DNA of 64,000 bases from Bacteroides sp. (GTDB lineage Bacteria; Bacteroidota; Bacteroidia; Bacteroidales; Muribaculaceae), in NCBI GenBank assembly GCA_023666835.1, contig JAMPBJ010000001.1:1055996-1119995 (forward strand). Reading direction: 5' to 3'. The translations under genes and the position numbers were made by a program. The notes under the pieces were generated by a model, which was not told the origin of the DNA, made no database searches, and worked only from the letters and a program-made list of their open reading frames with translations. This document shows, in pieces, positions 1 to 64,000 of the stretch. Numbering within the stretch: the stretch's first letter is position 1; every line of letters begins with the position of its first letter.

Positions 1-1294
1 GGCGTGCTTTCCAGCCGGAGCGGCGGGGAGCATCCTTCTTGTCGAATTTGTCGAAGCGAGCCGGCCGGCCCGATTTGCCCTGACCCGGATTCTTGCGTTG
101 AGGACGGGCGTCGCCGTGGTGGATGGCGCCTCCGTTGCTGCGGAAAGTTTTGTAGTCGCCTTCGAAGATGACGTATTCGCGGAGCTCACATTCGAGGGCG
201 CCGTTGTAGATGGGCATGCGGAACGAGGGGCTGAGACCAATGCGGCGGAAGTATTCCTCGCGATAGCCGATGATCCATGCGTGATAGCCCGTGAACACAT
301 GTTTGAGCTTCGTACCTATGAGAGAGTAGAGGCCGTCCATGTCGTCGCTGCCGATGCGTTCGCCATAAGGAGGGTTGGTGACGAGCACACCGCCGGCGGG
401 AGCCTCCTCCCATTTTGAGAGCGGTTTGACCTGCAGATCGATGTATTTTCCTACGCCGGCATTCTTGATGTTTTCAGTGGCTATTGCTACAGCCTTGGGC
501 GACATATCTGCGCCGAGGATAGGCTGGGTGAGGGCGCGTTCGCCCGATTCATCATTGTATATTTCGTCGAAAAGGGCAGCGTCGAAGTCGGGCCACGCTT
601 CAAATGCGAAGCGGCGGCGGTAGACACCGGGATTGATGCCGGCACCGATCAGTGCAGCCTCGATAAGAAAAGTGCCCGACCCACACATCGGATCGACAAA
701 GGGGCAGTCGCCGCGCCATCCGCTCTTGAGGATGATGCCGGCGGCAAGCACTTCGTTGATGGGAGCTTCTGTCTGCGCCACACGATAGCCTCGCTTGTGG
801 AGCGATTCGCCCGATGAGTCAAGCGACACGGTGACGTTTTCGCCGTTGATGTGGACATTGATAAGCACGTCGGCATCCTGAAGGCGCACACGCGGACGGC
901 TTTCGGGACCGAAACGGTCTTTGAACCAGTCTACGATACCATCCTTGACGCGGTAGGTGACGTAGCGCGAATGGGTAAATTCGTCGGAGTTGGCCACGGT
1001 GTCGATGGCAAACGTCTTGTCGAGGGAGATCACCGTGTTCCAGTCGAATTCCTTGATCATGGAATATAGCTGATCGGGATCGGATGCCTTGAACTTGTAG
1101 ATTGGTTTGAGGATGCGCAGAGCCGTGCGGCAGCAGAAGTTGGCTTTGTAAAGCATTGCCAGATCGCCGGTGAACGACACCATGCGTCGTCCGGGTTCAA
1201 CATTTTTTGCTCCGAGTCCTCGAAGCTCCTCTGCCAGTACATCTTCCAGACCCTGGAAGGTTTTGGCCACCATTTCAAACTCATTCGTGTTCAT
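1..1294 (-). CDS. THUMP-domain class I SAM-dependent RNA methyltransferase (partial, 3' end outside window)
   Basis: The frame is open from an ATG at 1294 to the window edge, so at least 431 codons are present and the C-terminus is missing. The N-terminal third (about residues 1-160) reads as a THUMP RNA-binding module. It is followed by a Rossmann methyltransferase core with DPMCGSGTFLIEAAL (SAM-binding motif I) and the catalytic NPPYGERIG (N-P-P-Y motif of N2-guanine methyltransferases). This matches the RlmL N-terminal-half/YpsC-like family, which modifies 23S rRNA guanine at N2; the exact target cannot be read from the sequence. After the fold ends, the tail is rich in Arg, Gly, Lys and Asp (about residues 385-431), which suggests a disordered RNA-binding extension. 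Start choice: it begins MNTNEFEMVAKTF, with a -7 type box on this strand at 1325-1318. Confidence 0.93.
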   Translation of the reverse strand, partial: MNTNEFEMVAKTFQGLEDVLAEELRGLGAKNVEPGRRMVSFTGDLAMLYKANFCCRTALRILKPIYKFKASDPDQLYSMIKEFDWNTVISLDKTFAIDTVANSDEFTHSRYVTYRVKDGIVDWFKDRFGPESRPRVRLQDADVLINVHINGENVTVSLDSSGESLHKRGYRVAQTEAPINEVLAAGIILKSGWRGDCPFVDPMCGSGTFLIEAALIGAGINPGVYRRRFAFEAWPDFDAALFDEIYNDESGERALTQPILGADMSPKAVAIATENIKNAGVGKYIDLQVKPLSKWEEAPAGGVLVTNPPYGERIGSDDMDGLYSLIGTKLKHVFTGYHAWIIGYREEYFRRIGLSPSFRMPIYNGALECELREYVIFEGDYKTFRSNGGAIHHGDARPQRKNPGQGKSGRPARFDKFDKKDAPRRSGWKAR

Positions 1295-1317
1295 AGAATC
1301 TCTCTCTGATTTGGGTG

Positions 1318-1387
1318 CAAAGTTACATCATTAGTCCCAATAAATCATCTCCCGGGGCTGATTTTTTCGATAATATGACTATATTTG
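1318..1387. promoter_or_regulatory. Divergent promoter region (two -7 boxes)
   Basis: On the minus strand TAACTTTG (1325-1318) faces the methyltransferase gene. On the plus strand TATATTTG (1380-1387) lies 22 bases before the ATG of the DUF5715 gene. Both fit the Bacteroidetes -7 consensus TAnnTTTG. Neither has a TTTG at the ideal 19-base spacing, so the -33 elements are weak. Confidence 0.55.
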
Positions 1388-1409
1388 CAATTGATTCATC
1401 ACAGACACA

Positions 1410-2174
1410 ATGAGATTTCCACTCTACATATTTCTATTGCTGCTTGCACTGACCACGTCATGCAGTCACAACGGCTCGGCCGATGCCGGCGAGCAAGAGC
1501 GCAGAGCGATCACGCTCGACGACATCGAACTGGATATAGACTCGACTGAAGGATTCGACAATCCGCTCAGCGAATTGCCCGAACCTACGGTGTCGATGCG
1601 CACCCGCAATATTGGCAATCTGGCCAAACTGTTCAACGACAGCAACTACGTGCACTGGGCCGACGCCGAGAAACTCGGCTTTGCGCCTCTGACCGACACA
1701 CGTTCGCACTGGAAGCTCGACGGGCGGTCGCTGGAGAAGGTGGTGCCATGCAAGGATTTTTATGTTGAACCCCTCACCTATTCACAGCCATATCTCGTGC
1801 CGCGTGCGGCCGCGATGCTTCATGAGATCGGCCGCCGCTTCAACGACAGCCTCGAGGTTCGCGGCGGCGGGGAATACCGCATAAAGGTGACAAGCGTGTT
1901 GCGCACACCCGAAAACGTGGCCCGGCTGCGCCGACGCAACCGCAATGCCATCGACTCGTCGGTGCATCAGCTGGGCACGACGTTCGACATCAGCTGGGCA
2001 CGTTTCGCCCCGTTCGGCACCTCGGTGCCCCGCTCGATGGTGGATCTGAAGTCGGTGCTTGCCGAAGTGCTTCTGGCCATGCGCCAGGAGGGTAAGATAT
2101 GGGTCAAATATGAGATCAAACAACCATGTTTCCACATCACGGCGCGTCCGCCGCAAAACAACACGGATAAATGA
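1410..2174 (+). CDS. DUF5715-type lipoprotein with M15/VanY-like peptidase fold
   Basis: A 254-aa protein that opens with a lipoprotein signal (hydrophobic stretch then LTTSCS, Cys about residue 18), so it is probably anchored in the outer or inner membrane facing the periplasm. The C-terminal half carries SSVHQLGTTFDISW, which matches the S-x-H-x-x-G-x-x-x-D zinc-binding pattern of M15/VanY D,D-carboxypeptidases. A final His sits in CFHITARPP near the C-terminus and could be the third ligand. Established knowledge: this arrangement is typical of DUF5715 proteins of Bacteroidetes, which are predicted peptidoglycan peptidases. Its last four bases overlap the start of the AsmA-like gene (ATGA), so the two are translationally coupled. 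Substrate unknown. Confidence 0.8.
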   Translation: MRFPLYIFLLLLALTTSCSHNGSADAGEQERRAITLDDIELDIDSTEGFDNPLSELPEPTVSMRTRNIGNLAKLFNDSNYVHWADAEKLGFAPLTDTRSHWKLDGRSLEKVVPCKDFYVEPLTYSQPYLVPRAAAMLHEIGRRFNDSLEVRGGGEYRIKVTSVLRTPENVARLRRRNRNAIDSSVHQLGTTFDISWARFAPFGTSVPRSMVDLKSVLAEVLLAMRQEGKIWVKYEIKQPCFHITARPPQNNTDK

Positions 2175-5100
2175 ACGAAGACGACGCTACGCCTGCATCG
2201 GTAGAAACCGACGGCACAACAGAGAAGAAAAAACGACCGCTGTGGCGGCGCATACTCAAGTGGGGACTCGGCACAGTGGCCGGTCTGCTGCTACTGTTGG
2301 CGCTTGCCGTCACGGTGGCGCTATGGTATCTGACGCCTGAGCGGCTGACAGGGCTCGTCAACAAATACGGCAGCGATTACCTGAACGCCGACGTGCATGC
2401 AGGGCGTGTGGAGTTGACATTCTGGTCAACGTTTCCGCGATTCAACATCAGCGTCGACAATCTTACCATCGTCAGCCACAGTCTTGACCGTCTTCCGAAA
2501 GCCGAAAAGGCGGCACTCCCGGCCGATGCCGACTCGTTGCTGGCCGTGGGGCACTTTTCGGGCGGACTGCATCTGCTCAAACTGATCGAAGGCAAGATAG
2601 ATCTCTATGATCTGGATCTGCGCGATCCGAAAGTCAACATATTCATAGTCAACGATTCGATCAACAACTTCGACATTGTACCGCCATCGGAAGAGACCGA
2701 CACCACCGAGACTCCCCTACCCGAAATTTCGGTCAACCACTTCGCTCTGTCGGGGCAGATGCCGGTGCAGCTGCGTATGCCGGCTGACTCGATCGACTGC
2801 ACGCTGACGCTGACACGCACCAATCTGAAAGGCACCGAAGCACCGGCCTACACCATAGGCATCAGTGGCAACACATCGGCAAAGATGGCCGGTCTGGCTA
2901 TACCCCCTGTGCCCTTCACCCTCGACGGATGCATCGATTGGGATCAGCGCAAGCCCTCACAAATCGGTCTGCGTGATTTCAGATTCACATTGCTCGATAT
3001 AGCCACCCAAGTGACCATACTGCTCAACTTCGACGACGGACTGATCGTCGACTCCCTGCATATGGCGGTGGAGGATTTTGAGCCTGTCAGGTTGCTCAAG
3101 TTCATGCCCGACAGTCTCCTGCCTGACCTTTCGGGACTTCACACCGATCTGACAATGCAAACCACGGCAAGGCTTACGAAGCCCTATCGCGTGGGCATCG
3201 ACAGTCTCCCATCGGTCGACGCCACCCTTCTGGCCCGGGCATCGCAGGTGAAATTCGAGGATCTCAATCTCCACTATTTCGATCTTGACGTGCGCGCCCA
3301 CATCGACGGCGACAATCTTGACCAATCGACCATCGATCTGCGACGACTTGCCGCCAACGGCCATGCAATGGAGATGGAGCTGAAAGGCACAGTGGTCAAT
3401 CCGATGTCGGATCCACTGGTCGACGGCACATTCACCGGCACACTGTTCATCGACCGACTGCCGGCCAAACTGCTCAGCCAACTGCCGTGGAAGCTGGAGG
3501 GCACTATCAAAGGCAATGCCAGGGCACGGCTGCGCATGTCGCAACTGACGCCGAAGCTGTTCCACAAAGTGCGCCTCGACGGCGAGCTGCAGCTCGACCG
3601 CTTCCGAGCCGTGGCCCGCGACGGATCGATGGACGCCTACGTGCACCACGCCGACATGCATCTCGGATCTAACTCACGCATAAGCGTGGGCGACAAACTC
3701 GTCGACTCCCTTCTGACCACGTCGCTCAACATCGACACCTGTGCCCTCAACGCACCCGGACTTGAGCTGAGCGGACGACGGCTGGCCATGAACGTGGGAA
3801 TGCGCAACACGGCCTCGAGCTCCGACACCACAGCCATCAATCCCGTGGGCGGGACTATCAGCGCCGGATCGCTGACACTCATAGCCGACAGCGGCACAAC
3901 GGCCATGAAACTCGTCGACGCTTCAATACGCGCCACTCTGCGCCGCTTCGAAAGCAAAGCACGCGCACCGCAACTCGACATGCAGCTCGAGGCCCGACGC
4001 ATCGGCATGCGCACGGCCGACATGGGCGGAGTGCTCATCGACGGCAAAGCCGATCTGACCCTTCATCCCCGCGCCCGACGACCGATGTCGGCACGCATGC
4101 AGGCCCGTATCGATTCGCTTGCCGCCATATATCCCGATCTGTCGACCGACTCGCTGACCGCGCTGGCCCGGAAACAGATGCGCCGACGCTCAAACGACAC
4201 CGCCGACGACGGACGCGAAAACATAGACTTTGCCATCGACAACTCTCTGTCGTCGTGGCTTCGACTCTGGCAACTCAGCGGCAACTTCACCGCCTCGGTG
4301 GCCGGAGTGTACACACCATATTATCCTACGCGCAACCGCTTCAGTGATCTGAACGTGGAATTCTCGACCGATTCTGTGATAGTGCACGAGGCCAACCTGC
4401 GATCGGGACTAAGCGACTTCCATCTCGAAGGGTCGATTCGCAACATACGTCGGGCTCTAACATCTAAACGCCACGTGCCCATAGAACTCGATTTCGTGCT
4501 CAAATCCGACACCATCGACATCAACGATATCATGGCCACGGTGATACGCGGCAGTGAATACACCGGCGGAGGATCGTCGGTCGACATGCAGTCGCTGGCC
4601 GAAAGCTCCGTCAATGCGCCGGCGGCTGCAACCGGTGCCGACACCGATGGGCCGATGGGCGCGTTCATAGTGCCGTCGAATGTCAGCGCCAACTTCCGGG
4701 TTGAAGCCAACCGCATCCATTACGGCGACCTGTGGCTGAAGGATTTCAATGGCACGGCGAGCATGTATGACGGCACGATGGCACTCGAAAACCTTCATGC
4801 GCTGACCGACATGGGCGAGGTGAACATGACCGCGCTCTACTCCGCGCCTACCGCACGCGACATCAGTTTTGCAGGCGGTCTGAACCTGCGCAATCTCAAT
4901 CTGCACGAAGTGCTCCGGCAAATGCCTCAGATCGATTCGCTGATGCCTATGCTCCACGAACTCGAAGGCATGGTCGACGCTCAGCTGGCCATTTCGACCG
5001 AGCTCGACTCGCTGATGAACATCCGATTCAGCACTCTCGACATGGCCCTGCGACTGTCGGGCAAAGATCTTGTGTTGCTTGACTCGGAGACTTTCCGCAC

Positions 5101-5680
5101 CGTGGCCAAATGGTTGCTGTTTAAAAACAAACAGCGCAACGTCATCGACAAAATGGACGTGGAGATCACCGTTCACGAAGGGTGGCTCGACCTCTATCCG
5201 GTGATATTCGACATGGACCGCTACCGGCTTGGAGTGGTGGGCAGCAACGACCTCAATTTCAACCTCGACTATCATGTGGCCGTGCTCAAATCGCCCATAC
5301 CGTTCAAGTTCGGCATCAACATCAAGGGCACGCCCGAGAAGATGAAAATACGTCTGGGCAAGGCGAAGATCAACGAAAAGAGTGTCGGGACGTCGCATCA
5401 TCTGACCGACTCGTTGCGTGTGAACCTGCTGCGCGAAATCGGCAAATCGTTCCGTCGCGGACTGCGTTCGGCAGGAGCCAAGGGGCTTAAGGTGCAAAGC
5501 GACCATCGCAACCCGTCGCAATCATCCGCGGCCGACGACACCGAACAATTCACCCCGGCCGATTCTGCCATACTCATTCGCGAAGGACTGATGGAAGCCC
5601 CCGCCGGCTACATCAGCCCCGAAGAACGCGAAGCCGCAGCGGCGGCCGCCAGCGACAAGAAAAAGAAGAAAAAGAAATGA
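2171..5680 (+). CDS. Large AsmA-family protein (inner-membrane-anchored, periplasmic)
   Basis: 1169 aa. A basic cytoplasmic stub (about residues 1-36) is followed by one transmembrane helix (about 37-57, GTVAGLLLLLALAVTVALWY) and a very long, beta-rich, repetitive periplasmic body. The opening of that body (ERLTGLVNKYGSDYLNADVHAGRVELTFWSTFPRF is the region, key residues 59-93) is the usual AsmA N-terminal signature. A conserved AsmA C-terminal block lies near residues 1000-1060. The protein ends in a run of seven lysines. AsmA-like proteins form bridge-like channels for phospholipid transport between inner and outer membranes; that role is inferred from family membership. It overlaps both neighbours by ATGA, making a coupled operon with the DUF5715 protein and the HAD hydrolase. 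Confidence 0.88.
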   Translation: MNEDDATPASVETDGTTEKKKRPLWRRILKWGLGTVAGLLLLLALAVTVALWYLTPERLTGLVNKYGSDYLNADVHAGRVELTFWSTFPRFNISVDNLTIVSHSLDRLPKAEKAALPADADSLLAVGHFSGGLHLLKLIEGKIDLYDLDLRDPKVNIFIVNDSINNFDIVPPSEETDTTETPLPEISVNHFALSGQMPVQLRMPADSIDCTLTLTRTNLKGTEAPAYTIGISGNTSAKMAGLAIPPVPFTLDGCIDWDQRKPSQIGLRDFRFTLLDIATQVTILLNFDDGLIVDSLHMAVEDFEPVRLLKFMPDSLLPDLSGLHTDLTMQTTARLTKPYRVGIDSLPSVDATLLARASQVKFEDLNLHYFDLDVRAHIDGDNLDQSTIDLRRLAANGHAMEMELKGTVVNPMSDPLVDGTFTGTLFIDRLPAKLLSQLPWKLEGTIKGNARARLRMSQLTPKLFHKVRLDGELQLDRFRAVARDGSMDAYVHHADMHLGSNSRISVGDKLVDSLLTTSLNIDTCALNAPGLELSGRRLAMNVGMRNTASSSDTTAINPVGGTISAGSLTLIADSGTTAMKLVDASIRATLRRFESKARAPQLDMQLEARRIGMRTADMGGVLIDGKADLTLHPRARRPMSARMQARIDSLAAIYPDLSTDSLTALARKQMRRRSNDTADDGRENIDFAIDNSLSSWLRLWQLSGNFTASVAGVYTPYYPTRNRFSDLNVEFSTDSVIVHEANLRSGLSDFHLEGSIRNIRRALTSKRHVPIELDFVLKSDTIDINDIMATVIRGSEYTGGGSSVDMQSLAESSVNAPAAATGADTDGPMGAFIVPSNVSANFRVEANRIHYGDLWLKDFNGTASMYDGTMALENLHALTDMGEVNMTALYSAPTARDISFAGGLNLRNLNLHEVLRQMPQIDSLMPMLHELEGMVDAQLAISTELDSLMNIRFSTLDMALRLSGKDLVLLDSETFRTVAKWLLFKNKQRNVIDKMDVEITVHEGWLDLYPVIFDMDRYRLGVVGSNDLNFNLDYHVAVLKSPIPFKFGINIKGTPEKMKIRLGKAKINEKSVGTSHHLTDSLRVNLLREIGKSFRRGLRSAGAKGLKVQSDHRNPSQSSAADDTEQFTPADSAILIREGLMEAPAGYISPEEREAAAAAASDKKKKKKK

Positions 5681-6426
5681 CGTCGGAAGAAGCAGTTATA
5701 CGATATCTGCAGCGCAACTCGCTGGTGGAATTCACTCCGCGAGCCGCACTGATCGACATGGACGGCACGCTTTACGACTCTATGCCGTCGCATGCCCGCG
5801 CATGGAAGCAAATGATGAGTGAAGTGGGAGTCGAGGTGCCGCTTGAGGAATTTTTCCTCTACGAGGGGCGCACAGGTGCATCCACCATCAACATACTATT
5901 TAACCGCTCATTCGGACGCGATGCCACTGCTGAAGAGGCCGCCCGTCTCTACCACCGCAAGACCGAACTGTTTTCGGCCATGCCACCGGTGAAGCCGATG
6001 CCCGGAGCTGCCGCGATGCTTGATTTTTTGAAGATGAATGGGGTGGAATGTGTGCTGGTGACCGGATCGGGACAAGCTTCGCTCATCCAGCGTCTGGAGC
6101 GTGACTATCCCGGCACCTTCACCATCGACCATATGATCACCGGACGCAACGTGAAATTCGGCAAACCTGATCCCGAGCCATATCTGAAGGCAATGCAACT
6201 GATTGGTAGAAAACCCGGCGAATGCATAGTGATTGAAAACGCGCCGCTGGGAGTGGAGTCAGGCCATGCATCGGGAGCATTCACTGTCGGAGTCAACACC
6301 GGACCGATACCTATCGAGACGCTGTGCGACGCCGGAGCCGACATCGTCTACGACTCCATGAACCAATTTGCCGACAACCTGCCGCTGCTGTTCTCAAGCA
6401 TGGGCACAACAAAAAACAACATTTGA
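5677..6426 (+). CDS. HAD-superfamily hydrolase, beta-phosphoglucomutase/phosphatase-like
   Basis: 249 aa with the full HAD motif set. Motif I is LIDMDGTLYDSMPS (nucleophile Asp and acid/base Asp about residues 28 and 30), motif II is CVLVTGSG, motif III lies around FGKPDPEPYL and motif IV is IENAPLGVESG, where most relatives read EDSPLG. The alpha-helical cap between motifs I and II (C1 cap) and the overall length fit the PgmB/GPH-like subfamily of sugar-phosphate phosphatases and mutases. The substrate cannot be read from the sequence. The start overlaps the end of the AsmA-like gene by four bases, and the stop is one base from the aroB start, so it belongs to the same transcript. Confidence 0.88.
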   Translation: MTSEEAVIRYLQRNSLVEFTPRAALIDMDGTLYDSMPSHARAWKQMMSEVGVEVPLEEFFLYEGRTGASTINILFNRSFGRDATAEEAARLYHRKTELFSAMPPVKPMPGAAAMLDFLKMNGVECVLVTGSGQASLIQRLERDYPGTFTIDHMITGRNVKFGKPDPEPYLKAMQLIGRKPGECIVIENAPLGVESGHASGAFTVGVNTGPIPIETLCDAGADIVYDSMNQFADNLPLLFSSMGTTKNNI

Positions 6427-6427
6427 G

Positions 6428-7498
6428 ATGGCTGAAAGCGACAATATCATATTCACATCCGATCCCGGACGCGAACTCACGGCACTTATGGAAGGCATGC
6501 AGCCCACATCAATTTTTGTGCTTGCCGATGACAATACCGCGCAGCTTGCAGCCCGACCGCTGATGGAACGCACACCCTTACTGAAAGATGCGTGGCTTAT
6601 CACTATCAAACATGGCGACGACAACAAGTCGCTTGAATCGCTCGCTGCCATCTGGGAGCGGTTGAGTACTGAAGGAGCCACACGCCATTCGCTGCTGATC
6701 AACATAGGCGGCGGCATGGTGACCGACATAGGCGGCATGGCGGCCGCTACATTCAAACGCGGCTGCCGGTGCATCAACGTGCCCACCACACTGCTGGCGG
6801 CAGTCGATGCCTCAGTGGGAGGCAAGACAGGCATCAATTTCGCCGGCCTGAAAAACGAAATAGGATGCTTTTCGCGCCCTGCAGCTGTGGTGATTTCCAC
6901 GGGATTTTTCAAGACGCTGCCCCATGTAGAGCTGCTGTCGGGCTACGCCGAGCTCCTCAAGCATGCGCTGCTGGAAAGCGACCGATCGCTGGTCGAAGCC
7001 CTGAATTTCGACCTTGAAAAGCCCGACTATGACAGGCTTCAGCAACTTGTGGAGCAAAGCGTAAGGGTAAAAGAGCGCATTGTGACCGTCGACCCTACCG
7101 AAAAGGGTCTGAGAAAAGCACTCAACCTCGGCCACACCACAGCCCACGCCCTGGAATCTCTGGCCATGAGCCGCGGCGCTACGCTGCCCCACGGACTGGC
7201 CGTTGCCACCGGGCTGGTGGTTGCACTTGTGCTTTCGTCGATGCGATTCGGATTCCCATCGGCAACTGTGCAGAACGTAGCGAGCTATATTAAAGAATAC
7301 TATCCGGCCACGGCTATCGCATGCAGCGACTACGACCGACTGATCGGCTATATGCGTCACGACAAGAAAAATCGCTCCGCCGACCACATCTCGATGACAC
7401 TGCTTCGTGCACCAGGCGATCCTGTGATCGACTGCGTGACCGACGAGGCGGACATCCGCACCGCACTCGACATAGCCCGCGATCTGCTGGGGTTGTGA
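6428..7498 (+). CDS. aroB: 3-dehydroquinate synthase
   Basis: 356 aa. It converts DAHP to 3-dehydroquinate, the second step of the shikimate pathway, in the cytosol. Visible signatures: NAD-binding GGGMVTDIGGMAAATFKRG; the metal/substrate region PTTLLAAVDASVGGKTGIN followed by KNEIG; and the zinc-ligand histidines in NLGHTTAHALE and LPHGLAVATG. The C-terminal region is shorter than in E. coli but usual for Bacteroidetes. I chose the ATG at 6428 (MAESDNIIF) over an upstream in-frame start inside the HAD gene because it begins one base after that gene's TGA. The order AsmA-HAD-aroB looks like co-transcription by proximity rather than a pathway. Confidence 0.96.
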   Translation: MAESDNIIFTSDPGRELTALMEGMQPTSIFVLADDNTAQLAARPLMERTPLLKDAWLITIKHGDDNKSLESLAAIWERLSTEGATRHSLLINIGGGMVTDIGGMAAATFKRGCRCINVPTTLLAAVDASVGGKTGINFAGLKNEIGCFSRPAAVVISTGFFKTLPHVELLSGYAELLKHALLESDRSLVEALNFDLEKPDYDRLQQLVEQSVRVKERIVTVDPTEKGLRKALNLGHTTAHALESLAMSRGATLPHGLAVATGLVVALVLSSMRFGFPSATVQNVASYIKEYYPATAIACSDYDRLIGYMRHDKKNRSADHISMTLLRAPGDPVIDCVTDEADIRTALDIARDLLGL

Positions 7499-7502
7499 CG
7501 GA

Positions 7503-8699
7503 TCAGTATATTTCCTTTATGAGAGTTCGGTAGTATGCGTCGGGCGAGAACGCTTCGAGCGATTGACGCTGAATGGCCTTGCGGTCAAAATCTATTGCCC
7601 AGGCGCTACTGACAGCTTCGCACAGCGAGTCGACATCGCCGCTTGTGAACTGCACCCCTACACCATCGCCTATCAATTCCGGGATGCCGCCGATGCGTGC
7701 ACCGACAACCGGCGTGCCGGCACAAAGCGATTCGATGACACCAAGCGGATTGTTCTCATAGCATTCCGACGGCATGACCGACAAGCGTGCTCCGGCAAGC
7801 AGCGAATTGACCTCATCGGGGGTCAGTCGACCGAGAAATTCTATATTGTCACACTTGCCGTAGCGTTCCTTAAGCTGAGCGGCAAGCGGGCCATCGCCGG
7901 CCACCTTCATCTTGTAGGGCAACCGCGAAGCAGCTTCGAGCAGAGTTGCCACGCCCTTTTCCGACGAAAGACGGCCCACGTAGCAATAATAGTCGCTGTC
8001 GGTACCGGCAGAGGGATCGATTGCCGCATAGCGGTCGACCACCTCAGGCGCGAGGAAGTTGCACAGCGGCCTGAGCTTGGCCGTGTCGAAACCGCCCTGC
8101 TGCATTTTCGACGCCATGAATCGGCTCGGACACACAAATGTGTCGGTGGCTTTCGAGAGCCGGCCGCGGTTCCAGCGCAATGCCTCGACGTAGCCAATCA
8201 GACTGGCGGCCATAGAGCCTTTCATACATCGTGTTTTGACCACGTTGAGCTTTTTGTCGAAGCAAATCTCGCACGGGCGGCCATCACGGGTGCAGGAATA
8301 GGCCGGACACAGCAGCTTGTAGTCGTGGAGAGTCCATACCACTTTCGCTCCGGCTTTCGAGGCTATCGAAGCCACGATGGGCGACAGGTAGGAGTGTATG
8401 TTGTTGAGGTGCACCACATCGGGCTTGAAATCAGCCATCAGACGTTTGAAATTGCTGACCACATCGCCCATGCCGAGCGTGCGGCGCACGGCAGCCAGTT
8501 TGGCACCGACACCACCGCCGAAGGTCACCGCCGAAGGCCAATATGAGCTCCACTGAGATTCTTCATTTTCAGGATACTGCATGGCGAACACGGCCACTTC
8601 ATGTCCATGACTGCGCAGCAATTTTTCGAGATTGAGCGCGTAAATGCAATCGCCTCCGCGGCGATAGTAGAATTTCGTAACAATAAGAATCTTTTTCAT
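7503..8699 (-). CDS. Glycosyltransferase family 4 protein
   Basis: 398 aa, GT-B fold. The N-terminus reads MKKILIVTKFYYRRGGDCIYA, a typical acceptor-domain opening in which the GG loop follows strand 1. The C-terminal nucleotide-sugar domain contains YVGRLSSEKGVATLLEAA, VAGDGPLA and MPSECYENNPLGVIESLCAGTPVVG (the E-x7-E signature of retaining GT4 enzymes). A cysteine-rich insertion at about residues 125-150 (CPAYSC, CEICF) is a feature of several Bacteroidetes GT4 proteins and may bind metal. It probably adds a sugar to a surface glycan; the exact product is unknown. A longer upstream reading to 8897 was rejected because it overlaps the divergent kinase gene. A -7-like TATATTTG lies at 8715-8708. 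Confidence 0.9.
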   Translation of the reverse strand: MKKILIVTKFYYRRGGDCIYALNLEKLLRSHGHEVAVFAMQYPENEESQWSSYWPSAVTFGGGVGAKLAAVRRTLGMGDVVSNFKRLMADFKPDVVHLNNIHSYLSPIVASIASKAGAKVVWTLHDYKLLCPAYSCTRDGRPCEICFDKKLNVVKTRCMKGSMAASLIGYVEALRWNRGRLSKATDTFVCPSRFMASKMQQGGFDTAKLRPLCNFLAPEVVDRYAAIDPSAGTDSDYYCYVGRLSSEKGVATLLEAASRLPYKMKVAGDGPLAAQLKERYGKCDNIEFLGRLTPDEVNSLLAGARLSVMPSECYENNPLGVIESLCAGTPVVGARIGGIPELIGDGVGVQFTSGDVDSLCEAVSSAWAIDFDRKAIQRQSLEAFSPDAYYRTLIKEIY

Positions 8700-8707
8700 A
8701 TGCGTGG

Positions 8708-8746
8708 CAAATATACAAAATATGTTGTGGAAAATATATATCTTTG
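8708..8746. promoter_or_regulatory. Divergent -7 boxes between glycosyltransferase and sensor kinase
   Basis: TATATTTG on the minus strand (8715-8708) and TATCTTTG on the plus strand (8739-8746). By analogy with the SRP RNA promoter in this window, initiation would fall about six bases beyond each box. This would give a very short leader for the glycosyltransferase and about 15 bases for the kinase if it starts at 8768. Confidence 0.5.
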
Positions 8747-8767
8747 TGTGTAATGAACCAACCGACA

Positions 8768-10879
8768 ATGAAAAAGTCAATACTCTCCGCCTTAGTGGCA
8801 CTTTTTTCGATAGCCATTTGCAGCGCTCAGACCGACTATGACCGCTACCGCAGCCATTTGGTCGACAGCTTGCGGTCAGCTCTGGCCACGAAGACAACGC
8901 CGACCGACAGCGTGCCTATACTCTACGACCTGCTGAATTTTTCGACCGAACAATCGCTCGTCAAGGACGGCACACAGCTGTTGGAAACCTCCATACGCAC
9001 CCGATCGGTGCCCACTCAGCTCAGTTCGCTGCGACGTCTCGGCGCGCTCTACATCACGGCGCCCAATGGCCAGGATGAGCTCAAGAAAATGATCAACTAT
9101 GTGGCTTCACTCCCCATCAGCGATGACCAACGCATGACTCTGGCCTATCTCAACATACAGACCAATGTGCTTGAAGATCAAAACGAAACCGACGAACAGC
9201 GTAGAGAGAGCATCATTAAAAAGATCAAAAACAGCGTCGATATTTCCGACAAAGATCCGTTTGACCGCCTCGAATACCTGTTCTCGATATGCTACTATCT
9301 GCAAAACGATGTGCACAGCGAACTGGTGGAGCAGATGCTAAAGGAGATAGAAAGCCGCATTCAGAAGCTGCCAAGCGACACCAAGCCGATCCAGGCCCAG
9401 TTCTACTCGCTGGCATCGCGTATCTACACTGTGGTGGGCCACAGCGAAGCTGCCAAAAAAGCGAGTGAAAATCTGCTCCGCGTCATGGATGAAATAGAGA
9501 AGGAACTCAAGAAGAAAGGCCACAACTACATCGACTTCAGCATGATCCGCTATATTGCCTACCGCCGGTTTCTGACCAACTTCGATACGCTGTCGGACGA
9601 AGACATTGACCACTACTACAACGAGATGCTGAAACTCGCCGACCGCAATCCCGACATACGCCACGATGTCGAGGTCAACAAACGTCCGGTGATCAGCTAT
9701 CTGATGGCCAAACAACGCTATGGCGAGGCTCTCGAACTGCTCAAACAGGTGATCAATCTGCCGGCCAACCAGCCATATCTCAAACGACTCTACCCGCTGA
9801 TGATAGAAGCTGCGCGCCAGACAGGCGACACCGGTACGCTGCTGCAGACGTCGCTCGACTACAACAACTACATGGAGCATTCGCTGGAACGCAGCGCACT
9901 GGAGCGCAGCGCTGAGATGCAGATACTCGACGAGGTGCGCAACATATCCAGTTCAAACAACGATCTGATGGAACAGCAACGCCAAAACGAGCTCAACTAT
10001 CACCGCAATCTGCTTTGGGTAGCTTTCGCCGCCGGTCTGCTCTTGCTTATGGTCATCGTGGTGCTTTTGATGCTCTATCGGCGCTCTCACCGTCTGGCTC
10101 TCTCGGCAGCAACCGTCAACGATGAGCTGAAGGCTGAGCGCGATGCACTGCAACAGGCACAGAAGGAACTGATCGTGACCCGCGACCACGCCCGCAAGGC
10201 CGACCAGCACAAAATGGAATTTATCAACAACATGAGCCACGAGATACGCACGCCGCTCAACGCTCTGGTGGAGTGCAGCCATCTTGTGGTCGACAATATA
10301 CCTGAGTCAAAAACGAAATATCTCAAACGCTATGCCGACATCATCGATGTAAGCGCCGACATGATCAGCAATATCGTCAACGATGTGCTCAATATAGCCG
10401 AACTCGAAAACACCCAGGTGAACATCAACCGTCATCAGGAATCGGCCTCGAAGATATGTCTTATAGCCGTGCAGAGCATGAGCAAGCATTGCCAGCCGGG
10501 GGTGGAGATGAAATTCGTGCCACACTCCGACGACGATGTGATGATCAACACCGACCTGACCCGCGTGGAGCAGGTTCTGACCAATCTGCTGTCGAACGGA
10601 GCCAAATTCACCGAAGAAGGCTACGTACACCTCTATTATACTGTCGATCCTACCGAATCGACCATAACTTTCGTGGTGGAAGACACCGGCATCGGCGTGC
10701 CTCCGGGCAAGGAAGACATCATATTCGAGCGCTTCGAGAAACTCAGCAACATCACTTCAGGCATGGGACTGGGTCTGAACATCTCGCGCATGATGGCCGA
10801 ACTTCTCCACGGCACAATCAAGGTGGACACAAACTACGAAGGCCCCGGCGCTCGCTTCCTGTTTACCATTCCGCTGTGA
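8768..10879 (+). CDS. Membrane sensor histidine kinase with periplasmic TPR-like domain
   Basis: About 703 aa. A signal peptide (MKKSILSALVALFSIAICSAQ) leads into a helical, TPR-like periplasmic sensor (about residues 25-400). One transmembrane helix follows (about 410-437, LLWVAFAAGLLLLMVIVVLL), then a short coiled coil and the kinase core. HisKA is FINNMSHEIRTPLN, with the phospho-acceptor His in SHE. HATPase boxes are N (NLLSNGAKF), G1 (EDTGIGVP), F (FERFEKL) and G2 (GMGLGLNIS). It has no receiver or DNA-binding domain and no regulator gene is adjacent, so it is an orphan kinase whose partner lies elsewhere. An ATG at 8753 in the same frame is possible, but it would sit at the expected transcription start. 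Confidence 0.93.
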   Translation: MKKSILSALVALFSIAICSAQTDYDRYRSHLVDSLRSALATKTTPTDSVPILYDLLNFSTEQSLVKDGTQLLETSIRTRSVPTQLSSLRRLGALYITAPNGQDELKKMINYVASLPISDDQRMTLAYLNIQTNVLEDQNETDEQRRESIIKKIKNSVDISDKDPFDRLEYLFSICYYLQNDVHSELVEQMLKEIESRIQKLPSDTKPIQAQFYSLASRIYTVVGHSEAAKKASENLLRVMDEIEKELKKKGHNYIDFSMIRYIAYRRFLTNFDTLSDEDIDHYYNEMLKLADRNPDIRHDVEVNKRPVISYLMAKQRYGEALELLKQVINLPANQPYLKRLYPLMIEAARQTGDTGTLLQTSLDYNNYMEHSLERSALERSAEMQILDEVRNISSSNNDLMEQQRQNELNYHRNLLWVAFAAGLLLLMVIVVLLMLYRRSHRLALSAATVNDELKAERDALQQAQKELIVTRDHARKADQHKMEFINNMSHEIRTPLNALVECSHLVVDNIPESKTKYLKRYADIIDVSADMISNIVNDVLNIAELENTQVNINRHQESASKICLIAVQSMSKHCQPGVEMKFVPHSDDDVMINTDLTRVEQVLTNLLSNGAKFTEEGYVHLYYTVDPTESTITFVVEDTGIGVPPGKEDIIFERFEKLSNITSGMGLGLNISRMMAELLHGTIKVDTNYEGPGARFLFTIPL

Positions 10880-10924
10880 TCGCAGTGTGGATTAGACTTA
10901 TATAACTTATACGATTTATACGAC

Positions 10925-11392
10925 TTATAGCGCGTCCAGCATTTGAATGGCTGTCAGCCCGGTGACCGGATGACGCCATTCGGGAGCAATGGCCTGCATG
11001 GGTACGAGCACGAAATCGCGCAGATGCATGCGGGGATGCGGTAGCGTAAGCTCCGGTGTGTTGAAGATCATTTGATCGATGGCAATGAGGTCAATGTCGA
11101 TGGCGCGATCGATGTATCGCCCGGCTGTGTCGCGATGATTCCCGGAGTCGATCGACCGCTCTATCTGCTTGAGAGTGTGTAGCAATTGCAATGGATCGGT
11201 TTTCTCAATCTCCACACTAAGTCCAATATTAAAAAATCGGTTGGGGCTGTCGAAACCCCATGGTGCAGATTCGAAGATGTCGGAACATACAGGTTCGACA
11301 TCGAAGAGTGAACTAATAGCGACGACCGCACGCCTTATGTTGGCCGTGCGGTCGCCGATATTGGATCCTATGTTGATATATGCGATTGGCAT
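10925..11392 (-). CDS. folK: 2-amino-4-hydroxy-6-hydroxymethyldihydropteridine pyrophosphokinase
   Basis: 155 aa, normal length for HPPK, which makes the activated pterin for dihydropteroate synthesis in folate biosynthesis. Signatures: the N-terminal YINIGSNIGDR, SAPWGFDSPNRFFN (substrate-binding loop), and the D-x-D metal pair in IDIDLIAIDQ followed by LTLPHPRMHLRDFVLVP (conserved HPPK C-terminal motif). It lies 27 bases downstream of infB on the same strand and could be read through from that operon. Confidence 0.96.
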   Translation of the reverse strand: MPIAYINIGSNIGDRTANIRRAVVAISSLFDVEPVCSDIFESAPWGFDSPNRFFNIGLSVEIEKTDPLQLLHTLKQIERSIDSGNHRDTAGRYIDRAIDIDLIAIDQMIFNTPELTLPHPRMHLRDFVLVPMQAIAPEWRHPVTGLTAIQMLDAL

Positions 11393-11419
11393 CGCTTAAA
11401 CAAAAGTGTGTCAGCGGGA

Positions 11420-14284
11420 TCAGAGTGACTTCTTAACCTCCACTTCTTCAAAGCCCTCGATGATGTCGCCTTCGCGCACATCATTGTAGCCCTTGATATT
11501 GAGGCCGCAATCGTAGCCGGACACAACTTCTTTGACGTCGTCCTTAAAACGCTTGAGCGAGTCGAGTTCGCCCGTGTAGCGCACAATGCCGTCGCGGATG
11601 AGGCGGATCTTGCAGCTGCGTTTGATCTTGCCTTCGCGAACGATACAACCGGCCACGGTGCCGACCTTCGAAATCTTGTAGGTCTGAAGCACTTCGGCCG
11701 TACCGGTGATCTCCTCTTTGAGTTCGGGAGCGAGCATGCCCTCCATGGCGTCTTTCACCTCTTCGATGGCCTGATAGATCACCGAGTAGAGACGGATCTC
11801 AACGCCATCACGTTCGGCAGCACGACGGGCGGCCAGCGAAGGACGCACCTGGAAGCCGATGATGATGGCATCAGAGGCTGCGGCCAGTGTGACGTCGCTC
11901 TCGGAGATTTCGCCCACGGCCTTGTGGAGCACATTGATCTGGATCTCTTCGGTCGACAACTTGATGAGCGAATCCGACAGAGCCTCGATGGAGCCGTCGA
12001 CGTCGCCTTTGACGATGATGTTGAGTTCCTGGAAGTTGCCGATGGCGCGACGGCGACCGATATCCTCGAGAGTGAGGATCTTTTTGGTGCGGAGACCGAG
12101 CTCGCGCTGGAGCTGTTCGCGCTTGTTGGTGATCTCCTTGGCTTCCTGTTCGGAGTCCATCACATTGAACGTATCGCCGGCGGTGGGTGCACCGTTGAGA
12201 CCGAGGATCAGCGCCGGGGTGGCCGGTCCTGCCTCCTTGATGCGCTGGTTGCGTTCGTTGAACATGGCCTTCACCTTGCCGTAGTGTGTACCGGCCAGGA
12301 TGATGTCGCCCACGCGGAGCGTGCCGTTCTGTACGAGCACTGTGGCCACGTAGCCGCGACCCTTGTCGAGCGACGATTCGATGATCGAGCCGGTGGCGTT
12401 GCGGTTGGGGTTGGCTTTCAATTCGAGCATTTCCGCTTCGAGGAGCACCTTCTCCATGAGTTCGTCGACACCGGTACCTTTCTTGGCGGAGATGTCCTGC
12501 GACTGGTATTTACCGCCCCATTCCTCGATGAGGTAGTTCATGTTGGCCAATTCTTCCTTGATCTTGTCGGGATTGGCGGCGGGTTTGTCTATTTTATTGA
12601 TAGCAAAGACGATGGGCACACCGGCAGCCGAGGCGTGGTTGATGGCTTCAACGGTCTGCGGCATCACATTGTCGTCGGCGGCAACGATGATGATACAGAT
12701 GTCGGTCACTTTCGCACCGCGTGCACGCATGGCGGTGAAAGCCTCGTGGCCCGGAGTGTCGAGGAACGTGATGTGGCGTCCGTCGGCGAGCTTCACGTTG
12801 TATGCACCGATGTGCTGGGTGATGCCTCCGGCTTCGCCTGCTATGACGTTGGCGTTGCGGATATAATCGAGCAGAGAGGTTTTGCCGTGGTCAACGTGGC
12901 CCATGACGGTCACGATGGGCGGACGATCCTGCAGATCCTCTTCGCTGTCCTCTTCCTGGGCGATGGCCTCGACCACTTCAGCCGATACATACTCGGTTTT
13001 GAAGCCGAATTCCTCAGCCACGATGTTGATGGTTTCGGCGTCGAGACGCTGATTGATCGACACCATCACACCTATGCTCATACATGTGCCGATCACGTTG
13101 TTGATGGGCACGTTCATCATCGAAGCGAGGTCGTTGGCGGTAACGAATTCGGTCAGTTTGAGCACCTTGCTTTCAGCTGCTTCCATTTCGTGGGCTTCGC
13201 GTTCGCGTTCGCGGGTGGCCTCACGTTTTTCCTTGCGCCATTTTGCGCCTTTCTTGAGGCCTTTGTCCTTGCTGGTGAGGCGGGCGAGAGTTTCCTTCAC
13301 CTGTTTCTGAACATCTTCCTCGTTGACTTCGGAGTGGAACTGACGGCGGTTGTGGTTCTGGTTTTGATTGCGGTTGTTGCCGCCGGCATTTGCCTGACCA
13401 TTCTGGCCCTGACGGGGCTGACCATGGTTGGGGTTGGTGATATCCACCTTTTCCTTGCCGCGGATGCGTTTACGCTTTTTGCGATCGCCCGTTTCAGCGG
13501 TGGCGGCATTGCCATTCTGACCCTGAGGCGAAGCATTGCGGGCGTTGGCATTGCGCTCGTTGCGTTTTTCCTCTTTGGTTTTCTTTTTCGGACGGGTCGA
13601 CTGATTGAGAGCCGACAGATCGATTTTACCCACCACGTTGATCGACAGGCCGGGGCCTGCTACGCGTGTGGGCACAAAATCGTCGGCCGGTGCTTCGGAG
13701 GCCGGTTTTGCTTCAGCCACAGGCTGCTGAGCGGGAGCCTCCTCCTTTTTCTCCTCAGCCTTGGGGGCTTCGGGAGCAGGAGCAGATTCGGCAACCTGTG
13801 TCTCAGGCTTCTTCTCGGGGGCTTTTTCCACAACTGGTGCCGGAGTCTCAGCTTTCTTTTCCTCCACAACGACCGGTGCGGGCTGCGGGGCAGTTTCGAC
13901 GGGAGTTTCCACCTTCTTGGGTTCGGGTTTCACTTCGGGTTCAGCCGGGGCAGCCACGGGACGTCCGGGGGTATTAAGATCGATCTTACCAATCACCTTC
14001 GGACCTACGGGCTGACGTTTCGGTTCCTGAACCGGTGCCGGTTCAGCGGGACGGGCTGCTTCGACCGTCTCTTTGTTTTTGCGTTCGGTCGACACCTGGT
14101 CCGATTTGTTTTTGAGCTCCCGGTCAGGGTTGTATTCCTTGACCAGCAGTTCGTAGGCTTCATCATCGATACGCGAATTGGGGTTATTGTCGATAGTGAT
14201 GCCTTTCTGTTGCAGGAAGTCAACCACCGTGGCAATGGAGATGTTGAAATCCTTTGCTGCTTTACTTATTTTTGTTCTCGCCAT
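11420..14284 (-). CDS. infB: Translation initiation factor IF-2
   Basis: 954 aa. IF-2 brings fMet-tRNA to the small ribosomal subunit and promotes subunit joining with GTP. The N-terminal IF2N-type helical module (about residues 1-55) is followed by a long Pro/Glu/Lys/Ala-rich disordered linker (about 60-330) and a basic stretch. The GTPase domain has G1 GHVDHGKTS (about 462-470), G3 DTPGHEAF and G4 NKID. The C-terminal beta barrels and the IF2 C1/C2 domains complete it. It is the last gene of rimP-nusA-infB, 42 bases after nusA. The opposite strand has an 800-codon open frame, which is a codon-bias shadow. Confidence 0.99.
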
Positions 14285-14326
14285 TATTTGGTTTTAGAGT
14301 ATTGTTTTAGTTTAGAGGTGGTTTAA

Positions 14327-15589
14327 TCAGTCTTCCTCAAATTCGGCCTTGAGCACTGCGATCACGTTGTCGACAGTATCTTCTTCGAGGTCGGCCTTGT
14401 CGATGAGTTCCTGACGCGGGGTTTTGAGTACAGCCTTGGCAGTGACACATCCCATGTTTTTGAGAGCGTCGATGACCCATTCGTCGATTTCGTCCTTGAA
14501 TTCGTCAAGGTAGATATCTTCTTCTTCGGCAGTTTCTTCAGTGTCGCGGTAAACGTCGATCACATAGCCGGTGAGCATCGAGGCAAGTTTGATGTTGAGG
14601 CCGCCTTTACCGATAGCGAGCGACACCTCTTCGGGGCGCAGGAACACTTCTGCTTTCTTTTCTTCCTCGTCGAGACGGATCGATGAGATCTTGGCGGGTG
14701 AAAGGGCGCGCTGGATAAAGAGCGACGGGTTGGTGGTGAAGTTGATTACGTCGATATTTTCGTTGCGGAGCTCGCGGACGATACCGTGGATTCGAGAGCC
14801 TTTGACACCGACACATGCGCCTACGGGGTCGATGCGGTCGTCGTAGCTTTCTACGGCAATCTTTGCACGTTCGCCCGGGATGCGTGCCACGGCGCGGATG
14901 TTGATCAAACCATCGTGGATCTCAGGCACTTCGAGTTCGAAGAGACGGCGCAGGAAGTTTTCGTTGGTGCGGCTGACGGTGATCTTCGGGTTATTGTTTT
15001 TATTGTCGACGTTGGCCACAACGGCGCGAATAGTCTCGCCTTTGCGGAAGTAGTCGCCGGGGATAGATTCGCTCTTGGGCAGCAGGAGTTCGTTTTTGTC
15101 ATCGTCGAGCAGAAGGGTCTCGCGCGACCAAGTCTGGTAAACTTCGCCGGTGACGAGCTCGCCTTCAAGTTCTTTGAATTTGTTGTAGATGGCCTCTTTC
15201 TGCAGGTCGAGGATTTTGGACTGGAGGGTCTGACGCAGGTTGAGGATGGCGCGGCGGCCAAAGTCGGCGAAGAATATTTCTCTTGTGTGCTCCTCACCGA
15301 TCTCCACGTCGGGATCCTGATCGGCGCGTGCATCGGTCAGGCTGATTTCGCGGTTGGGATCGTTGACCTCACCATCGGCCACAACGGTCAGATTCTGGAA
15401 AATCTGCACGTCGCCTTTGTCGGGGTTCATGATTACGTCGAGGTTTTCGTCGGTGCCAAACATATTTGCCAGCACTTTGCGGAAAGATTCCTCGAGCACA
15501 CTGATCATAGTGGCTTTATCTATGTTTTTGAGTTCTTTGAATTCAGCAAAACGCTCCACCATATTGGGGGCTTCTTCTTTCTTTGCCAT
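14327..15589 (-). CDS. nusA: Transcription termination/antitermination factor NusA
   Basis: 420 aa. Domain order: N-terminal RNAP-binding domain (about residues 1-125); S1 domain (about 130-200, with LVTGEVYQTW); KH1 (GVKGSRIHGIVRELRNE); KH2 (SLAIGKGGLNIKLASMLTG); and a short acidic C-terminal helical part ending in FEED. It lacks the extended duplicated acidic C-terminal repeats of E. coli NusA, as is usual in Bacteroidetes. It acts on elongating RNA polymerase in pausing, termination and rRNA antitermination. It lies between rimP (31-base gap) and infB, the classic conserved order. Confidence 0.98.
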   Translation of the reverse strand: MAKKEEAPNMVERFAEFKELKNIDKATMISVLEESFRKVLANMFGTDENLDVIMNPDKGDVQIFQNLTVVADGEVNDPNREISLTDARADQDPDVEIGEEHTREIFFADFGRRAILNLRQTLQSKILDLQKEAIYNKFKELEGELVTGEVYQTWSRETLLLDDDKNELLLPKSESIPGDYFRKGETIRAVVANVDNKNNNPKITVSRTNENFLRRLFELEVPEIHDGLINIRAVARIPGERAKIAVESYDDRIDPVGACVGVKGSRIHGIVRELRNENIDVINFTTNPSLFIQRALSPAKISSIRLDEEEKKAEVFLRPEEVSLAIGKGGLNIKLASMLTGYVIDVYRDTEETAEEEDIYLDEFKDEIDEWVIDALKNMGCVTAKAVLKTPRQELIDKADLEEDTVDNVIAVLKAEFEED

Positions 15590-15620
15590 AGCTTTGGGGT
15601 TGTTGGGAGTGGTGTACGGA

Positions 15621-16094
15621 TTATTTGAAGTTTATTAAATATTTCACGGTTTTGGTGTCGGCGATATTGATCTCAACCGGCTTTTCGACAAGCACGGGAC
15701 GCTTTTTGCCGGGCTCTTTCACTTTTTCCTTGATGGTAAGCGTAAACGCCGAGCCATCGGCTGTGAGAGCGGTGAGCACGCCGGTGAGCTTCTTGCCGTC
15801 GCGGGTAAGCACTTCCACCTCGTTGCCAATGTTTTTTTCGTATTGACGGGGCACCTTGAGAGGGCTTGTCAGGCCGGCCGAACCGACTTCGAGCTCGTAG
15901 TCTTCTACATCGCGGTCGACTTTTTCCTCGATCAGCCGAGTCAGATTGGCGCATGTGTCGATATCTACGCCGGTCATGGAGTCGATTTCTACGGTCACTT
16001 CGTTGGCGGGAGTCACTTTCACATCCACAAGGAATGCATCGGTGCCCTGAAGGGCGTCTTCCACTATTGTGCTAATAAGCTGCTTGTCTATCAT
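15621..16094 (-). CDS. rimP: Ribosome maturation factor RimP
   Basis: 157 aa, the first gene of the rimP-nusA-infB operon. RimP binds the 30S subunit and aids its maturation. The N-terminal alpha/beta domain (TNLTRLIEEKVDRDVEDYELEVGSAGLTSPL region, with the conserved E-V-G-S-A-G-L-x-x-P-L motif) is followed by an SH3-like C-terminal domain (KKLTGVLTAL). A -7 type TACCTTTG on this strand at 16163-16156 gives a leader of about 55 bases. Confidence 0.96.
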   Translation of the reverse strand: MIDKQLISTIVEDALQGTDAFLVDVKVTPANEVTVEIDSMTGVDIDTCANLTRLIEEKVDRDVEDYELEVGSAGLTSPLKVPRQYEKNIGNEVEVLTRDGKKLTGVLTALTADGSAFTLTIKEKVKEPGKKRPVLVEKPVEINIADTKTVKYLINFK

Positions 16095-16155
16095 TTTAGA
16101 GTTTTTGCAAATAAAAGGGAGGAAGCAGATGCCCCCTCCGTGACTTTGGATGTTG

Positions 16156-16163
16156 CAAAGGTA
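16156..16163 (-). promoter_or_regulatory. Putative -7 box for rimP-nusA-infB
   Basis: TACCTTTG, reading on the minus strand, matches TAnnTTTG. A TTG lies about 16 bases upstream rather than 19, so the -33 assignment is weak. Confidence 0.5.
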
Positions 16164-16376
16164 GTAAAAATCTTGCTTTCAACGCCTATCATACACTGTC
16201 GGAAGCGAGCAATTAGTCATAAATTAACATGTTGTTAATCTATTTTAATCTTATTTAACTATCTATTTTGAAAAAGAGCAAACTCGGTGCGCATAGACTG
16301 AAGCAACCAAAAAAAGAACGTCAGGGCGGACTCCATACGATGCCCGGTAATATCAAAGGATAGTGCTGATCGGTAT

Positions 16377-16402
16377 GCGTGTCGGCGTCCCTGCCGACAC
16401 GC
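16377..16402. repeat. 26-bp palindrome in the 16095-16560 gene-free stretch
   Basis: Ten-base arms GCGTGTCGGC / GCCGACACGC around a six-base loop form a strong hairpin. The rest of 16164-16560 shows no credible coding frame. GTGTCGGCG recurs at 16454-16462, and at 51283-51291 after a shared AAAGGATAGTG (16355-16365; 51260-51270), so this looks like a degenerate dispersed repeat. There is no T-run, which makes a terminator for the ADP-ribosylglycohydrolase unlikely. Confidence 0.5.
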
Positions 16403-16560
16403 AGCATATGACGCAATTTACCATCATAAGACAACTTCAATTTTCCGACGCGTGTCGGCGAGGACGATGCCACTCCTACAATTCGACAAAATCAAAAAGT
16501 TAGTTAGTACCGACCCCGGTGTCAGGCATAACTCAAATTTGGAGGGTCTCAACCGGTCGG

Positions 16561-18228
16561 TCATTTGGCGTATTTGGCCTCGAGTTGCTCCCAGACATCG
16601 AGATATCGGCGCCATGCCCTTTCATTGCGGACACCAACCTCAGTCTCAATCAGATAGCGAAACAAGGCGATACCGGCCATGTCGCCGTTAACACCAAACT
16701 GACACAAACCTCTGTTCATTTTTAAGGTGTCGATGGCAAAGCCTTTTTCACATCCTTTATAATGAGCTTCGAAAGCCGGCATTCCGGTCCAACTCCGATA
16801 GTAGCGAATATATTCGTCGTCGACATACATAAACCAATGATCTTCCTGCGCATCAGGAATGTGACCACGTCGAAGGATATTCATCGCAGACGAAGAGACA
16901 GGGATATTAACCTTGCGGAAACTATAATCATCCGCATCATCAGGCCACGGTTCGGTGTGCCAACTTTCTTTTGTGGCCACTTGCTTCTTCGAAGGCAGGG
17001 GATCATCGCCATTGAAGTATTTCGCCATGTTGCCGAGGCCGAGCTTCCACAACATTATGGCTTGAAATTCCCGAAGTTTTTTCTTCGCCTCAGCCTTCGG
17101 TATCCTCGATGAGTATTCCTCCTCAAGAAACCGCTCGAACGGAGCCACGGTCGTTTTGTTAACCTCGTCGCCATCAGTCGTATGCGTAAATAAATATCCG
17201 ACGAGCGAGAGCGGCAGATCATATTTATCTACCCACTCCTGCCACAGCGCCATCGAGCCCAACCGTGCCATTTTCCGTTTCATCATGTCCGCCATTCGAT
17301 AGGATCGAGCCAAATCATCGACCCATTGTCTTTCTATCTGTCGGGCAAGAGAGTGCCTGCCATTGGTGAAGTTAAACTCCTCGAGCTTGTAGTATTCACA
17401 CCGCCGCGACAATTTGCGACGATGATTCAACCGACGGTTAAACTCCCTGACCACAGCCTGCATTTCGACCGGAAGATATGTCATGGCCTTTCGCTTCATC
17501 CACTCCGGAATGCCCCATACGGCCTCGGCAATACTACCTACGATTGCACCCAGCGTATCAGCATCCGCTCCCAGACTCACAGCCCTGCGCAAAGCATCTT
17601 CAAATCCGCAGCTGTTGAGAATGATCCACAGCGCCACGGGCACAGTGCCCTGACATGTCTCATCAAACTTATTGCGATACTGATCCAGGTCGATATTAAA
17701 TGATTGAGGGAATTGGGCATACAAGCCCACTGCATGCGACAATCCACCCCAGAGCAAATCGTCGTGGGTCATTTTGCGGCCTTTCAGATTCCGCTTCATC
17801 TCAAGGCAGTCGTAGATGGCAATAGCCACAGCTTCAGCACCTTCGATGCCCAGCGGATGATTGTGGGTACATTGGGCCGTATTACGCGCCTCCTCCCACA
17901 CATCATTGATATCGCACCACCATGCTATGGGGCTGACTCGCATCGCGCTACCGTTGCCATAGCTGTTGTAAGGCATGGGATTATCGCTTTTGACCCACTG
18001 CGCAAACCGGCCGCCGTAGCCACCCTGTGGATCAAGATATCTGCGGCACCACTCGTGAAGGCTCTCACCATAGTCGCACCCCCGCAACAAGGCATCGGCG
18101 ATGGCTATGGTGCATATCGTGTCGTCAGTATAGCCACACCCGGGTGCAAACAACTCAAAATCAAAATCATTGGTCGGATGAAATTCAAAGCGACTTCCGA
18201 CAATATCGCCAATAATTGCTCCTAACAT
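16561..18228 (-). CDS. ADP-ribosylglycohydrolase (DraG/ARH-like) with C-terminal extension
   Basis: 555 aa. Residues about 1-265 are a DraG/ARH-type fold that removes ADP-ribose from proteins or small molecules. The first motif is GAIIGDIVGSRFEF with the metal-binding GYTDDTICTIAIADALL; the second is GADADTLGAIVGSIAEAVWG, carrying the second pair of metal-binding aspartates. The C-terminal half (about 290-555) is not part of the usual enzyme. It contains a helical basic region, then a block with EDHWFMYVDDEYIRYYRSWTG, whose Trp/Tyr-rich spacing I recall from uncharacterised proteins but cannot name. The gene stands alone. Its promoter carries two palindromic operators (see 18252-18327), so it is probably tightly regulated. 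The 5' end is fixed by the first ATG after that promoter. Confidence 0.9.
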   Translation of the reverse strand: MLGAIIGDIVGSRFEFHPTNDFDFELFAPGCGYTDDTICTIAIADALLRGCDYGESLHEWCRRYLDPQGGYGGRFAQWVKSDNPMPYNSYGNGSAMRVSPIAWWCDINDVWEEARNTAQCTHNHPLGIEGAEAVAIAIYDCLEMKRNLKGRKMTHDDLLWGGLSHAVGLYAQFPQSFNIDLDQYRNKFDETCQGTVPVALWIILNSCGFEDALRRAVSLGADADTLGAIVGSIAEAVWGIPEWMKRKAMTYLPVEMQAVVREFNRRLNHRRKLSRRCEYYKLEEFNFTNGRHSLARQIERQWVDDLARSYRMADMMKRKMARLGSMALWQEWVDKYDLPLSLVGYLFTHTTDGDEVNKTTVAPFERFLEEEYSSRIPKAEAKKKLREFQAIMLWKLGLGNMAKYFNGDDPLPSKKQVATKESWHTEPWPDDADDYSFRKVNIPVSSSAMNILRRGHIPDAQEDHWFMYVDDEYIRYYRSWTGMPAFEAHYKGCEKGFAIDTLKMNRGLCQFGVNGDMAGIALFRYLIETEVGVRNERAWRRYLDVWEQLEAKYAK

Positions 18229-18251
18229 AGCTCAAAACAGCAAAAGGTTTA

Positions 18252-18327
18252 TTGTAGTGTAATAATTACACTACAAATTTAGACAAAAGATTTTAATCTC
18301 CAAAAATTTTTGTGTATATTTTACACA
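18252..18327 (-). promoter_or_regulatory. Promoter with two palindromic operators for the ADP-ribosylglycohydrolase gene
   Basis: Minus-strand promoter: TTTG at 18304-18301, exactly 19 bases, then TAAATTTG at 18281-18274. Site 1 is a perfect 25-base palindrome (12-base arms TTGTAGTGTAAT / ATTACACTACAA, 18252-18276), which covers the predicted transcription start and the edge of the -7 box. Site 2 is TGTGTA-N5-TACACA at 18311-18327, just upstream of the -33 box. Both share the core GTGTA-N5-TACAC, with centres 55 bases apart. A dimeric repressor is implied. Confidence 0.75.
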
Positions 18328-18691
18328 TTTGCAAAATTTTTATCAACAGCCTCCCCGTTATCCAAATAATAATGCCAGAGCCCCAACAAAAAGCACAAAT
18401 CAGCATAATTCACATTATGCTTTTTTCAAGCAACTTGCACCGAGTAACTCCGATAAAATGCAGGATTTGCATCTCCTCCGAGAAGTAATATTCAAGAATT
18501 ACGTCATCAAGATATATTTTTTATCAAAAACTTGACCCATAAAAATACAACAGTCCCTACCTGAAATATACAGACTTGCAAAGGTATTATCCTGCTTTTT
18601 TTACAATTAGGCCGGAATTGGGTAACCATTTCGCTTGCACTCCCACAACCCAGCTCCCGGAAAGCTTGGGATCCCATCCAGCAAATACGCA
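18328..18691. other. Gene-free AT-rich stretch
   Basis: No coding frame with family resemblance. It holds one orphan -7-like box on the minus strand (TACCTTTG, 18586-18579) that points toward the ADP-ribosylglycohydrolase promoter. There is no recognisable RNA behind it. Confidence 0.4.
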
Positions 18692-18720
18692 CGAAAGCCG
18701 CTGAAAATCAGCGGCTTTCG
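18692..18720 (-). terminator. Hairpin immediately 3' of tRNA-Ser
   Basis: Thirteen-base perfect arms CGAAAGCCGCTGA / TCAGCGGCTTTCG with a three-base loop, starting two bases beyond the unencoded CCA position of the tRNA. There is no strong T-run, so it may be an RNA 3'-end processing or rho-independent-like stop of lower efficiency. Confidence 0.55.
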
Positions 18721-18722
18721 TG

Positions 18723-18809
18723 CGGAAAGACAGGGATTCGAACCCTGGGTACCCGTAAGGGTACAACGGTTTTCGAGACCGTCCCGATCGACCACTCCGG
18801 CATCTTTCC
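18723..18809 (-). tRNA. tRNA-Ser(CGA)
   Basis: 87 nt. The acceptor arm GGAAAGA pairs with TCTTTCC. The anticodon arm is ACGGT-CTCGAAA-ACCGT with anticodon CGA, reading UCG serine codons. The long variable arm (TGTACCC TTAC GGGTACC) is typical of class II tRNAs, and the T-arm is CAGGGTTCGAATCCCTG. The discriminator base is G. CCA is not encoded. Confidence 0.96.
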
Positions 18810-18826
18810 TTGTGGTTTTGGTGATG

Positions 18827-18857
18827 CAAAAGTAGTAAACTTTTTTGGCCTAACAAT
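18827..18857 (-). promoter_or_regulatory. tRNA-Ser promoter
   Basis: Minus strand ATTG (18857-18854), 19 bases, TACTTTTG (18834-18827). The predicted start falls about 12 bases before the mature tRNA 5' end. Confidence 0.7.
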
Positions 18858-18959
18858 GTTTTTTGTAGATTTTTTTATAATTTCGCCTTCATAAAGAGAA
18901 TTGAGCGAGATTGAATTCCTCCTCAGATCCAATAAATCAAAGATATAAACCTGACCGAT

Positions 18960-19838
18960 ATGAAAAGATTTCTGACTGTGCTGTGGATAGTAATGATGGT
19001 GATTCTTGCAGTGGCATGCAATGGCACGAAAGAGGCAAAAGCACCTGAGGATCTGACAGTAATGAGCTTCAATGTGCGCTACGACAATCCGGGCGACAGC
19101 ATGAACAACTGGCGCTATCGCGCTGACCGTGTGGCCGATGCCATCATGTTCTATCATGCTGACATCGTTGGCACTCAGGAGGTGCTCCACAATCAGCTGA
19201 TGGATCTTAAAGAACGTCTGAAGGGCTATGCCATGGTGGGCGTGGGTCGCGAAGACGGTAAGGAGCAGGGTGAATATGCCGCTCTATGGTATGACACCGT
19301 CAGGTTTGAACTTGTGGATTCGGGCAACTTTTGGTTGAGTGAAACTCCAGATGTTGCCGGATCGATGGGATGGGATGGTGCGTGCGTCAGAATAGCCACG
19401 TGGGCCAAACTTCTCGACCGAGATTCGCAGCGCGAGCTGCTGGCTGTCAACACTCATCTCGACCATGTGGGTCAGGTGGCTCGTCGTGAAGGCGTCAATT
19501 TGCTTCTCAACCGCATCAGCGAAATGCGCGGCGATATGCCGGTGGTGGTGACCGGCGATTTCAACTCCACGCCCGACAGCGAGGTGGTGGCCCACATATC
19601 AGGGGAGGCCACTCCCAATCATCTGACCAATACACGCACCCAGTCGCCTCTGGTCTATGGCCCGGCATGGAGCTATCACGAATGGGGCAAACTTGCACTC
19701 GAGGACCGCACTCTGATCGACTATATTTTCATCGGCGGACCGCTGACCACCAAGCGCTACGGAATCCTGGCCGAGACCAACAACGGCCTGTGGCTCTCGG
19801 ATCACTGCCCGGTGCTGGCCACCATGTCGTGGCAATAA
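18960..19838 (+). CDS. Endonuclease/exonuclease/phosphatase-superfamily lipoprotein
   Basis: 292 aa. A lipoprotein-type signal (hydrophobic core then LAVACNG, Cys about residue 20) suggests membrane anchoring outside the cytoplasm. The EEP fold is clear: LTVMSFNVRYD (first metal-binding Asn), DIVGTQEVL (catalytic Glu), NTHLDHVG, VVTGDFNSTPDS (D-x-N) and the C-terminal LSDHCPVLATM (Ser-Asp-His). Exported members act as nucleases, sphingomyelinase-like enzymes or phosphatases; the substrate here cannot be told. It starts 150 bases upstream-divergent from tRNA-Ser and converges with the tubulin-like operon's terminator. Confidence 0.92.
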   Translation: MKRFLTVLWIVMMVILAVACNGTKEAKAPEDLTVMSFNVRYDNPGDSMNNWRYRADRVADAIMFYHADIVGTQEVLHNQLMDLKERLKGYAMVGVGREDGKEQGEYAALWYDTVRFELVDSGNFWLSETPDVAGSMGWDGACVRIATWAKLLDRDSQRELLAVNTHLDHVGQVARREGVNLLLNRISEMRGDMPVVVTGDFNSTPDSEVVAHISGEATPNHLTNTRTQSPLVYGPAWSYHEWGKLALEDRTLIDYIFIGGPLTTKRYGILAETNNGLWLSDHCPVLATMSWQ

Positions 19839-19858
19839 AAAACCCACAAGAGCGGGTT
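19836..19858 (-). terminator. Terminator of the tubulin-like operon
   Basis: Read on the minus strand, AACCC-N8-GGGTT is followed by a T-run (plus-strand A residues 19836-19842). It lies about 25 bases after the stop of the 842-aa gene and may also serve the convergent lipoprotein gene. Confidence 0.65.
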
Positions 19859-19883
19859 AAGAAACCGCAATAGCAGCCTGCTA

Positions 19884-22412
19884 CTACGCGTCAATTTCAA
19901 CCACGGTGTCGAAATCCTGAATAGACTCATTGTCCTTGATGTGCCCCACCCGATAGCCATCGCCTGTGGTCTCGCAATAGAGATAGGTACGGCCATTGTA
20001 TTCCCTTGCAACGCGCTGAGGGTCGTCGGGCTTGATGACCGGCAACCAATCTGACTTGCCTTCCACACCGATGGCTGCATGCTTCAGTTTGGTCGAAAGC
20101 ATGATGATGACGTTATATCCCAACTCGTGAAGCAGAGCAGCCGTCAGCGACGATTTGCAGTCGCAATCTCCCTCTTTGTCGCATAGCACCTCGTCGGGGA
20201 AACGCATATATTCCTTTGCATAGCAGATGCCGGCGGAATGCTCATCAATGCAATAATTGATGTTGGGAGCCTGGCAAAAATCCAAAGCAAACTGCATCCG
20301 GTCGAGGTCGCCCAGACCGGCTTCGTCTATGCGCCGACTGATGTAGGAGGCTATTTCACGAACGGCCGACATGCGCTCTGCATCGGCGAGCAAGAAATCA
20401 AACATCTTGCGGATATTTTCATCGTAGGTGCTCGTGTTGGTGCTCAAGCAATAGTCCTTGAACGGATTGTTGGAGCGCAGATCGCTGATTTTGGCCTGGT
20501 CAAATTCGAGTGTATAGGAGCCATGCAATGAATTGCCTAATTCCGAATCGAGATCCCAGTTGTAGATACAGGTGATCGTGTCGTCGTTGGTGTCATCGAT
20601 ATCCTTTTCGATAAGCGGCAGTTCCACCTGTTCGTTGAAATCTTCGAAGCGCATTCCCTCCATTGTGCCGCCAATTCGGAATCCGTCGCTTGTGGTTTCG
20701 CAGAAAATGTATCGCTTGCCTCCATGCTCAAATGTGACATCATCGATGTTTTTTCCAAAGATGCTGTTGCCATCGATCCACTCTTTGTCGACTTCGATGC
20801 CAATGGCTCCATGGTGTTGAATGCTCGACACGAGATAGAGCACATTATGATTCATATAGTGGAACAACATGGCTGCCAGCAATGCTTTGCTGTTGCTGTC
20901 GGCCTCTTTGTCGTAGAACACTTCGTCGGGGAATCTGACATAGTCCTCATATTGGTTGATGGCTTTGCTGTCGCGGTTCATGCAGAAACGGATGTTTGGT
21001 TCCTGCACAAAATCGAGCGTAAACTGCAAGCTGTCTTCAACCGACAAGCCCTTTTGACGGGCGATTTTCTGTATCTGTGATGAGACGTATATCAGTCGGG
21101 CGGTGATACTCTTGTGCTCCTTCATGTAGTGGAACATGTCGAGCACCATGGCCTTAATAGGTTTGTCTTTGCGTTGACTATAGAATGGATTGACGTAGCG
21201 AAGATCGCTGATATATTGAGCGTCGAAGAAGAGCGTCAGCTCGCCGTCGACATCCTTGACGTTTTCCGAATCAAGCGACCATTTGAAGTTGCGGGTGATG
21301 TCGCCCGAGGGGTTTACGATTTCGTCATCATCATCCTCGTCGGTCGTTTCACCGGCATAAGGGTTCTTGATCTCCCATGGTGCGGAACTCGATCGAAGGG
21401 TCATGTTTATAATGACGGCAGTCATCAGCACTGTCGGAAGGGCTATGAAGTCGATGTTGTAGTACGTGCCGCAGAAGATCGTGGCCACGATACAACAAAG
21501 CACAATGGCCGTGTCGAAGCCGCGCTGTCCGAGAGTCTTGTTGAATAGGTCGATCTTGGGCTGAATGGTGTTGGAATTCTCCACACATTCTATCTTTATG
21601 GACCTGACGATGCCCCACAGAGCGAAATAGATGGCGTAGAGCGTGACAGGCTGAACGATGTCCTCCGAACCGAAAATGTAGCCGAAAATGTGGCGCCCAA
21701 AATACCAGGCCACAAAAAGGATGGCATAGATGAACGCTGACAACAAAGCGGTGTCCTTCCATCCATATGTGGGCGAGTTGTAGTATTCGCGATAATCCTT
21801 CTTGTTGTAAAGCGAGAAGAGTGTGGCGAATGCAGCTGCACGGGTCTCCGGGGGCATGGCATCGTGGGTCGACGAGTGAAAGCTACGGTGGCAACACACA
21901 GCTATGGGCTGACGCTTGCGGGCTTTGTCGTCGGGAATGCCACGATAGGCATTGATCGTACACTTTAGCCAAAGCGACCTCCAGGTGCGTTCGCCTGTGG
22001 CAGAGGGCTGAGCGGGATTCGATGGTTTGGCAGTGTAGCCTATTTTTTCAGGTTTTTTGTTCTTGCCGGCTTGTTTGAAAATATATCCCTCCTGGCTGAC
22101 ATAGCCGACCGTGCGGTATTGCGGCTTCACCGAATCGTCGGTGCCATCGGTGGTAAGGATCTCCACATATGCATTGTCGTCATTGTCGCCGATCTTTATG
22201 CGCCCGATTGCATGACCCTTTGCCTGACCCGACAAATGAACCTCGGGCACCTGATGGGGATCATTATCGTTCATATAACCTATGTTGACGAGCCCGGGGT
22301 TGCGTTTGGTGCGCGAATAGATCATCACCTTGACCCGAAGCAGGCGGCTGATGGCGGCAAGCAAGACAAGCGCCGACATTGCAAGGAGTATGTAAAGGAG
22401 CGTATTAGTCAT
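19884..22412 (-). CDS. Polytopic membrane protein with tandem transglutaminase-like domains (tubulin-like operon gene 4)
   Basis: 842 aa, the last gene of the operon. One N-terminal membrane helix (about residues 4-25), a soluble stretch to about 215, then several hydrophobic segments (about 222-345). Two homologous C-terminal domains (about 370-600 and 610-842) follow. Each contains the pattern (V/M)RFPDEV, then xDKE, a TGase-like helix, an HxAIG(I/V)E strand and Y-(I/L)-F/Y-CETT-x-DG-(F/Y)R(I/V)G. The second copy has GDCDCKSSLTAALLHELGY, a good match to the catalytic-Cys helix of transglutaminase-like enzymes, with a His (LKHAAIG) and an acidic residue (CETTGDG) for the triad. The first copy has ADSNSK in place of GDCDCK, so its nucleophile is lost. 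It may be a peptidase or crosslinking/amidase-type enzyme. The gene begins three bases after the upstream gene's stop. Confidence 0.75.
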   Translation of the reverse strand: MTNTLLYILLAMSALVLLAAISRLLRVKVMIYSRTKRNPGLVNIGYMNDNDPHQVPEVHLSGQAKGHAIGRIKIGDNDDNAYVEILTTDGTDDSVKPQYRTVGYVSQEGYIFKQAGKNKKPEKIGYTAKPSNPAQPSATGERTWRSLWLKCTINAYRGIPDDKARKRQPIAVCCHRSFHSSTHDAMPPETRAAAFATLFSLYNKKDYREYYNSPTYGWKDTALLSAFIYAILFVAWYFGRHIFGYIFGSEDIVQPVTLYAIYFALWGIVRSIKIECVENSNTIQPKIDLFNKTLGQRGFDTAIVLCCIVATIFCGTYYNIDFIALPTVLMTAVIINMTLRSSSAPWEIKNPYAGETTDEDDDDEIVNPSGDITRNFKWSLDSENVKDVDGELTLFFDAQYISDLRYVNPFYSQRKDKPIKAMVLDMFHYMKEHKSITARLIYVSSQIQKIARQKGLSVEDSLQFTLDFVQEPNIRFCMNRDSKAINQYEDYVRFPDEVFYDKEADSNSKALLAAMLFHYMNHNVLYLVSSIQHHGAIGIEVDKEWIDGNSIFGKNIDDVTFEHGGKRYIFCETTSDGFRIGGTMEGMRFEDFNEQVELPLIEKDIDDTNDDTITCIYNWDLDSELGNSLHGSYTLEFDQAKISDLRSNNPFKDYCLSTNTSTYDENIRKMFDFLLADAERMSAVREIASYISRRIDEAGLGDLDRMQFALDFCQAPNINYCIDEHSAGICYAKEYMRFPDEVLCDKEGDCDCKSSLTAALLHELGYNVIIMLSTKLKHAAIGVEGKSDWLPVIKPDDPQRVAREYNGRTYLYCETTGDGYRVGHIKDNESIQDFDTVVEIDA

Positions 22413-22415
22413 TGT

Positions 22416-25400
22416 TCAATCATCGACGTTCAGCACTTGGCGATACATGTTTTTATCATTAAAAGCCTCAGCAAAAAATTCAGAGTCAAAGAGTCGGAAC
22501 CATTCGGAGGAAGAGCCGTCGGGACAAAGCGCCCACAACAGCAATGAAGATATCTTGGGCGAGTATGGCGTGGATCCGTCATGTGGTTCAACTGCAGCCG
22601 GCGCGGTATTGACTGCAGATCGGTGCTTAAGCATATTCTTTTCCTTCTCTTTGAGCTCCGCCTCGTAGACACGCGTGCGACGAATTTTTTCATCAAAGTC
22701 TTCTGTGGGAAGGATTCGGTTGAGATTGAAAAGATCGAAGCAACGCCAGCGGGTGACAAATATGTATTTCCCGTATATTCGGTTGTATTTGTCGGTCTGC
22801 ATCTGGTTGTTGGCCGAGGAAACGAACGGCAGAATGTAGTTGACCACATTTTTATTGTTCATTTTCACATCAGTATATTCCATATCTGATGATGACGTCA
22901 CCTCGCCATTGGTCGCGGCATACTCGATCATCGGCTCAAGCACGCCGGCATTTCCATGGCTACGGACGCAGTAATGGTGAAGTTTTTCGCCTACGGTAGC
23001 ATCTTCGCGAGGAAGCAGAGCCTCAACTATTGCCTGCTGTAGATCGCTGTGGAACGTCTCCCTATGTTCGATCCACAAATCATCAAGTTCCCGCTCCTGT
23101 TGCTCCTTGGTCAGAAGTATTTCCTCTCCGTTGTCGTCGATGCGGCGTTCGAGATTTTCACACACCTTGACATCGCGAAACAGATCGGTCACTATATTGT
23201 GGTTCTGATTGATGAGCAGGAAGTATTCCACCTTGGTCAATTCGCTCAGCTTGTAGCGTATATAGTTGACAAGCACTTCGGCATCGTCAGATTCCTTTTC
23301 GGGCAGCAATGTGGCGTTGCCAAACCGTCCGGCGATCAACGGCTGGTTGAACATGGATTCGGGGAAAAGCGGTTTGCCGAGATCCTCTTCTGCAATGTCG
23401 CGTCCCACTTCCCTTCGAATATCTTCACACCGGGCTATGTAGCGGTCGGAAAGAGCTATCACTTTGTCATAGAAATTGACTATTTCCGACTCGATGCGAT
23501 TGGCCACCCTGGCATATGCATCGTGGAGATACATGGCCTGAAGATTGCTGATGGCCCGGTTTTTCTTTCGGTTGTAGCGCCACATCGTCAGCAATTCAAA
23601 TGCTGCCGGCACACAGAAAAGCCCGATGCTCCATAGGAGACTGTACTGCCTGACATCGCCGAGATCGATCACATGCGGCGAAAGAGCGTTGAGCATAGGC
23701 ACACCCGCTGCGGCACACATGATGCCGAGAATCACGCCACGACATATGCGGCTCAGAATTGTCGACTCCCGGCTAAGAATTCCATTCAATTCATTGACAG
23801 CCTGCTTTTTCATTTCAAGCTGTCGGGCACTGTTGTTTTTCAACCTGACATCGGCCACATAGGCCTCATGGTAGTCGATAAAGCGGTCGGTAACCGACGA
23901 AGGAATTCCCTCCTCGATCTTTCGCCAGAATTTCTGCTGAAGGACATCCTGGATCTCTGATTTGCGACTTGAGAGTTTGTCCTGCAACTCTTTGAAGGCA
24001 CGTATGATAGCCGGTATGCCCCCCTCGTTGGCACTGATGCTGCCCAACTCCTTGCGCAGACTGTCAAGAATGGTCTTCTGCGTGGTGATGTATTTCTCCT
24101 TGCACTTCACCGATATGGCTTCGAGCGATGCGCGCGTGCACCTTTGCATTTGGTCGACGATGCGTCTCATCATATTGGTGGTGAAGAACTTGAGATGGAG
24201 ATTGTAGTAATATCGTTTGAGATACTTTGCCAAGAAATTTTTGATGGGATGCGGCGACGGCTCTTCCTCTTCGATATCATCGTATTCAAGAGTGCCCAGT
24301 TGAGCCATATCAAAGAATGATTCGGGACTATAGTCGCTCTCCTTGATTATCTCCATACTCTTGCTCTCTTTACGATCGTCGCCCTCACTCTTGAGCGCGC
24401 GGATCATCTCCATGAAGATTTTACGCCTCCCCTTGTGGTCTTCGTTTTCCGTGTCGTAGTGTACGGAGGCACACCCCATAGAGAAATAGAAAACGTCGGC
24501 CGAGGCGGTTCCGCTCAGCAGGGGATGCGAATCGTTGCATGCAAGATAAAGATGCACAAGGCACTGCAAAAGATATTGCGCCAATTGCTCATCATTGAGA
24601 ATGCGATAGGAGCATTCGGTGCGGTTCTGAACATCCTGATAGAACATCATATGGTCGTAGCCACGAATGTCGTCGACTCGATACTGCACGTCGATTTCAG
24701 TCAGGGTGCGCTTCATGCTGCGACGCAGTCTCACTTCGCGGGTATTGATGTCGCTGGGGATATAGAGCATACCGATCACCTCCATGCCCTGATGGATATG
24801 ATGGGGCAACATACGCCCCTTCTCTTTCTGGAGAATAGCGGCTATCGAAGGGAACACGATGCGGGTGAACTCCTCAGACAAGTCGCCGAGTACCACCACA
24901 TTGATCTTGATATCGGGATGTGCATTGCTTGCCCTGAGGCGTCGGATAAATTTCTGGCCTTCCACCACCAGGTCGCTCTGAAACTTATAAAGTTTTTCGG
25001 CCGTGGTTCGAGCGCTATTATCCTCTGTAATGCGGTCGCGGATATGCTCCTCGTCATATTCTGCCTGGGTCTGCTCTGCATTGTCGCCGATAGTCACGCC
25101 ATAGAAGTAGTCCTGCATGCAACTGTACCACCAGTAGTCACCGATGACGATTGAGTTTTTGTCGGCGTTTTTCTGGTCGATCTGCTCGATCTGCTCATGG
25201 ATGGTCTGTTGCGACATCGACCCATTCACATCCGGATCAACAGCCTCAGCGTTTTGATCAGCATTTTCGTGATACTGGCCGGCGACGGCGGCATCCGACT
25301 CCGGAGCTCGTGAAGTCTCCTGTTGAATCGGGCATTCTCTGTTGATATGAACATGGTCAATCTGCCCGATGAGACGTTCGAAAATGTCCCGCCGGTCAGA

Positions 25401-25436
25401 TTTGTCCCTTAAGTCGATGATCCAGAGTGGAAGCAT
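22416..25436 (-). CDS. 1006-aa unrecognised protein with two central membrane segments (tubulin-like operon gene 3)
   Basis: I do not recognise this family. What can be seen: a soluble N-terminal domain (about residues 95-350) with alternating hydrophobic strands (INVVVLGDL, VIGMLYIPSD) that could be an alpha/beta fold; a long helical, coiled-coil-prone section (about 400-560); and two hydrophobic segments (about 566-585 and 598-618), compatible with a hairpin in the membrane. More charged helix follows (about 620-850), then a C-terminal globular region to 1006. The residues about 40-75 are acidic and low complexity. It sits nine bases after the tubulin-like gene and three before the transglutaminase-like gene, so it is probably a stoichiometric partner, perhaps the membrane anchor of the tubulin-like polymer. 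There are no obvious catalytic motifs. Confidence 0.7.
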   Translation of the reverse strand: MLPLWIIDLRDKSDRRDIFERLIGQIDHVHINRECPIQQETSRAPESDAAVAGQYHENADQNAEAVDPDVNGSMSQQTIHEQIEQIDQKNADKNSIVIGDYWWYSCMQDYFYGVTIGDNAEQTQAEYDEEHIRDRITEDNSARTTAEKLYKFQSDLVVEGQKFIRRLRASNAHPDIKINVVVLGDLSEEFTRIVFPSIAAILQKEKGRMLPHHIHQGMEVIGMLYIPSDINTREVRLRRSMKRTLTEIDVQYRVDDIRGYDHMMFYQDVQNRTECSYRILNDEQLAQYLLQCLVHLYLACNDSHPLLSGTASADVFYFSMGCASVHYDTENEDHKGRRKIFMEMIRALKSEGDDRKESKSMEIIKESDYSPESFFDMAQLGTLEYDDIEEEEPSPHPIKNFLAKYLKRYYYNLHLKFFTTNMMRRIVDQMQRCTRASLEAISVKCKEKYITTQKTILDSLRKELGSISANEGGIPAIIRAFKELQDKLSSRKSEIQDVLQQKFWRKIEEGIPSSVTDRFIDYHEAYVADVRLKNNSARQLEMKKQAVNELNGILSRESTILSRICRGVILGIMCAAAGVPMLNALSPHVIDLGDVRQYSLLWSIGLFCVPAAFELLTMWRYNRKKNRAISNLQAMYLHDAYARVANRIESEIVNFYDKVIALSDRYIARCEDIRREVGRDIAEEDLGKPLFPESMFNQPLIAGRFGNATLLPEKESDDAEVLVNYIRYKLSELTKVEYFLLINQNHNIVTDLFRDVKVCENLERRIDDNGEEILLTKEQQERELDDLWIEHRETFHSDLQQAIVEALLPREDATVGEKLHHYCVRSHGNAGVLEPMIEYAATNGEVTSSSDMEYTDVKMNNKNVVNYILPFVSSANNQMQTDKYNRIYGKYIFVTRWRCFDLFNLNRILPTEDFDEKIRRTRVYEAELKEKEKNMLKHRSAVNTAPAAVEPHDGSTPYSPKISSLLLWALCPDGSSSEWFRLFDSEFFAEAFNDKNMYRQVLNVDD

Positions 25437-25445
25437 GCCGAATTG

Positions 25446-28400
25446 CTACTTTTTAAAATCGTTGACAGTGGGATATTCTTCGCGAAGAATGTTGAAGAAG
25501 ATTCCATACAGACGTTTTTCCTCGGGAAGAGTGGCACGATGCTTTTTGTCGCTCAATTCGCGAAGGAGTTTGTCGGAGACAGCCGAATAGTTGTCCTTGA
25601 GTATTTTCTCACCCTTGATGGTGTTCTCGCCATCGGCTATATTGGTGCGGAGAATGGCCTGAATCAAGCGATCAGTCGTTTCGCCGAAGCGAGCGTTGTG
25701 GTACATATCCATGTATATATCGAAGCGATCGGCAAACGTCTTGCCCACAATTTCGTGGAAAAGATTGCGGCCGTCGGCTTCAGTGCGCAGACCGATCTTT
25801 CCTCCGGTGATGTCGGAATCGGTGACAAACGCCTCGGGCAGAGCGATCTTGAACGACTTGTCGTAGTCCGAATAGTACATCGTGTCGATATACGTGTTGT
25901 CGATATCGTATTCGTCCTTGAAGAACAATGGCGACAGCTGCCCGCGGAGTTCGCTGAGGATAAGCATCTTGACAAACGAGCGATGCTGCGGGAGCACCTC
26001 GTAGGGCAGGTTGTCGAGCGTCAGTTTGTCGAGATACTGTGCAAAATCGTGATGGAAGTGATATTTTTCGCGGAACGTGGCGCGGTCATACACTCGCTTG
26101 ATTGAGTCATAGATACGGTAGTCCTTGAGTGCAAGACCAAATTTAGATTTAAGCACGAGAGCAGTGTTTTCGTCGCCACTCTTTTCAAAGCGATGTTTGG
26201 TGTTGCCTTTCTGATAGCCGAGCATTTCAGCTGCCAGATCCTCACTACCGGCCACGAATATCACGTGTTCCTCTTTCTTGGTCACGTCGATGCGATTATT
26301 GTTATAGCTGAAGAAGAGAGCGGGATTCAGCGAACGGCGAACCTCGTCTTTTTCCTGATTGGTCAGGTCGGCAAAGAAAGTGGAGATCTTGCGGTTGTCC
26401 CACTGCTCCTGAATGAACTCATTGTTATGGAGTTTGTTTTCGAGAATTATTGTTGCCGTGGTCAGGAAATCTTCAATCACTTTCTCGGCACTGACATTGC
26501 CGCGGTCGACCAGCACAGGGTTGGCAAAATAGCGAGTGTCGATGCTCTTCTGAGGTTCATCGGAGTTGCGGTCGGTCTCTTTGTTTTCAAGGGCAACTTT
26601 ATACATCGGTTCCACCAGATCGTCGTCAGACGACAGATAGATATTCTGATCGAGGAATTTCATCAGATCGGGGCGTACGGGAGTTTCTTCCTCATCGTCC
26701 TCAGCCGTGATGACTTTGGTGTAGAGTTTGCTGAAGAAGTTGCCGTGTTTCCATCCGTTGCCATCGCAAATGGTCTTGAGCATGGGAAGGTAGACGGTGG
26801 TGACATCCATGGCGGTTTCTCCGAAATCGGTGGCCAGGCGTTTATAGTATTTGACTGCTTCGCGGTTGAGCTCTTCAGCCTTGGTGATCATGCTCGAGAT
26901 GTGACGTGCGAGTTTCGAAATCTCGTCATTTTTCTCGTCCATGCAGAAATCGCGTTTGATCTCGTGAGCCCATTTGGCCACCTGAAGATTGATAAAGTTC
27001 TGCACATAGGGATTCAGCGCATCGACATAAGCCTGAATCTGCTTGTGGTTGGTCTTAGTGATCTTTTCGGTTAGATCTATCTTGGCAGCGTCGTCGCTAA
27101 GCCTCTGCAGCTCCTCTTCCTGTTGTTTGAGAGCATTTTCGCGAGCACTGAGCGACTTGTTCGGATCCTGTTCCTCAAGGTTATACTCATCAAACATCAG
27201 CTTGTGGACTGCAATGAGAGCATTGTAGGTGTAAGCCAGACCACGCTCGCGGATGAGCTGTTCGGCCTGTTTCCACAATTGTCCGACGATAAGCTTTTTG
27301 TAGTGGGCTTTTCGTTCGTCTCTGCTCTCTTCCTTAAATTGGGTGGCCAGCTTGTTGAGATCCGATTTAATTTCCGCAAATTCACCGGCCTCCATCTTTT
27401 CGCTTTCAGTGTCGATGGAATCGATAGTGTTTTTAACGCTTTTGCCCACCTCGGCGAGATCGGCAGCTACAGAGTCGCTTGCCTGCGGATCAAGTTCGAC
27501 AAAAAGCTGACGGTAGAGCGGTGCCAGCTCCTCCTTGGCCACTTTGGCCTGACGCTTGTCGTTGCATAGCAGCCATGAACGCAACACGTCGCGGCGGAAG
27601 CGGGCGCGCATATATTTGGCAAACTGTTCCAGCGGTTTCTGAAGCGACACATAGCCCATAGGCACGAGGAATTCTTCGTGATTCTGCTCCATGATGTCGT
27701 TCATATAGTTGTCGATGTCACTACGGAAAGTTGCACCGGCCTGACCGTTGTGAAGATGGTAGAGCATCTCGGCAGTGTTGTGGCACATGGTGCTCGGGCT
27801 GCCGAGACTGGTGCCTTTATCGGTCTGGATGTCGACAGGTATCACATAGTAGAACGGGCAATAGCGTTTGGTACCGTCGACCAGATTGTAGTCGTCGTTG
27901 AACGCCAGTCGATGCATCACTGTCTTTTGACGTTCTTCGTAGCTCATCTTCTTGAATGCCTCAAGCTCGGTGAAGACGCCGAAAGCGTTCAGCGAATATT
28001 TCTCCTCCGTTGAGTTGGCGTCGATAAACACCTTGGGCATATAGAGCGTGTAGACGAGCTGCGGATCGCCGTTGCCCACAATCTGATGATGGAGCTGGTT
28101 GATATGATAGAGCACGTCGTTGAAGATGCCTGATCCTGTACCTCCAAGCGAACTGCTGACGAGCCAGTAGTAGATGATGCAGTCTTCTCCGCCAACGGTC
28201 TTCACATCGTTGAGCGACGATATGGCGGCCTGCAGCTTGCTCTGGAAATCGGCGAGCGAGTGGGCAAAGGCTATGCGCGATTTGATGCGGAACGCACCGG
28301 CACCAAACGAAAGCGGTTGGTCGGGAATCCTGTTGGACAACTCGGGCGAGCAGGCCTCGAGTATGCGCTTGTTGATCAGCGTCGACGGTTCGCGGCGTGC

Positions 28401-28697
28401 CTCATAGTAGATGGCCTGCGGATTGGCTCGGCCAAGATTGATCAGGTCGGTCTGCGGACTGATGAACGGCACTTTGCCATGTTCGAAACTTTCGCGGTTC
28501 TCCTTGTTGGCATTGTCGATGTCACGCTGGTCTGTGTCGATAAACAAAAACCGATAACTGTCATTCATTGCCTGCAGACGCGACTTTGATGCTGTCGCTT
28601 CAGGGAATCTTTTCTCATAGACCTTGGCCTTGATTTGCGCAACTGTCTTGACACCCTGACCTCCGATGCCTATAAATATATGCTTCTCGTTCGCCAT
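25446..28697 (-). CDS. Tubulin/FtsZ-superfamily protein (Tubulin_2/FtsZl-like), 1083 aa (operon gene 2)
   Basis: Begins MANEKHIFIGIGGQGVKT, a glycine-rich nucleotide-binding loop at residues 8-15 placed as in FtsZ. FLFIDTD follows at 50-56, where tubulin/FtsZ has the strand-3 Asp. The tubulin signature GGTGSG is at 185-190, in SSLGGTGSGIFNDVLYH. Established knowledge: large bacterial tubulin-like proteins (Pfam Tubulin_2, FtsZl-1 type) keep this GTPase core and have been proposed to act in membrane remodelling. After the GTPase part (about 1-420) comes a long charged helical region (about 430-660) and a C-terminal domain to 1083 that I cannot assign. No FtsZ-style C-terminal tail is visible. 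It follows the VWA gene by 21 bases. Whether it hydrolyses GTP or polymerises is inference. Confidence 0.85.
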   Translation of the reverse strand: MANEKHIFIGIGGQGVKTVAQIKAKVYEKRFPEATASKSRLQAMNDSYRFLFIDTDQRDIDNANKENRESFEHGKVPFISPQTDLINLGRANPQAIYYEARREPSTLINKRILEACSPELSNRIPDQPLSFGAGAFRIKSRIAFAHSLADFQSKLQAAISSLNDVKTVGGEDCIIYYWLVSSSLGGTGSGIFNDVLYHINQLHHQIVGNGDPQLVYTLYMPKVFIDANSTEEKYSLNAFGVFTELEAFKKMSYEERQKTVMHRLAFNDDYNLVDGTKRYCPFYYVIPVDIQTDKGTSLGSPSTMCHNTAEMLYHLHNGQAGATFRSDIDNYMNDIMEQNHEEFLVPMGYVSLQKPLEQFAKYMRARFRRDVLRSWLLCNDKRQAKVAKEELAPLYRQLFVELDPQASDSVAADLAEVGKSVKNTIDSIDTESEKMEAGEFAEIKSDLNKLATQFKEESRDERKAHYKKLIVGQLWKQAEQLIRERGLAYTYNALIAVHKLMFDEYNLEEQDPNKSLSARENALKQQEEELQRLSDDAAKIDLTEKITKTNHKQIQAYVDALNPYVQNFINLQVAKWAHEIKRDFCMDEKNDEISKLARHISSMITKAEELNREAVKYYKRLATDFGETAMDVTTVYLPMLKTICDGNGWKHGNFFSKLYTKVITAEDDEEETPVRPDLMKFLDQNIYLSSDDDLVEPMYKVALENKETDRNSDEPQKSIDTRYFANPVLVDRGNVSAEKVIEDFLTTATIILENKLHNNEFIQEQWDNRKISTFFADLTNQEKDEVRRSLNPALFFSYNNNRIDVTKKEEHVIFVAGSEDLAAEMLGYQKGNTKHRFEKSGDENTALVLKSKFGLALKDYRIYDSIKRVYDRATFREKYHFHHDFAQYLDKLTLDNLPYEVLPQHRSFVKMLILSELRGQLSPLFFKDEYDIDNTYIDTMYYSDYDKSFKIALPEAFVTDSDITGGKIGLRTEADGRNLFHEIVGKTFADRFDIYMDMYHNARFGETTDRLIQAILRTNIADGENTIKGEKILKDNYSAVSDKLLRELSDKKHRATLPEEKRLYGIFFNILREEYPTVNDFKK

Positions 28698-28718
28698 AAA
28701 AATTTGTGTTTTATTATA

Positions 28719-30362
28719 TTATTTTATTCTGATTTTCACGTTTTCGGTAATGTGCGAATCGTCGGATCCACATTCAAGATTTACAATCTTCGAAGTACCG
28801 GATTTGCCGTATCGTCCCAACAGACCGCGTTTACGCCGGCGTCCGTCGCGCACATAGCCACTGGTTCCGACCCACTCAAACGACGGACGTTTCCACGGCA
28901 GGAAAGGCGATGGTTTCTTCTTTGACACCTTGATGTTCCACTGCACACCGGGGAGATCGCAACCGTAGTTACCGGCCTGCCCGATGTTGAGTGTCTTAGA
29001 TGGACCTACTTTCACCATACCGCCGCCATTGATGACGCGACCGCGGTGATCCGTGAAATCCACTGTGCCGATGAAACGTTCCTTGTTGTTTCGTGCAATC
29101 GCTTTCATGACCAGGAAGAGATAGATGATCAGCAGTGCGAGCAGAGCAACGGTGAGCCAGAATGGCAAAATAAAGGTAAAAAGCCATCCGCTCTTTTGGT
29201 CGGATGTAGCCTGGATCGGTTTGTCGATGCTCAAGCGCTTGAGCTCGTCGTCATAGTCGGTTGGCGTCGAAAGTCCAAGATTGAGATTTTCATTGTAGCG
29301 GCGAAGTCCCCAGTTCTTATGCTTGAGTTTGCCGAGATCAAGCACCACGGCTGTGTCCTGTATCACTGTCGGGATGGCTTCGCCGTTGTAGAAAATGTAA
29401 TCCGAACCGGCATCGGTGTATACTGTGTCCAGTTTGATCGACTGATAGAGCTTATTGGGCTTCCAGTGTATTTCAGCCGTGGTGTTTCCATCGATATCGA
29501 TGTCGGTGGTAAAGGTAGGACGCAGATTGCGCTGATTGTCGAGCTGGATGACGGCGCGGAGCTTTTCGGTCATAATGTCGCGCGACAATTGGTCGAACCA
29601 GTGAGAGATGGCCGTGCGATCGTTGATAGCCTGAATGATATCGAATTTGCGTGTGATCGATGTGTTGTTGAATACATCCGACTGCAACTGGTCGAGGCAG
29701 AAACCGGCACCTGTGCCCGCCTTTGGAAGCTGCATAGCCACCACTCGGGTATAGGTGTTGTCGGTCACATTATTAAAGTCTTTGCTGAGCTTTTCGAGAT
29801 CGGCCGATGCCAGTTTTTGTTCGCCTTTACCGGGCAGATCGTTTAGGAAGTCGGTGATGATCACCACTACGTTCATCTGCACCTCTTGATTGTTGAGGAT
29901 GGTTTTGTTAATGGCCTCCACAGCTTTGTTGACATCGGTGTTGCGCTTGAACTCAGGAGTGTATCCATCGTTTTTGTATAGCGTCGACAGAGCGTTATAC
30001 AGCACCTGTTTTTGTGCATCGCCTTCGATCTTGGTGCACAATCCGGGAGTGTTTTCCTTTGCTTCAGTGCCAAACGGAATGACCGACACCTGTTCTCCGG
30101 CCGGGAGTGCCTGCGCAAATGCCTGCAATGCCGGGGTCACTATCTCATCGTATTTGACCATCGAGCCTGACACATCCACGGCAAAGATGTAGTGAGTGTG
30201 GCACTCCGACAATTCTTTGGAATATAGCTTGGTAAGTTTTGGGAATGTCTCTTGCAAATATGCCAGTGAGTTAGCCGTTTGTGCCGAAGCATTGATACAT
30301 ATAGTTGCAAGAATGGCGTAGAATAGGATTTTCGAAATCCGATTGATTCTATTTTCAGTCAT
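28719..30362 (-). CDS. VWA-domain protein with one membrane helix (tubulin-like operon gene 1)
   Basis: 547 aa. A signal peptide (cleavage near INASAQ, about residue 28) precedes a von Willebrand A domain with the metal-ion-dependent adhesion site: FAVDVSGSM (D63, S65, S67), a candidate Thr at about 142, and D171 in IITDFLND. Beta-rich sequence leads to one strong transmembrane helix (393-419). A cytoplasmic C-terminal domain (about 420-547) is beta-rich with a very basic patch (RDGRRRKRGLLGR). The topology therefore puts the VWA domain in the periplasm and the basic domain inside the cell, where the tubulin-like protein would be. Bacteroidetes VWA proteins often act in surface or membrane complexes. 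It is the first gene of the operon. A -7 box is at 30407-30400. Confidence 0.85.
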   Translation of the reverse strand: MTENRINRISKILFYAILATICINASAQTANSLAYLQETFPKLTKLYSKELSECHTHYIFAVDVSGSMVKYDEIVTPALQAFAQALPAGEQVSVIPFGTEAKENTPGLCTKIEGDAQKQVLYNALSTLYKNDGYTPEFKRNTDVNKAVEAINKTILNNQEVQMNVVVIITDFLNDLPGKGEQKLASADLEKLSKDFNNVTDNTYTRVVAMQLPKAGTGAGFCLDQLQSDVFNNTSITRKFDIIQAINDRTAISHWFDQLSRDIMTEKLRAVIQLDNQRNLRPTFTTDIDIDGNTTAEIHWKPNKLYQSIKLDTVYTDAGSDYIFYNGEAIPTVIQDTAVVLDLGKLKHKNWGLRRYNENLNLGLSTPTDYDDELKRLSIDKPIQATSDQKSGWLFTFILPFWLTVALLALLIIYLFLVMKAIARNNKERFIGTVDFTDHRGRVINGGGMVKVGPSKTLNIGQAGNYGCDLPGVQWNIKVSKKKPSPFLPWKRPSFEWVGTSGYVRDGRRRKRGLLGRYGKSGTSKIVNLECGSDDSHITENVKIRIK

Positions 30363-30399
30363 TTGGTATCAGATAATGATTGGTGGATTGGTACAAATG

Positions 30400-30407
30400 C
30401 AAATATA
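30400..30407 (-). promoter_or_regulatory. Putative -7 box of the tubulin-like operon
   Basis: TATATTTG on the minus strand, with predicted initiation about 30 bases before the VWA gene ATG. No TTTG lies at the ideal spacing. The rest of 30408-30580 is AT-rich with no gene seen. Confidence 0.5.
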
Positions 30408-30580
30408 TGAAATTTTTGGTGTTATTACTATAAAATTGCAAAATTATACACCTATTTAACATATGGAGAGTCTGTGACAAGCCACATGGTGTCGACTGGA
30501 TGGTAACAGATGTGTAACAATGTTAACGTCTTTTAACTTTTAAAGTTTTTGTTGGGGGCTTTGTTGCTTAATTTTGCGAT

Positions 30581-30777
30581 ATGAACTCATTTAACTTTTT
30601 ATTTATTCACATTTTTAGGGATTTTTCGAGGCGATTTTCTCGATTGAAGAGGGAGCGTAGCGAGCTACGTGACCGATGAAATCAAGGAAAGCGGCCGAAA
30701 AAAGCCAAAAAGGTAAATAAAAGAATAGTCCGGAGTTCAAAATTTTGACATTCGGTAAAAAGTTTAAATGAGTTCAT
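30581..30777. repeat. 197-bp imperfect palindrome (long hairpin element)
   Basis: The outer arms ATGAACTCATTTAACTTTTT (30581-30600) and its near-perfect inverse (30757-30777, one extra base) enclose a second weaker inverted pairing: TTTATTTA / TAAATAAA, ATTTTTCG / CGAAAAAA, and GATTGAAG / GAAATCAA regions. The apex AGCGTAGCGAGCTACG is itself hairpin-forming. It may be a MITE-like element or a long structured RNA. It lies between the divergent VWA and LRR genes, and its right edge supplies the ATG of a spurious upstream reading of the LRR gene. Confidence 0.6.
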
Positions 30778-30986
30778 TGGATGACGGTCAATCCGATACC
30801 GACCGAAGTTATTTTTTATTTATTGTTTCAAAAAAGTCTCTTAATTGTTTTTTACTCCTTCATCACACTTCCCCTCTTCTCATCTCCGACTCCCGTCTCG
30901 CTCCTATTCATCACTCTGACAATTCATCACATTCCACGCCGACGGCGGTCACAAACTCTAATAGTTCATCTTTAAGTTTCAAAAAA

Positions 30987-33038
30987 ATGGTAGGAACAAA
31001 ATCTCTGCAATCCTTGCGGATCAGGATGGCCGCAATTGCATTTTCGACCCTTTTTGCTGCTACAGCACAGACAATCACAGTCAACGAACTGACCTACAGC
31101 CTCAACCCGACCGACAAGACGGCCACCGTAGTCACAGCCACAGTGCCAACGACGGGCACAGTCGCGATCGAAGTGCCGGCAACGGTCACCGCCGACGATG
31201 GCGATGTCTACGCAGTCACTGCCATTGGCGACAGTGCCTTCTACCAAATGAAAACCATCACCGCAATCACCTTGCCCGAAGGCATCGAAACAATCGGTGT
31301 AGAGGCGTTTTCCGAACTCACAAAACTTTCGATTATCAATATTCCCTCTACGGTAACAAAAATCGATGATTATGCCTTCTACGATTGCTCGTCGATTGTG
31401 AATCTGCAACTGCCCGACAATCTGAAATATCTCGGCGAAGGTGCTTTCTACTACTGTTCAAAACTTGATTCGATGCCTATTCCAGAAAGCGTTGAACACT
31501 TGGGCATGGGCGTCTTCTACTGGTGTTCGATGCTGAGAAAGTCTTCAATTCCAAAACACATTAAAGATATCCCCTCACATCTCTTCCGCTATTGCAATAT
31601 TTTGGAACCACCGGAACTCCCCGAAGGTCTAAGAACAATCGGTCAATATGCATTTTGTGCTGTGGATTTCGTGGATCTTGACATTCCCGAAACTGTTACT
31701 TCAATAGGTGCCGGAGCTTTCGGTTGGTGTGATAAGTTGGTAAAAGTGCATCTGCCTGAAGGTTTGGAGGTCATTGACAGCTATGCATTTACAATATGTG
31801 GCAACTTGGAAGAGATCAATATACCCTCTACTGTGACAGCAATCGGAATTCAGACATTTGCAGGTGATCCCAAACTCAAAACCATCGTACTTCCCTCCGG
31901 AATCAAAGAACTTTATAAACAATGCTTTGCCGGTTGCACTTCACTGACAAACATAACCCTCCCAAGCTCTTTAACAAAAGTATACACCAGCGCATTTCAA
32001 GACTGCACCGGTCTGAAATCCGTTAAAATTTGCGATTCACCGGAGACTCTCGACATAGCCACGAATGCATTCCCGAGCAATTATATGACAGAACTGTATA
32101 TCGGCCGCAATCTGACAGCTTTTCTAAAAACCGGCAACAAACTCAAATCGTTGACCTTGGGCAATTATGTCACTGAAATCCCTGCCTCGGCGTTCAAAAA
32201 CCACACTTCTCTTACCAGCGTACGCATAGGCCGTTCGCTCGAAGCCATCCCCGCTGAAGCATTTGCTTCATGTGCTCTGACCGAAATCGTCATCCCATCT
32301 TCCGTTCAGACCATCGGTGAAAATGCATTTGCTTCCAATCCTCTGACCAACGTGATCATAGGTCACGGCCTTAAACAGATCAGCGCAAACGCCTTTGCCA
32401 ACTGCAACGACATCCGCTCGATCTACTGCACTGCCGAAGAAACTCCCGTGGTGGAAGAAAACTCTTTCAGCATCACAGACGGCTCGCTGTTTGTCACCGA
32501 CGCTGCCATCGACGCCTACTCAACCTCAGCCATCCACTGGAACATGCTGACTCCCTACACGCTCGTGGAACCTGAAGAGATAGCCATGAACCGTGACGGC
32601 GAATCCGGCATTGAACTTCTGTCAGACGATCCCTCAACTCCCACCACGTTCCAACTGACCGCAACTATCACCCCTTACGACGTATCGCTTCCCCACATCT
32701 ACTGGATGTCGTCGAATCCGCAGGCTGCCACTGTCGACCTCGACGGATTGGTTACGGTCCACGATCCCAACGGATCATATTCGATCACCGCCCATTCGCT
32801 CTACAACGACAAATTGCTTGCAAAGATGGACTTCACTGAAGGCACAATGGGCATTGAGGATCTGATCGCCGATGAACCGGCATTCGGCATTGTCGACGAA
32901 TCAGGCAACATAAAGGCAGACAACAATATCTACAACATCCAGGGGATGCTCATAAAGAAAAACGCCACCGAAGCCGACATCCGGTCGCTACCGTCGGGAT
33001 TTTACATCGTAGGCGGTCAAAAACTGTTTGTGAAATAA
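30987..33038 (+). CDS. BspA-like leucine-rich repeat surface protein
   Basis: 683 aa from the ATG at 30987, preceded by an A-rich stretch. A longer open frame to 30768 lacks a signal peptide and overlaps the palindrome, so I rejected it. The signal peptide ends near FAATAQ. Residues about 60-500 are tandem LRR_5/BspA-type repeats of about 22-23 aa, of the form A-F-x-x-C-x-x-L-x-x-I-x-I-P-x-x-V-x-x-I (for example AFYDCSSIVNLQLPDNLKYL). A Big2-like Ig domain (about 540-620, WMSSNPQAATVDLDGLVTV) follows. The short C-terminal module YNIQGMLI...LPSGFYIVGGQKLFVK resembles Bacteroidetes secretion/anchoring tails. It is probably exported to the surface and binds host or microbial ligands. The middle repeats are more AT-rich than the ends. 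Confidence 0.9.
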   Translation: MVGTKSLQSLRIRMAAIAFSTLFAATAQTITVNELTYSLNPTDKTATVVTATVPTTGTVAIEVPATVTADDGDVYAVTAIGDSAFYQMKTITAITLPEGIETIGVEAFSELTKLSIINIPSTVTKIDDYAFYDCSSIVNLQLPDNLKYLGEGAFYYCSKLDSMPIPESVEHLGMGVFYWCSMLRKSSIPKHIKDIPSHLFRYCNILEPPELPEGLRTIGQYAFCAVDFVDLDIPETVTSIGAGAFGWCDKLVKVHLPEGLEVIDSYAFTICGNLEEINIPSTVTAIGIQTFAGDPKLKTIVLPSGIKELYKQCFAGCTSLTNITLPSSLTKVYTSAFQDCTGLKSVKICDSPETLDIATNAFPSNYMTELYIGRNLTAFLKTGNKLKSLTLGNYVTEIPASAFKNHTSLTSVRIGRSLEAIPAEAFASCALTEIVIPSSVQTIGENAFASNPLTNVIIGHGLKQISANAFANCNDIRSIYCTAEETPVVEENSFSITDGSLFVTDAAIDAYSTSAIHWNMLTPYTLVEPEEIAMNRDGESGIELLSDDPSTPTTFQLTATITPYDVSLPHIYWMSSNPQAATVDLDGLVTVHDPNGSYSITAHSLYNDKLLAKMDFTEGTMGIEDLIADEPAFGIVDESGNIKADNNIYNIQGMLIKKNATEADIRSLPSGFYIVGGQKLFVK

Positions 33039-33063
33039 TCGCTCCCACATGATAATAAGACCA

Positions 33064-33540
33064 TTAATCATTCGAGGCTGTGTCCGCTATCCGGGGCACA
33101 GCCTCTGTGGTTTGTGCTTCGGGGTGGATTGTAATGCGGGCTATTGGCCGGCTGTAGGTTTCGCGGCGGCAAAGATGCCACGGATGTCGGAGCGCCTTCA
33201 CCTCGGGGTAACGGTCGGTCAGTCCCATGTCGCGAAGCACAACGCGCACGAGCAGTCGGCCGCAGGGTGCCGACATAAACTCAGCGAATGTGTCTGGACG
33301 AAATTCGGGCGTGTTGCGGTTGACCAAAAGCGTGTATTTGCGCTTCTTGTCGTCCCACGACATGAGGATGCGCACACCGGGCTTGGCCACGAGAACCACG
33401 GCTACCGCCTGGATAATGATGGCGATGACCCCCAGCCGATAGACGGGGATCATCGCTATGCCGGCAGCGATAAGCAGAAGCAATATCGCCCAAGAATTCA
33501 GATAGATGTAACGCCGGAATGTGGCTATCGGATGATTCAC
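33064..33540 (-). CDS. Small membrane protein of unknown function
   Basis: 158 aa, with two adjacent hydrophobic segments (about residues 15-32 and 34-52) followed by a soluble, basic C-terminal part (LLVNRNTPEFRPDTFAEF region). I do not recognise a family. It starts at a GTG that shares its G with the TAG stop of the PH-domain gene (TAGTG), so it is translationally coupled to it. The last 10 codons form a hairpin (GAGGCTGTG / CACAGCCTC, 33074-33105). The hairpin could limit read-through from either side, though it lacks a T-run. Confidence 0.7.
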   Translation of the reverse strand: MNHPIATFRRYIYLNSWAILLLLIAAGIAMIPVYRLGVIAIIIQAVAVVLVAKPGVRILMSWDDKKRKYTLLVNRNTPEFRPDTFAEFMSAPCGRLLVRVVLRDMGLTDRYPEVKALRHPWHLCRRETYSRPIARITIHPEAQTTEAVPRIADTASND

Positions 33541-33980
33541 TATTTGACGTGGTTTGCGCGGTCGATCACCGAATAGAATGTGTCGACAATCTTTTTGGCT
33601 TCCAGTTCGTCGGCACCCTTGAGGAGAATGGCGGTGCGCTGGGTGAATGCATCATAATAGAACGTGTAGGCCTGGCAGCAGCATCCGCAGAAAGTGGCTT
33701 CCTTGAGATAGCCGCATTCCTTCACGCTTGAAGGGAGCACATATTTCACATGCTTTGCGCCGTTGAAGCACCAGCACACTTTGGTCTGCGACACTTCGAT
33801 CACACGCTGGTTGGTCACAACGAGATAGCCCGAACGGCGAGTGCCCAGTATGGCATTGATGATTTTGATGGCATTGCCAAAAAATCTTGATAAGGGATTG
33901 GAACTTGATGCCCAGAGTTCAGCTTCGAGTTCGATGAGGATCTGTTCGCCAGGGGCGAGAAGGAGCTTGGATTCCGACAT
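33540..33980 (-). CDS. Bacterial PH-like domain protein
   Basis: 146 aa. The segment GTRRSGYLVVTNQRVIEVSQTK is the characteristic strand pair of short bacterial PH/GRAM-like domains, after an N-terminal LLAPGEQILIELEAE that also fits. A cysteine cluster (CGCCCQAY) sits in the middle and is unusual; it might bind metal or be oxidised. There is no signal peptide. Such proteins are usually cytoplasmic or membrane-peripheral. It forms a two-gene unit with the small membrane protein downstream, which overlaps by one base. A -7-like TATATTTG is at 34063-34056. Confidence 0.7.
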   Translation of the reverse strand: MSESKLLLAPGEQILIELEAELWASSSNPLSRFFGNAIKIINAILGTRRSGYLVVTNQRVIEVSQTKVCWCFNGAKHVKYVLPSSVKECGYLKEATFCGCCCQAYTFYYDAFTQRTAILLKGADELEAKKIVDTFYSVIDRANHVK

Positions 33981-34136
33981 GGTTGGAAGAATTTAAGAAT
34001 GGGTAATGATTGGTGATTTTTTCGGAACATAGCGATATGCTAAGTCGCTTATTTGCAAATATAGAACATTCCTCGAACTTTTACCCCCCCCGAACTGTTA
34101 AAAATGTTTAATCCACTCACGGCCGGACACAAAAAA

Positions 34137-34233
34137 GGGTAAGCTGACTACATCGCACCGCTACAACCCGGTACCGTTGCTTCGATCAAGACCTGGCGGA
34201 GTTTCCGGGGAGCTGGTCGTGTAGGACTTACCC
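34137..34233 (-). ncRNA. ffs: Signal recognition particle RNA, small (4.5S) type
   Basis: 97 nt. The ends pair (GGGTAAG / CTTACCC). The conserved SRP core GCCAGGTC...CGAAGCAACGG is present, followed by the 3' strand GCGATGTAG, which corresponds to GGAUGUAG of E. coli 4.5S RNA. A run of six T follows directly on this strand (34136-34131), giving a terminator. The apical loop between AGGTC and GAAGCA reads TTGATC rather than the common CGGAAG. The promoter at 34239-34269 predicts a start at the first G. Confidence 0.9.
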
Positions 34234-34238
34234 GACCG

Positions 34239-34269
34239 CAAAGTTACAACTTTTCCATGATTCTCCAAA
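34239..34269 (-). promoter_or_regulatory. SRP RNA promoter
   Basis: Minus strand TTTG (34269-34266), exactly 19 bases, TAACTTTG (34246-34239). The last base of the -7 box is six bases before the RNA 5' end, which anchors the promoter geometry used elsewhere in this annotation. Confidence 0.85.
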
Positions 34270-34440
34270 CACTCCGCGATTTTTTTCAGAATACATCCTT
34301 AACAATGCAAAAATGCAAAAATGCATCCTCAGCCATGTACTTTGGAGAGCTACCAGGAAACTCGATGGTTATGAGAAAAATACCCAAAAAAGTGATTTAG
34401 AAAAACTATCCGGAAAATAATCGAACTGATTAAATAAAAT

Positions 34441-34584
34441 CCCAAAACTTCTCGTAAAGAGATGGCCTTGGGATGTGAAGTATCATCTGATGCGATTAAA
34501 CTTCAAATTAGAAAACTTAAAGAGGCGGTCAAGATTCGCCGAATCGGTCCGGCCAAGGGTGGTCACTGGGAAGTCTGCGAATAG
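34441..34584 (+). pseudogene. Decayed C-terminal winged-helix fragment of an AAA_4/RecG-like protein
   Basis: One frame ending at TAG (34582-34584) reads SRKEMALGCEVSSDAIKLQI...IRRIGPAKGGHWEV. This is the usual C-terminal winged-helix end of AlbA/AAA_4 'RecG-like' ATP-binding proteins (IxRxGxxKGGxW). Upstream, about 34384-34440, the similarity seems to continue but is broken by stops. No start or ATPase domain is present, so this is a relic. The neighbouring MITE begins at the base after its stop codon. Confidence 0.5.
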
Positions 34585-34930
34585 GAGCGTGTCTAATAAC
34601 AAAAGTTAAATTTAGGGCGGCAAATCTTTGAGTAATTTTGTCTTAACGATGAGGGAATGTGGCCTTTGCCACTTGACCGAAGAGTTAAGGCAAAAGTGCC
34701 AAAGAGTGGCCGCCCTAAGGTGTTTTTGTTAATTGACACATTTTAATTTGGTTAGAAAATTTCATTATACAATCGAGTGATCTATTTTGAAGTTACTTAT
34801 GTCTACCGTCTTTTGGGTATCTTTTGCTCTTTGTTTCAGTCGTGTACATCAAGTACACTCCTTCGACGGCAGAGCAAAAGATACCCAAAAGACGGGACCC
34901 TAAATTTAACTTTTGTTATTAGACACACTC
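34585..34930. mobile_element. 346-bp MITE with about 32-bp terminal inverted repeats
   Basis: The left end GAGCGTGTCTAATAACAAAA (continuing GTTAAATTTAGGG) matches the inverse of the right end, which ends GTTATTAGACACACTC, with one mismatch in the first 30 bases. There is no open reading frame. Two nested hairpins lie inside. One is bounded by GGGCGGC / GGCCGCCC (about 34616-34708). The other has a 25-base perfect stem of CCGTCTTTTGGGTATCTTTT type (about 34808-34895). The flanks are TAG on the left and TAA on the right, consistent with a diverged TNA target duplication as made by some IS5-family elements. Confidence 0.75.
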
Positions 34931-34993
34931 TAAACTGACGGAAGCAGTTAAATTCGGAGTCTCCCATAAACCAAACCGGAATCCATTCAGCCG

Positions 34994-35155
34994 TCAGTCG
35001 ATTTTCACGAATTTGCTTTTGGGCGCGCCGCAACCTGGGCATACCCATGTGGCGGGAAGGTCTTCGAAAGCTGTTCCGGGTGCAATTCCGTGTTTGGGAT
35101 CGCCTTTTGCGGGATCATAGATGTAGCCGCATACTGTGCATTTGTATTTGTCCAT
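34994..35155 (-). CDS. Rubredoxin
   Basis: 53 aa, too short for many gene finders. It begins [15 protein letters not shown] and contains [13 protein letters not shown]. The two C-x-x-C pairs (C6/C9 and C39/C42) bind one iron. It is full length for the family and is a cytosolic one-electron carrier, typically serving rubrerythrin or oxygen/peroxide detoxification in anaerobes. It stands alone, between the MITE and the SGNH hydrolase gene. Confidence 0.96.
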
Positions 35156-35223
35156 AGCAGTAAATTAAAAGATACATTAGTATATAAAACAACAATCCTG
35201 CATCGATAAAGTTGCAGAAGAAG

Positions 35224-35895
35224 CTACAAAGAGCTCTTCATCGGCACGTGTCGATAGGATTTTCCACGGGTCATCGTGGATTTGTCGGGGCGCTTGAGGT
35301 TGGAGAAGCCGAGCGACGGATTGTCTTCCAGCCAGTCGACTATTTTGTCGGTCCATCCGACAATCCCTTCGCGAGTGGGATGGGGGTTGGTTTTGCTCTG
35401 GCGAACGATCTCAAGATCGGAACTGTCGAAATAGCGCGAGGCGCCAACCCGCTGTTTCAGCCAGGACACAAGCGTTTCGCCCTTCCCCTTGCCGGGCCAT
35501 GACGGCGGACCGACCCATACCAAATCGCGACTGCCCACAGCCTGGATTATATTGTTCATGGCAGTGCTCAGCAGCTTTTCGGGATTGCGTTCAAGCAATT
35601 CGTTGAGTCCCAAGCTAATGAACACCACGTCAGGATCCTCCTTGTCGATAATGGATTTCAGTTTGGCCGAGTTGCCCCACTTGCGTATTGTCGAACCGTC
35701 CCATACGATAGTTGACACGGTGAAATCGTTGAGCGCACCATAGGCGTTGAGCCGCTCGGCAAGCCATCCGGTCATCGAATCACCGATATAAAGCACCTTG
35801 CCGACACTTTTGGCGTCGGCCGACATTGCTGTGGCCAGCATCATCATAGCGGCCACCATGATAGATCGATAAATAGTTGTTGCGGTCAGTCTCAT
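35224..35895 (-). CDS. Exported SGNH/GDSL-type hydrolase (DUF459/OafB-like)
   Basis: 223 aa from the ATG at 35895, which begins a clean signal peptide (MRLTATTIYRSIMVAAMMML, cleavage near SADA). The longer open frame to 36018 was rejected because it runs into the divergent epimerase gene. The SGNH blocks are LYIGDSMTG (nucleophile Ser), SLGLNELL (oxyanion Asn), VWVGPPSWPGK and a late Asp/His region (KTNPHPTREG). Such enzymes deacylate or acylate periplasmic glycans or lipids. The substrate is unknown. Divergent from a dipeptide epimerase, which suggests, weakly, a cell-wall role. Confidence 0.83.
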   Translation of the reverse strand: MRLTATTIYRSIMVAAMMMLATAMSADAKSVGKVLYIGDSMTGWLAERLNAYGALNDFTVSTIVWDGSTIRKWGNSAKLKSIIDKEDPDVVFISLGLNELLERNPEKLLSTAMNNIIQAVGSRDLVWVGPPSWPGKGKGETLVSWLKQRVGASRYFDSSDLEIVRQSKTNPHPTREGIVGWTDKIVDWLEDNPSLGFSNLKRPDKSTMTRGKSYRHVPMKSSL

Positions 35896-35917
35896 CAAAG
35901 TCTTAACAACTTTGTGG

Positions 35918-35954
35918 CAAATATAGTTTATTTTTGGCGACTTTGCTATCTTTG
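35918..35954. promoter_or_regulatory. Divergent -7 boxes, SGNH hydrolase / dipeptide epimerase
   Basis: TATATTTG on the minus strand (35925-35918) and TATCTTTG on the plus strand (35947-35954), placing starts about 17 and 16 bases before the two ATGs. The two genes share an 80-base control region. Confidence 0.55.
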
Positions 35955-35975
35955 TGACAAATAAACACAATCTAC

Positions 35976-37049
35976 ATGCTTCGAATACTGCTTGCCATAC
36001 TTCTGACCGCTCCTGCAATCGCCCGTGCGGCCGACATCGAACTCCGCTACTATCCCTACGAACTCCAACTGCGCCATGCGTTCAACCTGGCGTCGATGTC
36101 GCGCACCGTCACTCCCGGTGTGCAGGTAGAAATTCGCCTCGACTCACTGGTGGGCTACGGCGAAGCCTCCATGCCGCCTTATCTGGGTGAATCCGTCGAA
36201 TCGGTCATGTCTTTTCTCGACAAGGTGGATCCGGCAAGACTATCCGATCCGTTTGCCACCGAGCGTATCCGAGCCTATCTCGACTCCCTTTCGCCTGCCG
36301 ACCGCGCTGCAAAAGCAGCCATCGATATCGCCCTTCACGACCTGACCGGCAAAATCATGCATCAGCCCTGGCACCGCATCTACGGACTCGACGCTTCGAA
36401 AGCACCGGCCACATCATATACAATCTCAATCGACACTCCCGACGAACTGGAGCGTAAACTGGCTGAGGCCGAACCCTACAATATAATAAAGGTGAAAATG
36501 GGTGTGCCGGGCGACCGGGAGCTGATCGAACTCATACGCCGACGCACCGACCGCCCGATCTGTGTCGACGTCAATCAGGGATGGCACAGCCGCGAGGAGG
36601 CACTCGACAATATCCTATGGCTGGCCGACAAAAACGTGCTGTTTGTCGAACAGCCCATGTCGAAGACCGACTTCGACGGACATGCATGGCTCAAAGATCG
36701 CTCGCCCCTGCCCATCATAGCCGACGAAGCAGTGCAGACCTCAGCCGACCTGCCGGCACTTGCCGGAGCTTACGACGGCATCAACATCAAGCTGATGAAA
36801 GCCGGCGGACTCGATGAGGCCTACAAAATGGCCGTAATGGCTCGCGGGCTTGGCATGAAGGTGATGATCGGGTGCATGACCGAAACATCTTGTGCCGTAT
36901 CAGCCGCTGCGCAACTGGCCCCCATGGCCGACTGGGTCGACCTCGACGGTAATCTTCTGATTGCCAACGATCTCTTCGATGGCATGAAAATTGTCGACGG
37001 ATTTGTCACACTCTCCGACCGCCCCGGCATAGGAGTGATAAAACTTTAA
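35976..37049 (+). CDS. Dipeptide (L-Ala-D/L-Glu-type) epimerase, enolase superfamily, with signal peptide
   Basis: 357 aa. The enolase-superfamily barrel carries the acid/base lysine pair in IIKVKMG (K-x-K), metal ligands in CVDVNQGW, FVEQPM and IIADEA, and the second catalytic Lys in GINIKLMKAGG. This set is that of muconate lactonising-type dipeptide epimerases, which act on L-Ala-D-Glu from peptidoglycan turnover. The N-terminal domain has the usual GYGEASMPPYLGES loop. The N-terminus (MLRILLAILLTAPAIARA) is a good signal peptide, so the enzyme appears exported, which is less usual for this family. The start is the only ATG after the -7 box. Confidence 0.9.
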   Translation: MLRILLAILLTAPAIARAADIELRYYPYELQLRHAFNLASMSRTVTPGVQVEIRLDSLVGYGEASMPPYLGESVESVMSFLDKVDPARLSDPFATERIRAYLDSLSPADRAAKAAIDIALHDLTGKIMHQPWHRIYGLDASKAPATSYTISIDTPDELERKLAEAEPYNIIKVKMGVPGDRELIELIRRRTDRPICVDVNQGWHSREEALDNILWLADKNVLFVEQPMSKTDFDGHAWLKDRSPLPIIADEAVQTSADLPALAGAYDGINIKLMKAGGLDEAYKMAVMARGLGMKVMIGCMTETSCAVSAAAQLAPMADWVDLDGNLLIANDLFDGMKIVDGFVTLSDRPGIGVIKL

Positions 37050-37121
37050 TTTTTAAATCATTTTTTTGCTATTTTGGGCTCAAACGGGTTTTTCTGAGTG
37101 TAACTTTGCAGCGCAGACTAC

Positions 37122-38060
37122 TCAGTCATCGAGGAGCGGCAACAGGCGGCCGTAGCCCTCGGCGACCATCTGCTCCTTGGGGATAAAGCGGAGCGAGGCG
37201 GAGTTGATGCAATAGCGCAGACCGCCATCATCGGCCGGGCCGTCGGGGAACACGTGGCCCAAATGCGAACCGGAAGTGGCTGAACGGACTTCAGTGCGTG
37301 TGCGTCCGAACGATGTGTCAAGATGTCGGGTCAACAGACTGTCATCGATAGGGCGGCTGAAGGCAGGCCATCCACATCCCGAGTCATATTTGCGGGTCGA
37401 GACAAAAAGCGGCGTTCCGTCGGTGATGTCGACATAGATCCCGGGGCGGAATTCATGATCGTACTCATTGACAAACGGGCGCTCCGTGGCACCGTTTTGC
37501 GTCACCTCCCATTGTAGCGGCGTCAAGCGGCGACGCAGATCACTCTTGTCGGAGGTGTGTCTATGGAGATTGCGCGCCTCTTCAAAAAGGCGAGTGTTGA
37601 TGTGGCAATAACCACCGGGGTTCTTCACCAGATAGTCCTGATGATAGTCCTCGGCAGGATAAAAATTTTTAAGCGGCCCCCACTCTATGCGTATGGGGTC
37701 GGAGTGGCGTCGCTGAAGTGTCGCAAGGGCAGCCTCAATTACATCGGCATCGGCCGGATCGGTGTAGTAGATACCGGTGCGGTATTGCGTGCCGACGTCG
37801 CCGCCCTGTCGGTTGAGCGATGTGGGGTCGATCGACCTGAAATAGAGCATCAGAAGATCTGTCAGCCCTACGACCGACGGATCATAGTCGACGCGCACCG
37901 TCTCGGCGGCTTCGGTGTCGCCGTTACACACATGACGGTAAGTGGGATTGGGTACTGTGCTGTTGGCGTAGCCGGCTGTTGTGGCGGTCACGCCTTTGAC
38001 GAGTGAAAACAGATGGGCCGTGCCCCAGAAGCAGCCTCCGGCCAGATAGATTGTTGCCAT
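37122..38060 (-). CDS. msrAB: Bifunctional peptide methionine sulfoxide reductase MsrA/MsrB
   Basis: 312 aa. Residues about 1-150 are MsrA, with the catalytic Cys in [12 protein letters not shown] and the EDYHQDYL motif. Residues about 165-312 are MsrB, with GCGWPAF, the [13 protein letters not shown] loop and the catalytic Cys in [14 protein letters not shown]. The zinc-binding C-x-x-C pairs of some MsrB proteins are absent, which is normal for fused forms. Together they reduce both S and R sulfoxide epimers of methionine in proteins. There is no signal peptide, so the enzyme is cytosolic. Confidence 0.96.
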
Positions 38061-38086
38061 ATTATATCAACGAGAGAATGAACGGA

Positions 38087-39316
38087 TTATTTTGTCATGT
38101 CGGCCATAGGTTTAAGTCGGGCCATGGGGATTGCAAACAGAATAGCTATCACGGCTACAGCTGCAAAACACCAGGCCGAGGCATGCATGATGTTGCCCAG
38201 GCCTACCAGCGGAGCCACGATGGCGGCAAAGATATATTTGACCACATTGAGTATGGCGCCTGCAGTGCCCGAGTCGGAGCGTCCGGCCTCCATACCCAGC
38301 GAATTGGCCGCCGAGAACACCATGCCCGAGCCCAACAACATCGGCAAAGACGTCACTTCATACCACACAAAATCGCACGAATGATACATCACCAGAGCCT
38401 CGGCAATGGCAAAAACACTCATTATGACCGTCCCCGTGACCAGACCGACCTTCAGCACCCTGAAGCGAATCACCAGCATGGCACCCAAAGCAATGGCAAG
38501 CGCATTGGATCCGAATATGACGCCGAATTCCATGGCCGAAAATCCGTAATGATCCTGGAAGATAAACGGCGCGGAAGAAATGTAGGCATAAAGCAGACCG
38601 ATGCCTATGGCCTTCAACATCACCAGCAGCATGAACCGACGGTTTTTGAACAGCGCCCAATAGTCGGCCGCATATTTGGCAATGCTCTGCTGGGGGATGC
38701 GTTTGTCGGGGGGCAGACTTTCGGGACGACGAGCCGACCACATAAGCATCAGCACACCGATCACCAGCAGCACAAGGAAAATGCCTCGCCAGCCGATAGT
38801 GTCAGCCATAAAACCGCCGATCAGAGGCGACGCTGCCGGAGCGATACCGTTGATAGCTCCCACAAGTGCCATCACTTTGGCCAGTTGACGACCCGAGTAG
38901 AGATCGGCCGGAATGGAATAAGACAACACCATGGCTCCGCCGGCTCCGATGCCTTGCACAAGACGGGTGGCAATGAACAGCCCAATGGAGTTTGTGAAAA
39001 TAGTGGCAGCGGTCGCTACGGCAAAGACAGTCAGCGATACGAGGAGCATGCGCTTGCGACCGTAGTGATCGCTCAGCGATCCCCACACCACCGAACCTAT
39101 GCCCAGACCGAGCATGGCCATCGACAGACCCATCTGAGTCATCGAGGCAGTGGTGTGGAATTCGCGTCGCATCTCGGGCATAGTGGGCAGATACATGTCG
39201 TTGACAAGCGAACTGAACGCCCCGAGTATGGCTATGAATATCAAAAAAGCGAGGAACCTTTCTCCGTTCGATGAAGTAGTTCCTGCCACCGGTGAAGTAT
39301 TGTTTTGTGTGCTCAT
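38087..39316 (-). CDS. Bcr/CflA-type MFS multidrug efflux transporter
   Basis: 409 aa with about 12 hydrophobic helices. The loop 2-3 motif of drug:H+ antiporters is WGSLSDHYGRKRMLL, and the motif in helix 5 is GAINGIAPAASPLIGG (antiporter signature). The N-terminal MYLPTMPEMRREF is typical of Bcr/CflA proteins. It probably exports a drug or metabolite by proton antiport at the inner membrane. It lies 26 bases upstream of msrAB on the same strand and may be co-transcribed with it. Confidence 0.92.
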   Translation of the reverse strand: MSTQNNTSPVAGTTSSNGERFLAFLIFIAILGAFSSLVNDMYLPTMPEMRREFHTTASMTQMGLSMAMLGLGIGSVVWGSLSDHYGRKRMLLVSLTVFAVATAATIFTNSIGLFIATRLVQGIGAGGAMVLSYSIPADLYSGRQLAKVMALVGAINGIAPAASPLIGGFMADTIGWRGIFLVLLVIGVLMLMWSARRPESLPPDKRIPQQSIAKYAADYWALFKNRRFMLLVMLKAIGIGLLYAYISSAPFIFQDHYGFSAMEFGVIFGSNALAIALGAMLVIRFRVLKVGLVTGTVIMSVFAIAEALVMYHSCDFVWYEVTSLPMLLGSGMVFSAANSLGMEAGRSDSGTAGAILNVVKYIFAAIVAPLVGLGNIMHASAWCFAAVAVIAILFAIPMARLKPMADMTK

Positions 39317-39414
39317 GAGTCGATTAGTTATATCATAAAATTTAACGCACCAGCGAAAGATTAAGTTCGAAAACTTGTGAAGTACGACAAATCTGATTAA
39401 ATTTGTATCCCGTT

Positions 39415-40878
39415 ATGAAACGTGGATTTGACAACGACAAGTACTTAAAAATTCAGTCCGAACACATCAAGGAGCGCATAGCCCAGTTCGGCAATAAGCT
39501 CTATCTGGAGCTTGGTGGAAAACTCTTCGACGATCATCATGCAAGCCGCGTGTTGCCCGGTTTTGAGCCGGACATCAAACTGCGCATGCTCTCGCAACTG
39601 CAGGATCATGCCGAAATCGTGATCGTGATAAGCGCGAAGGATATAGAAAAAAACAAGGTGCGTCAGGATCTGGGCATCACCTACGACATGGACGTGCTCC
39701 GACTGCGCGAGGAATTCATGAACCGCGGATTCATGGTCGGCTCGGTGGTCATCACCCACTACAACGGCCAGATGAGCGCCGACGCATTCCGCCGGCGCCT
39801 CGAACGCCTCGGCATCACCACCTACTATCACTACACCATCGAAGGCTACCCCAACAACGTGAGCCTCATCGCCTCCGACAAGGGATTCGGCAACAATGAC
39901 TATATCGAAACGACGCGTCCGCTTGTCATCGTCACCGCCCCCGGCCCGGGCAGCGGCAAGATGGCCGTGTGTCTGAGTCAGCTCTACAACGAACACAAGC
40001 GCGGCATCGAGGCCGGATATGCCAAGTTCGAAACCTTCCCCGTGTGGAGCCTGCCGTTGAAACACCCCGTCAACATCGCTTACGAAGCCGCCACGGCCGA
40101 TCTCAACGACGTTAACATGATCGACCCGTTCCATCTCGAGGCCTACGGCAAAATTGCTATCAACTACAACCGCGACATCGAGATCTTCCCGGTGCTCAAC
40201 GCTCTGTTTGAGGGCATCTACGGCGAGAACCCCTACAAGTCGCCCACCGACATGGGCGTCAACATGGTGGGATTCTGCATCAGCGACGACCAGGTGTGCT
40301 GCGACGCCTCCAAAAACGAGATCATACGCCGCTACTACACCGCTCTCAATCGCCTCGCCCAAGGCTACGGCACCGACAGCGAAGTCAACAAGATAGCCCT
40401 CAACATGAAGCAGGCCAATATCGACACCTCCTACCGCCGGTGCGTATCGGCCGCCAAAGAGCGTGCAGCCGAAAGCGGAAAGCACTGCTCGGCAATCGAG
40501 CTCGAGGACGGCACCATCATAACAGCCGAATCGGGCGACCTGCTCGGTCCAAGCGCTGCGCTCATTCTCAACACGCTCAAGCATCTTGCCTGCATCGACC
40601 ACAAGATAAAACTCATACCCCAGCAGCTCATCGAACCGATACAGCACACCAAGACCACCTATCTGCGCAGCCGCAACAAGCGCCTGCACACCGATGAAGT
40701 GCTCGTGGCTCTTTCAGTGCTGAGCCCACACGACGAAAACTGCCGTCGCGCCCTCGAATGTCTGCCTCAGATGCGCGGCTGTCAGATGCACTCCACCGTG
40801 ATGCTTGGCGAAGTTGACCACAAGATTTTCAATAAGCTCGGCGTCGGTCTCACCTGCGAACCAATCCGCAAAAAATAA
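39415..40878 (+). CDS. DUF1846 family protein
   Basis: 487 aa from ATG 39415; a TTG four codons earlier was not preferred. The sequence follows the DUF1846 pattern throughout: N-terminal GFDNDKYLKIQSEHI, KLYLELGGKLFDDHHASRVLPG, and a P-loop-like APGPGSGKMAVCLSQLYNEH (about residues 181-200) that may bind a nucleotide. Known structures of the family have a fold of unclear enzymatic role. Cytosolic. Its TAA stop overlaps the tex start (TAATG), so the two are translationally coupled. Confidence 0.93.
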   Translation: MKRGFDNDKYLKIQSEHIKERIAQFGNKLYLELGGKLFDDHHASRVLPGFEPDIKLRMLSQLQDHAEIVIVISAKDIEKNKVRQDLGITYDMDVLRLREEFMNRGFMVGSVVITHYNGQMSADAFRRRLERLGITTYYHYTIEGYPNNVSLIASDKGFGNNDYIETTRPLVIVTAPGPGSGKMAVCLSQLYNEHKRGIEAGYAKFETFPVWSLPLKHPVNIAYEAATADLNDVNMIDPFHLEAYGKIAINYNRDIEIFPVLNALFEGIYGENPYKSPTDMGVNMVGFCISDDQVCCDASKNEIIRRYYTALNRLAQGYGTDSEVNKIALNMKQANIDTSYRRCVSAAKERAAESGKHCSAIELEDGTIITAESGDLLGPSAALILNTLKHLACIDHKIKLIPQQLIEPIQHTKTTYLRSRNKRLHTDEVLVALSVLSPHDENCRRALECLPQMRGCQMHSTVMLGEVDHKIFNKLGVGLTCEPIRKK

Positions 40879-42971
40879 TGGACATCATCGAGTCGGTGGT
40901 TTCACGCACCGGACTGCCGGCAGCCGGCGTTCGGGCCGTTGTCGAACTGCTCGACGATGGTGCTACAGTGCCGTTCATCAGCCGTTATCGCAAGGAGCGC
41001 ACCGGATCACTCGACGAAGTGGCCGTGCGCAGCATCGAGGAGTCGTTGCATCAGGTTCGCGAGCTCCGGGCACGCCAGCAGACTGTGATCCACGCCATCG
41101 AAGAAGCCGGCAAACTCACCGACCAGCTCCGCGACCGCATACTCTCGGCTACCACTATGACTCAGGTGGAGGATCTCTACGCACCGTTTCGACGGAGCAA
41201 ACGCACACGTGCTGCCATAGCGCGCGAAAAAGGCCTCGAACCATTGGCCCGCAAAATCATGTCGGGTCATCTGCCTGCATCGGCATCTGACGATGACGTG
41301 GCAGGTGCATCCGACATTATAGCCGAATGGGCCTCGGAGTCAACGCGACTGCGCAATGCCGTGCGTCGGTCTTTGCGTCGCGATGCCTCACTTGTATGCA
41401 CTCCGGCCAAAGGCATGGACGATACTCTTGCCCGCTCGGCCCTCGCTCAATACGGCTCGTTTTCAAAACCGGTCCGGCATGTTGCATCGCATCAGTATCT
41501 GGCTTTGCGCAGAGCCGAACGCGAAGGATTGATAAAGGTGAAATACAATCTTGACAAGGGCGACGACCGACTCATCGAATCGCTTCAGCATCTGTTCGTA
41601 CCACAAAGATGCTCGGGCGAGTGCGCCCGAGTGATCGCCGCGGCCGTCGACGACGCCTATCGCCGGCTGCTGCGTCCATCGGTCGAAAACGAAATTTCAG
41701 CCGAGCTGAAAGCCGAAGCCGACCGCGTTGCCATCGACATCTTTTCAACCAATCTGCGTCAGTTATTGTTGGCTGCACCTCTTAAGGGCCGGCGCATCCT
41801 GGCCATCGATCCGGGCTATCGCACCGGATGCAAAGTGGTGGCTCTCGACAGTTCCGGCACACTTCTCGACGAAGCAGTCATCTACCCGGCTCCTCCCCGA
41901 AGCGACTTCGAAGGAGCCGAAGCCACATTGTGCCGCCTCATCACCCGTCATCGGCTCGACACCATAGCCCTGGGCAGCGGCACAGCCTCACGCGACACCG
42001 AGCAATTCCTTCTTCGTCGAGACATCATGCCCCGCCAGGCGATTTTTGTGGTCAGCGAGGACGGAGCGTCGGTCTACTCCGCCTCCGAAACGGCCCGGCG
42101 CGAATTTCCCGACCACGACGTGACGGTACGTGGCGCCGTATCCATAGGCCGGCGACTGATCGACCCACTGGCCGAACTGGTCAAGATCGATCCCAAAGCG
42201 ATCGGAGTGGGTCAGTATCAACACGATGTTGACCAGGCAGCTCTGAAGGACGCGCTGGATTTCACCGTGCTATCGTGTGTCAATGCAGTCGGGGTGGAAC
42301 TCAACACAGCATCTGAGCAATTGCTCGCCTACGTTTCCGGCATAGGCCCCACGCTTGCAGCCAACATCGTCCAATACCGCACCGATAACGGACCGTTCCG
42401 CTCGCGAACCGACCTTTTCAAAGTGTCCCGCCTCGGGCCCAAGGCTTTCGAGCAGAGCGCCGGATTCCTGCGCATTGCCGACGGTCGGGAGCCGCTCGAC
42501 AACACCGGCATCCACCCCGAAAGCTACTCGGCCGTGACTGCCATGGCCGAGAGTCTCAATGTCGGCGTCGACCGACTGATTGCCAACGATGAGTTGCTCG
42601 ACCGTGTCGACATTGACGCACTTGCTGCCTCAGGTGTAGCAGGTCAACAGACTCTTGCCGACATCGTGGCCGAACTTCGCAAACCCGGGCGCGATCCGCG
42701 TGGCGACGCGTCAAAGGCATTTACGCCGGCCGTGAGCGCCTACGAACAGCTATCAGTCGGCATGACGGTTCCATGCATCGTCACCAACATCACGGCTTTC
42801 GGGGCGTTTGTCAACCTCGGCATCAAGGAGCAAGGACTCATCCACATCTCGCGTATGGCCACACGGCGCATCGATTCGGCCACCGACATTCTCTCCCTGG
42901 GCCAGCAGATCGAGGCACGCATCATAGCTCTCGACCCCGATCGCCGTCGCATTTCCCTGTCGCTCATCTGA
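40878..42971 (+). CDS. tex: Tex-family RNA-binding transcriptional accessory protein
   Basis: 697 aa. Domain order as in Tex: N-terminal helical part with FISRYRKERTGSLDE; YqgF/RuvC-like domain (about residues 300-430, ILAIDPGYRTGCKVVALD); helix-hairpin-helix part (ISGIGPTLAANIVQYR-like and VSRLGPKAFEQSAGFLRI); and a C-terminal S1 domain (VPCIVTNITAFGAFVNLG, HISRMA). Tex acts with RNA polymerase and nucleic acids to rescue or remodel transcription. Slightly shorter than the 770-780 aa of proteobacterial Tex. Confidence 0.95.
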   Translation: MDIIESVVSRTGLPAAGVRAVVELLDDGATVPFISRYRKERTGSLDEVAVRSIEESLHQVRELRARQQTVIHAIEEAGKLTDQLRDRILSATTMTQVEDLYAPFRRSKRTRAAIAREKGLEPLARKIMSGHLPASASDDDVAGASDIIAEWASESTRLRNAVRRSLRRDASLVCTPAKGMDDTLARSALAQYGSFSKPVRHVASHQYLALRRAEREGLIKVKYNLDKGDDRLIESLQHLFVPQRCSGECARVIAAAVDDAYRRLLRPSVENEISAELKAEADRVAIDIFSTNLRQLLLAAPLKGRRILAIDPGYRTGCKVVALDSSGTLLDEAVIYPAPPRSDFEGAEATLCRLITRHRLDTIALGSGTASRDTEQFLLRRDIMPRQAIFVVSEDGASVYSASETARREFPDHDVTVRGAVSIGRRLIDPLAELVKIDPKAIGVGQYQHDVDQAALKDALDFTVLSCVNAVGVELNTASEQLLAYVSGIGPTLAANIVQYRTDNGPFRSRTDLFKVSRLGPKAFEQSAGFLRIADGREPLDNTGIHPESYSAVTAMAESLNVGVDRLIANDELLDRVDIDALAASGVAGQQTLADIVAELRKPGRDPRGDASKAFTPAVSAYEQLSVGMTVPCIVTNITAFGAFVNLGIKEQGLIHISRMATRRIDSATDILSLGQQIEARIIALDPDRRRISLSLI

Positions 42972-43012
42972 ATTTCACAATCTTTAAAGAGATTGATTCG
43001 GAAAAGTCGTAA

Positions 43013-46153
<3,141 letters not shown>

Positions 46154-46172
46154 GACCCCATCTCATATAACA

Positions 46173-46212
46173 GGGCGGCGCAAGGCACACACCACCGCGC
46201 CGCCCCTTTTTT
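46173..46212 (+). terminator. Rho-independent terminator after the beta-galactosidase gene
   Basis: GGGCGGCGC (46173-46181) pairs with GCGCCGCCC (46197-46205), followed by six T (46207-46212). Confidence 0.85.
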
Positions 46213-46233
46213 CGATACTATTCACAAAACCAG

Positions 46234-47484
46234 ATGCAAAGATCAGATTTTGAAATAATGGCCCCCGTGGGCAGCTATGAGTCGCTTCAGGCAGCCATCA
46301 ATGCCGGAGCCGATGCAGTGTATTTCGGCGTCGAAGGCCTCAACATGCGCGCCCGTTCGTCGGTCAACTTCACACTCGACGACCTCCACCGCATAGCCGC
46401 CATATGTTCGGCCAGCAACGTCAAGAGCTACCTGACGGTCAACACAGTGATCTACGATTCGGACATTGCCACATGCCACTCGATCATCGACGCCGTGAAG
46501 CAGGCAGGCATTTCGGCCATCATTGCCAGCGACATCGCCGCCATCACCTACGCCCGCAGCATCGGTGTCGAAGTCCACATATCCACCCAGGTCAATATCA
46601 CCAATATCGAGGCAGTGGAATTCTACTCGCAGTTTGCCGACGTGGTGGTTCTGGCGCGTGAACTTAACCTCGACCAGGTCGCTGCAATCCACCGGGCAAT
46701 CATCGACCGCGACATCCGCGGTCCGCACGGACGCCTTGTGCGCATTGAGATGTTCTGCCACGGAGCACTGTGCATGGCTGTGTCGGGCAAATGCTATCTG
46801 AGCCTCCACGAGATGAATTCGAGCGCCAACCGCGGCGCATGCACGCAGATCTGCCGACGGGGCTACACGGTGCGCGATCGCGAGACCGGCGACGAGCTCG
46901 ACATCGAAAACAAATACATCATGTCGCCAAAGGACTTGAAGACCATCCACTTCCTTAACAAAATGATCGACGCCGGAGTGTCGGTGTTCAAGATCGAAGG
47001 CCGCGCACGCGGACCGGAATATGTCGGAGTGGCAGTGCAGGCCTATAGCGAAGCCATCGAGGCGATATGCAACGGCACCTATACCGACGAGGCCATCGCA
47101 CGCTGGGACGACCGGTTGCGCAAGATCTTCAACCGCGGCTTCTGGAATGGCTACTACCTGGGGCAGCGTCTGGGCGAATGGTCGTCGAAATACGGATCGA
47201 GCGCCACACGCGTCAAACGCTATGCAGCCAAGGGCGTGCGCTACTTCTCCAATATCGGAGTAGCCGAATTCTACGTCGAAAGCGGCGAAGTCAAAGTGGG
47301 CGATGAGATCGTAGTGACCGGTCCCACCACCGGAGCGCTGATCATGACCGTCGAAGAGATTCGAGTCGACCTGAAACCTGTCGACAAAGCCGTCAAAGGC
47401 CAAAGTTTCTCAATCAAAGTGCCCTCGAAAATCCGTCCGTCCGACCGCCTGTACGTGTGGGACGAAACCAACTTAGCCAAATAA
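46234..47484 (+). CDS. U32 peptidase-family protein, tRNA hydroxylation TrhP-like
   Basis: 416 aa. The N-terminal barrel opens with EIMAPVGSYESLQAAINAGADAVYFG. The U32 signature is the EMFCHGALCMAVSGKCYLS block followed by SANRGACTQICRRGY, with the four conserved cysteines that would hold an iron-sulfur cluster. A C-terminal beta-barrel (VAEFYVESGEVKVGDEIVVTGP) is present. Family members of this length (YegQ/TrhP) are needed for prephenate-dependent 5-hydroxyuridine formation in tRNA; others are called collagenase-like. The tRNA role is an inference from family. Confidence 0.9.
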   Translation: MQRSDFEIMAPVGSYESLQAAINAGADAVYFGVEGLNMRARSSVNFTLDDLHRIAAICSASNVKSYLTVNTVIYDSDIATCHSIIDAVKQAGISAIIASDIAAITYARSIGVEVHISTQVNITNIEAVEFYSQFADVVVLARELNLDQVAAIHRAIIDRDIRGPHGRLVRIEMFCHGALCMAVSGKCYLSLHEMNSSANRGACTQICRRGYTVRDRETGDELDIENKYIMSPKDLKTIHFLNKMIDAGVSVFKIEGRARGPEYVGVAVQAYSEAIEAICNGTYTDEAIARWDDRLRKIFNRGFWNGYYLGQRLGEWSSKYGSSATRVKRYAAKGVRYFSNIGVAEFYVESGEVKVGDEIVVTGPTTGALIMTVEEIRVDLKPVDKAVKGQSFSIKVPSKIRPSDRLYVWDETNLAK

Positions 47485-47502
47485 CGAATCGCCATGCATC
47501 AC

Positions 47503-47546
47503 AAAAAAACGGGAGGACGCCACGATGAGCATCCCCCCCGTTTTTA
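47503..47546. terminator. Terminator after the U32 gene
   Basis: AAAAACGGGAGG pairs with the inverse CCCCCCGTTTTT across a loop of about 20 bases. A/T-runs on both sides make it usable in both directions. Confidence 0.75.
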
Positions 47547-47563
47547 TTTCTACTTAGACCTAA

Positions 47564-47725
47564 GAGCCTGTTCCATAATATTTATTAACGATGGGGCGGC
47601 CAGTCATTGAGCAGATTTGGCAGTGCTCATCAGTCACAATGGAGCCCCATTGCTCCTTAGCGTCAATCCCAAAATCACTCCACGATATGCGACCCCATCG
47701 TTAACAAATATTATGGAACAGGCTC
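47564..47725. mobile_element. 162-bp MITE (family A, full copy)
   Basis: Left end GAGCCTGTTCCATAATATTT; the right end is the inverse of GAGCCTGTTCCATAATATTT, with 34-base arms that differ at one position. No coding frame. It is flanked by TAA on the left and TTA on the right; the TTA (47726-47728) is the stop codon of cydB read on the minus strand. The TIR and TNA-like target resemble IS5-group elements, which is an inference. The right 42 bases are identical to the copy at 51832-51899. Confidence 0.8.
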
Positions 47726-48868
47726 TTAGTATTTGTGGTCGGTGGATTTGATCTCGGCCGGAGTGATGGGCTTTGATGTCATCTTATACCACACATAGGC
47801 TATGTAGGCAAGTACTAAAGGTGCGATGACTGAAACCCAACTCATCACTTTGAGAGTGAACAGCGACGAGCTGCTGTTAGCTATTGTCAGCGACGAATTG
47901 ATGTCGAGCTCCGAAGGATAGTAGGCTGTATTGTTGTAGCCTGCGATACAGAAGAGCACAGTCACCACAAGAAATGTTCCGATGCCGGCCGGAAAGATAC
48001 CGTTGACATATTTGGGCATGATCGCCGTGGCCAGAACCCCCCAGAGCACAAGCACTACACCAACGAGGAATATTATGCCGGCCACCCAAAGGTCGATGAG
48101 ATTGTATAGATACTTGTTGGTCACCTCCTTCATGCCGGTCGGTGTGTATTCAACTCCCGTAGCTGTCAACAGCAAATAGAGGAACACCAGGAAGAACAGC
48201 ACGAATATGACACCATTGACCAGCACCGACCGACGCTGCCTACGCAGAAATTTTGCATCACCGGCAATGGTCTTGAGAAAATAAAGCGAACCGAGTGTGC
48301 GAGCAAGGAAAAGCACAGCCACTCCGAGCACGAGATTGCGCCATTGCACTATAGCTTCGAGTCCATGGGTGGGCACCCAAGTGGAGATCACCGGGGCCGA
48401 TGCATCGAGTAGATTTGTTTTGGTCACCTGAAACTCAGCTCCAAAGAAAAACATTGCCACAGCAACGCCCAGCAGCAGACAGCCTACGCAGCCGTTGATG
48501 AAGAGCAAAGTGTCGTAGAACCGGCGTCCGAAGATATTGCCGGGTTTGGAGCGGAATTCGTAGCTGACCGCCTGTATGATAAAGCTGAACAATATCAGCA
48601 TCCAAAGCCAATAGGCTCCTCCGAAACTTGTGGAATAGAACAGTGGGAACGAAGCAAAAAACGCTCCGCCGAACACCACCAACGTGGTGAACGTCAGCTC
48701 CCACTTGCGGCCCAGCACATTGACCATCATCGATTGCTCCAGTTCACTGTTGGAGCGACACAACAGCATGGTCTGTCCGCCCTGCACGAAAAGCAGAAAC
48801 ACAAGAAGACCACCAAACACTGAAATCAGAAGCCACCAATAGGCTTGCAAACATTCTAAAGTTGCCAT
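47726..48868 (-). CDS. cydB: Cytochrome bd oxidase subunit II
   Basis: 380 aa, polytopic. The N-terminal LQAYWWLLISVFGGLLVFLLFVQGGQ and the FxRR-like loop region fit CydB. It partners CydA in the quinol oxidase that reduces oxygen at very low levels (nanaerobic respiration is known for Bacteroides). It follows cydA by eight bases. The stop codon lies in the target site of the adjacent MITE, yet the protein ends normally (DHKY), so the insertion left the coding sequence intact. Confidence 0.95.
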   Translation of the reverse strand: MATLECLQAYWWLLISVFGGLLVFLLFVQGGQTMLLCRSNSELEQSMMVNVLGRKWELTFTTLVVFGGAFFASFPLFYSTSFGGAYWLWMLILFSFIIQAVSYEFRSKPGNIFGRRFYDTLLFINGCVGCLLLGVAVAMFFFGAEFQVTKTNLLDASAPVISTWVPTHGLEAIVQWRNLVLGVAVLFLARTLGSLYFLKTIAGDAKFLRRQRRSVLVNGVIFVLFFLVFLYLLLTATGVEYTPTGMKEVTNKYLYNLIDLWVAGIIFLVGVVLVLWGVLATAIMPKYVNGIFPAGIGTFLVVTVLFCIAGYNNTAYYPSELDINSSLTIANSSSSLFTLKVMSWVSVIAPLVLAYIAYVWYKMTSKPITPAEIKSTDHKY

Positions 48869-48876
48869 ATCTTATC

Positions 48877-50451
48877 TTAGAGTGTGTCTTTAAGTGATTC
48901 ATAATCAGTTTTCGATCCCTTTGAAATCTGGCGAAGCATGATGCCCACTTCAGCGGCAAGGAAGCCGGTGAACATCAGAGCGAACAGCCAGAACGTAAGT
49001 ATGACGGTCGATGCCGGGATGTCGGAAATAGCGGCCTGCACCGGCATCAGATCCTGAATGATCCAGGGCTGGCGACCGACTTCGGCGGTGACCCAACCGG
49101 CCTGACTGCAGACGTAGACGATGGGTATAGTCAGCATCCCATCGACTTGCAGCCATCGCTTTTCGAGCCAACTGCGACGGCGATAGACTGCCCACAGCAC
49201 CACCACAAAGAACAGCAGCAGATAGCCACCCAAGAGCACCATGGTGTGGAACGAATAGAACGTCGTTGCCACCGGAGGCACAGCTTGATACGGTGAATCG
49301 AGATATCCGTAGCCAAAATATTTATAGTTGGTGCGCAGATCGCCGACGGCTGCATTCATAGCCGCAGTGTCGCCTTTGGCCGATGCCTCGTCAAACCGCC
49401 GCAGAGCTTCATGAGCATCGCGACCCATGGCAATGCGTTCGGAGTAGGAGTCATGGCGTATGGTGTCGCCTTCCTGGGTCAGTTCAATGCCATTGATCAG
49501 ATCGTTGACTCCGGGCACGAAAGCATTGAAATCGTGAGTTGCCAAAAACGACAGACCTTTGGGGATGGAAATATCGAAAAGATACGGGTCGGCGTCATTG
49601 TCTGCCATCTTGTCGGGATTGAGAATGCCAAAAGCCACGATCTCCTGTCCGCATTTGCCTTCGTAGAGACCTTCCATGGCAGCAAGTTTCATGGGCTGCA
49701 CGCGAGCCACGTCGAGAGCCGAACCATCACCGCTCCAAAGTGTCAGCAGCATACCGGCCATGCCAATGACGCCTCCAACCTTGATCGAACGCATGGCCAT
49801 GTCGGCATTGCGTTTCTTCCATAGAAACCAGCAGCTGACACCCACAACAAACACTCCGGCAAGAGCCCAGCCACTGAACACGGCATGGAAAAACTTGTGG
49901 ATAGCTACAGGCGACAGTGCAACGGCCCAAAAGTTGTCCATCACGTTGCGCATCTGTGCCGGATCAAACTCCATGCCCACAGGATACTGCATCCATCCGT
50001 TGGCCACAAGAATCCACAATGCCGACAGTGAGGCGCCGATAGCCGTGAGCCATGTGGCCGTCAGATGGAATCCACGACTCACTTTTTTCCAGCCGAAGAA
50101 CATCACAGCGATAAACGTCGACTCCATGAAGAAGGCCAGTAAGCCCTCGATGGCCAAAGGCGCTCCGAAGATATCGCCCACAAACCAGCTGTAGTTCGAC
50201 CAATTGGATCCGAATTCAAATTCGAGGATGATGCCGGTGGCCACCCCAATCGCAAAATTGACTCCAAACAGCGTCATCCAAAACTTGGTAATGGCAAGCC
50301 ATTTTTGGCTGCCGGTGCGATAATAGATCGTCTCCATCACCGCCACGATAATCGACAGGCCCAACGTCAAAGGGACGAAGAGCCAATGGTACATGGCTGT
50401 CAGTGCAAACTGCGCCCTTGACCAGTCGACCACACTCATTAAATCTTCCAT
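48877..50451 (-). CDS. cydA: Cytochrome bd oxidase subunit I
   Basis: 524 aa. MSVVDWSRAQFALTAMYHWLFVPLTLG contains the haem b595/d axial His region. GRQPWIIQDLMPV (quinol-site/GRQPW motif) and YSFHTMVLLGGYLL (methionine/His haem ligand helix) are present. About nine membrane helices. The periplasmic Q-loop region (about residues 250-380) is present but rather short and divergent, as in other Bacteroidetes. Transcribed DUF4492-cydA-cydB. Confidence 0.96.
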   Translation of the reverse strand: MEDLMSVVDWSRAQFALTAMYHWLFVPLTLGLSIIVAVMETIYYRTGSQKWLAITKFWMTLFGVNFAIGVATGIILEFEFGSNWSNYSWFVGDIFGAPLAIEGLLAFFMESTFIAVMFFGWKKVSRGFHLTATWLTAIGASLSALWILVANGWMQYPVGMEFDPAQMRNVMDNFWAVALSPVAIHKFFHAVFSGWALAGVFVVGVSCWFLWKKRNADMAMRSIKVGGVIGMAGMLLTLWSGDGSALDVARVQPMKLAAMEGLYEGKCGQEIVAFGILNPDKMADNDADPYLFDISIPKGLSFLATHDFNAFVPGVNDLINGIELTQEGDTIRHDSYSERIAMGRDAHEALRRFDEASAKGDTAAMNAAVGDLRTNYKYFGYGYLDSPYQAVPPVATTFYSFHTMVLLGGYLLLFFVVVLWAVYRRRSWLEKRWLQVDGMLTIPIVYVCSQAGWVTAEVGRQPWIIQDLMPVQAAISDIPASTVILTFWLFALMFTGFLAAEVGIMLRQISKGSKTDYESLKDTL

Positions 50452-50522
50452 ATTATGCGCTTGTTAGTTGATATAAATATGTGTATATAAGTTACAGAAT
50501 CTGCGGTTCTCAGAAAGCAACA

Positions 50523-50753
50523 TCAATCTCCCTGACGATCGGTCAACGCCGTGCGCACGGCCTGAGCGCGCTCCGCGTCGGTCGCGTAATCACGTTGAAG
50601 AATGTCGGGGAAAAATATCAGTTTGAACACCAGCAGCAACAGAGCAACTTTTAGCAGTATCAGCATCCATAGTGTCCGCCCCACAGTCATGTGGCGGAAA
50701 CCGTCGACATACAGGTCGATGACCTGGCTGAAAAAATTGCTTTTGGCTGGCAT
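50523..50753 (-). CDS. DUF4492 small membrane protein linked to cydAB
   Basis: 76 aa with one membrane helix (about residues 27-48, LWMLILLKVALLLLVFKLIFFP) after an amphipathic FFSQVIDLYVDGFRHMTVGR. This pattern is DUF4492, found just upstream of cydA in Bacteroidetes. By position it may be a small accessory subunit of the bd oxidase, comparable in role to CydX; that is inference. 71 bases separate it from cydA. Confidence 0.88.
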   Translation of the reverse strand: MPAKSNFFSQVIDLYVDGFRHMTVGRTLWMLILLKVALLLLVFKLIFFPDILQRDYATDAERAQAVRTALTDRQGD

Positions 50754-50877
50754 AGGTTATGAGGTAAGAAGCGTTGCGTAAAACTAAAACATTGCTCAAC
50801 AATTCACAACTTTATAAACAAAAAAAAGCCCGAAATGATCATTTTTTTCATCGGCATCAAAAAAAATCGCTCTTTTT

Positions 50878-50908
50878 TTTGCCAGTTTAAAAATAATGCC
50901 TACCTTTG
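50878..50908 (+). promoter_or_regulatory. Promoter of the tRNA-Val pair
   Basis: TTTG (50878-50881), exactly 19 bases, TACCTTTG (50901-50908). The predicted start is about 19 bases before the first tRNA. This is a full consensus match. Confidence 0.85.
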
Positions 50909-50932
50909 CAACGCTTTCGAAGCGAACCACAC

Positions 50933-51007
50933 GGGTGCTTAGCTCAGCTGGTTCAGAGCATCTGCCTTACAAGCAGAGGGTCGGGGGTTCGAATCCCTCA
51001 GCACCCA
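50933..51007 (+). tRNA. tRNA-Val(TAC), copy 1
   Basis: 75 nt. Acceptor GGGTGCT / AGCACCC; D-arm GCTC AGCTGGTTCA GAGC; anticodon arm CTGC-CTTACAA-GCAG with anticodon TAC; T-arm GGGGGTTCGAATCCCTC. CCA is not encoded. Confidence 0.96.
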
Positions 51008-51082
51008 CCCAAGCAAAAGAGAACGTTGACAAACGGTTCGCCTGCGAAAGACACCGACGATGGCTCAGGCCATCATCAACAC

Positions 51083-51157
51083 GGGTGCTTAGCTCAGCTG
51101 GTTCAGAGCATCTGCCTTACAAGCAGAGGGTCGGGGGTTCGAATCCCTCAGCACCCA
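51083..51157 (+). tRNA. tRNA-Val(TAC), copy 2
   Basis: Identical base for base to copy 1, including the flanking ACAC before and CCCAAG after. The 75-base spacer contains a small hairpin (GATGG CTCAGG CCATC). Probably one transcript ending at the terminator at 51175. Confidence 0.96.
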
Positions 51158-51174
51158 CCCAAGTAGAAATTTCC

Positions 51175-51203
51175 AAAGCTTGCCCAACCGGCAAGCTTTT
51201 TTT
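51175..51203 (+). terminator. Terminator of the tRNA-Val operon
   Basis: Ten-base perfect stem AAAGCTTGCC / GGCAAGCTTT with a five-base loop, running into seven T. Confidence 0.9.
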
Positions 51204-51365
51204 GTTTCCAGCTCCCCGCAATTTTCCCTGACAGACACTCAATTGGAGCCTTGTCGATCTAAAGGATAGTGTTGAGTTATAGGAGTGTCGGCGCATGGCA
51301 AAAAACGGCACAACGCGTTCTTCCGGTGCATATGTTAAAATGATGATAGGTGAAGTGTTAAAATT

Positions 51366-52076
51366 TCAGGCGTAAAGTTTGGCAAGTTGGCGCACTTTCT
51401 CATACCAATCGTTCATTTTCCTCATCGTCTTTGTAGGGATGTTTTAGTGTTGAAATTTTTACGCAATTCCATGGCCAAATCATAAGCGGCTTTCAAAATC
51501 GGGTAATGCCTGAATAGGATATTGACACGATGTCGTTGGATATCAGCCCATTTGTTTGAAGACATCATCAATGCGTGTTTGCTGCGGGCAAGTATCTGGC
51601 GCATTGTCTCGCCATTGGAATATGTTGTGGGTGGAATGGATTTGTCCCGTTCGTTTTCTTCGGCAATCAGTTTGCGACGAATATCGATTCGTATCTCATC
51701 AACTGCCTCATTGTACACTTGCTGGACATGGAATCGGTCGTTGACCACGTAGGCGTTGTGGAACACTTCCTGCGCAATAAGCATCATTGACGGAGACAAG
51801 TCACATGTGACTTCTTTCACCTTGCGTCTTAGAGCCTGTTCCATAACATTTGTTAACGATATGCGACCCCATCGTTAACAAATATTATGGAACAGGCTCT
51901 TAAGACGAAGTGGCGAGAAATGTCGCAAGTGAGGGCGTTGCTGACGGTATCAGCAAGGTCTTTGCCGAGGTTGTCGGCAAAAAACTCGCGGATATTCATG
52001 ACCGAAGCGAAGTATTTGCGAGAACCACCGTTTTCCCTTTCGGGCGTTGGCACGGCCAATATCCTTTTGAAGTGAT
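51366..52076 (-). pseudogene. Broken ISL3-type (ISAon1-like) transposase
   Basis: The readable core (51844-51422) has VKEVTCDLSPSMM, a DDE-type catalytic strand, then VVNDRFHVQQVYNEAVDEIR, ILARSKHALM and ILFRHYPILKAAYDLAMELR, as in the DDE domain of ISL3/ISAon1 transposases. Near the C-terminus a frame change is needed to continue into MRKMNDWYEKVRQLAKLYA (ends 51366), and the usual distal part is missing. Toward the 5' side, removing the MITE at 51832-51899 plus one TTA copy rejoins ISRHFVLR to RRKVKEV in frame. Further 5' (to about 52076) the frame shows no known domain. No terminal repeats of the IS were found. Inactive relic. Confidence 0.75.
51832..51899. mobile_element. 68-bp MITE (family A, internally deleted copy)
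   Basis: The ends GAGCCTGTTCC... and ...GGAACAGGCTC pair almost along the whole element. It is flanked by TTA on both sides (51829-51831 and 51900-51902), a 3-base target duplication. The right 42 bases are identical to the 162-bp copy at 47564. The left 29 bases differ at two positions, and the middle is lost between two CGAT/GAT motifs. Inserted in the transposase relic. Confidence 0.85.
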
Positions 52077-52139
52077 GGGATGAGTCCTCTTTTTGTCAAC
52101 TTTTTTGGGGAAATACTTTCTTTTTTGATGCAATCTTGA

Positions 52140-52330
52140 TAACTTTGTGGCCATAAAGACAATTCGGAAGGGAAAAAGATGTACCGACTCAGAAGTTCAG
52201 CCTCAGGGTTTTTCTGCAGTTGCCACAGCCGCAAGGCCTCAGGCAAGGTTATTTCACCCTCTCTACCGACACTTTGTCAGCCGTCCGCATCGACCGCTTC
52301 ACAACCGGAAGATGGCGGACTTCTTTTTTT
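52140..52330 (+). promoter_or_regulatory. glnN leader: -7 box and candidate attenuator
   Basis: TAACTTTG at 52140-52147 would start a leader of about 215 bases. Near its end GTCCGCATC (52283-52291) pairs with GATGGCGGAC (52311-52320, one bulge), followed by TTCTTTTTTT (52321-52330), the form of an intrinsic terminator placed 37 bases before the ATG. Two CCTCAGG repeats lie upstream (52201-52207 and 52240-52246). Control by attenuation is an inference. Confidence 0.5.
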
Positions 52331-52366
52331 ACCCATCACTCAATAGATAATCACACAATCCTCCCA

Positions 52367-54559
52367 ATGTCAAGCTCACTCCGATTCAAAGTTGTAGAAG
52401 AAGCCTTCGACCGCAAGGCAGTAGCCGTCGACACTCCAAAAGAGCGTCCGGAAAACTACTATGGCAAAGCCGTGTTCAACCGCGCCACCATGTTTCGCTA
52501 CCTTCCCAAAGCCACCTACGATGCCTTGGTCAGCGCCATCGAGAACAAGCAACCGATAGCGCGCGATATAGCCGACTCCGTGGCCGACGGCATGAAGCGA
52601 TGGGCCATTGACAACGGTGCTCGCCACTACACCCACTGGTTCCACCCGCTGACTGACGGCACGGCCGAGAAACACGATGCTTTCATCGAACACGATGGAA
52701 AGGGCGGAGTGATGGAAGAATTCACCGGCAAACTGCTCGTGCAGCAGGAGCCTGACGCATCATCGTTTCCCAACGGAGGTATCCGCAACACGTTCGAAGC
52801 CCGCGGCTACTCTGCATGGGACATATCGTCGCCGGCTTTCATTCTGGGCGAGACCCTCTGCATACCGACCATTTTCATATCTTACACCGGCGAGAGCCTC
52901 GACTACAAAACTCCACTGCTTCGCGCCCTCAATGCCGTTGACAAAGCGGCTACGGCCGTGGCCCGCTATTTTGATCCGGAGGTGAAACATGTGCGTTCGT
53001 TTTTGGGTTGGGAGCAGGAATACTTCCTGGTCGACGAATCGCTATACAGCGCCCGACCCGACCTAGTGATGACCGGACGCACCCTCATGGGCCATGAAAG
53101 TCCCAAGAACCAGCAGCTTGAAGACCACTATTTCGGAGCGATACCCTCGCGTGTCGAAGCTTTCATGCTTGATCTCGAAATCCAGGCCCACTGCCTCGGC
53201 ATCCCGGCCAAGACATGCCACAACGAAGTGGCACCCAATCAGTTTGAGCTGGCACCGGTGTATGAAGAAACCAACCTTTCCAACGATCACAACCTACTGG
53301 TAATGACCCTGATGGCCGAAGTGGCACGCAAACATAACTTCCGTGTGTTGCTCCACGAAAAGCCCTTCGCCGGCATCAACGGCTCCGGCAAGCACAACAA
53401 CTGGAGCCTGGGCACCGATCGCGGCACCCTGCTGTTTGCTCCAGGCAAAACTCCTGAAGCCAACCTGCAGTTCATCACCTTTGTGGTCAATGTGATGGCG
53501 GCGGTCCACACCCACAACGCTCTGCTCAAAGCCTCGATCATGAGCGCCACCAACGCCCACCGTCTGGGAGCCAACGAAGCACCGCCCGCCATCATATCCA
53601 TATTCACCGGCAGCCAGCTGGCCAAAGTGCTCGAAGTGCTCGAGACGAGCACACCCGAAGATCTCATGGCGCTGTCGAACAAGGCCGGCTATTCGCTCGG
53701 TCTGGCGCAGATTCCCGAACTACTCATCGACAACACCGACCGCAACCGCACATCGCCCTTCGCATTCACCGGCAACCGCTTCGAATTCCGCGCTGTGGGC
53801 TCGTCGGCCAACTGTGCATCGGCCATGATAGCGCTCAACGCTGCCGTAGCCGACCAGCTCAACCGCTTCCACGAAGCCGTGGAAAAACGCATAGCCGGCG
53901 GCGAAAAGCCCAAGGAAGCCATCATTGCCGAAGTGCGCGAACTAATCATCAAAACCAAACCTATCCACTTCGATGGCAACGGCTACAGCGAGGAGTGGCA
54001 GAAAGAAGCCACCCGCCGAGGCCTCGACTGCGAGACCTGTCCCCCCAAAATATTCGACGCCTACCTGCGCCCCGAATCGGTCGAGATGTTTGCCCGCACG
54101 GGCGTCTTCTCCAAGGTCGAACTTGAAGCCCGCAACGAAGTGAAGTGGGTGATGTATACAAAGAAAGTGCAGATCGAAGCCCGCGTGCTCGGCGACCTTG
54201 CCATCAACCACATCATCCCCGTTGCCACGCGCTATCAGAGCATGTTGGTCGACAACGTGGTGAAACTCAAGACACTGTTCAGCGAAAGCAAAGGAGCCGA
54301 AATTGTGGCTCACGATCTCGAAACGATAGAAAAAATCTCACGCCACATGACTGTGATCAAGGCCAAAACCGACGAAATGGTCGAAGCCCGCAAGAAAGCC
54401 AACGCCATGGAGAGCGAACGCGAAAAAGCTATAGCCTACTATACCAGCGTCATCCCCCCGATGGAAGAGATTCGCTATCACATCGACAAACTCGAGCTGA
54501 TAGTAGACAACGAAATGTGGCCCCTCCCCAAATACCGCGAACTCCTCTTCATCCGCTAA
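52367..54559 (+). CDS. glnN: Glutamine synthetase type III
   Basis: 730 aa, the usual GSIII length. ATP-dependent synthesis of glutamine from glutamate and ammonium, in the cytosol as a dodecamer. Signatures: N-terminal GKAVFNRATMFRYLPKATYDAL; the catalytic block ETLCIPTIFISYTGESLDYKTPL and FLGWEQEYFLVDESLY; the GSIII-specific NEVAPNQFELAPVYEETNLSNDHN; the ATP site EKPFAGINGSGKHNNWSLGT; and the long C-terminal helical region. I chose the ATG at 52367 (MSSSLRFKVVEEAF); an open extension upstream covers the leader and lacks family similarity. Confidence 0.97.
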   Translation: MSSSLRFKVVEEAFDRKAVAVDTPKERPENYYGKAVFNRATMFRYLPKATYDALVSAIENKQPIARDIADSVADGMKRWAIDNGARHYTHWFHPLTDGTAEKHDAFIEHDGKGGVMEEFTGKLLVQQEPDASSFPNGGIRNTFEARGYSAWDISSPAFILGETLCIPTIFISYTGESLDYKTPLLRALNAVDKAATAVARYFDPEVKHVRSFLGWEQEYFLVDESLYSARPDLVMTGRTLMGHESPKNQQLEDHYFGAIPSRVEAFMLDLEIQAHCLGIPAKTCHNEVAPNQFELAPVYEETNLSNDHNLLVMTLMAEVARKHNFRVLLHEKPFAGINGSGKHNNWSLGTDRGTLLFAPGKTPEANLQFITFVVNVMAAVHTHNALLKASIMSATNAHRLGANEAPPAIISIFTGSQLAKVLEVLETSTPEDLMALSNKAGYSLGLAQIPELLIDNTDRNRTSPFAFTGNRFEFRAVGSSANCASAMIALNAAVADQLNRFHEAVEKRIAGGEKPKEAIIAEVRELIIKTKPIHFDGNGYSEEWQKEATRRGLDCETCPPKIFDAYLRPESVEMFARTGVFSKVELEARNEVKWVMYTKKVQIEARVLGDLAINHIIPVATRYQSMLVDNVVKLKTLFSESKGAEIVAHDLETIEKISRHMTVIKAKTDEMVEARKKANAMESEREKAIAYYTSVIPPMEEIRYHIDKLELIVDNEMWPLPKYRELLFIR

Positions 54560-54643
54560 ACAATATGCAAAAAGCTCAAGCAATCGTTTGATATATCTTT
54601 CTATCATTTCCACTCACAAACCGCATCCATATTTTTTCTTACA

Positions 54644-57217
54644 ATGTCGTCCTCTCGATTTTTAATATTTGTTTTGGTGGTGTGCGGGGTGAGTATGACG
54701 GCCTCCGCAAGTAGTTCGGCTCGCAGTGATGGCGATGGCGTGGTTGTGCTCAGTGGGGATGCTTTGGGGGTGGATCCCGTTGGTTTGGTTGATAGTCTTG
54801 AGGGCGGGGCGCGGGTTTGGGATTTTTCCGATTTGTCGCGATTGGAGGATGTTTCGCTTCGGTATGTCGGCAGGGGTGATACTGCTGTGATGGAGCTTTC
54901 GCGTGATTGCCGGTTTGACTTCGCCCGTTGCAACGATGTCCATCGGCTGACATGCATAGAGGGGCGGCGCTGGCGTTTCGATATCGACTCCATTGCGGTC
55001 GATGGTCATTCGTCAAGGTTTGATACAATACGCGTCAGCGTGGATCTCTCCAAATCTGTTTCGCTTGCCGGACTTGTCGAACAACACTATTACGGCGGCA
55101 TTACCATAATACCTGTCGCAGGCGACACCATCCGCAATGCAAGCCTGTTGCTGTTGTCGTTCACAGGCAATGATCTTACTGATCCATTAAATCCGAAAAA
55201 GATCAGAGCTCTGCGGGCTTATTGGCTTGATCCGGGCTCTGCATGGCCCCTGGCAATTGCCACAGTTGTCAGCGACAGCTACTGCACACTGGCACTGTTT
55301 CCGCCATCCGAAGTATCCGGCGATCGCTTTATCGGTCTATGGCGACAGCGAGGCTGTGATGCGTTCGACTTATTACGGGATCGCTTCATCGCTGCCGGCT
55401 ACAGCTATGACTCGCATGGACGTGTCGTTCGTTCTTCACTGGCTTTCGGCGATATGTTGCCGATGCCTTTGTGTGGCAACAGTTATGATGCCTTGGGTCG
55501 TTTGGCTTTGACCAATACGGCCGGGCAGGTTGACCGCTGCCATGCCTACGATCTACACGGTTGGATCACTTCTTGGTCCACGCCTTGGATCTCCCAGCAG
55601 TTGCAGTATGCCGACGGTGCTTTGCCTTCTTACACCGGACGGATCTCTTCGAAGATAACCAATTTTGATGGCGAGTCGCGGCGCTATGACTACTCCTACG
55701 ACCGCATGGGGCGATTGACCGATGCCCATTTCAGCGGAGCGTTTGGCGGGCAATCCACAAGCGAGGATTTTTCGACGTCATACACATACGATATGCAGGG
55801 AAATATCCGAACCCTGACGCGTCAGGGACTGATCGCTCCCAACTTGTTTGGATGTATCGATGACATGACCGCGACGTTCCGCGGCAATCAACTCGTGGGG
55901 CTGCGCGATGATGCCGACGATGTATTGCTCGAATCGTCGTTGGATCTTCGATCAGGCACATACGGCTCGGACGCGTTCGACTACGACGCCAACGGCAACC
56001 AGACGCGCGACATGAGTCGCGGCGTGGCCGAAGTGGTCTACAACGCTCTCAACCTGCCGCAATCTGTCACGATGGAGGATGGCTCGACCATCAGCTATCT
56101 CTACTCTGCCGATGGAACAAAACTTGCTGAAATTGTTTGTGACGCACAGGGAGATACAATCTCGCGTCGCGATTTTGTCGGCTCTCTCGAGTATGTCAAC
56201 GGAATGCCCGATCGACTGAGCGTCGAGGGCGGCTATATTACCATTGCCGACACAACATTCCACGCCTGCATCCCCGACTATCAGGGCAACATCGTGGCGG
56301 TATACAACACAGCAACGCAAACTCTCGAGCAGACAACAGACTACTATCCCTACGGTCTGCCACACGCCACATCGACAAATCCCGCAACCAACCGTCACAA
56401 ATACGGCGCCAAAGAGCTCCAGACCGACCTCGGCCTCAACCTCTACGACTTCGAAGCCCGCTACCAAAACCCCGTCTTACCCCACTTCACCACACCCGAT
56501 CCCCTCGCCACCGACTACCACCCCATCTCACCCTACACCTACTGCGCCGCAGACCCAATAAACCTCATCGATCCCTCCGGCATGAAATTCGACCTATCGT
56601 TTTTAAATGTTACTCAATCAAAACAATGGCAAGCAACTGTCGAGAGTATGTGCAATAGCTCTAGTTTGATGAAAGTGCTCTACGATTTTCTAAATGAGTC
56701 GGATAATGTATATACTATATATGGTGTTGTCTCAACACAATCTTCAAATAGTGAGTCTCAGGCATGTTTTATAGCAGGGGAGGTAGGAGGAGTCATAGAG
56801 ATAAGGAATGAAAAATTAGCCGAAGAGGCGTTGCCCAGGAATTCGATTGCAGAAGAATTATTTCATGCATTCCAATCAGAGGTGACATACGAAAACGAAG
56901 CAAACCGCGAATTTGAGGCAAAAATTTTTCTTAGCGCATATGATACAGAAGTAGGGATTGGAGCTTTGGGAGATGCTGACTGTATCTCTATAAGTTATTA
57001 TAGAGATTTAATACAAGCTTCATTCCAAGATGGTACAAATCCCCTTCTAAGCTTGGGGAATATGGAATCCGAACCCTTTAAAACAACATACTTTTACAAT
57101 GCGATACTGTATATAGAATATTGCAAAGAGAAAAATAATTTTTCTCCAAATTATACTTTAATGACAAAAGATTTGCCAAGAGCATTAATCAGATTAAATC
57201 AGATTTATAATCAATGA
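54644..57217 (+). CDS. Exported RHS-repeat protein with variable C-terminal domain (possible polymorphic toxin)
   Basis: 857 aa with a signal peptide (about residues 1-24). Residues about 250-640 carry RHS/YD repeats (RYDYSYDRMGRLTDAHFSGA, FDYDANGNQTRDM) and end with the RHS core: YDFEARYQNPVLPHFTTPDP and INLIDPSGM (about residue 646). The segment 647-857 is different: markedly AT-rich DNA, and a globular sequence with IAEELFHAFQ (735-744) followed by an acidic FEAK. In RHS toxins the part after DPxG is the exchangeable effector. The pattern is like a zincin H-E-x-x-H with the first His replaced by Glu, so activity is uncertain. The next gene overlaps by four bases, as expected of an immunity or chaperone partner. 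Confidence 0.85.
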   Translation: MSSSRFLIFVLVVCGVSMTASASSSARSDGDGVVVLSGDALGVDPVGLVDSLEGGARVWDFSDLSRLEDVSLRYVGRGDTAVMELSRDCRFDFARCNDVHRLTCIEGRRWRFDIDSIAVDGHSSRFDTIRVSVDLSKSVSLAGLVEQHYYGGITIIPVAGDTIRNASLLLLSFTGNDLTDPLNPKKIRALRAYWLDPGSAWPLAIATVVSDSYCTLALFPPSEVSGDRFIGLWRQRGCDAFDLLRDRFIAAGYSYDSHGRVVRSSLAFGDMLPMPLCGNSYDALGRLALTNTAGQVDRCHAYDLHGWITSWSTPWISQQLQYADGALPSYTGRISSKITNFDGESRRYDYSYDRMGRLTDAHFSGAFGGQSTSEDFSTSYTYDMQGNIRTLTRQGLIAPNLFGCIDDMTATFRGNQLVGLRDDADDVLLESSLDLRSGTYGSDAFDYDANGNQTRDMSRGVAEVVYNALNLPQSVTMEDGSTISYLYSADGTKLAEIVCDAQGDTISRRDFVGSLEYVNGMPDRLSVEGGYITIADTTFHACIPDYQGNIVAVYNTATQTLEQTTDYYPYGLPHATSTNPATNRHKYGAKELQTDLGLNLYDFEARYQNPVLPHFTTPDPLATDYHPISPYTYCAADPINLIDPSGMKFDLSFLNVTQSKQWQATVESMCNSSSLMKVLYDFLNESDNVYTIYGVVSTQSSNSESQACFIAGEVGGVIEIRNEKLAEEALPRNSIAEELFHAFQSEVTYENEANREFEAKIFLSAYDTEVGIGALGDADCISISYYRDLIQASFQDGTNPLLSLGNMESEPFKTTYFYNAILYIEYCKEKNNFSPNYTLMTKDLPRALIRLNQIYNQ

Positions 57218-58188
57218 AACTGACTAAAATACGAGCAGCAATCATAGTGATTTTCGCATCTATTATTTTCATGTCACTGTCCTCATTTGTCCGCGTGAGT
57301 GTTGATCCAAAAGCTTATCGACGAAATAACATAATATTTGGGAAAGCGCTTATCGACTGTTTTGGGCAAGATACGATTCTCAAATATTTAAATCAAGGAA
57401 TGGGATTTTACACAAGAGCAATAATCGATACATGTGGTAATATTAGAACTTCAAAATTAAGCCTTAGATCCGGATACAATCATCGCAGAGAGCTACCCAA
57501 TCATATGGTTGAAAAATTTTCGAACTATTGTGATACAACCAAACTTTCCCTAACGTGGATCTATGATCCCCTTATTTATGATGTATGTTTGTACACAGAT
57601 AGCCTTGAAAGAGAGATCTTCAAACCAAAAAGATCCAAATCCGGTTGTTTTCTTAACTGGCCTACTGAATATATTTTAAATGAAAGTACTAACAAAACGC
57701 CACTTGAGATTATATATTCAACCGTTAATACTCTTAATAGTTTTATAGATGATAAAACCAGGACAGCAATTAAAGACACTATTGATATAAATCTTGTAAC
57801 ACCTGAAAACTACAATACGGCGAATTTAATTATATCAATGATGTACGCATTAGGCGAATGCCACGTCAGTAAGATGCTTGATGGAAATGATTTTACAATT
57901 ATATTCATGCTCGATAGCCATGGCTATGTTCTTGATTATGAATCTATTTATAATGCGAGTCCTATATTTGACTCTGGCATGAAGCTTGAATTACTTAAAT
58001 CCTTAAAACAAAACAAAGTAAAATTTTTAGCAAGTGAAGGTAGTACAGTTACTGTAATATTTCCAGGCAAAAACCATATCTTGCCAGAGTGCATATTTTT
58101 CGAAGGCTATTCCCATCGTTCACAAAGAGAATATTTAATTTATTCAGCAATAATTGACTTATGGAATGAGGGCAAACGAAAGAATTAA
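57214..58188 (+). CDS. Unrecognised exported or membrane-anchored protein, partner of the RHS protein
   Basis: 324 aa with an N-terminal hydrophobic segment (about residues 7-27), which is either a signal anchor or uncleaved signal, so most of it would be periplasmic. I do not recognise a family. Two stretches (FYTRAIIDTCGNIRTSKL at about 67-84 and FTIIFMLDSHGYVLDYES at about 227-244) resemble each other and, loosely, the strand-turn-strand of TonB-C-like domains. Its start overlaps the RHS stop (ATGA), and its DNA is as AT-rich as the RHS 3' end, so both arrived together. Immunity protein is the leading guess. 188 bases without features follow. Confidence 0.6.
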   Translation: MKLTKIRAAIIVIFASIIFMSLSSFVRVSVDPKAYRRNNIIFGKALIDCFGQDTILKYLNQGMGFYTRAIIDTCGNIRTSKLSLRSGYNHRRELPNHMVEKFSNYCDTTKLSLTWIYDPLIYDVCLYTDSLEREIFKPKRSKSGCFLNWPTEYILNESTNKTPLEIIYSTVNTLNSFIDDKTRTAIKDTIDINLVTPENYNTANLIISMMYALGECHVSKMLDGNDFTIIFMLDSHGYVLDYESIYNASPIFDSGMKLELLKSLKQNKVKFLASEGSTVTVIFPGKNHILPECIFFEGYSHRSQREYLIYSAIIDLWNEGKRKN

Positions 58189-58376
58189 AGAAATAAACAT
58201 TAAGGCTCCATCTCATATGATGAATATGAACAAGTAGTCGGAATATAAATTTTACATAAGTTTTGTAGTTGCGGACATCATTGTATGTCCCGCATATTAC
58301 AATTAATGGATTTTTCAAAGAATACAACATCTTCTAAGACAGAATATTCCAGCAACTTACTTTAAGGAAATGCCTG

Positions 58377-58859
58377 TCAGCCGATATGGAGGTCGGGGCG
58401 ACCTTCGAAGGCGGCCACTGTGGCCGTCAGAACAGGATCGAGGTCGGCTCCTTTGGCCGTGGCCGGGTTGAAACCGGCCAGCGTGGTGCGACCGATGCAT
58501 TTTGTGTGTCCGGTGGATGAATTGATGATGCGCTGCTCGATGACAAAACTGCGGGTGCCGACGTGGGTCACGGCAGTCCAAACCTGCAAAGGCTCGTCGA
58601 AATAGGCCGGTTCGAAGAAGTCGCAATTGACATTGACCACCACCGAACGGATGTCGCGCACGGTCATCGTGCCTTTCGATATCGTCTTGATGTAATCGAG
58701 TTTACCCAAATCCATCATTGAGAGATACACGTTGTTGTTGACATGGCCGAGCAGGTCGATGTCGGTGAATCGTGTCTGCAGGTCGAGACAATGGTGGAAT
58801 GGATGCTCCGCAGCCGGAACGCGAGGATTGGAGGAAGGCAGATATGATGATGGTTTCAT
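58377..58859 (-). CDS. Hotdog-fold acyl-CoA/ACP thioesterase
   Basis: 160 aa. The 4HBT signature is TRFTDIDLLGHVNNNVYLSMM, with the catalytic Asp region D-x-x-G-H-V-N-N. Later strands (SVVVNVNCDFFEPAYFDEP, RSFVIEQRII) complete the hotdog. Such YbgC/FadM-like enzymes hydrolyse acyl-CoA or acyl-ACP in the cytosol; the chain length is unknown. It lies 19 bases downstream of the DUF721 gene and may be in the recF-DUF721 transcript. Confidence 0.9.
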   Translation of the reverse strand: MKPSSYLPSSNPRVPAAEHPFHHCLDLQTRFTDIDLLGHVNNNVYLSMMDLGKLDYIKTISKGTMTVRDIRSVVVNVNCDFFEPAYFDEPLQVWTAVTHVGTRSFVIEQRIINSSTGHTKCIGRTTLAGFNPATAKGADLDPVLTATVAAFEGRPDLHIG

Positions 58860-58878
58860 GATTCAGTGATTGCAGCAG

Positions 58879-59169
58879 TTAATGAAATTGGATATCTGTG
58901 AGTGCTTCACTTCCCACGGCATCGTTGAGCCGACGGATGAGCTGCTCGCGGTAGAACGACAGTTCGTGGCGGAGCGAAGCCGATGAGATGTAGACGTGAA
59001 GTACCCCGGCATCCACATATCGGCGATAGGTATAACGGTTTACGCCGGGACCTACCACCTCCGACCACAAAAAGCAGGCGCGCTGCTGTGCGAGCGTGTC
59101 GGTGGCGCCGGCACGAGCCATTGCTTCATCAAATATCGAGGCAAACGATTTGGGTTCGGTGCGTTTCAT
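58879..59169 (-). CDS. DUF721 (DciA-like) protein
   Basis: 96 aa from the ATG at 59169 (MKRTEPKSFASIFDEAM). A longer in-frame start at 59214 would overlap recF. The order WSEVVGPGVNRYTYRRYVDAGVLHVYI, SASLRHELSFYREQLIRRLN is the DUF721 fold (W..ivG..ia..t.p..i..G.L.V.v.s..w..eL). Established knowledge: DciA, the best-studied DUF721 protein, loads the replicative helicase in bacteria lacking DnaC/I. Its place right behind recF supports a DNA replication/repair role. Confidence 0.9.
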   Translation of the reverse strand: MKRTEPKSFASIFDEAMARAGATDTLAQQRACFLWSEVVGPGVNRYTYRRYVDAGVLHVYISSASLRHELSFYREQLIRRLNDAVGSEALTDIQFH

Positions 59170-59179
59170 GCGGAGTGGT

Positions 59180-60289
59180 TCAGGGATTAGCCGGTGTGAA
59201 TTGACCGTCGGCAACAGTCCATAGACTGAAATTGCCGGGCATGCGGCTGATGATGTCGTCGAGATGCTTGCGGTTGGTGTCGGTGATGAAAATCTGACCG
59301 AACTGACCGTCGGTGGTCACGATATTCATGATGCGCTCCACGCGGTCGGCATCGAGCTTGTCGAAAATGTCGTCGAGAAGCAGCAACGGTTTCAGACCGG
59401 TGGCTTTGTGCAGAAAATCGTACTGTGCGAGTCGCAGGGCGATGGTGAAGGTCTTGCACTGGCCCTGTGACCCACTCCGACGCAAAGGCATATCATTGAG
59501 AGTCATGGTAATATCATCGCGATGAGGGCCAACAGTGGTGTGGTGCAGGATTTCGTCGCGACGTCGCGAAGCCTCCAGTGCATCAGAGAGCGATGCGTGG
59601 CCATCGACAGCTATGGAGTTGAGGTAGCCGATTTCGACTTTCTCGGTCGACGAAGCTATCAGGCTGTAGTAGCGTGCAAACAGACCGGTGAGGGTGTCGA
59701 CCCATGCCGAGCGGCGCGAAGTGATGATGGCGGCGGCCATCTCCATGCCCGCTTCCAGGGCTTCGTAGAGTGTGCCGTCAGTGGCGCCGTCGCGCAAAAG
59801 TCGGTTGCGTTGATCGAGAAGCATGGTGTAGCGTATCACCGCGTCGAGATATATGTGGTCGCTTTGCGAGATGACCATGTCCATCCACCGTCGGCGCTGT
59901 TCGCCACTGCCCTGTATCAGGTCGATATCCTGCGGCGAGGCCATCACCAACGGATACCGGCCGATATGTTCACTCAATCGCTGATATTCCTTGCCGCCAC
60001 GGCGAAGGCTCTTGCGCCGTCCGCGCTGCATACCCAGTGTCAGCTGTTCGGGAGCGTCTCGGCGCACATAGTCGGCCTTGGCGGTGAGGAAATCCTCGCC
60101 CATGCGGATGAGCATGGCGTCGGTCATTCCCGAGAAACTTTTGCAGAAACTCAGATAGTGAATGGCGTCGAGAAGATTGCTCTTACCCATGCCGTTGTTG
60201 CCCAAAAAGCAGTTGATCTTTTCGGAGAAGTCGAGCGAGGCCTCGGCAATGTTTTTAAAATTGGTGAGCGAAAGATGTACAATTTGCAT
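59180..60289 (-). CDS. recF: DNA replication and repair protein RecF
   Basis: 369 aa, an SMC-like ABC ATPase. It begins MQIVHLSLTNFKNIAEASLDF. Walker A is FLGNNGMGKSNLLDAIHYLSF, the signature motif is RSGSQGQCKTFTIALRLAQ, and Walker B is PLLLLDDIFDKLDADRV. It helps RecOR load RecA at gaps, acting on DNA. A -7 box (TACTTTTG, 60305-60298) drives it divergently from the kinase gene. Confidence 0.97.
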   Translation of the reverse strand: MQIVHLSLTNFKNIAEASLDFSEKINCFLGNNGMGKSNLLDAIHYLSFCKSFSGMTDAMLIRMGEDFLTAKADYVRRDAPEQLTLGMQRGRRKSLRRGGKEYQRLSEHIGRYPLVMASPQDIDLIQGSGEQRRRWMDMVISQSDHIYLDAVIRYTMLLDQRNRLLRDGATDGTLYEALEAGMEMAAAIITSRRSAWVDTLTGLFARYYSLIASSTEKVEIGYLNSIAVDGHASLSDALEASRRRDEILHHTTVGPHRDDITMTLNDMPLRRSGSQGQCKTFTIALRLAQYDFLHKATGLKPLLLLDDIFDKLDADRVERIMNIVTTDGQFGQIFITDTNRKHLDDIISRMPGNFSLWTVADGQFTPANP

Positions 60290-60297
60290 ATCAGTTA

Positions 60298-60327
60298 CAA
60301 AAGTACAAAAAAATTCAACTATATTTG
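60298..60327. promoter_or_regulatory. Divergent -7 boxes, recF / Ser-Thr kinase
   Basis: TACTTTTG on the minus strand (60305-60298) and TATATTTG on the plus strand (60320-60327), only 14 bases apart, so the two promoters would interfere with each other. Confidence 0.55.
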
Positions 60328-60388
60328 CGATAGGAATCCATGTTTAACCATGTTTTCCCTCAACCGCATCAATCACAAATCACAAGCA

Positions 60389-62218
60389 ATGAGCAATCCA
60401 GTTTTTGCAATGCCAATCGGCTCGGTTCTTCGGTCGCCCTACTCCACCTACGAAGTGCTTCAAGTGCTCGGGTCGGGAGGATTCGGCATCACATATCTGG
60501 CCCAATCGCAGACAACGGTGGGCAACATCCCCGTGACCTTCAAAGTGGCCATAAAAGAGCACTTTTTGCGTTCCGACTGCAGCCGTGATGCATCCGGCAC
60601 GGGCATCAGCTACCCGACCAGCTCGCGCCAAAAGGTCGAAGCCGCCTGTCGCGACTTCGTGCGCGAAGCATGCAATCTGCGCTCCATTGCCGGACAGTGC
60701 GAAAACATCGTGCGCGTCAACGAAGTGTTTGAGGCCAACGGCACGGCCTATTATGTGATGGAATATCTCGGCGGCATGAGTCTGCGCGACTATATCCGCA
60801 CCAACGGTCCGGTGACGGTGGATCGCGCTCTTGAGATCATGATGCCGGTAATCAACGCCGTGGGCGTGCTCCACTCGCTCTACATCAACCACCTCGACAT
60901 AAAGCCGGCCAACATAATGCTGGAAAAAAACGAGCGCGGAACTGAACGGCCGGTACTCATCGACTTCGGTCTTTCGCGCCATTACAACACCGACGGAGCT
61001 CCCACAACGTCGATAGGTATGACAGGCGTGACCGATGGTTTTTCGCCCATCGAGCAATATTCGGGCATAACCGAATTCTCGCCCGCCAGCGACGTCTACT
61101 CACTTGCAGCCACTCTCGTCTACTGCCTGACAGGAAACACACTTCCTCCGGCTTTGGAGACCAATCGACAGAGTATCGAAGCAATTCTGCCGGCATCGGT
61201 GCCTGCAGGACTACGTCAGGTGTTGGAGCGTGCTTTGTCGCTTGCGCTGGTCAACCGTCAGCCCAACGCTTCGGTATTGGCACAAGAACTTGCTCCTTAT
61301 GCAGCATCTGCGGCAACTTCTTCAACAGACACCACGACTACCTCTGTCGCCGGCGATTTCACCAGACCTGTCACTCCAGCCGTCACTCCGATAATATCCG
61401 ACAATGACCGCAACGACACAGTGATCTCCACCCCTCCCCCTCCATCGTCACCTACCCCCGGCTACGGCGCTCCCTCCCCTGTTGAACCGATCCGTTTCGG
61501 TGGCAAAAAGAAAAAGAGCGGTGGCTCAGCGGCCTGGATCTATGTGCTCATCGGTCTGCTCGTGGCTGCAGTGGCCGGAATAGTGGTGTATATGCTGGTC
61601 AGCTCCGGCGGCAAGACCGTGGTGCGCGACGACGATGATTTCGAATTCACCGATGAAAGCTGGGAAGAACAGACCTCCAGTCCTGCAATGACCGACAACT
61701 CCAACCGACCGGTTGAAGCCACAGAAGTCGTTGAAGTAGAGGAAGTAGCACCCGAATCGACTTACTCATCACTTCAGGGCGATTACGACTTCCTGTTCCA
61801 GCAACTCAAACCGGGCACACACGTGAAGTCGCTGAAATGGTCAGGCAACGTGTTCACTTTCGCACCCAACGGTGAGTGGACCAATCCCTACTACGAAGAC
61901 TCGCTCACCGACCGCGACTGGAACATATCCAACAGCCGGCGTACGTCGGAGTACTATACATACAACGGCGACCGCGGCGTGATGGAGTATTACTGGAACG
62001 GCGACAACATATCTTCGATCGTCGACAATACCCGTGGATTCACCGTGTATCGCTACTACAATTCAGACGGCACACTGTCGTCGTCGGTGACTTCCTACCA
62101 CGATGGCCGTCCCAGCAAGGAGTACACATACACCAACTACAAGTTTGACAGCAACGGCAACTGGACGTCGCGCAAAGTCAACGGCAACACGGAATCACGA
62201 ACCATTACATACTATTAG
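60389..62218 (+). CDS. Membrane-spanning serine/threonine protein kinase with C-terminal repeat domain
   Basis: 609 aa from the ATG at 60389 (MSNPVFAMPIG); an ATG at 60350 is also in frame. Kinase domain about residues 20-285: glycine loop LGSGGFGITYLA; catalytic Lys in FKVAIKEHF; catalytic loop LDIKPANIMLE (H-L-D-x-K-P-x-N form); IDFGLSRHY (DFG); and EFSPASDVYSLAATL. A Pro/Thr-rich linker leads to one membrane helix (about 385-407, AAWIYVLIGLLVAAVAGIVVYML). An acidic stretch and an external domain with Tyr-rich, MORN/RHS-like beta repeats (YYTYNGDRGVMEYYWNGDN) follow. The topology is kinase inside and repeats outside, as in PknB-like sensors but with an unusual ectodomain. The downstream lipoprotein gene is 32 bases away. 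Confidence 0.92.
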   Translation: MSNPVFAMPIGSVLRSPYSTYEVLQVLGSGGFGITYLAQSQTTVGNIPVTFKVAIKEHFLRSDCSRDASGTGISYPTSSRQKVEAACRDFVREACNLRSIAGQCENIVRVNEVFEANGTAYYVMEYLGGMSLRDYIRTNGPVTVDRALEIMMPVINAVGVLHSLYINHLDIKPANIMLEKNERGTERPVLIDFGLSRHYNTDGAPTTSIGMTGVTDGFSPIEQYSGITEFSPASDVYSLAATLVYCLTGNTLPPALETNRQSIEAILPASVPAGLRQVLERALSLALVNRQPNASVLAQELAPYAASAATSSTDTTTTSVAGDFTRPVTPAVTPIISDNDRNDTVISTPPPPSSPTPGYGAPSPVEPIRFGGKKKKSGGSAAWIYVLIGLLVAAVAGIVVYMLVSSGGKTVVRDDDDFEFTDESWEEQTSSPAMTDNSNRPVEATEVVEVEEVAPESTYSSLQGDYDFLFQQLKPGTHVKSLKWSGNVFTFAPNGEWTNPYYEDSLTDRDWNISNSRRTSEYYTYNGDRGVMEYYWNGDNISSIVDNTRGFTVYRYYNSDGTLSSSVTSYHDGRPSKEYTYTNYKFDSNGNWTSRKVNGNTESRTITYY

Positions 62219-62250
62219 ACAAACTCTTAATCAATTTATAAGTCAAAGCA

Positions 62251-62922
62251 ATGAAAAAACTGTTGTTAATCCTTTCGGTCGTGGCACTCGTTGGCATGAC
62301 ATCGTGTAAGAAATCACATAAACCGATCTACGACGACGAAGCCGATGAGGTGGAAGCCGTGGATGAAGAGCCAGAACCGGTGGTCGAAGAAGCCACACCG
62401 ATGGAAATGAAATTTGAAATATCGGGCGTGGTAGGCAAATACCCCATCGACATGCTTCTGGTGATGCACTCCAATGGTGAGATCAGCGGCAAATACCGCT
62501 ACACCAAAAGCGGCAACGGCGACTGGCTGCTGATATCGGGAGTCATGAACTCAGACCACACTAAAATGCAGATCGTGGAGAAATACGACGGAAAGATCAC
62601 CGGCGACTGGCAACTCGACATCAACTCGCTTGAGCCCAATGTCAACATCTCCGGAAAAATGACCAACTACAAAGGCAAAGACTTCCCCGTGCAGCTTACA
62701 GGCAAGCAGGGTGTAGCCTCCGAGGGCACCTACAGCATTGACGACGAATGGGGCTCGCTCCTTGAAATCCTTCAATCCACCGACGTCAACGAAGCTGTCG
62801 ATGCCATCAACTCTGCCATCGAAGAGGTCAGCGATGAGGACGTGGAAGCGGCTCTCGACATTCTCGACAAAAGCGTCAAAACCGCTCGGGCCATCAACAC
62901 TGCATCCAAAATGTTTTACTGA
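62251..62922 (+). CDS. Lipoprotein of unknown function, partner of the kinase
   Basis: 223 aa. The signal ends in LVGMTSCKK (Cys about residue 19). A strongly acidic linker follows (EADEVEAVDEEPEPVVEE, about 30-48), then a beta-rich domain (about 55-155, GNGDWLLISGVMNSDHTKM, GKITGDWQLDIN) and a helical C-terminus (about 165-223, with SIDDEW, then DVNEAVDAINSAIEEVSDED). I do not know the family. Placed directly behind the kinase and before a terminator, it probably shares that transcript and may contact the kinase ectodomain; that is inference. Confidence 0.8.
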   Translation: MKKLLLILSVVALVGMTSCKKSHKPIYDDEADEVEAVDEEPEPVVEEATPMEMKFEISGVVGKYPIDMLLVMHSNGEISGKYRYTKSGNGDWLLISGVMNSDHTKMQIVEKYDGKITGDWQLDINSLEPNVNISGKMTNYKGKDFPVQLTGKQGVASEGTYSIDDEWGSLLEILQSTDVNEAVDAINSAIEEVSDEDVEAALDILDKSVKTARAINTASKMFY

Positions 62923-62947
62923 TTCACGTTTTTAACCAACAAACAAT

Positions 62948-62981
62948 CGGCCCCGCAACGATCGCGGGGTCGATTTTTTTT
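62948..62981 (+). terminator. Terminator of the kinase-lipoprotein operon
   Basis: CGGCCCCGC pairs with GCGGGGTCG (one G-T pair) around a seven-base loop, followed by eight T. Confidence 0.88.
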
Positions 62982-63014
62982 ATATTAAGCAACAGATGGA
63001 ATGAAGAAATTGTG

Positions 63015-63022
63015 TAATTTTG
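63015..63022 (+). promoter_or_regulatory. Putative -7 box of the CobW-family gene
   Basis: TAATTTTG, 28 bases before the ATG. I see no clear palindrome for a zinc-responsive regulator in this short gap. Confidence 0.5.
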
Positions 63023-63050
63023 GTATTGAAATTACATTTTACCAGAGACT

Positions 63051-64000
63051 ATGACAAACAAAGAAATACCCGTACTGCTGCTGACCGGATATCTCGGTAG
63101 CGGCAAGACCACACTGCTCAACTACATACTCGGCAATCGCCAAGGCATCAAGGCCGCAGTGATAGTCAATGACATAGGCGAAGTCAACATCGACGCATCA
63201 CTCATCCAGAAGGGGGGTGTTGTGGGTCAGGACCAAAGTCAGGACGACCTGGTGGCATTGCAGAATGGATGCATCTGCTGCACTCTGAAGATGGATCTGG
63301 TGGAACAGATAGCCGACCTGGCAGCCACCGGCAAGTTTGACTACATAGTGATCGAGGCAAGCGGCATCTGCGAGCCCGGTCCTATAGCCCAGACCATCTG
63401 CTCCATACCACTGATGGACGAGAAATACAACCGCGGCGCCACTCCCAAGCTCGACTGCATAGCTACAGTGGTCGACGCGCTTCGTCTTCGCGACGAATTC
63501 GGTTGCGGCGAAGCCTTGCAAAACAAAGATCTGACCGACGACGATATCGAAAATCTGATCATCGAACAAATAGAATTTTGCAACGTGATCATCATCAACA
63601 AGGCATCAGAAGTGACGCCCGACGAACTCCGTCGCGTCACGGCTATCATCAGAGCCATTCAGCCGTTGGCCAAAATCATTACCACCGACTACTGTCGGGT
63701 GGATCTCGACGAAATCGTAGGCACCGGTGCGTTCAATTTTGAAAAGGTGGCCACTTCCGCAGCATGGGTCCGCGAACTTGAAGGACACCACGACGAGGAA
63801 GAGGAGCATGAGCATGAACATCATCACGACCACCACCACGAACATGACCATGAGCATGAGCATGAGCACCATCATGAGCATGGCGAGAACTGCACTTGCG
63901 GCCACTGCCACCACCATCACGGCGAGGAGGGCGAGGCCGAGGAATATGGCATACAGACGTTCGTCTACTATCGCCGCCGCGGATTTGACCTCAACCGCTT
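63051..64000 (+). CDS. CobW/COG0523-family GTPase metallochaperone (partial, 3' end outside window)
   Basis: At least 316 codons, open to the window edge. G3E-family P-loop LTGYLGSGKTTLLNYI; the metal-binding GCICCTL (C-x-C-C); the Walker B-like YIVIEASGI; and the NK(A/D)-type base motif IIINKASEV. A strongly His/Glu/Asp-rich insert (about residues 245-295) contains CTCGHCHHHH, a likely zinc- or nickel-binding arm. The C-terminal CobW_C domain starts at YGIQTFVYYRRRGFDL and is cut off. Family members deliver or insert Zn, Ni or Co. The identity of the metal is not visible; zinc is the commonest. It starts after a terminator, so has its own promoter. Confidence 0.93.
   Translation, partial: MTNKEIPVLLLTGYLGSGKTTLLNYILGNRQGIKAAVIVNDIGEVNIDASLIQKGGVVGQDQSQDDLVALQNGCICCTLKMDLVEQIADLAATGKFDYIVIEASGICEPGPIAQTICSIPLMDEKYNRGATPKLDCIATVVDALRLRDEFGCGEALQNKDLTDDDIENLIIEQIEFCNVIIINKASEVTPDELRRVTAIIRAIQPLAKIITTDYCRVDLDEIVGTGAFNFEKVATSAAWVRELEGHHDEEEEHEHEHHHDHHHEHDHEHEHEHHHEHGENCTCGHCHHHHGEEGEAEEYGIQTFVYYRRRGFDLNR

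Follow-up and report, generated by a model that had tools for sequence, protein, structure and literature searches.

What does an operon do that joins a large tubulin-like GTPase to a VWA protein, a hairpin-anchored protein and a transglutaminase-like (TG) membrane protein? Four such genes (VWA, TUB, G3 and TGL), a set that occurs in some gut bacteria, occupy positions 19884-30362 on the minus strand of the 64,000-nucleotide stretch of DNA analysed here (the window), with gaps of 21, 9 and 3 bases. Operons of FtsZl1 (Tubulin_2, PF13809) with VWA genes are already known, and Bacteroides caccae is among the aligned species in the consulted part of that description (Makarova and Koonin, 2010; PMC2875224); the function given there was guessed from gene context.

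Layout and proteins of the operon

An ORF listing confirmed the coordinates and gaps reported in an initial annotation of this DNA (Table 1). The single upstream -7 box noted there is also present (TATATTTG) and is presumed to be of the Bacteroidales type. As for the proposed terminator, a hairpin with a T run does follow the last gene, though terminator-like matches over the region (10, against a mean of 11.3 in shuffles) show no excess.

Table 1. Features of the operon, by position in the window
Feature	Position	Strand	Basis or location
TATATTTG, presumed Bacteroidales-type -7 box	30400..30407	-	upstream of gene 1
Gene 1, VWA protein, 547 aa	28719..30362	-	ORF; Pfam VWA_2 E 2.1e-8; hydropathy; 27-row alignment
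MIDAS motif DVSGSM, gene 1 residues 63-68	30159..30176	-	sequence
Gene 2 (TUB), Tubulin_2/FtsZl1 GTPase, 1083 aa	25446..28697	-	ORF; Pfam Tubulin_2 E 9.4e-35
Tubulin_2 domain, gene 2 residues 7-372	27582..28679	-	Pfam; conservation profile
GGTGSG (T4) motif, gene 2 residues 185-190	28128..28145	-	alignment
Gene 3 (G3), hairpin-anchored protein, 1006 aa	22416..25436	-	ORF; hydropathy
Gene 4 (TGL), two TG domains, 842 aa	19884..22412	-	ORF; Pfam; alignments; hydropathy
First TG domain, ADS replacing GDC, residues 504-506	20895..20903	-	alignment
Presumed nucleophile region, GDCDC in TG domain 2 (residues 748-752)	20157..20171	-	alignment
Hairpin with T run, likely terminator	19841..19858	-	3' of gene 4

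By hydropathy, gene 1 encodes a signal-like segment (residues 9-27) and a TM segment (401-419); the VWA domain spans about 58-260 and a basic C-terminal domain follows the TM segment. D63, V64, S65, M68, T142 and D171 are invariant in 27 aligned rows. Flanking charges, read by eye, would place the VWA domain in the periplasm and the basic tail in the cytoplasm. These charges and the MIDAS residues agree with the annotation, which had put a VWA metal site and a basic domain on those sides.

TUB matches Tubulin_2 with 124 bits, the one match within its own genome. The motifs GIGGQG and GGTGSG are present, with G10, G12, G13, G15 and G185-G190 invariant in 30 aligned rows (window included), and the tubulin/FtsZ-superfamily core recognized earlier is thereby supported at the level of sequence profiles. 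Conservation is best up to residue 360 (mean column identity 0.83-0.90 in 60-residue bins); residues 361-600 form the least conserved stretch, compatible with the extended coiled coil that in FtsZl1 precedes an alpha-helical C-terminal domain. Judged by sequence, TUB belongs to the FtsZl1/Tubulin_2 class, having a predicted N-terminal FtsZ-like nucleotide domain and a VWA gene in its operon. PDB sequence searches with the G3, TUB and TGL profiles gave no meaningful match.

G3 comprises an N-terminal region (1-345), a TM hairpin (560-618; segments 560-578 and 600-618) and a C-terminal domain. Both ends would be cytoplasmic, from flanking charges inspected by eye. It had no Pfam match at E<=1. 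When the full-length G3 profile was compared (hhalign) with T3, type B TUB, pooled type B and T3, and the third protein of locus L139, E values of 0.0017-0.0067 were obtained (probability 6-15%). Scores reached 32-42, whereas the highest among 12 column shuffles per comparison were 22-27, and unrelated profiles gave E values of 0.056-0.45. Counting against tubulin kinship, the N-terminal part by itself gave E values of 0.025-0.11, and comparison of the G3 profile with five other third-protein lineages gave 0.18-0.58. One relative does have a third protein that resembles Tubulin_2. These data are only suggestive, and G3 is perhaps a degenerate, membrane-anchored tubulin relative. The idea that G3 is a paralogue of TUB from the same operon was rejected, the direct hhalign comparison and that of the N-terminal parts alone both giving nothing.

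Hydropathy places TGL segments at 4-22, 221-239, 302-320 and 320-338, so that membrane segments are found in both the third and the fourth protein, as had been annotated. A possible fifth hydrophobic segment lies near 255-271 (by eye). TGL carries two TG domains, the first of which had been overlooked; charge rules, applied by eye, suggest that they face the cytoplasm. Transglutaminase-like proteins belong to the papain-like fold class. The first domain lacks the canonical Cys (ADSNSK, compared with GDCDCK in the second) and is probably degenerate. In the second, GDC is kept in 17 of 17 two-domain TGL proteins (window included) and HAA[IV]-like and CETT-like segments also align, giving a putative Cys-His-Asp/Glu set. 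Together with a DUF553 transglutaminase-like Pfam match (E 7.8e-6, residues 716-781), the retained GDC is consistent with the cysteine-hydrolase-like fourth protein of the annotation. TGL resembles bacterial transglutaminase-like proteins (DUF553, Transglut_core) in the GDC..H..E motif order of TG domain 2, but differs by its tandem domains, the first of them degenerate, its four or five TM segments and its tubulin operon.

A sparse but co-inherited unit

When 84,980 species genomes were scanned, 30 loci (type A) were found, all in Bacteroidia MAGs. The order TUB-G3-TGL was found in 30/30. VWA lay upstream of TUB in 29/30, whole in 27 and cut by contig ends in two, and the contig of the 30th locus begins just before TUB. 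The four proteins have correlated pairwise distances (r 0.86-0.97, 26 rows). The relatives thus hold all four genes in the same order, the outcome that the annotation had proposed looking for, and the four genes form one co-inherited unit. L039, a near-copy of L038 in the same assembly, was left out of alignments A5-A8 and A10, the tree and the Fisher test; alignment A7 was also made without L035, L055 and L057, and alignment A8 without L035, L036 and L057. L033, L052 and L053 were taken as the same contigs as G226, G141 and G055.

Only 4/247 family genomes (own included) have TUB at at least 54% identity together with G3. In 295 order genomes, the G3 profile found its own protein and one marginal match (E 7e-4, about 60 positions). 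The operon is absent from the examined flanks beside the same gene in seven relatives' loci, with tRNA-Ser kept at three of the seven.

Peptidase-like domains in related loci

A fifth gene with HExxH..EG, or a degenerate form of it, follows TGL in 22/30 scanned loci and is absent from the window. HExxH and the downstream Glu, the motif expected of a gluzincin (Peptidase MA-like) protein, are intact in 13 of the 22 and degenerate in nine; the gene falls below Pfam cut-offs (DUF2268, E 0.001, in one of three scanned). Where TGL has two domains (L035 was scored so though its TGL spans two ORFs), the metal site of the fifth gene is degenerate in 8 of the 10 loci having the gene (9/11 with the near-duplicate L039), or else the gene is absent; L036 and L051 are exceptions, with intact sites. 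Where TGL has a single domain, its canonical Cys is missing in 12/14, and the metal site is intact in all 11 loci having the fifth gene. This inverse pattern (Fisher p 2e-4, kinship ignored) rests on few independent changes, five on the tree for three states. The near-identical single-domain loci L054 and L057 lack the canonical TG Cys and have no adjacent fifth gene on the same strand, L030 combines a single TG domain carrying ADC with a nuclease gene instead of the fifth gene, and in L045 and L046 Cys is missing at both candidate TG positions.

We also examined 40 other Tubulin_2 loci, plus L151 and L152, leaving out weak FtsZ-sized matches. In 12 of the 40, sister operons termed type B, the third protein carries a fused papain C1 domain (Pfam E 1e-13 and 1e-15 for the two tested; N[SG]WG motif in 12/12). 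Homology of this papain protein to TGL was rejected by profile comparison. The patterns used detected no peptidase motif in 17 others (type C), save one loose TG-pattern match in L022. L152-type third proteins had one marginal match in 197 genomes and none in plasmids. The distant genome G765 encodes VWA (VWA_2, E 2.5e-16), Tubulin_2 (E 6.5e-33), a 722 aa protein and a TG-like membrane protein, in the order of the window. Against the window-family TGL profile its TG-like protein scores 40 bits (E 4e-14, search of 7 operon proteins); its Pfam match to Transglut_core has an E value of 0.0017 and falls below cut-off. On Thermaceae plasmids, vWA, tubulin-like and third genes are followed by brxL, and these sets adjoin HmaABC, type I-C cas genes, helicases and methylases; one remnant was also seen. 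BrxL is an AAA+/Lon-like protein, and to our knowledge its proteolysis is not established.

Possible output of the proposed machine

Because peptidase-like proteins recur but vary among related units, we tentatively read the operon as encoding a membrane-bound machine of the FtsZl1/Tubulin_2 class that is driven by GTP and has proteolysis as its output, a reading we give slightly less than even odds. Catalysis would be the selected output, since unrelated peptidase domains recur and show inverse conservation. The VWA domain may bind an envelope ligand or a damaged protein, and the VWA tail and G3 would seed or cap a tubulin-like polymer at the inner membrane. Its assembly, dependent on GTP, would gather the peptidase into clusters and turn it on, and the activated peptidase could then cut cytoplasmic or membrane substrates. 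The trans-envelope machine of the annotation, with polymer, sensor and hydrolase, is consistent with the data and is sharpened by the recurring, varied peptidases. A tubulin tied to lineage-varying peptidases would have a concrete, testable output, protein cleavage. Tubulin biology, so far a matter of cytoskeleton and plasmid partition, would then take in signal-gated proteolysis at the membrane as well. Should G3 prove to be a relative of tubulin, the result would be a two-tubulin system resembling a heteropolymer.

Alternatively, the polymer might bend or organize the inner membrane as a remodelling or vesicle machine, the TG and metallo domains being structural or processing the machine itself. 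FtsZl1/VWA operons with membrane proteins were so interpreted in the consulted part of Makarova and Koonin (PMC2875224), and the annotation had likewise cited a membrane-remodelling proposal for large Tubulin_2/FtsZl proteins, which sometimes lie near VWA genes. Three of the four proteins have membrane segments, and TG domain 1 and 9/22 HExxH sites are degenerate, as expected of binding modules. However, the recurrence and inverse conservation of unrelated peptidase domains point to catalysis, and we regard remodelling as unlikely. A regulated proteolysis unrelated to phage, in which VWA recognizes misfolded proteins of the periplasm and a regulator is cleaved by the cytoplasmic peptidase, would suit the chromosomal setting amid ordinary genes (IF-2, NusA, Tex and cytochrome bd domains near the window operon) and the peptide binding ascribed to vWA domains in the consulted part of Kaur et al. 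(2020; PMC7159879). Such envelope quality control seems improbable in view of a rare and patchy occurrence unusual for a housekeeping stress system and a conserved set that includes no regulator gene.

A defence role is possible. Sensing of the envelope or of infection by VWA, together with tubulin assembly, might set free a peptidase whose action kills the cell (cell suicide) or arrests it, a mode proposed for MoxR-vWA and GAP1-N2 GTPase/tubulin systems in the consulted part of PMC7159879, where tubulin+vWA neighbourhoods are termed conflict systems. The sparse distribution, the loci of relatives that lack the operon beside the same gene (three with tRNA-Ser) and the plasmid-borne Thermaceae relatives with their defence-gene neighbours fit this antiphage reading, which we nevertheless consider doubtful. 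PADLOC gave no meaningful match to the four proteins (only ZorA at E 0.8, for gene 2), and a defence-island setting for type A was rejected on 127 flanking proteins of 28 of the 30 loci (L039 and L057 left out). In the searched collections, TUB matches no plasmid or phage record and G3 no plasmid record; a pattern search for the window TUB in viral contigs gave no match. Flanks in the window's own family thus lend no support to the defence role suggested by the annotation, whereas distant relatives lend some. Flank PADLOC matches fell into 21 families, mostly of one or two proteins each, several of them housekeeping-like (sigma factor-like MzaA, DndA, SspA, GlgB). Single TIR-like (ThsB1) and SAVED-like matches occur among the type A flanking proteins. 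Quite improbable, in our view, is a bacterial counterpart of the inflammasome, in which an active tubulin GTPase would co-assemble with a degenerate tubulin partner anchored in the membrane, controlled by VWA as a periplasmic sensor. The assembly would then switch on one of several interchangeable proteases (transglutaminase-like, papain, HExxH, Lon-like), serving immunity or cell suicide across Bacteroidota and Deinococcota.

Among known systems, the FtsZl1/VWA operons of PMC2875224 share with the window a large tubulin-superfamily GTPase, membrane proteins and, in most operons, a MIDAS-type VWA gene. Pfam detects in the window's four genes none of the kinases, P-loop GTPase or OmpA proteins that the consulted part of that paper lists, and that part names no papain, metallopeptidase or tubulin-like membrane-anchored partner; the word 'transglutaminase' is absent from its text (supplements aside). 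The GAP1-N2 GTPase-centric conflict systems, as described in the consulted part of PMC7159879, share a tubulin with a C-terminal coiled coil or helical domain and a membrane vWA protein with extracellular VWA. They have two tubulin genes in Firmicutes, and tubulin is described as a theme confined to Firmicutes and Actinobacteria. They are built on a TRAFAC GTPase and GAP1, neither of which matched the window's four genes (Pfam, E<=1), whereas the window has a peptidase-like protein; no GTPase appears among the 25 listed of 118 Pfam families in the flanks of 28 loci. MoxR-vWA ternary systems (same source and limit) share a vWA linked to peptidase effectors, and BREX and BREX-related systems (PMC12839542, consulted part) share BrxL, which follows the Thermaceae vWA-tubulin-third genes. 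Neither an ATPase of this kind nor a PglZ or BrxC-like domain is among the Pfam matches of the window's four genes, and 'tubulin' and 'FtsZ' are absent from PMC12839542.

A tubulin/VWA/transglutaminase operon is named in no title or abstract opening of the literature searched. New here is a peptidase that recurs yet varies: it may be a TG-like domain, the product of a fifth gene with HExxH or, in the sister type B operons, a papain domain joined to the third protein. The Tubulin_2-like third protein of one relative is also new, the corresponding case for G3 being only suggestive, as are the four-gene order shared with the distant G765 and the VWA-tubulin-third-BrxL sets beside defence genes on Thermaceae plasmids.

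The operon in the window and its surroundings

The genome carrying the operon (1.79 Mb, 11 contigs, 79% complete) has one Tubulin_2 match. ORF calling confirmed the initial annotation of four closely spaced minus-strand genes, with intergenic gaps of 21, 9 and 3 bases. Pfam assigned VWA_2 to the first product (VWA), Tubulin_2 (PF13809, E 9.4e-35) to the second (TUB), in keeping with its earlier description as a tubulin/FtsZ-superfamily protein, and DUF553, a transglutaminase-like (TG) family, to the fourth (TGL); the third (G3) gave no match at E ≤ 1. None of the four proteins gave a match of weight against PADLOC. VWA has a signal-like segment at its N terminus and a TM segment at 401–419 by hydropathy, and its proposed metal site is supported by MIDAS residues D63, S65, T142 and D171, which do not vary across 27 aligned rows. 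Hydropathy revealed no TM segment in TUB, where conservation (60-residue bins) peaks in the first 360 residues (0.83–0.90) and is lowest at residues 361–600 (0.49–0.60). The membrane segments expected in the third and fourth proteins were recovered by hydropathy as a hairpin at 560–618 of G3 and, in TGL, as a segment at 4–22 with further segments between 221 and 338. From the charges flanking the hairpin, we would place both large domains of G3 in the cytoplasm, and the two tandem TG domains of TGL are likewise predicted by charge to face the cytoplasm. The second TG domain contains G748-D-C750-D-C752, H778 and E814, invariant across the four closest operons; in the first, GDC is replaced by ADS.

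Coordinates of the operon and of other features in the window
Feature	Position	Strand	Remarks
VWA-TUB-G3-TGL operon	19884-30362	-	ORF calling
MITE-like element, 193 bp, inverted ends	30583-30775	+	by eye; between gene 1 and LRR gene
BspA-type leucine-rich-repeat (LRR) protein with Big_2 domain	30768-33038	+	Pfam; divergent from operon
Bacteroidales small SRP RNA	34133-34240	-	RF04183, 102.5 bits
1169-aa ORF	2171-5677	+	no Pfam match at E ≤ 1e-5

The genome contains seven complete or almost complete copies of the MITE-like element (the window's included; 87–100% identity), plus partial copies, and the listed start of the LRR ORF (30768) falls inside it. The operon sits behind a tRNA-Ser and an endonuclease/exonuclease/phosphatase-family gene. 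The latter was matched in 20 same-genus genomes, and the loci of seven relatives were examined up to 1.5 kb on each side; the tRNA-Ser was retained at three of the seven and the operon was found at none, which suggests that it is an accessory insertion in the window. No mobile element belonging to the operon itself was identified.

Co-inheritance and a varying peptidase-like component

TUB was found at ≥ 54% identity in four of 247 family genomes (its own included), G3 in the same four, and all share the order VWA-TUB-G3-TGL; partial TUB matches in seven further genomes (24–28% identity) belong to other Tubulin_2 families. Scanning 84,980 species genomes gave 30 loci, a lower bound since only two short conserved patterns were used. 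All hosts are MAGs titled Bacteroidia or families within it, many of them from rumen or faeces. TUB, G3 and TGL are consecutive in 30/30 loci and VWA lies upstream in 29 (two cut by contig ends), the thirtieth contig starting just before TUB, so that the anticipated co-occurrence of the four genes in the same order holds in relatives. Pairwise distances computed for each of the four proteins are correlated with one another (0.86–0.97, 26 shared rows). The four genes are one unit. Their flanks vary between loci, with some flanking genes common to near relatives. A family of ∼ 296–298 aa is encoded upstream of VWA in L037, L038, L039 and L050, L056 (L034 by size); five of these proteins were shown to be related, two of them near-copies, and the family is possibly a further component in a subset of loci.

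A fifth gene (∼ 340 aa), not present in the window's operon, follows TGL in 22 of the 30 loci. Its product has a hydrophobic segment at the N terminus, and intact versions carry HExxH with a WxxEG(I/L/V)A segment after it; Pfam, run on three of these proteins, gave a weak match to DUF2268 for one (E 0.001). We compared this metal site with the TG domains in 31 operons, the window's included. Two TG domains are present in 17/31, and GDC is kept in the C-terminal domain of all 17; 11 of these operons have the fifth gene, with a degenerate metal site in 9/11 (8/10 without the near-duplicate L039), the site being intact despite two TG domains in L036 and L051. A single TG domain is found in 14/31. 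Its canonical Cys is gone in 12 of the 14, a second Cys two residues further on is retained in most (not in L045 and L046), and the fifth gene, present in 11, has an intact metal site in every case. With the near-duplicate left out, TG-domain number and state of the metal site are associated (Fisher p 2e-4). One clade of the TUB tree holds all single-domain loci except L030, so few independent events are involved. L054 and L057 are exceptions that have neither the canonical TG Cys nor a same-strand fifth gene; in L030, also exceptional, the single TG domain has ADC and a DNA/RNA non-specific endonuclease is the next gene.

Other Tubulin_2 operons and the third protein

Tubulin_2 is sparsely distributed: at E ≤ 0.001, where weak matches include FtsZ-sized proteins, it was found in 10/296 phylum genomes, 14/295 order genomes, 42/247 family genomes (of which 34 exceed the cut-off) and 3/98 genomes of the order of G765, a distant genome related to the window's at phylum level only. 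G765 has the window's gene order: VWA (E 2.5e-16) and Tubulin_2 (E 6.5e-33) are followed by a protein of 722 aa and then by a TG-like membrane protein of 343 aa. The last scored 40 bits against the TGL profile of the window's family (E 4e-14 among 7 proteins), with Pfam Transglut_core and DUF553 both below cut-off (E 0.002). In the genome G823, VWA, TUB and a third gene follow a Peptidase MA-like fragment whose match is below cut-off (E 0.002). Twelve of 40 other Tubulin_2 loci (type B) encode a TUB of ∼ 928–973 aa followed by a ∼ 1100-aa protein with a papain C1 domain (Pfam run on two proteins; N[SG]WG motif in 12/12). Two papain proteins checked have a TM hairpin (L026) and one TM segment (L133). 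A VWA-cluster gene lies upstream of TUB in 11/12; in L117 and L133 it is divided between two ORFs, and in L026 VWA_2 falls below the Pfam cut-off. Profile comparison (hhalign) of type B with the window gave 97.8% for TUB and 95.5% for the VWA region, by which these proteins are judged homologous. Seventeen of the 40 (type C) encode ∼ 190 aa, TUB, ∼ 220 aa, ∼ 380 aa and further products; a pattern search of the 17 for peptidase motifs found none apart from one loose TG-pattern match. Type C operons (e.g. L024, L130, L134) occur both in Muribaculaceae and elsewhere, and reach 7–9 genes, which belong to lineage-specific families. A Tubulin_2 operon in L136 encodes a 1278-aa protein (70–3903, minus strand) that combines HExxH..EGHA with a LIM-like Cys cluster and that by eye we take to be DA1-like; Pfam gave a weak match to DUF6782, a putative metallopeptidase (E 0.008).

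The third protein of the genome G843 matches Tubulin_2 over the cut-off (E 1.5e-9), has TM segments at 596–642 and, judged by this match, is a tubulin relative; its G877 homologue matches weakly (E 0.016). A profile built from the two matched two type B proteins, the papain protein at 96.6% (E 6e-10) and TUB at 90% (E 1.4e-6). Full-length G3 gave E 0.0017–0.0067 (probability 6–15%) against four related profiles and in each case scored higher than any of 12 column shuffles; two of the four alignments were collinear, over ∼ 300 and 436 columns, and three had the same FSMG segment in register. The best pooled match spans 38 C-terminal columns only, the N-terminal part alone found no support in the related profiles (E 0.025–0.11), five other third-protein lineages gave E 0.18–0.58, and comparison with its own TUB profile gave no match. 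The evidence that G3 may be a tubulin relative is suggestive only.

A 2010 paper described FtsZl1 operons containing VWA and membrane-protein genes (PMC2875224), and a 2020 one classed related neighbourhoods of tubulin and vWA as GTPase-centric conflict systems (PMC7159879). In the parts of the two texts covered, no transglutaminase-like, papain or HExxH protein is mentioned as a partner of the tubulin, and we therefore regard the operon in the window as a variant of the known FtsZl1 kind. The best-supported reading, to which we give a little under an even chance, is that the output of the operon would be a peptidase. Inflammasome-like protease activation by two tubulins under VWA control, in an immune or suicide response, seems unlikely. 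Both estimates were set slightly lower to allow for the Pfam scores that fall below cut-off and for the failure of the test with the N-terminal part of G3. The defence role considered in the initial annotation draws no support from the flanks of the window's family, where no defence island was seen among 127 proteins from 28/30 loci.

Plasmid relatives in Thermaceae

A tblastn search with G843's TUB matched 13 plasmid records, seven of which were examined. Those of Azospirillum, two Deinococcus and Cylindrospermopsis have other partners around the tubulin, and brxL was not found in the stretch shown. Thermus oshimai, Meiothermus taiwanensis and Allomeiothermus silvanus have vWA, tubulin-like, hypothetical (∼ 680 aa) and brxL genes, an IS element preceding brxL in A. 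silvanus; T. thermophilus SNM3-3 keeps a remnant, in which the third gene and brxL are accompanied by a fragment similar to the C-terminal part of TUB. No TM segment was found in the Thermaceae third proteins at the hydropathy threshold used, and none of them matched G3 significantly. A PADLOC search with the vWA, tubulin and third proteins of M. taiwanensis found no family at E ≤ 1e-5. HmaABC genes adjoin the M. taiwanensis operon, type I-C cas genes adjoin the SNM3-3 remnant, and helicase and methylase genes also lie beside the Thermaceae operons. The Thermaceae vWA-tubulin-third-brxL arrangement (L154–L156, L159–L161, L164) is possibly an undescribed defence-associated system.
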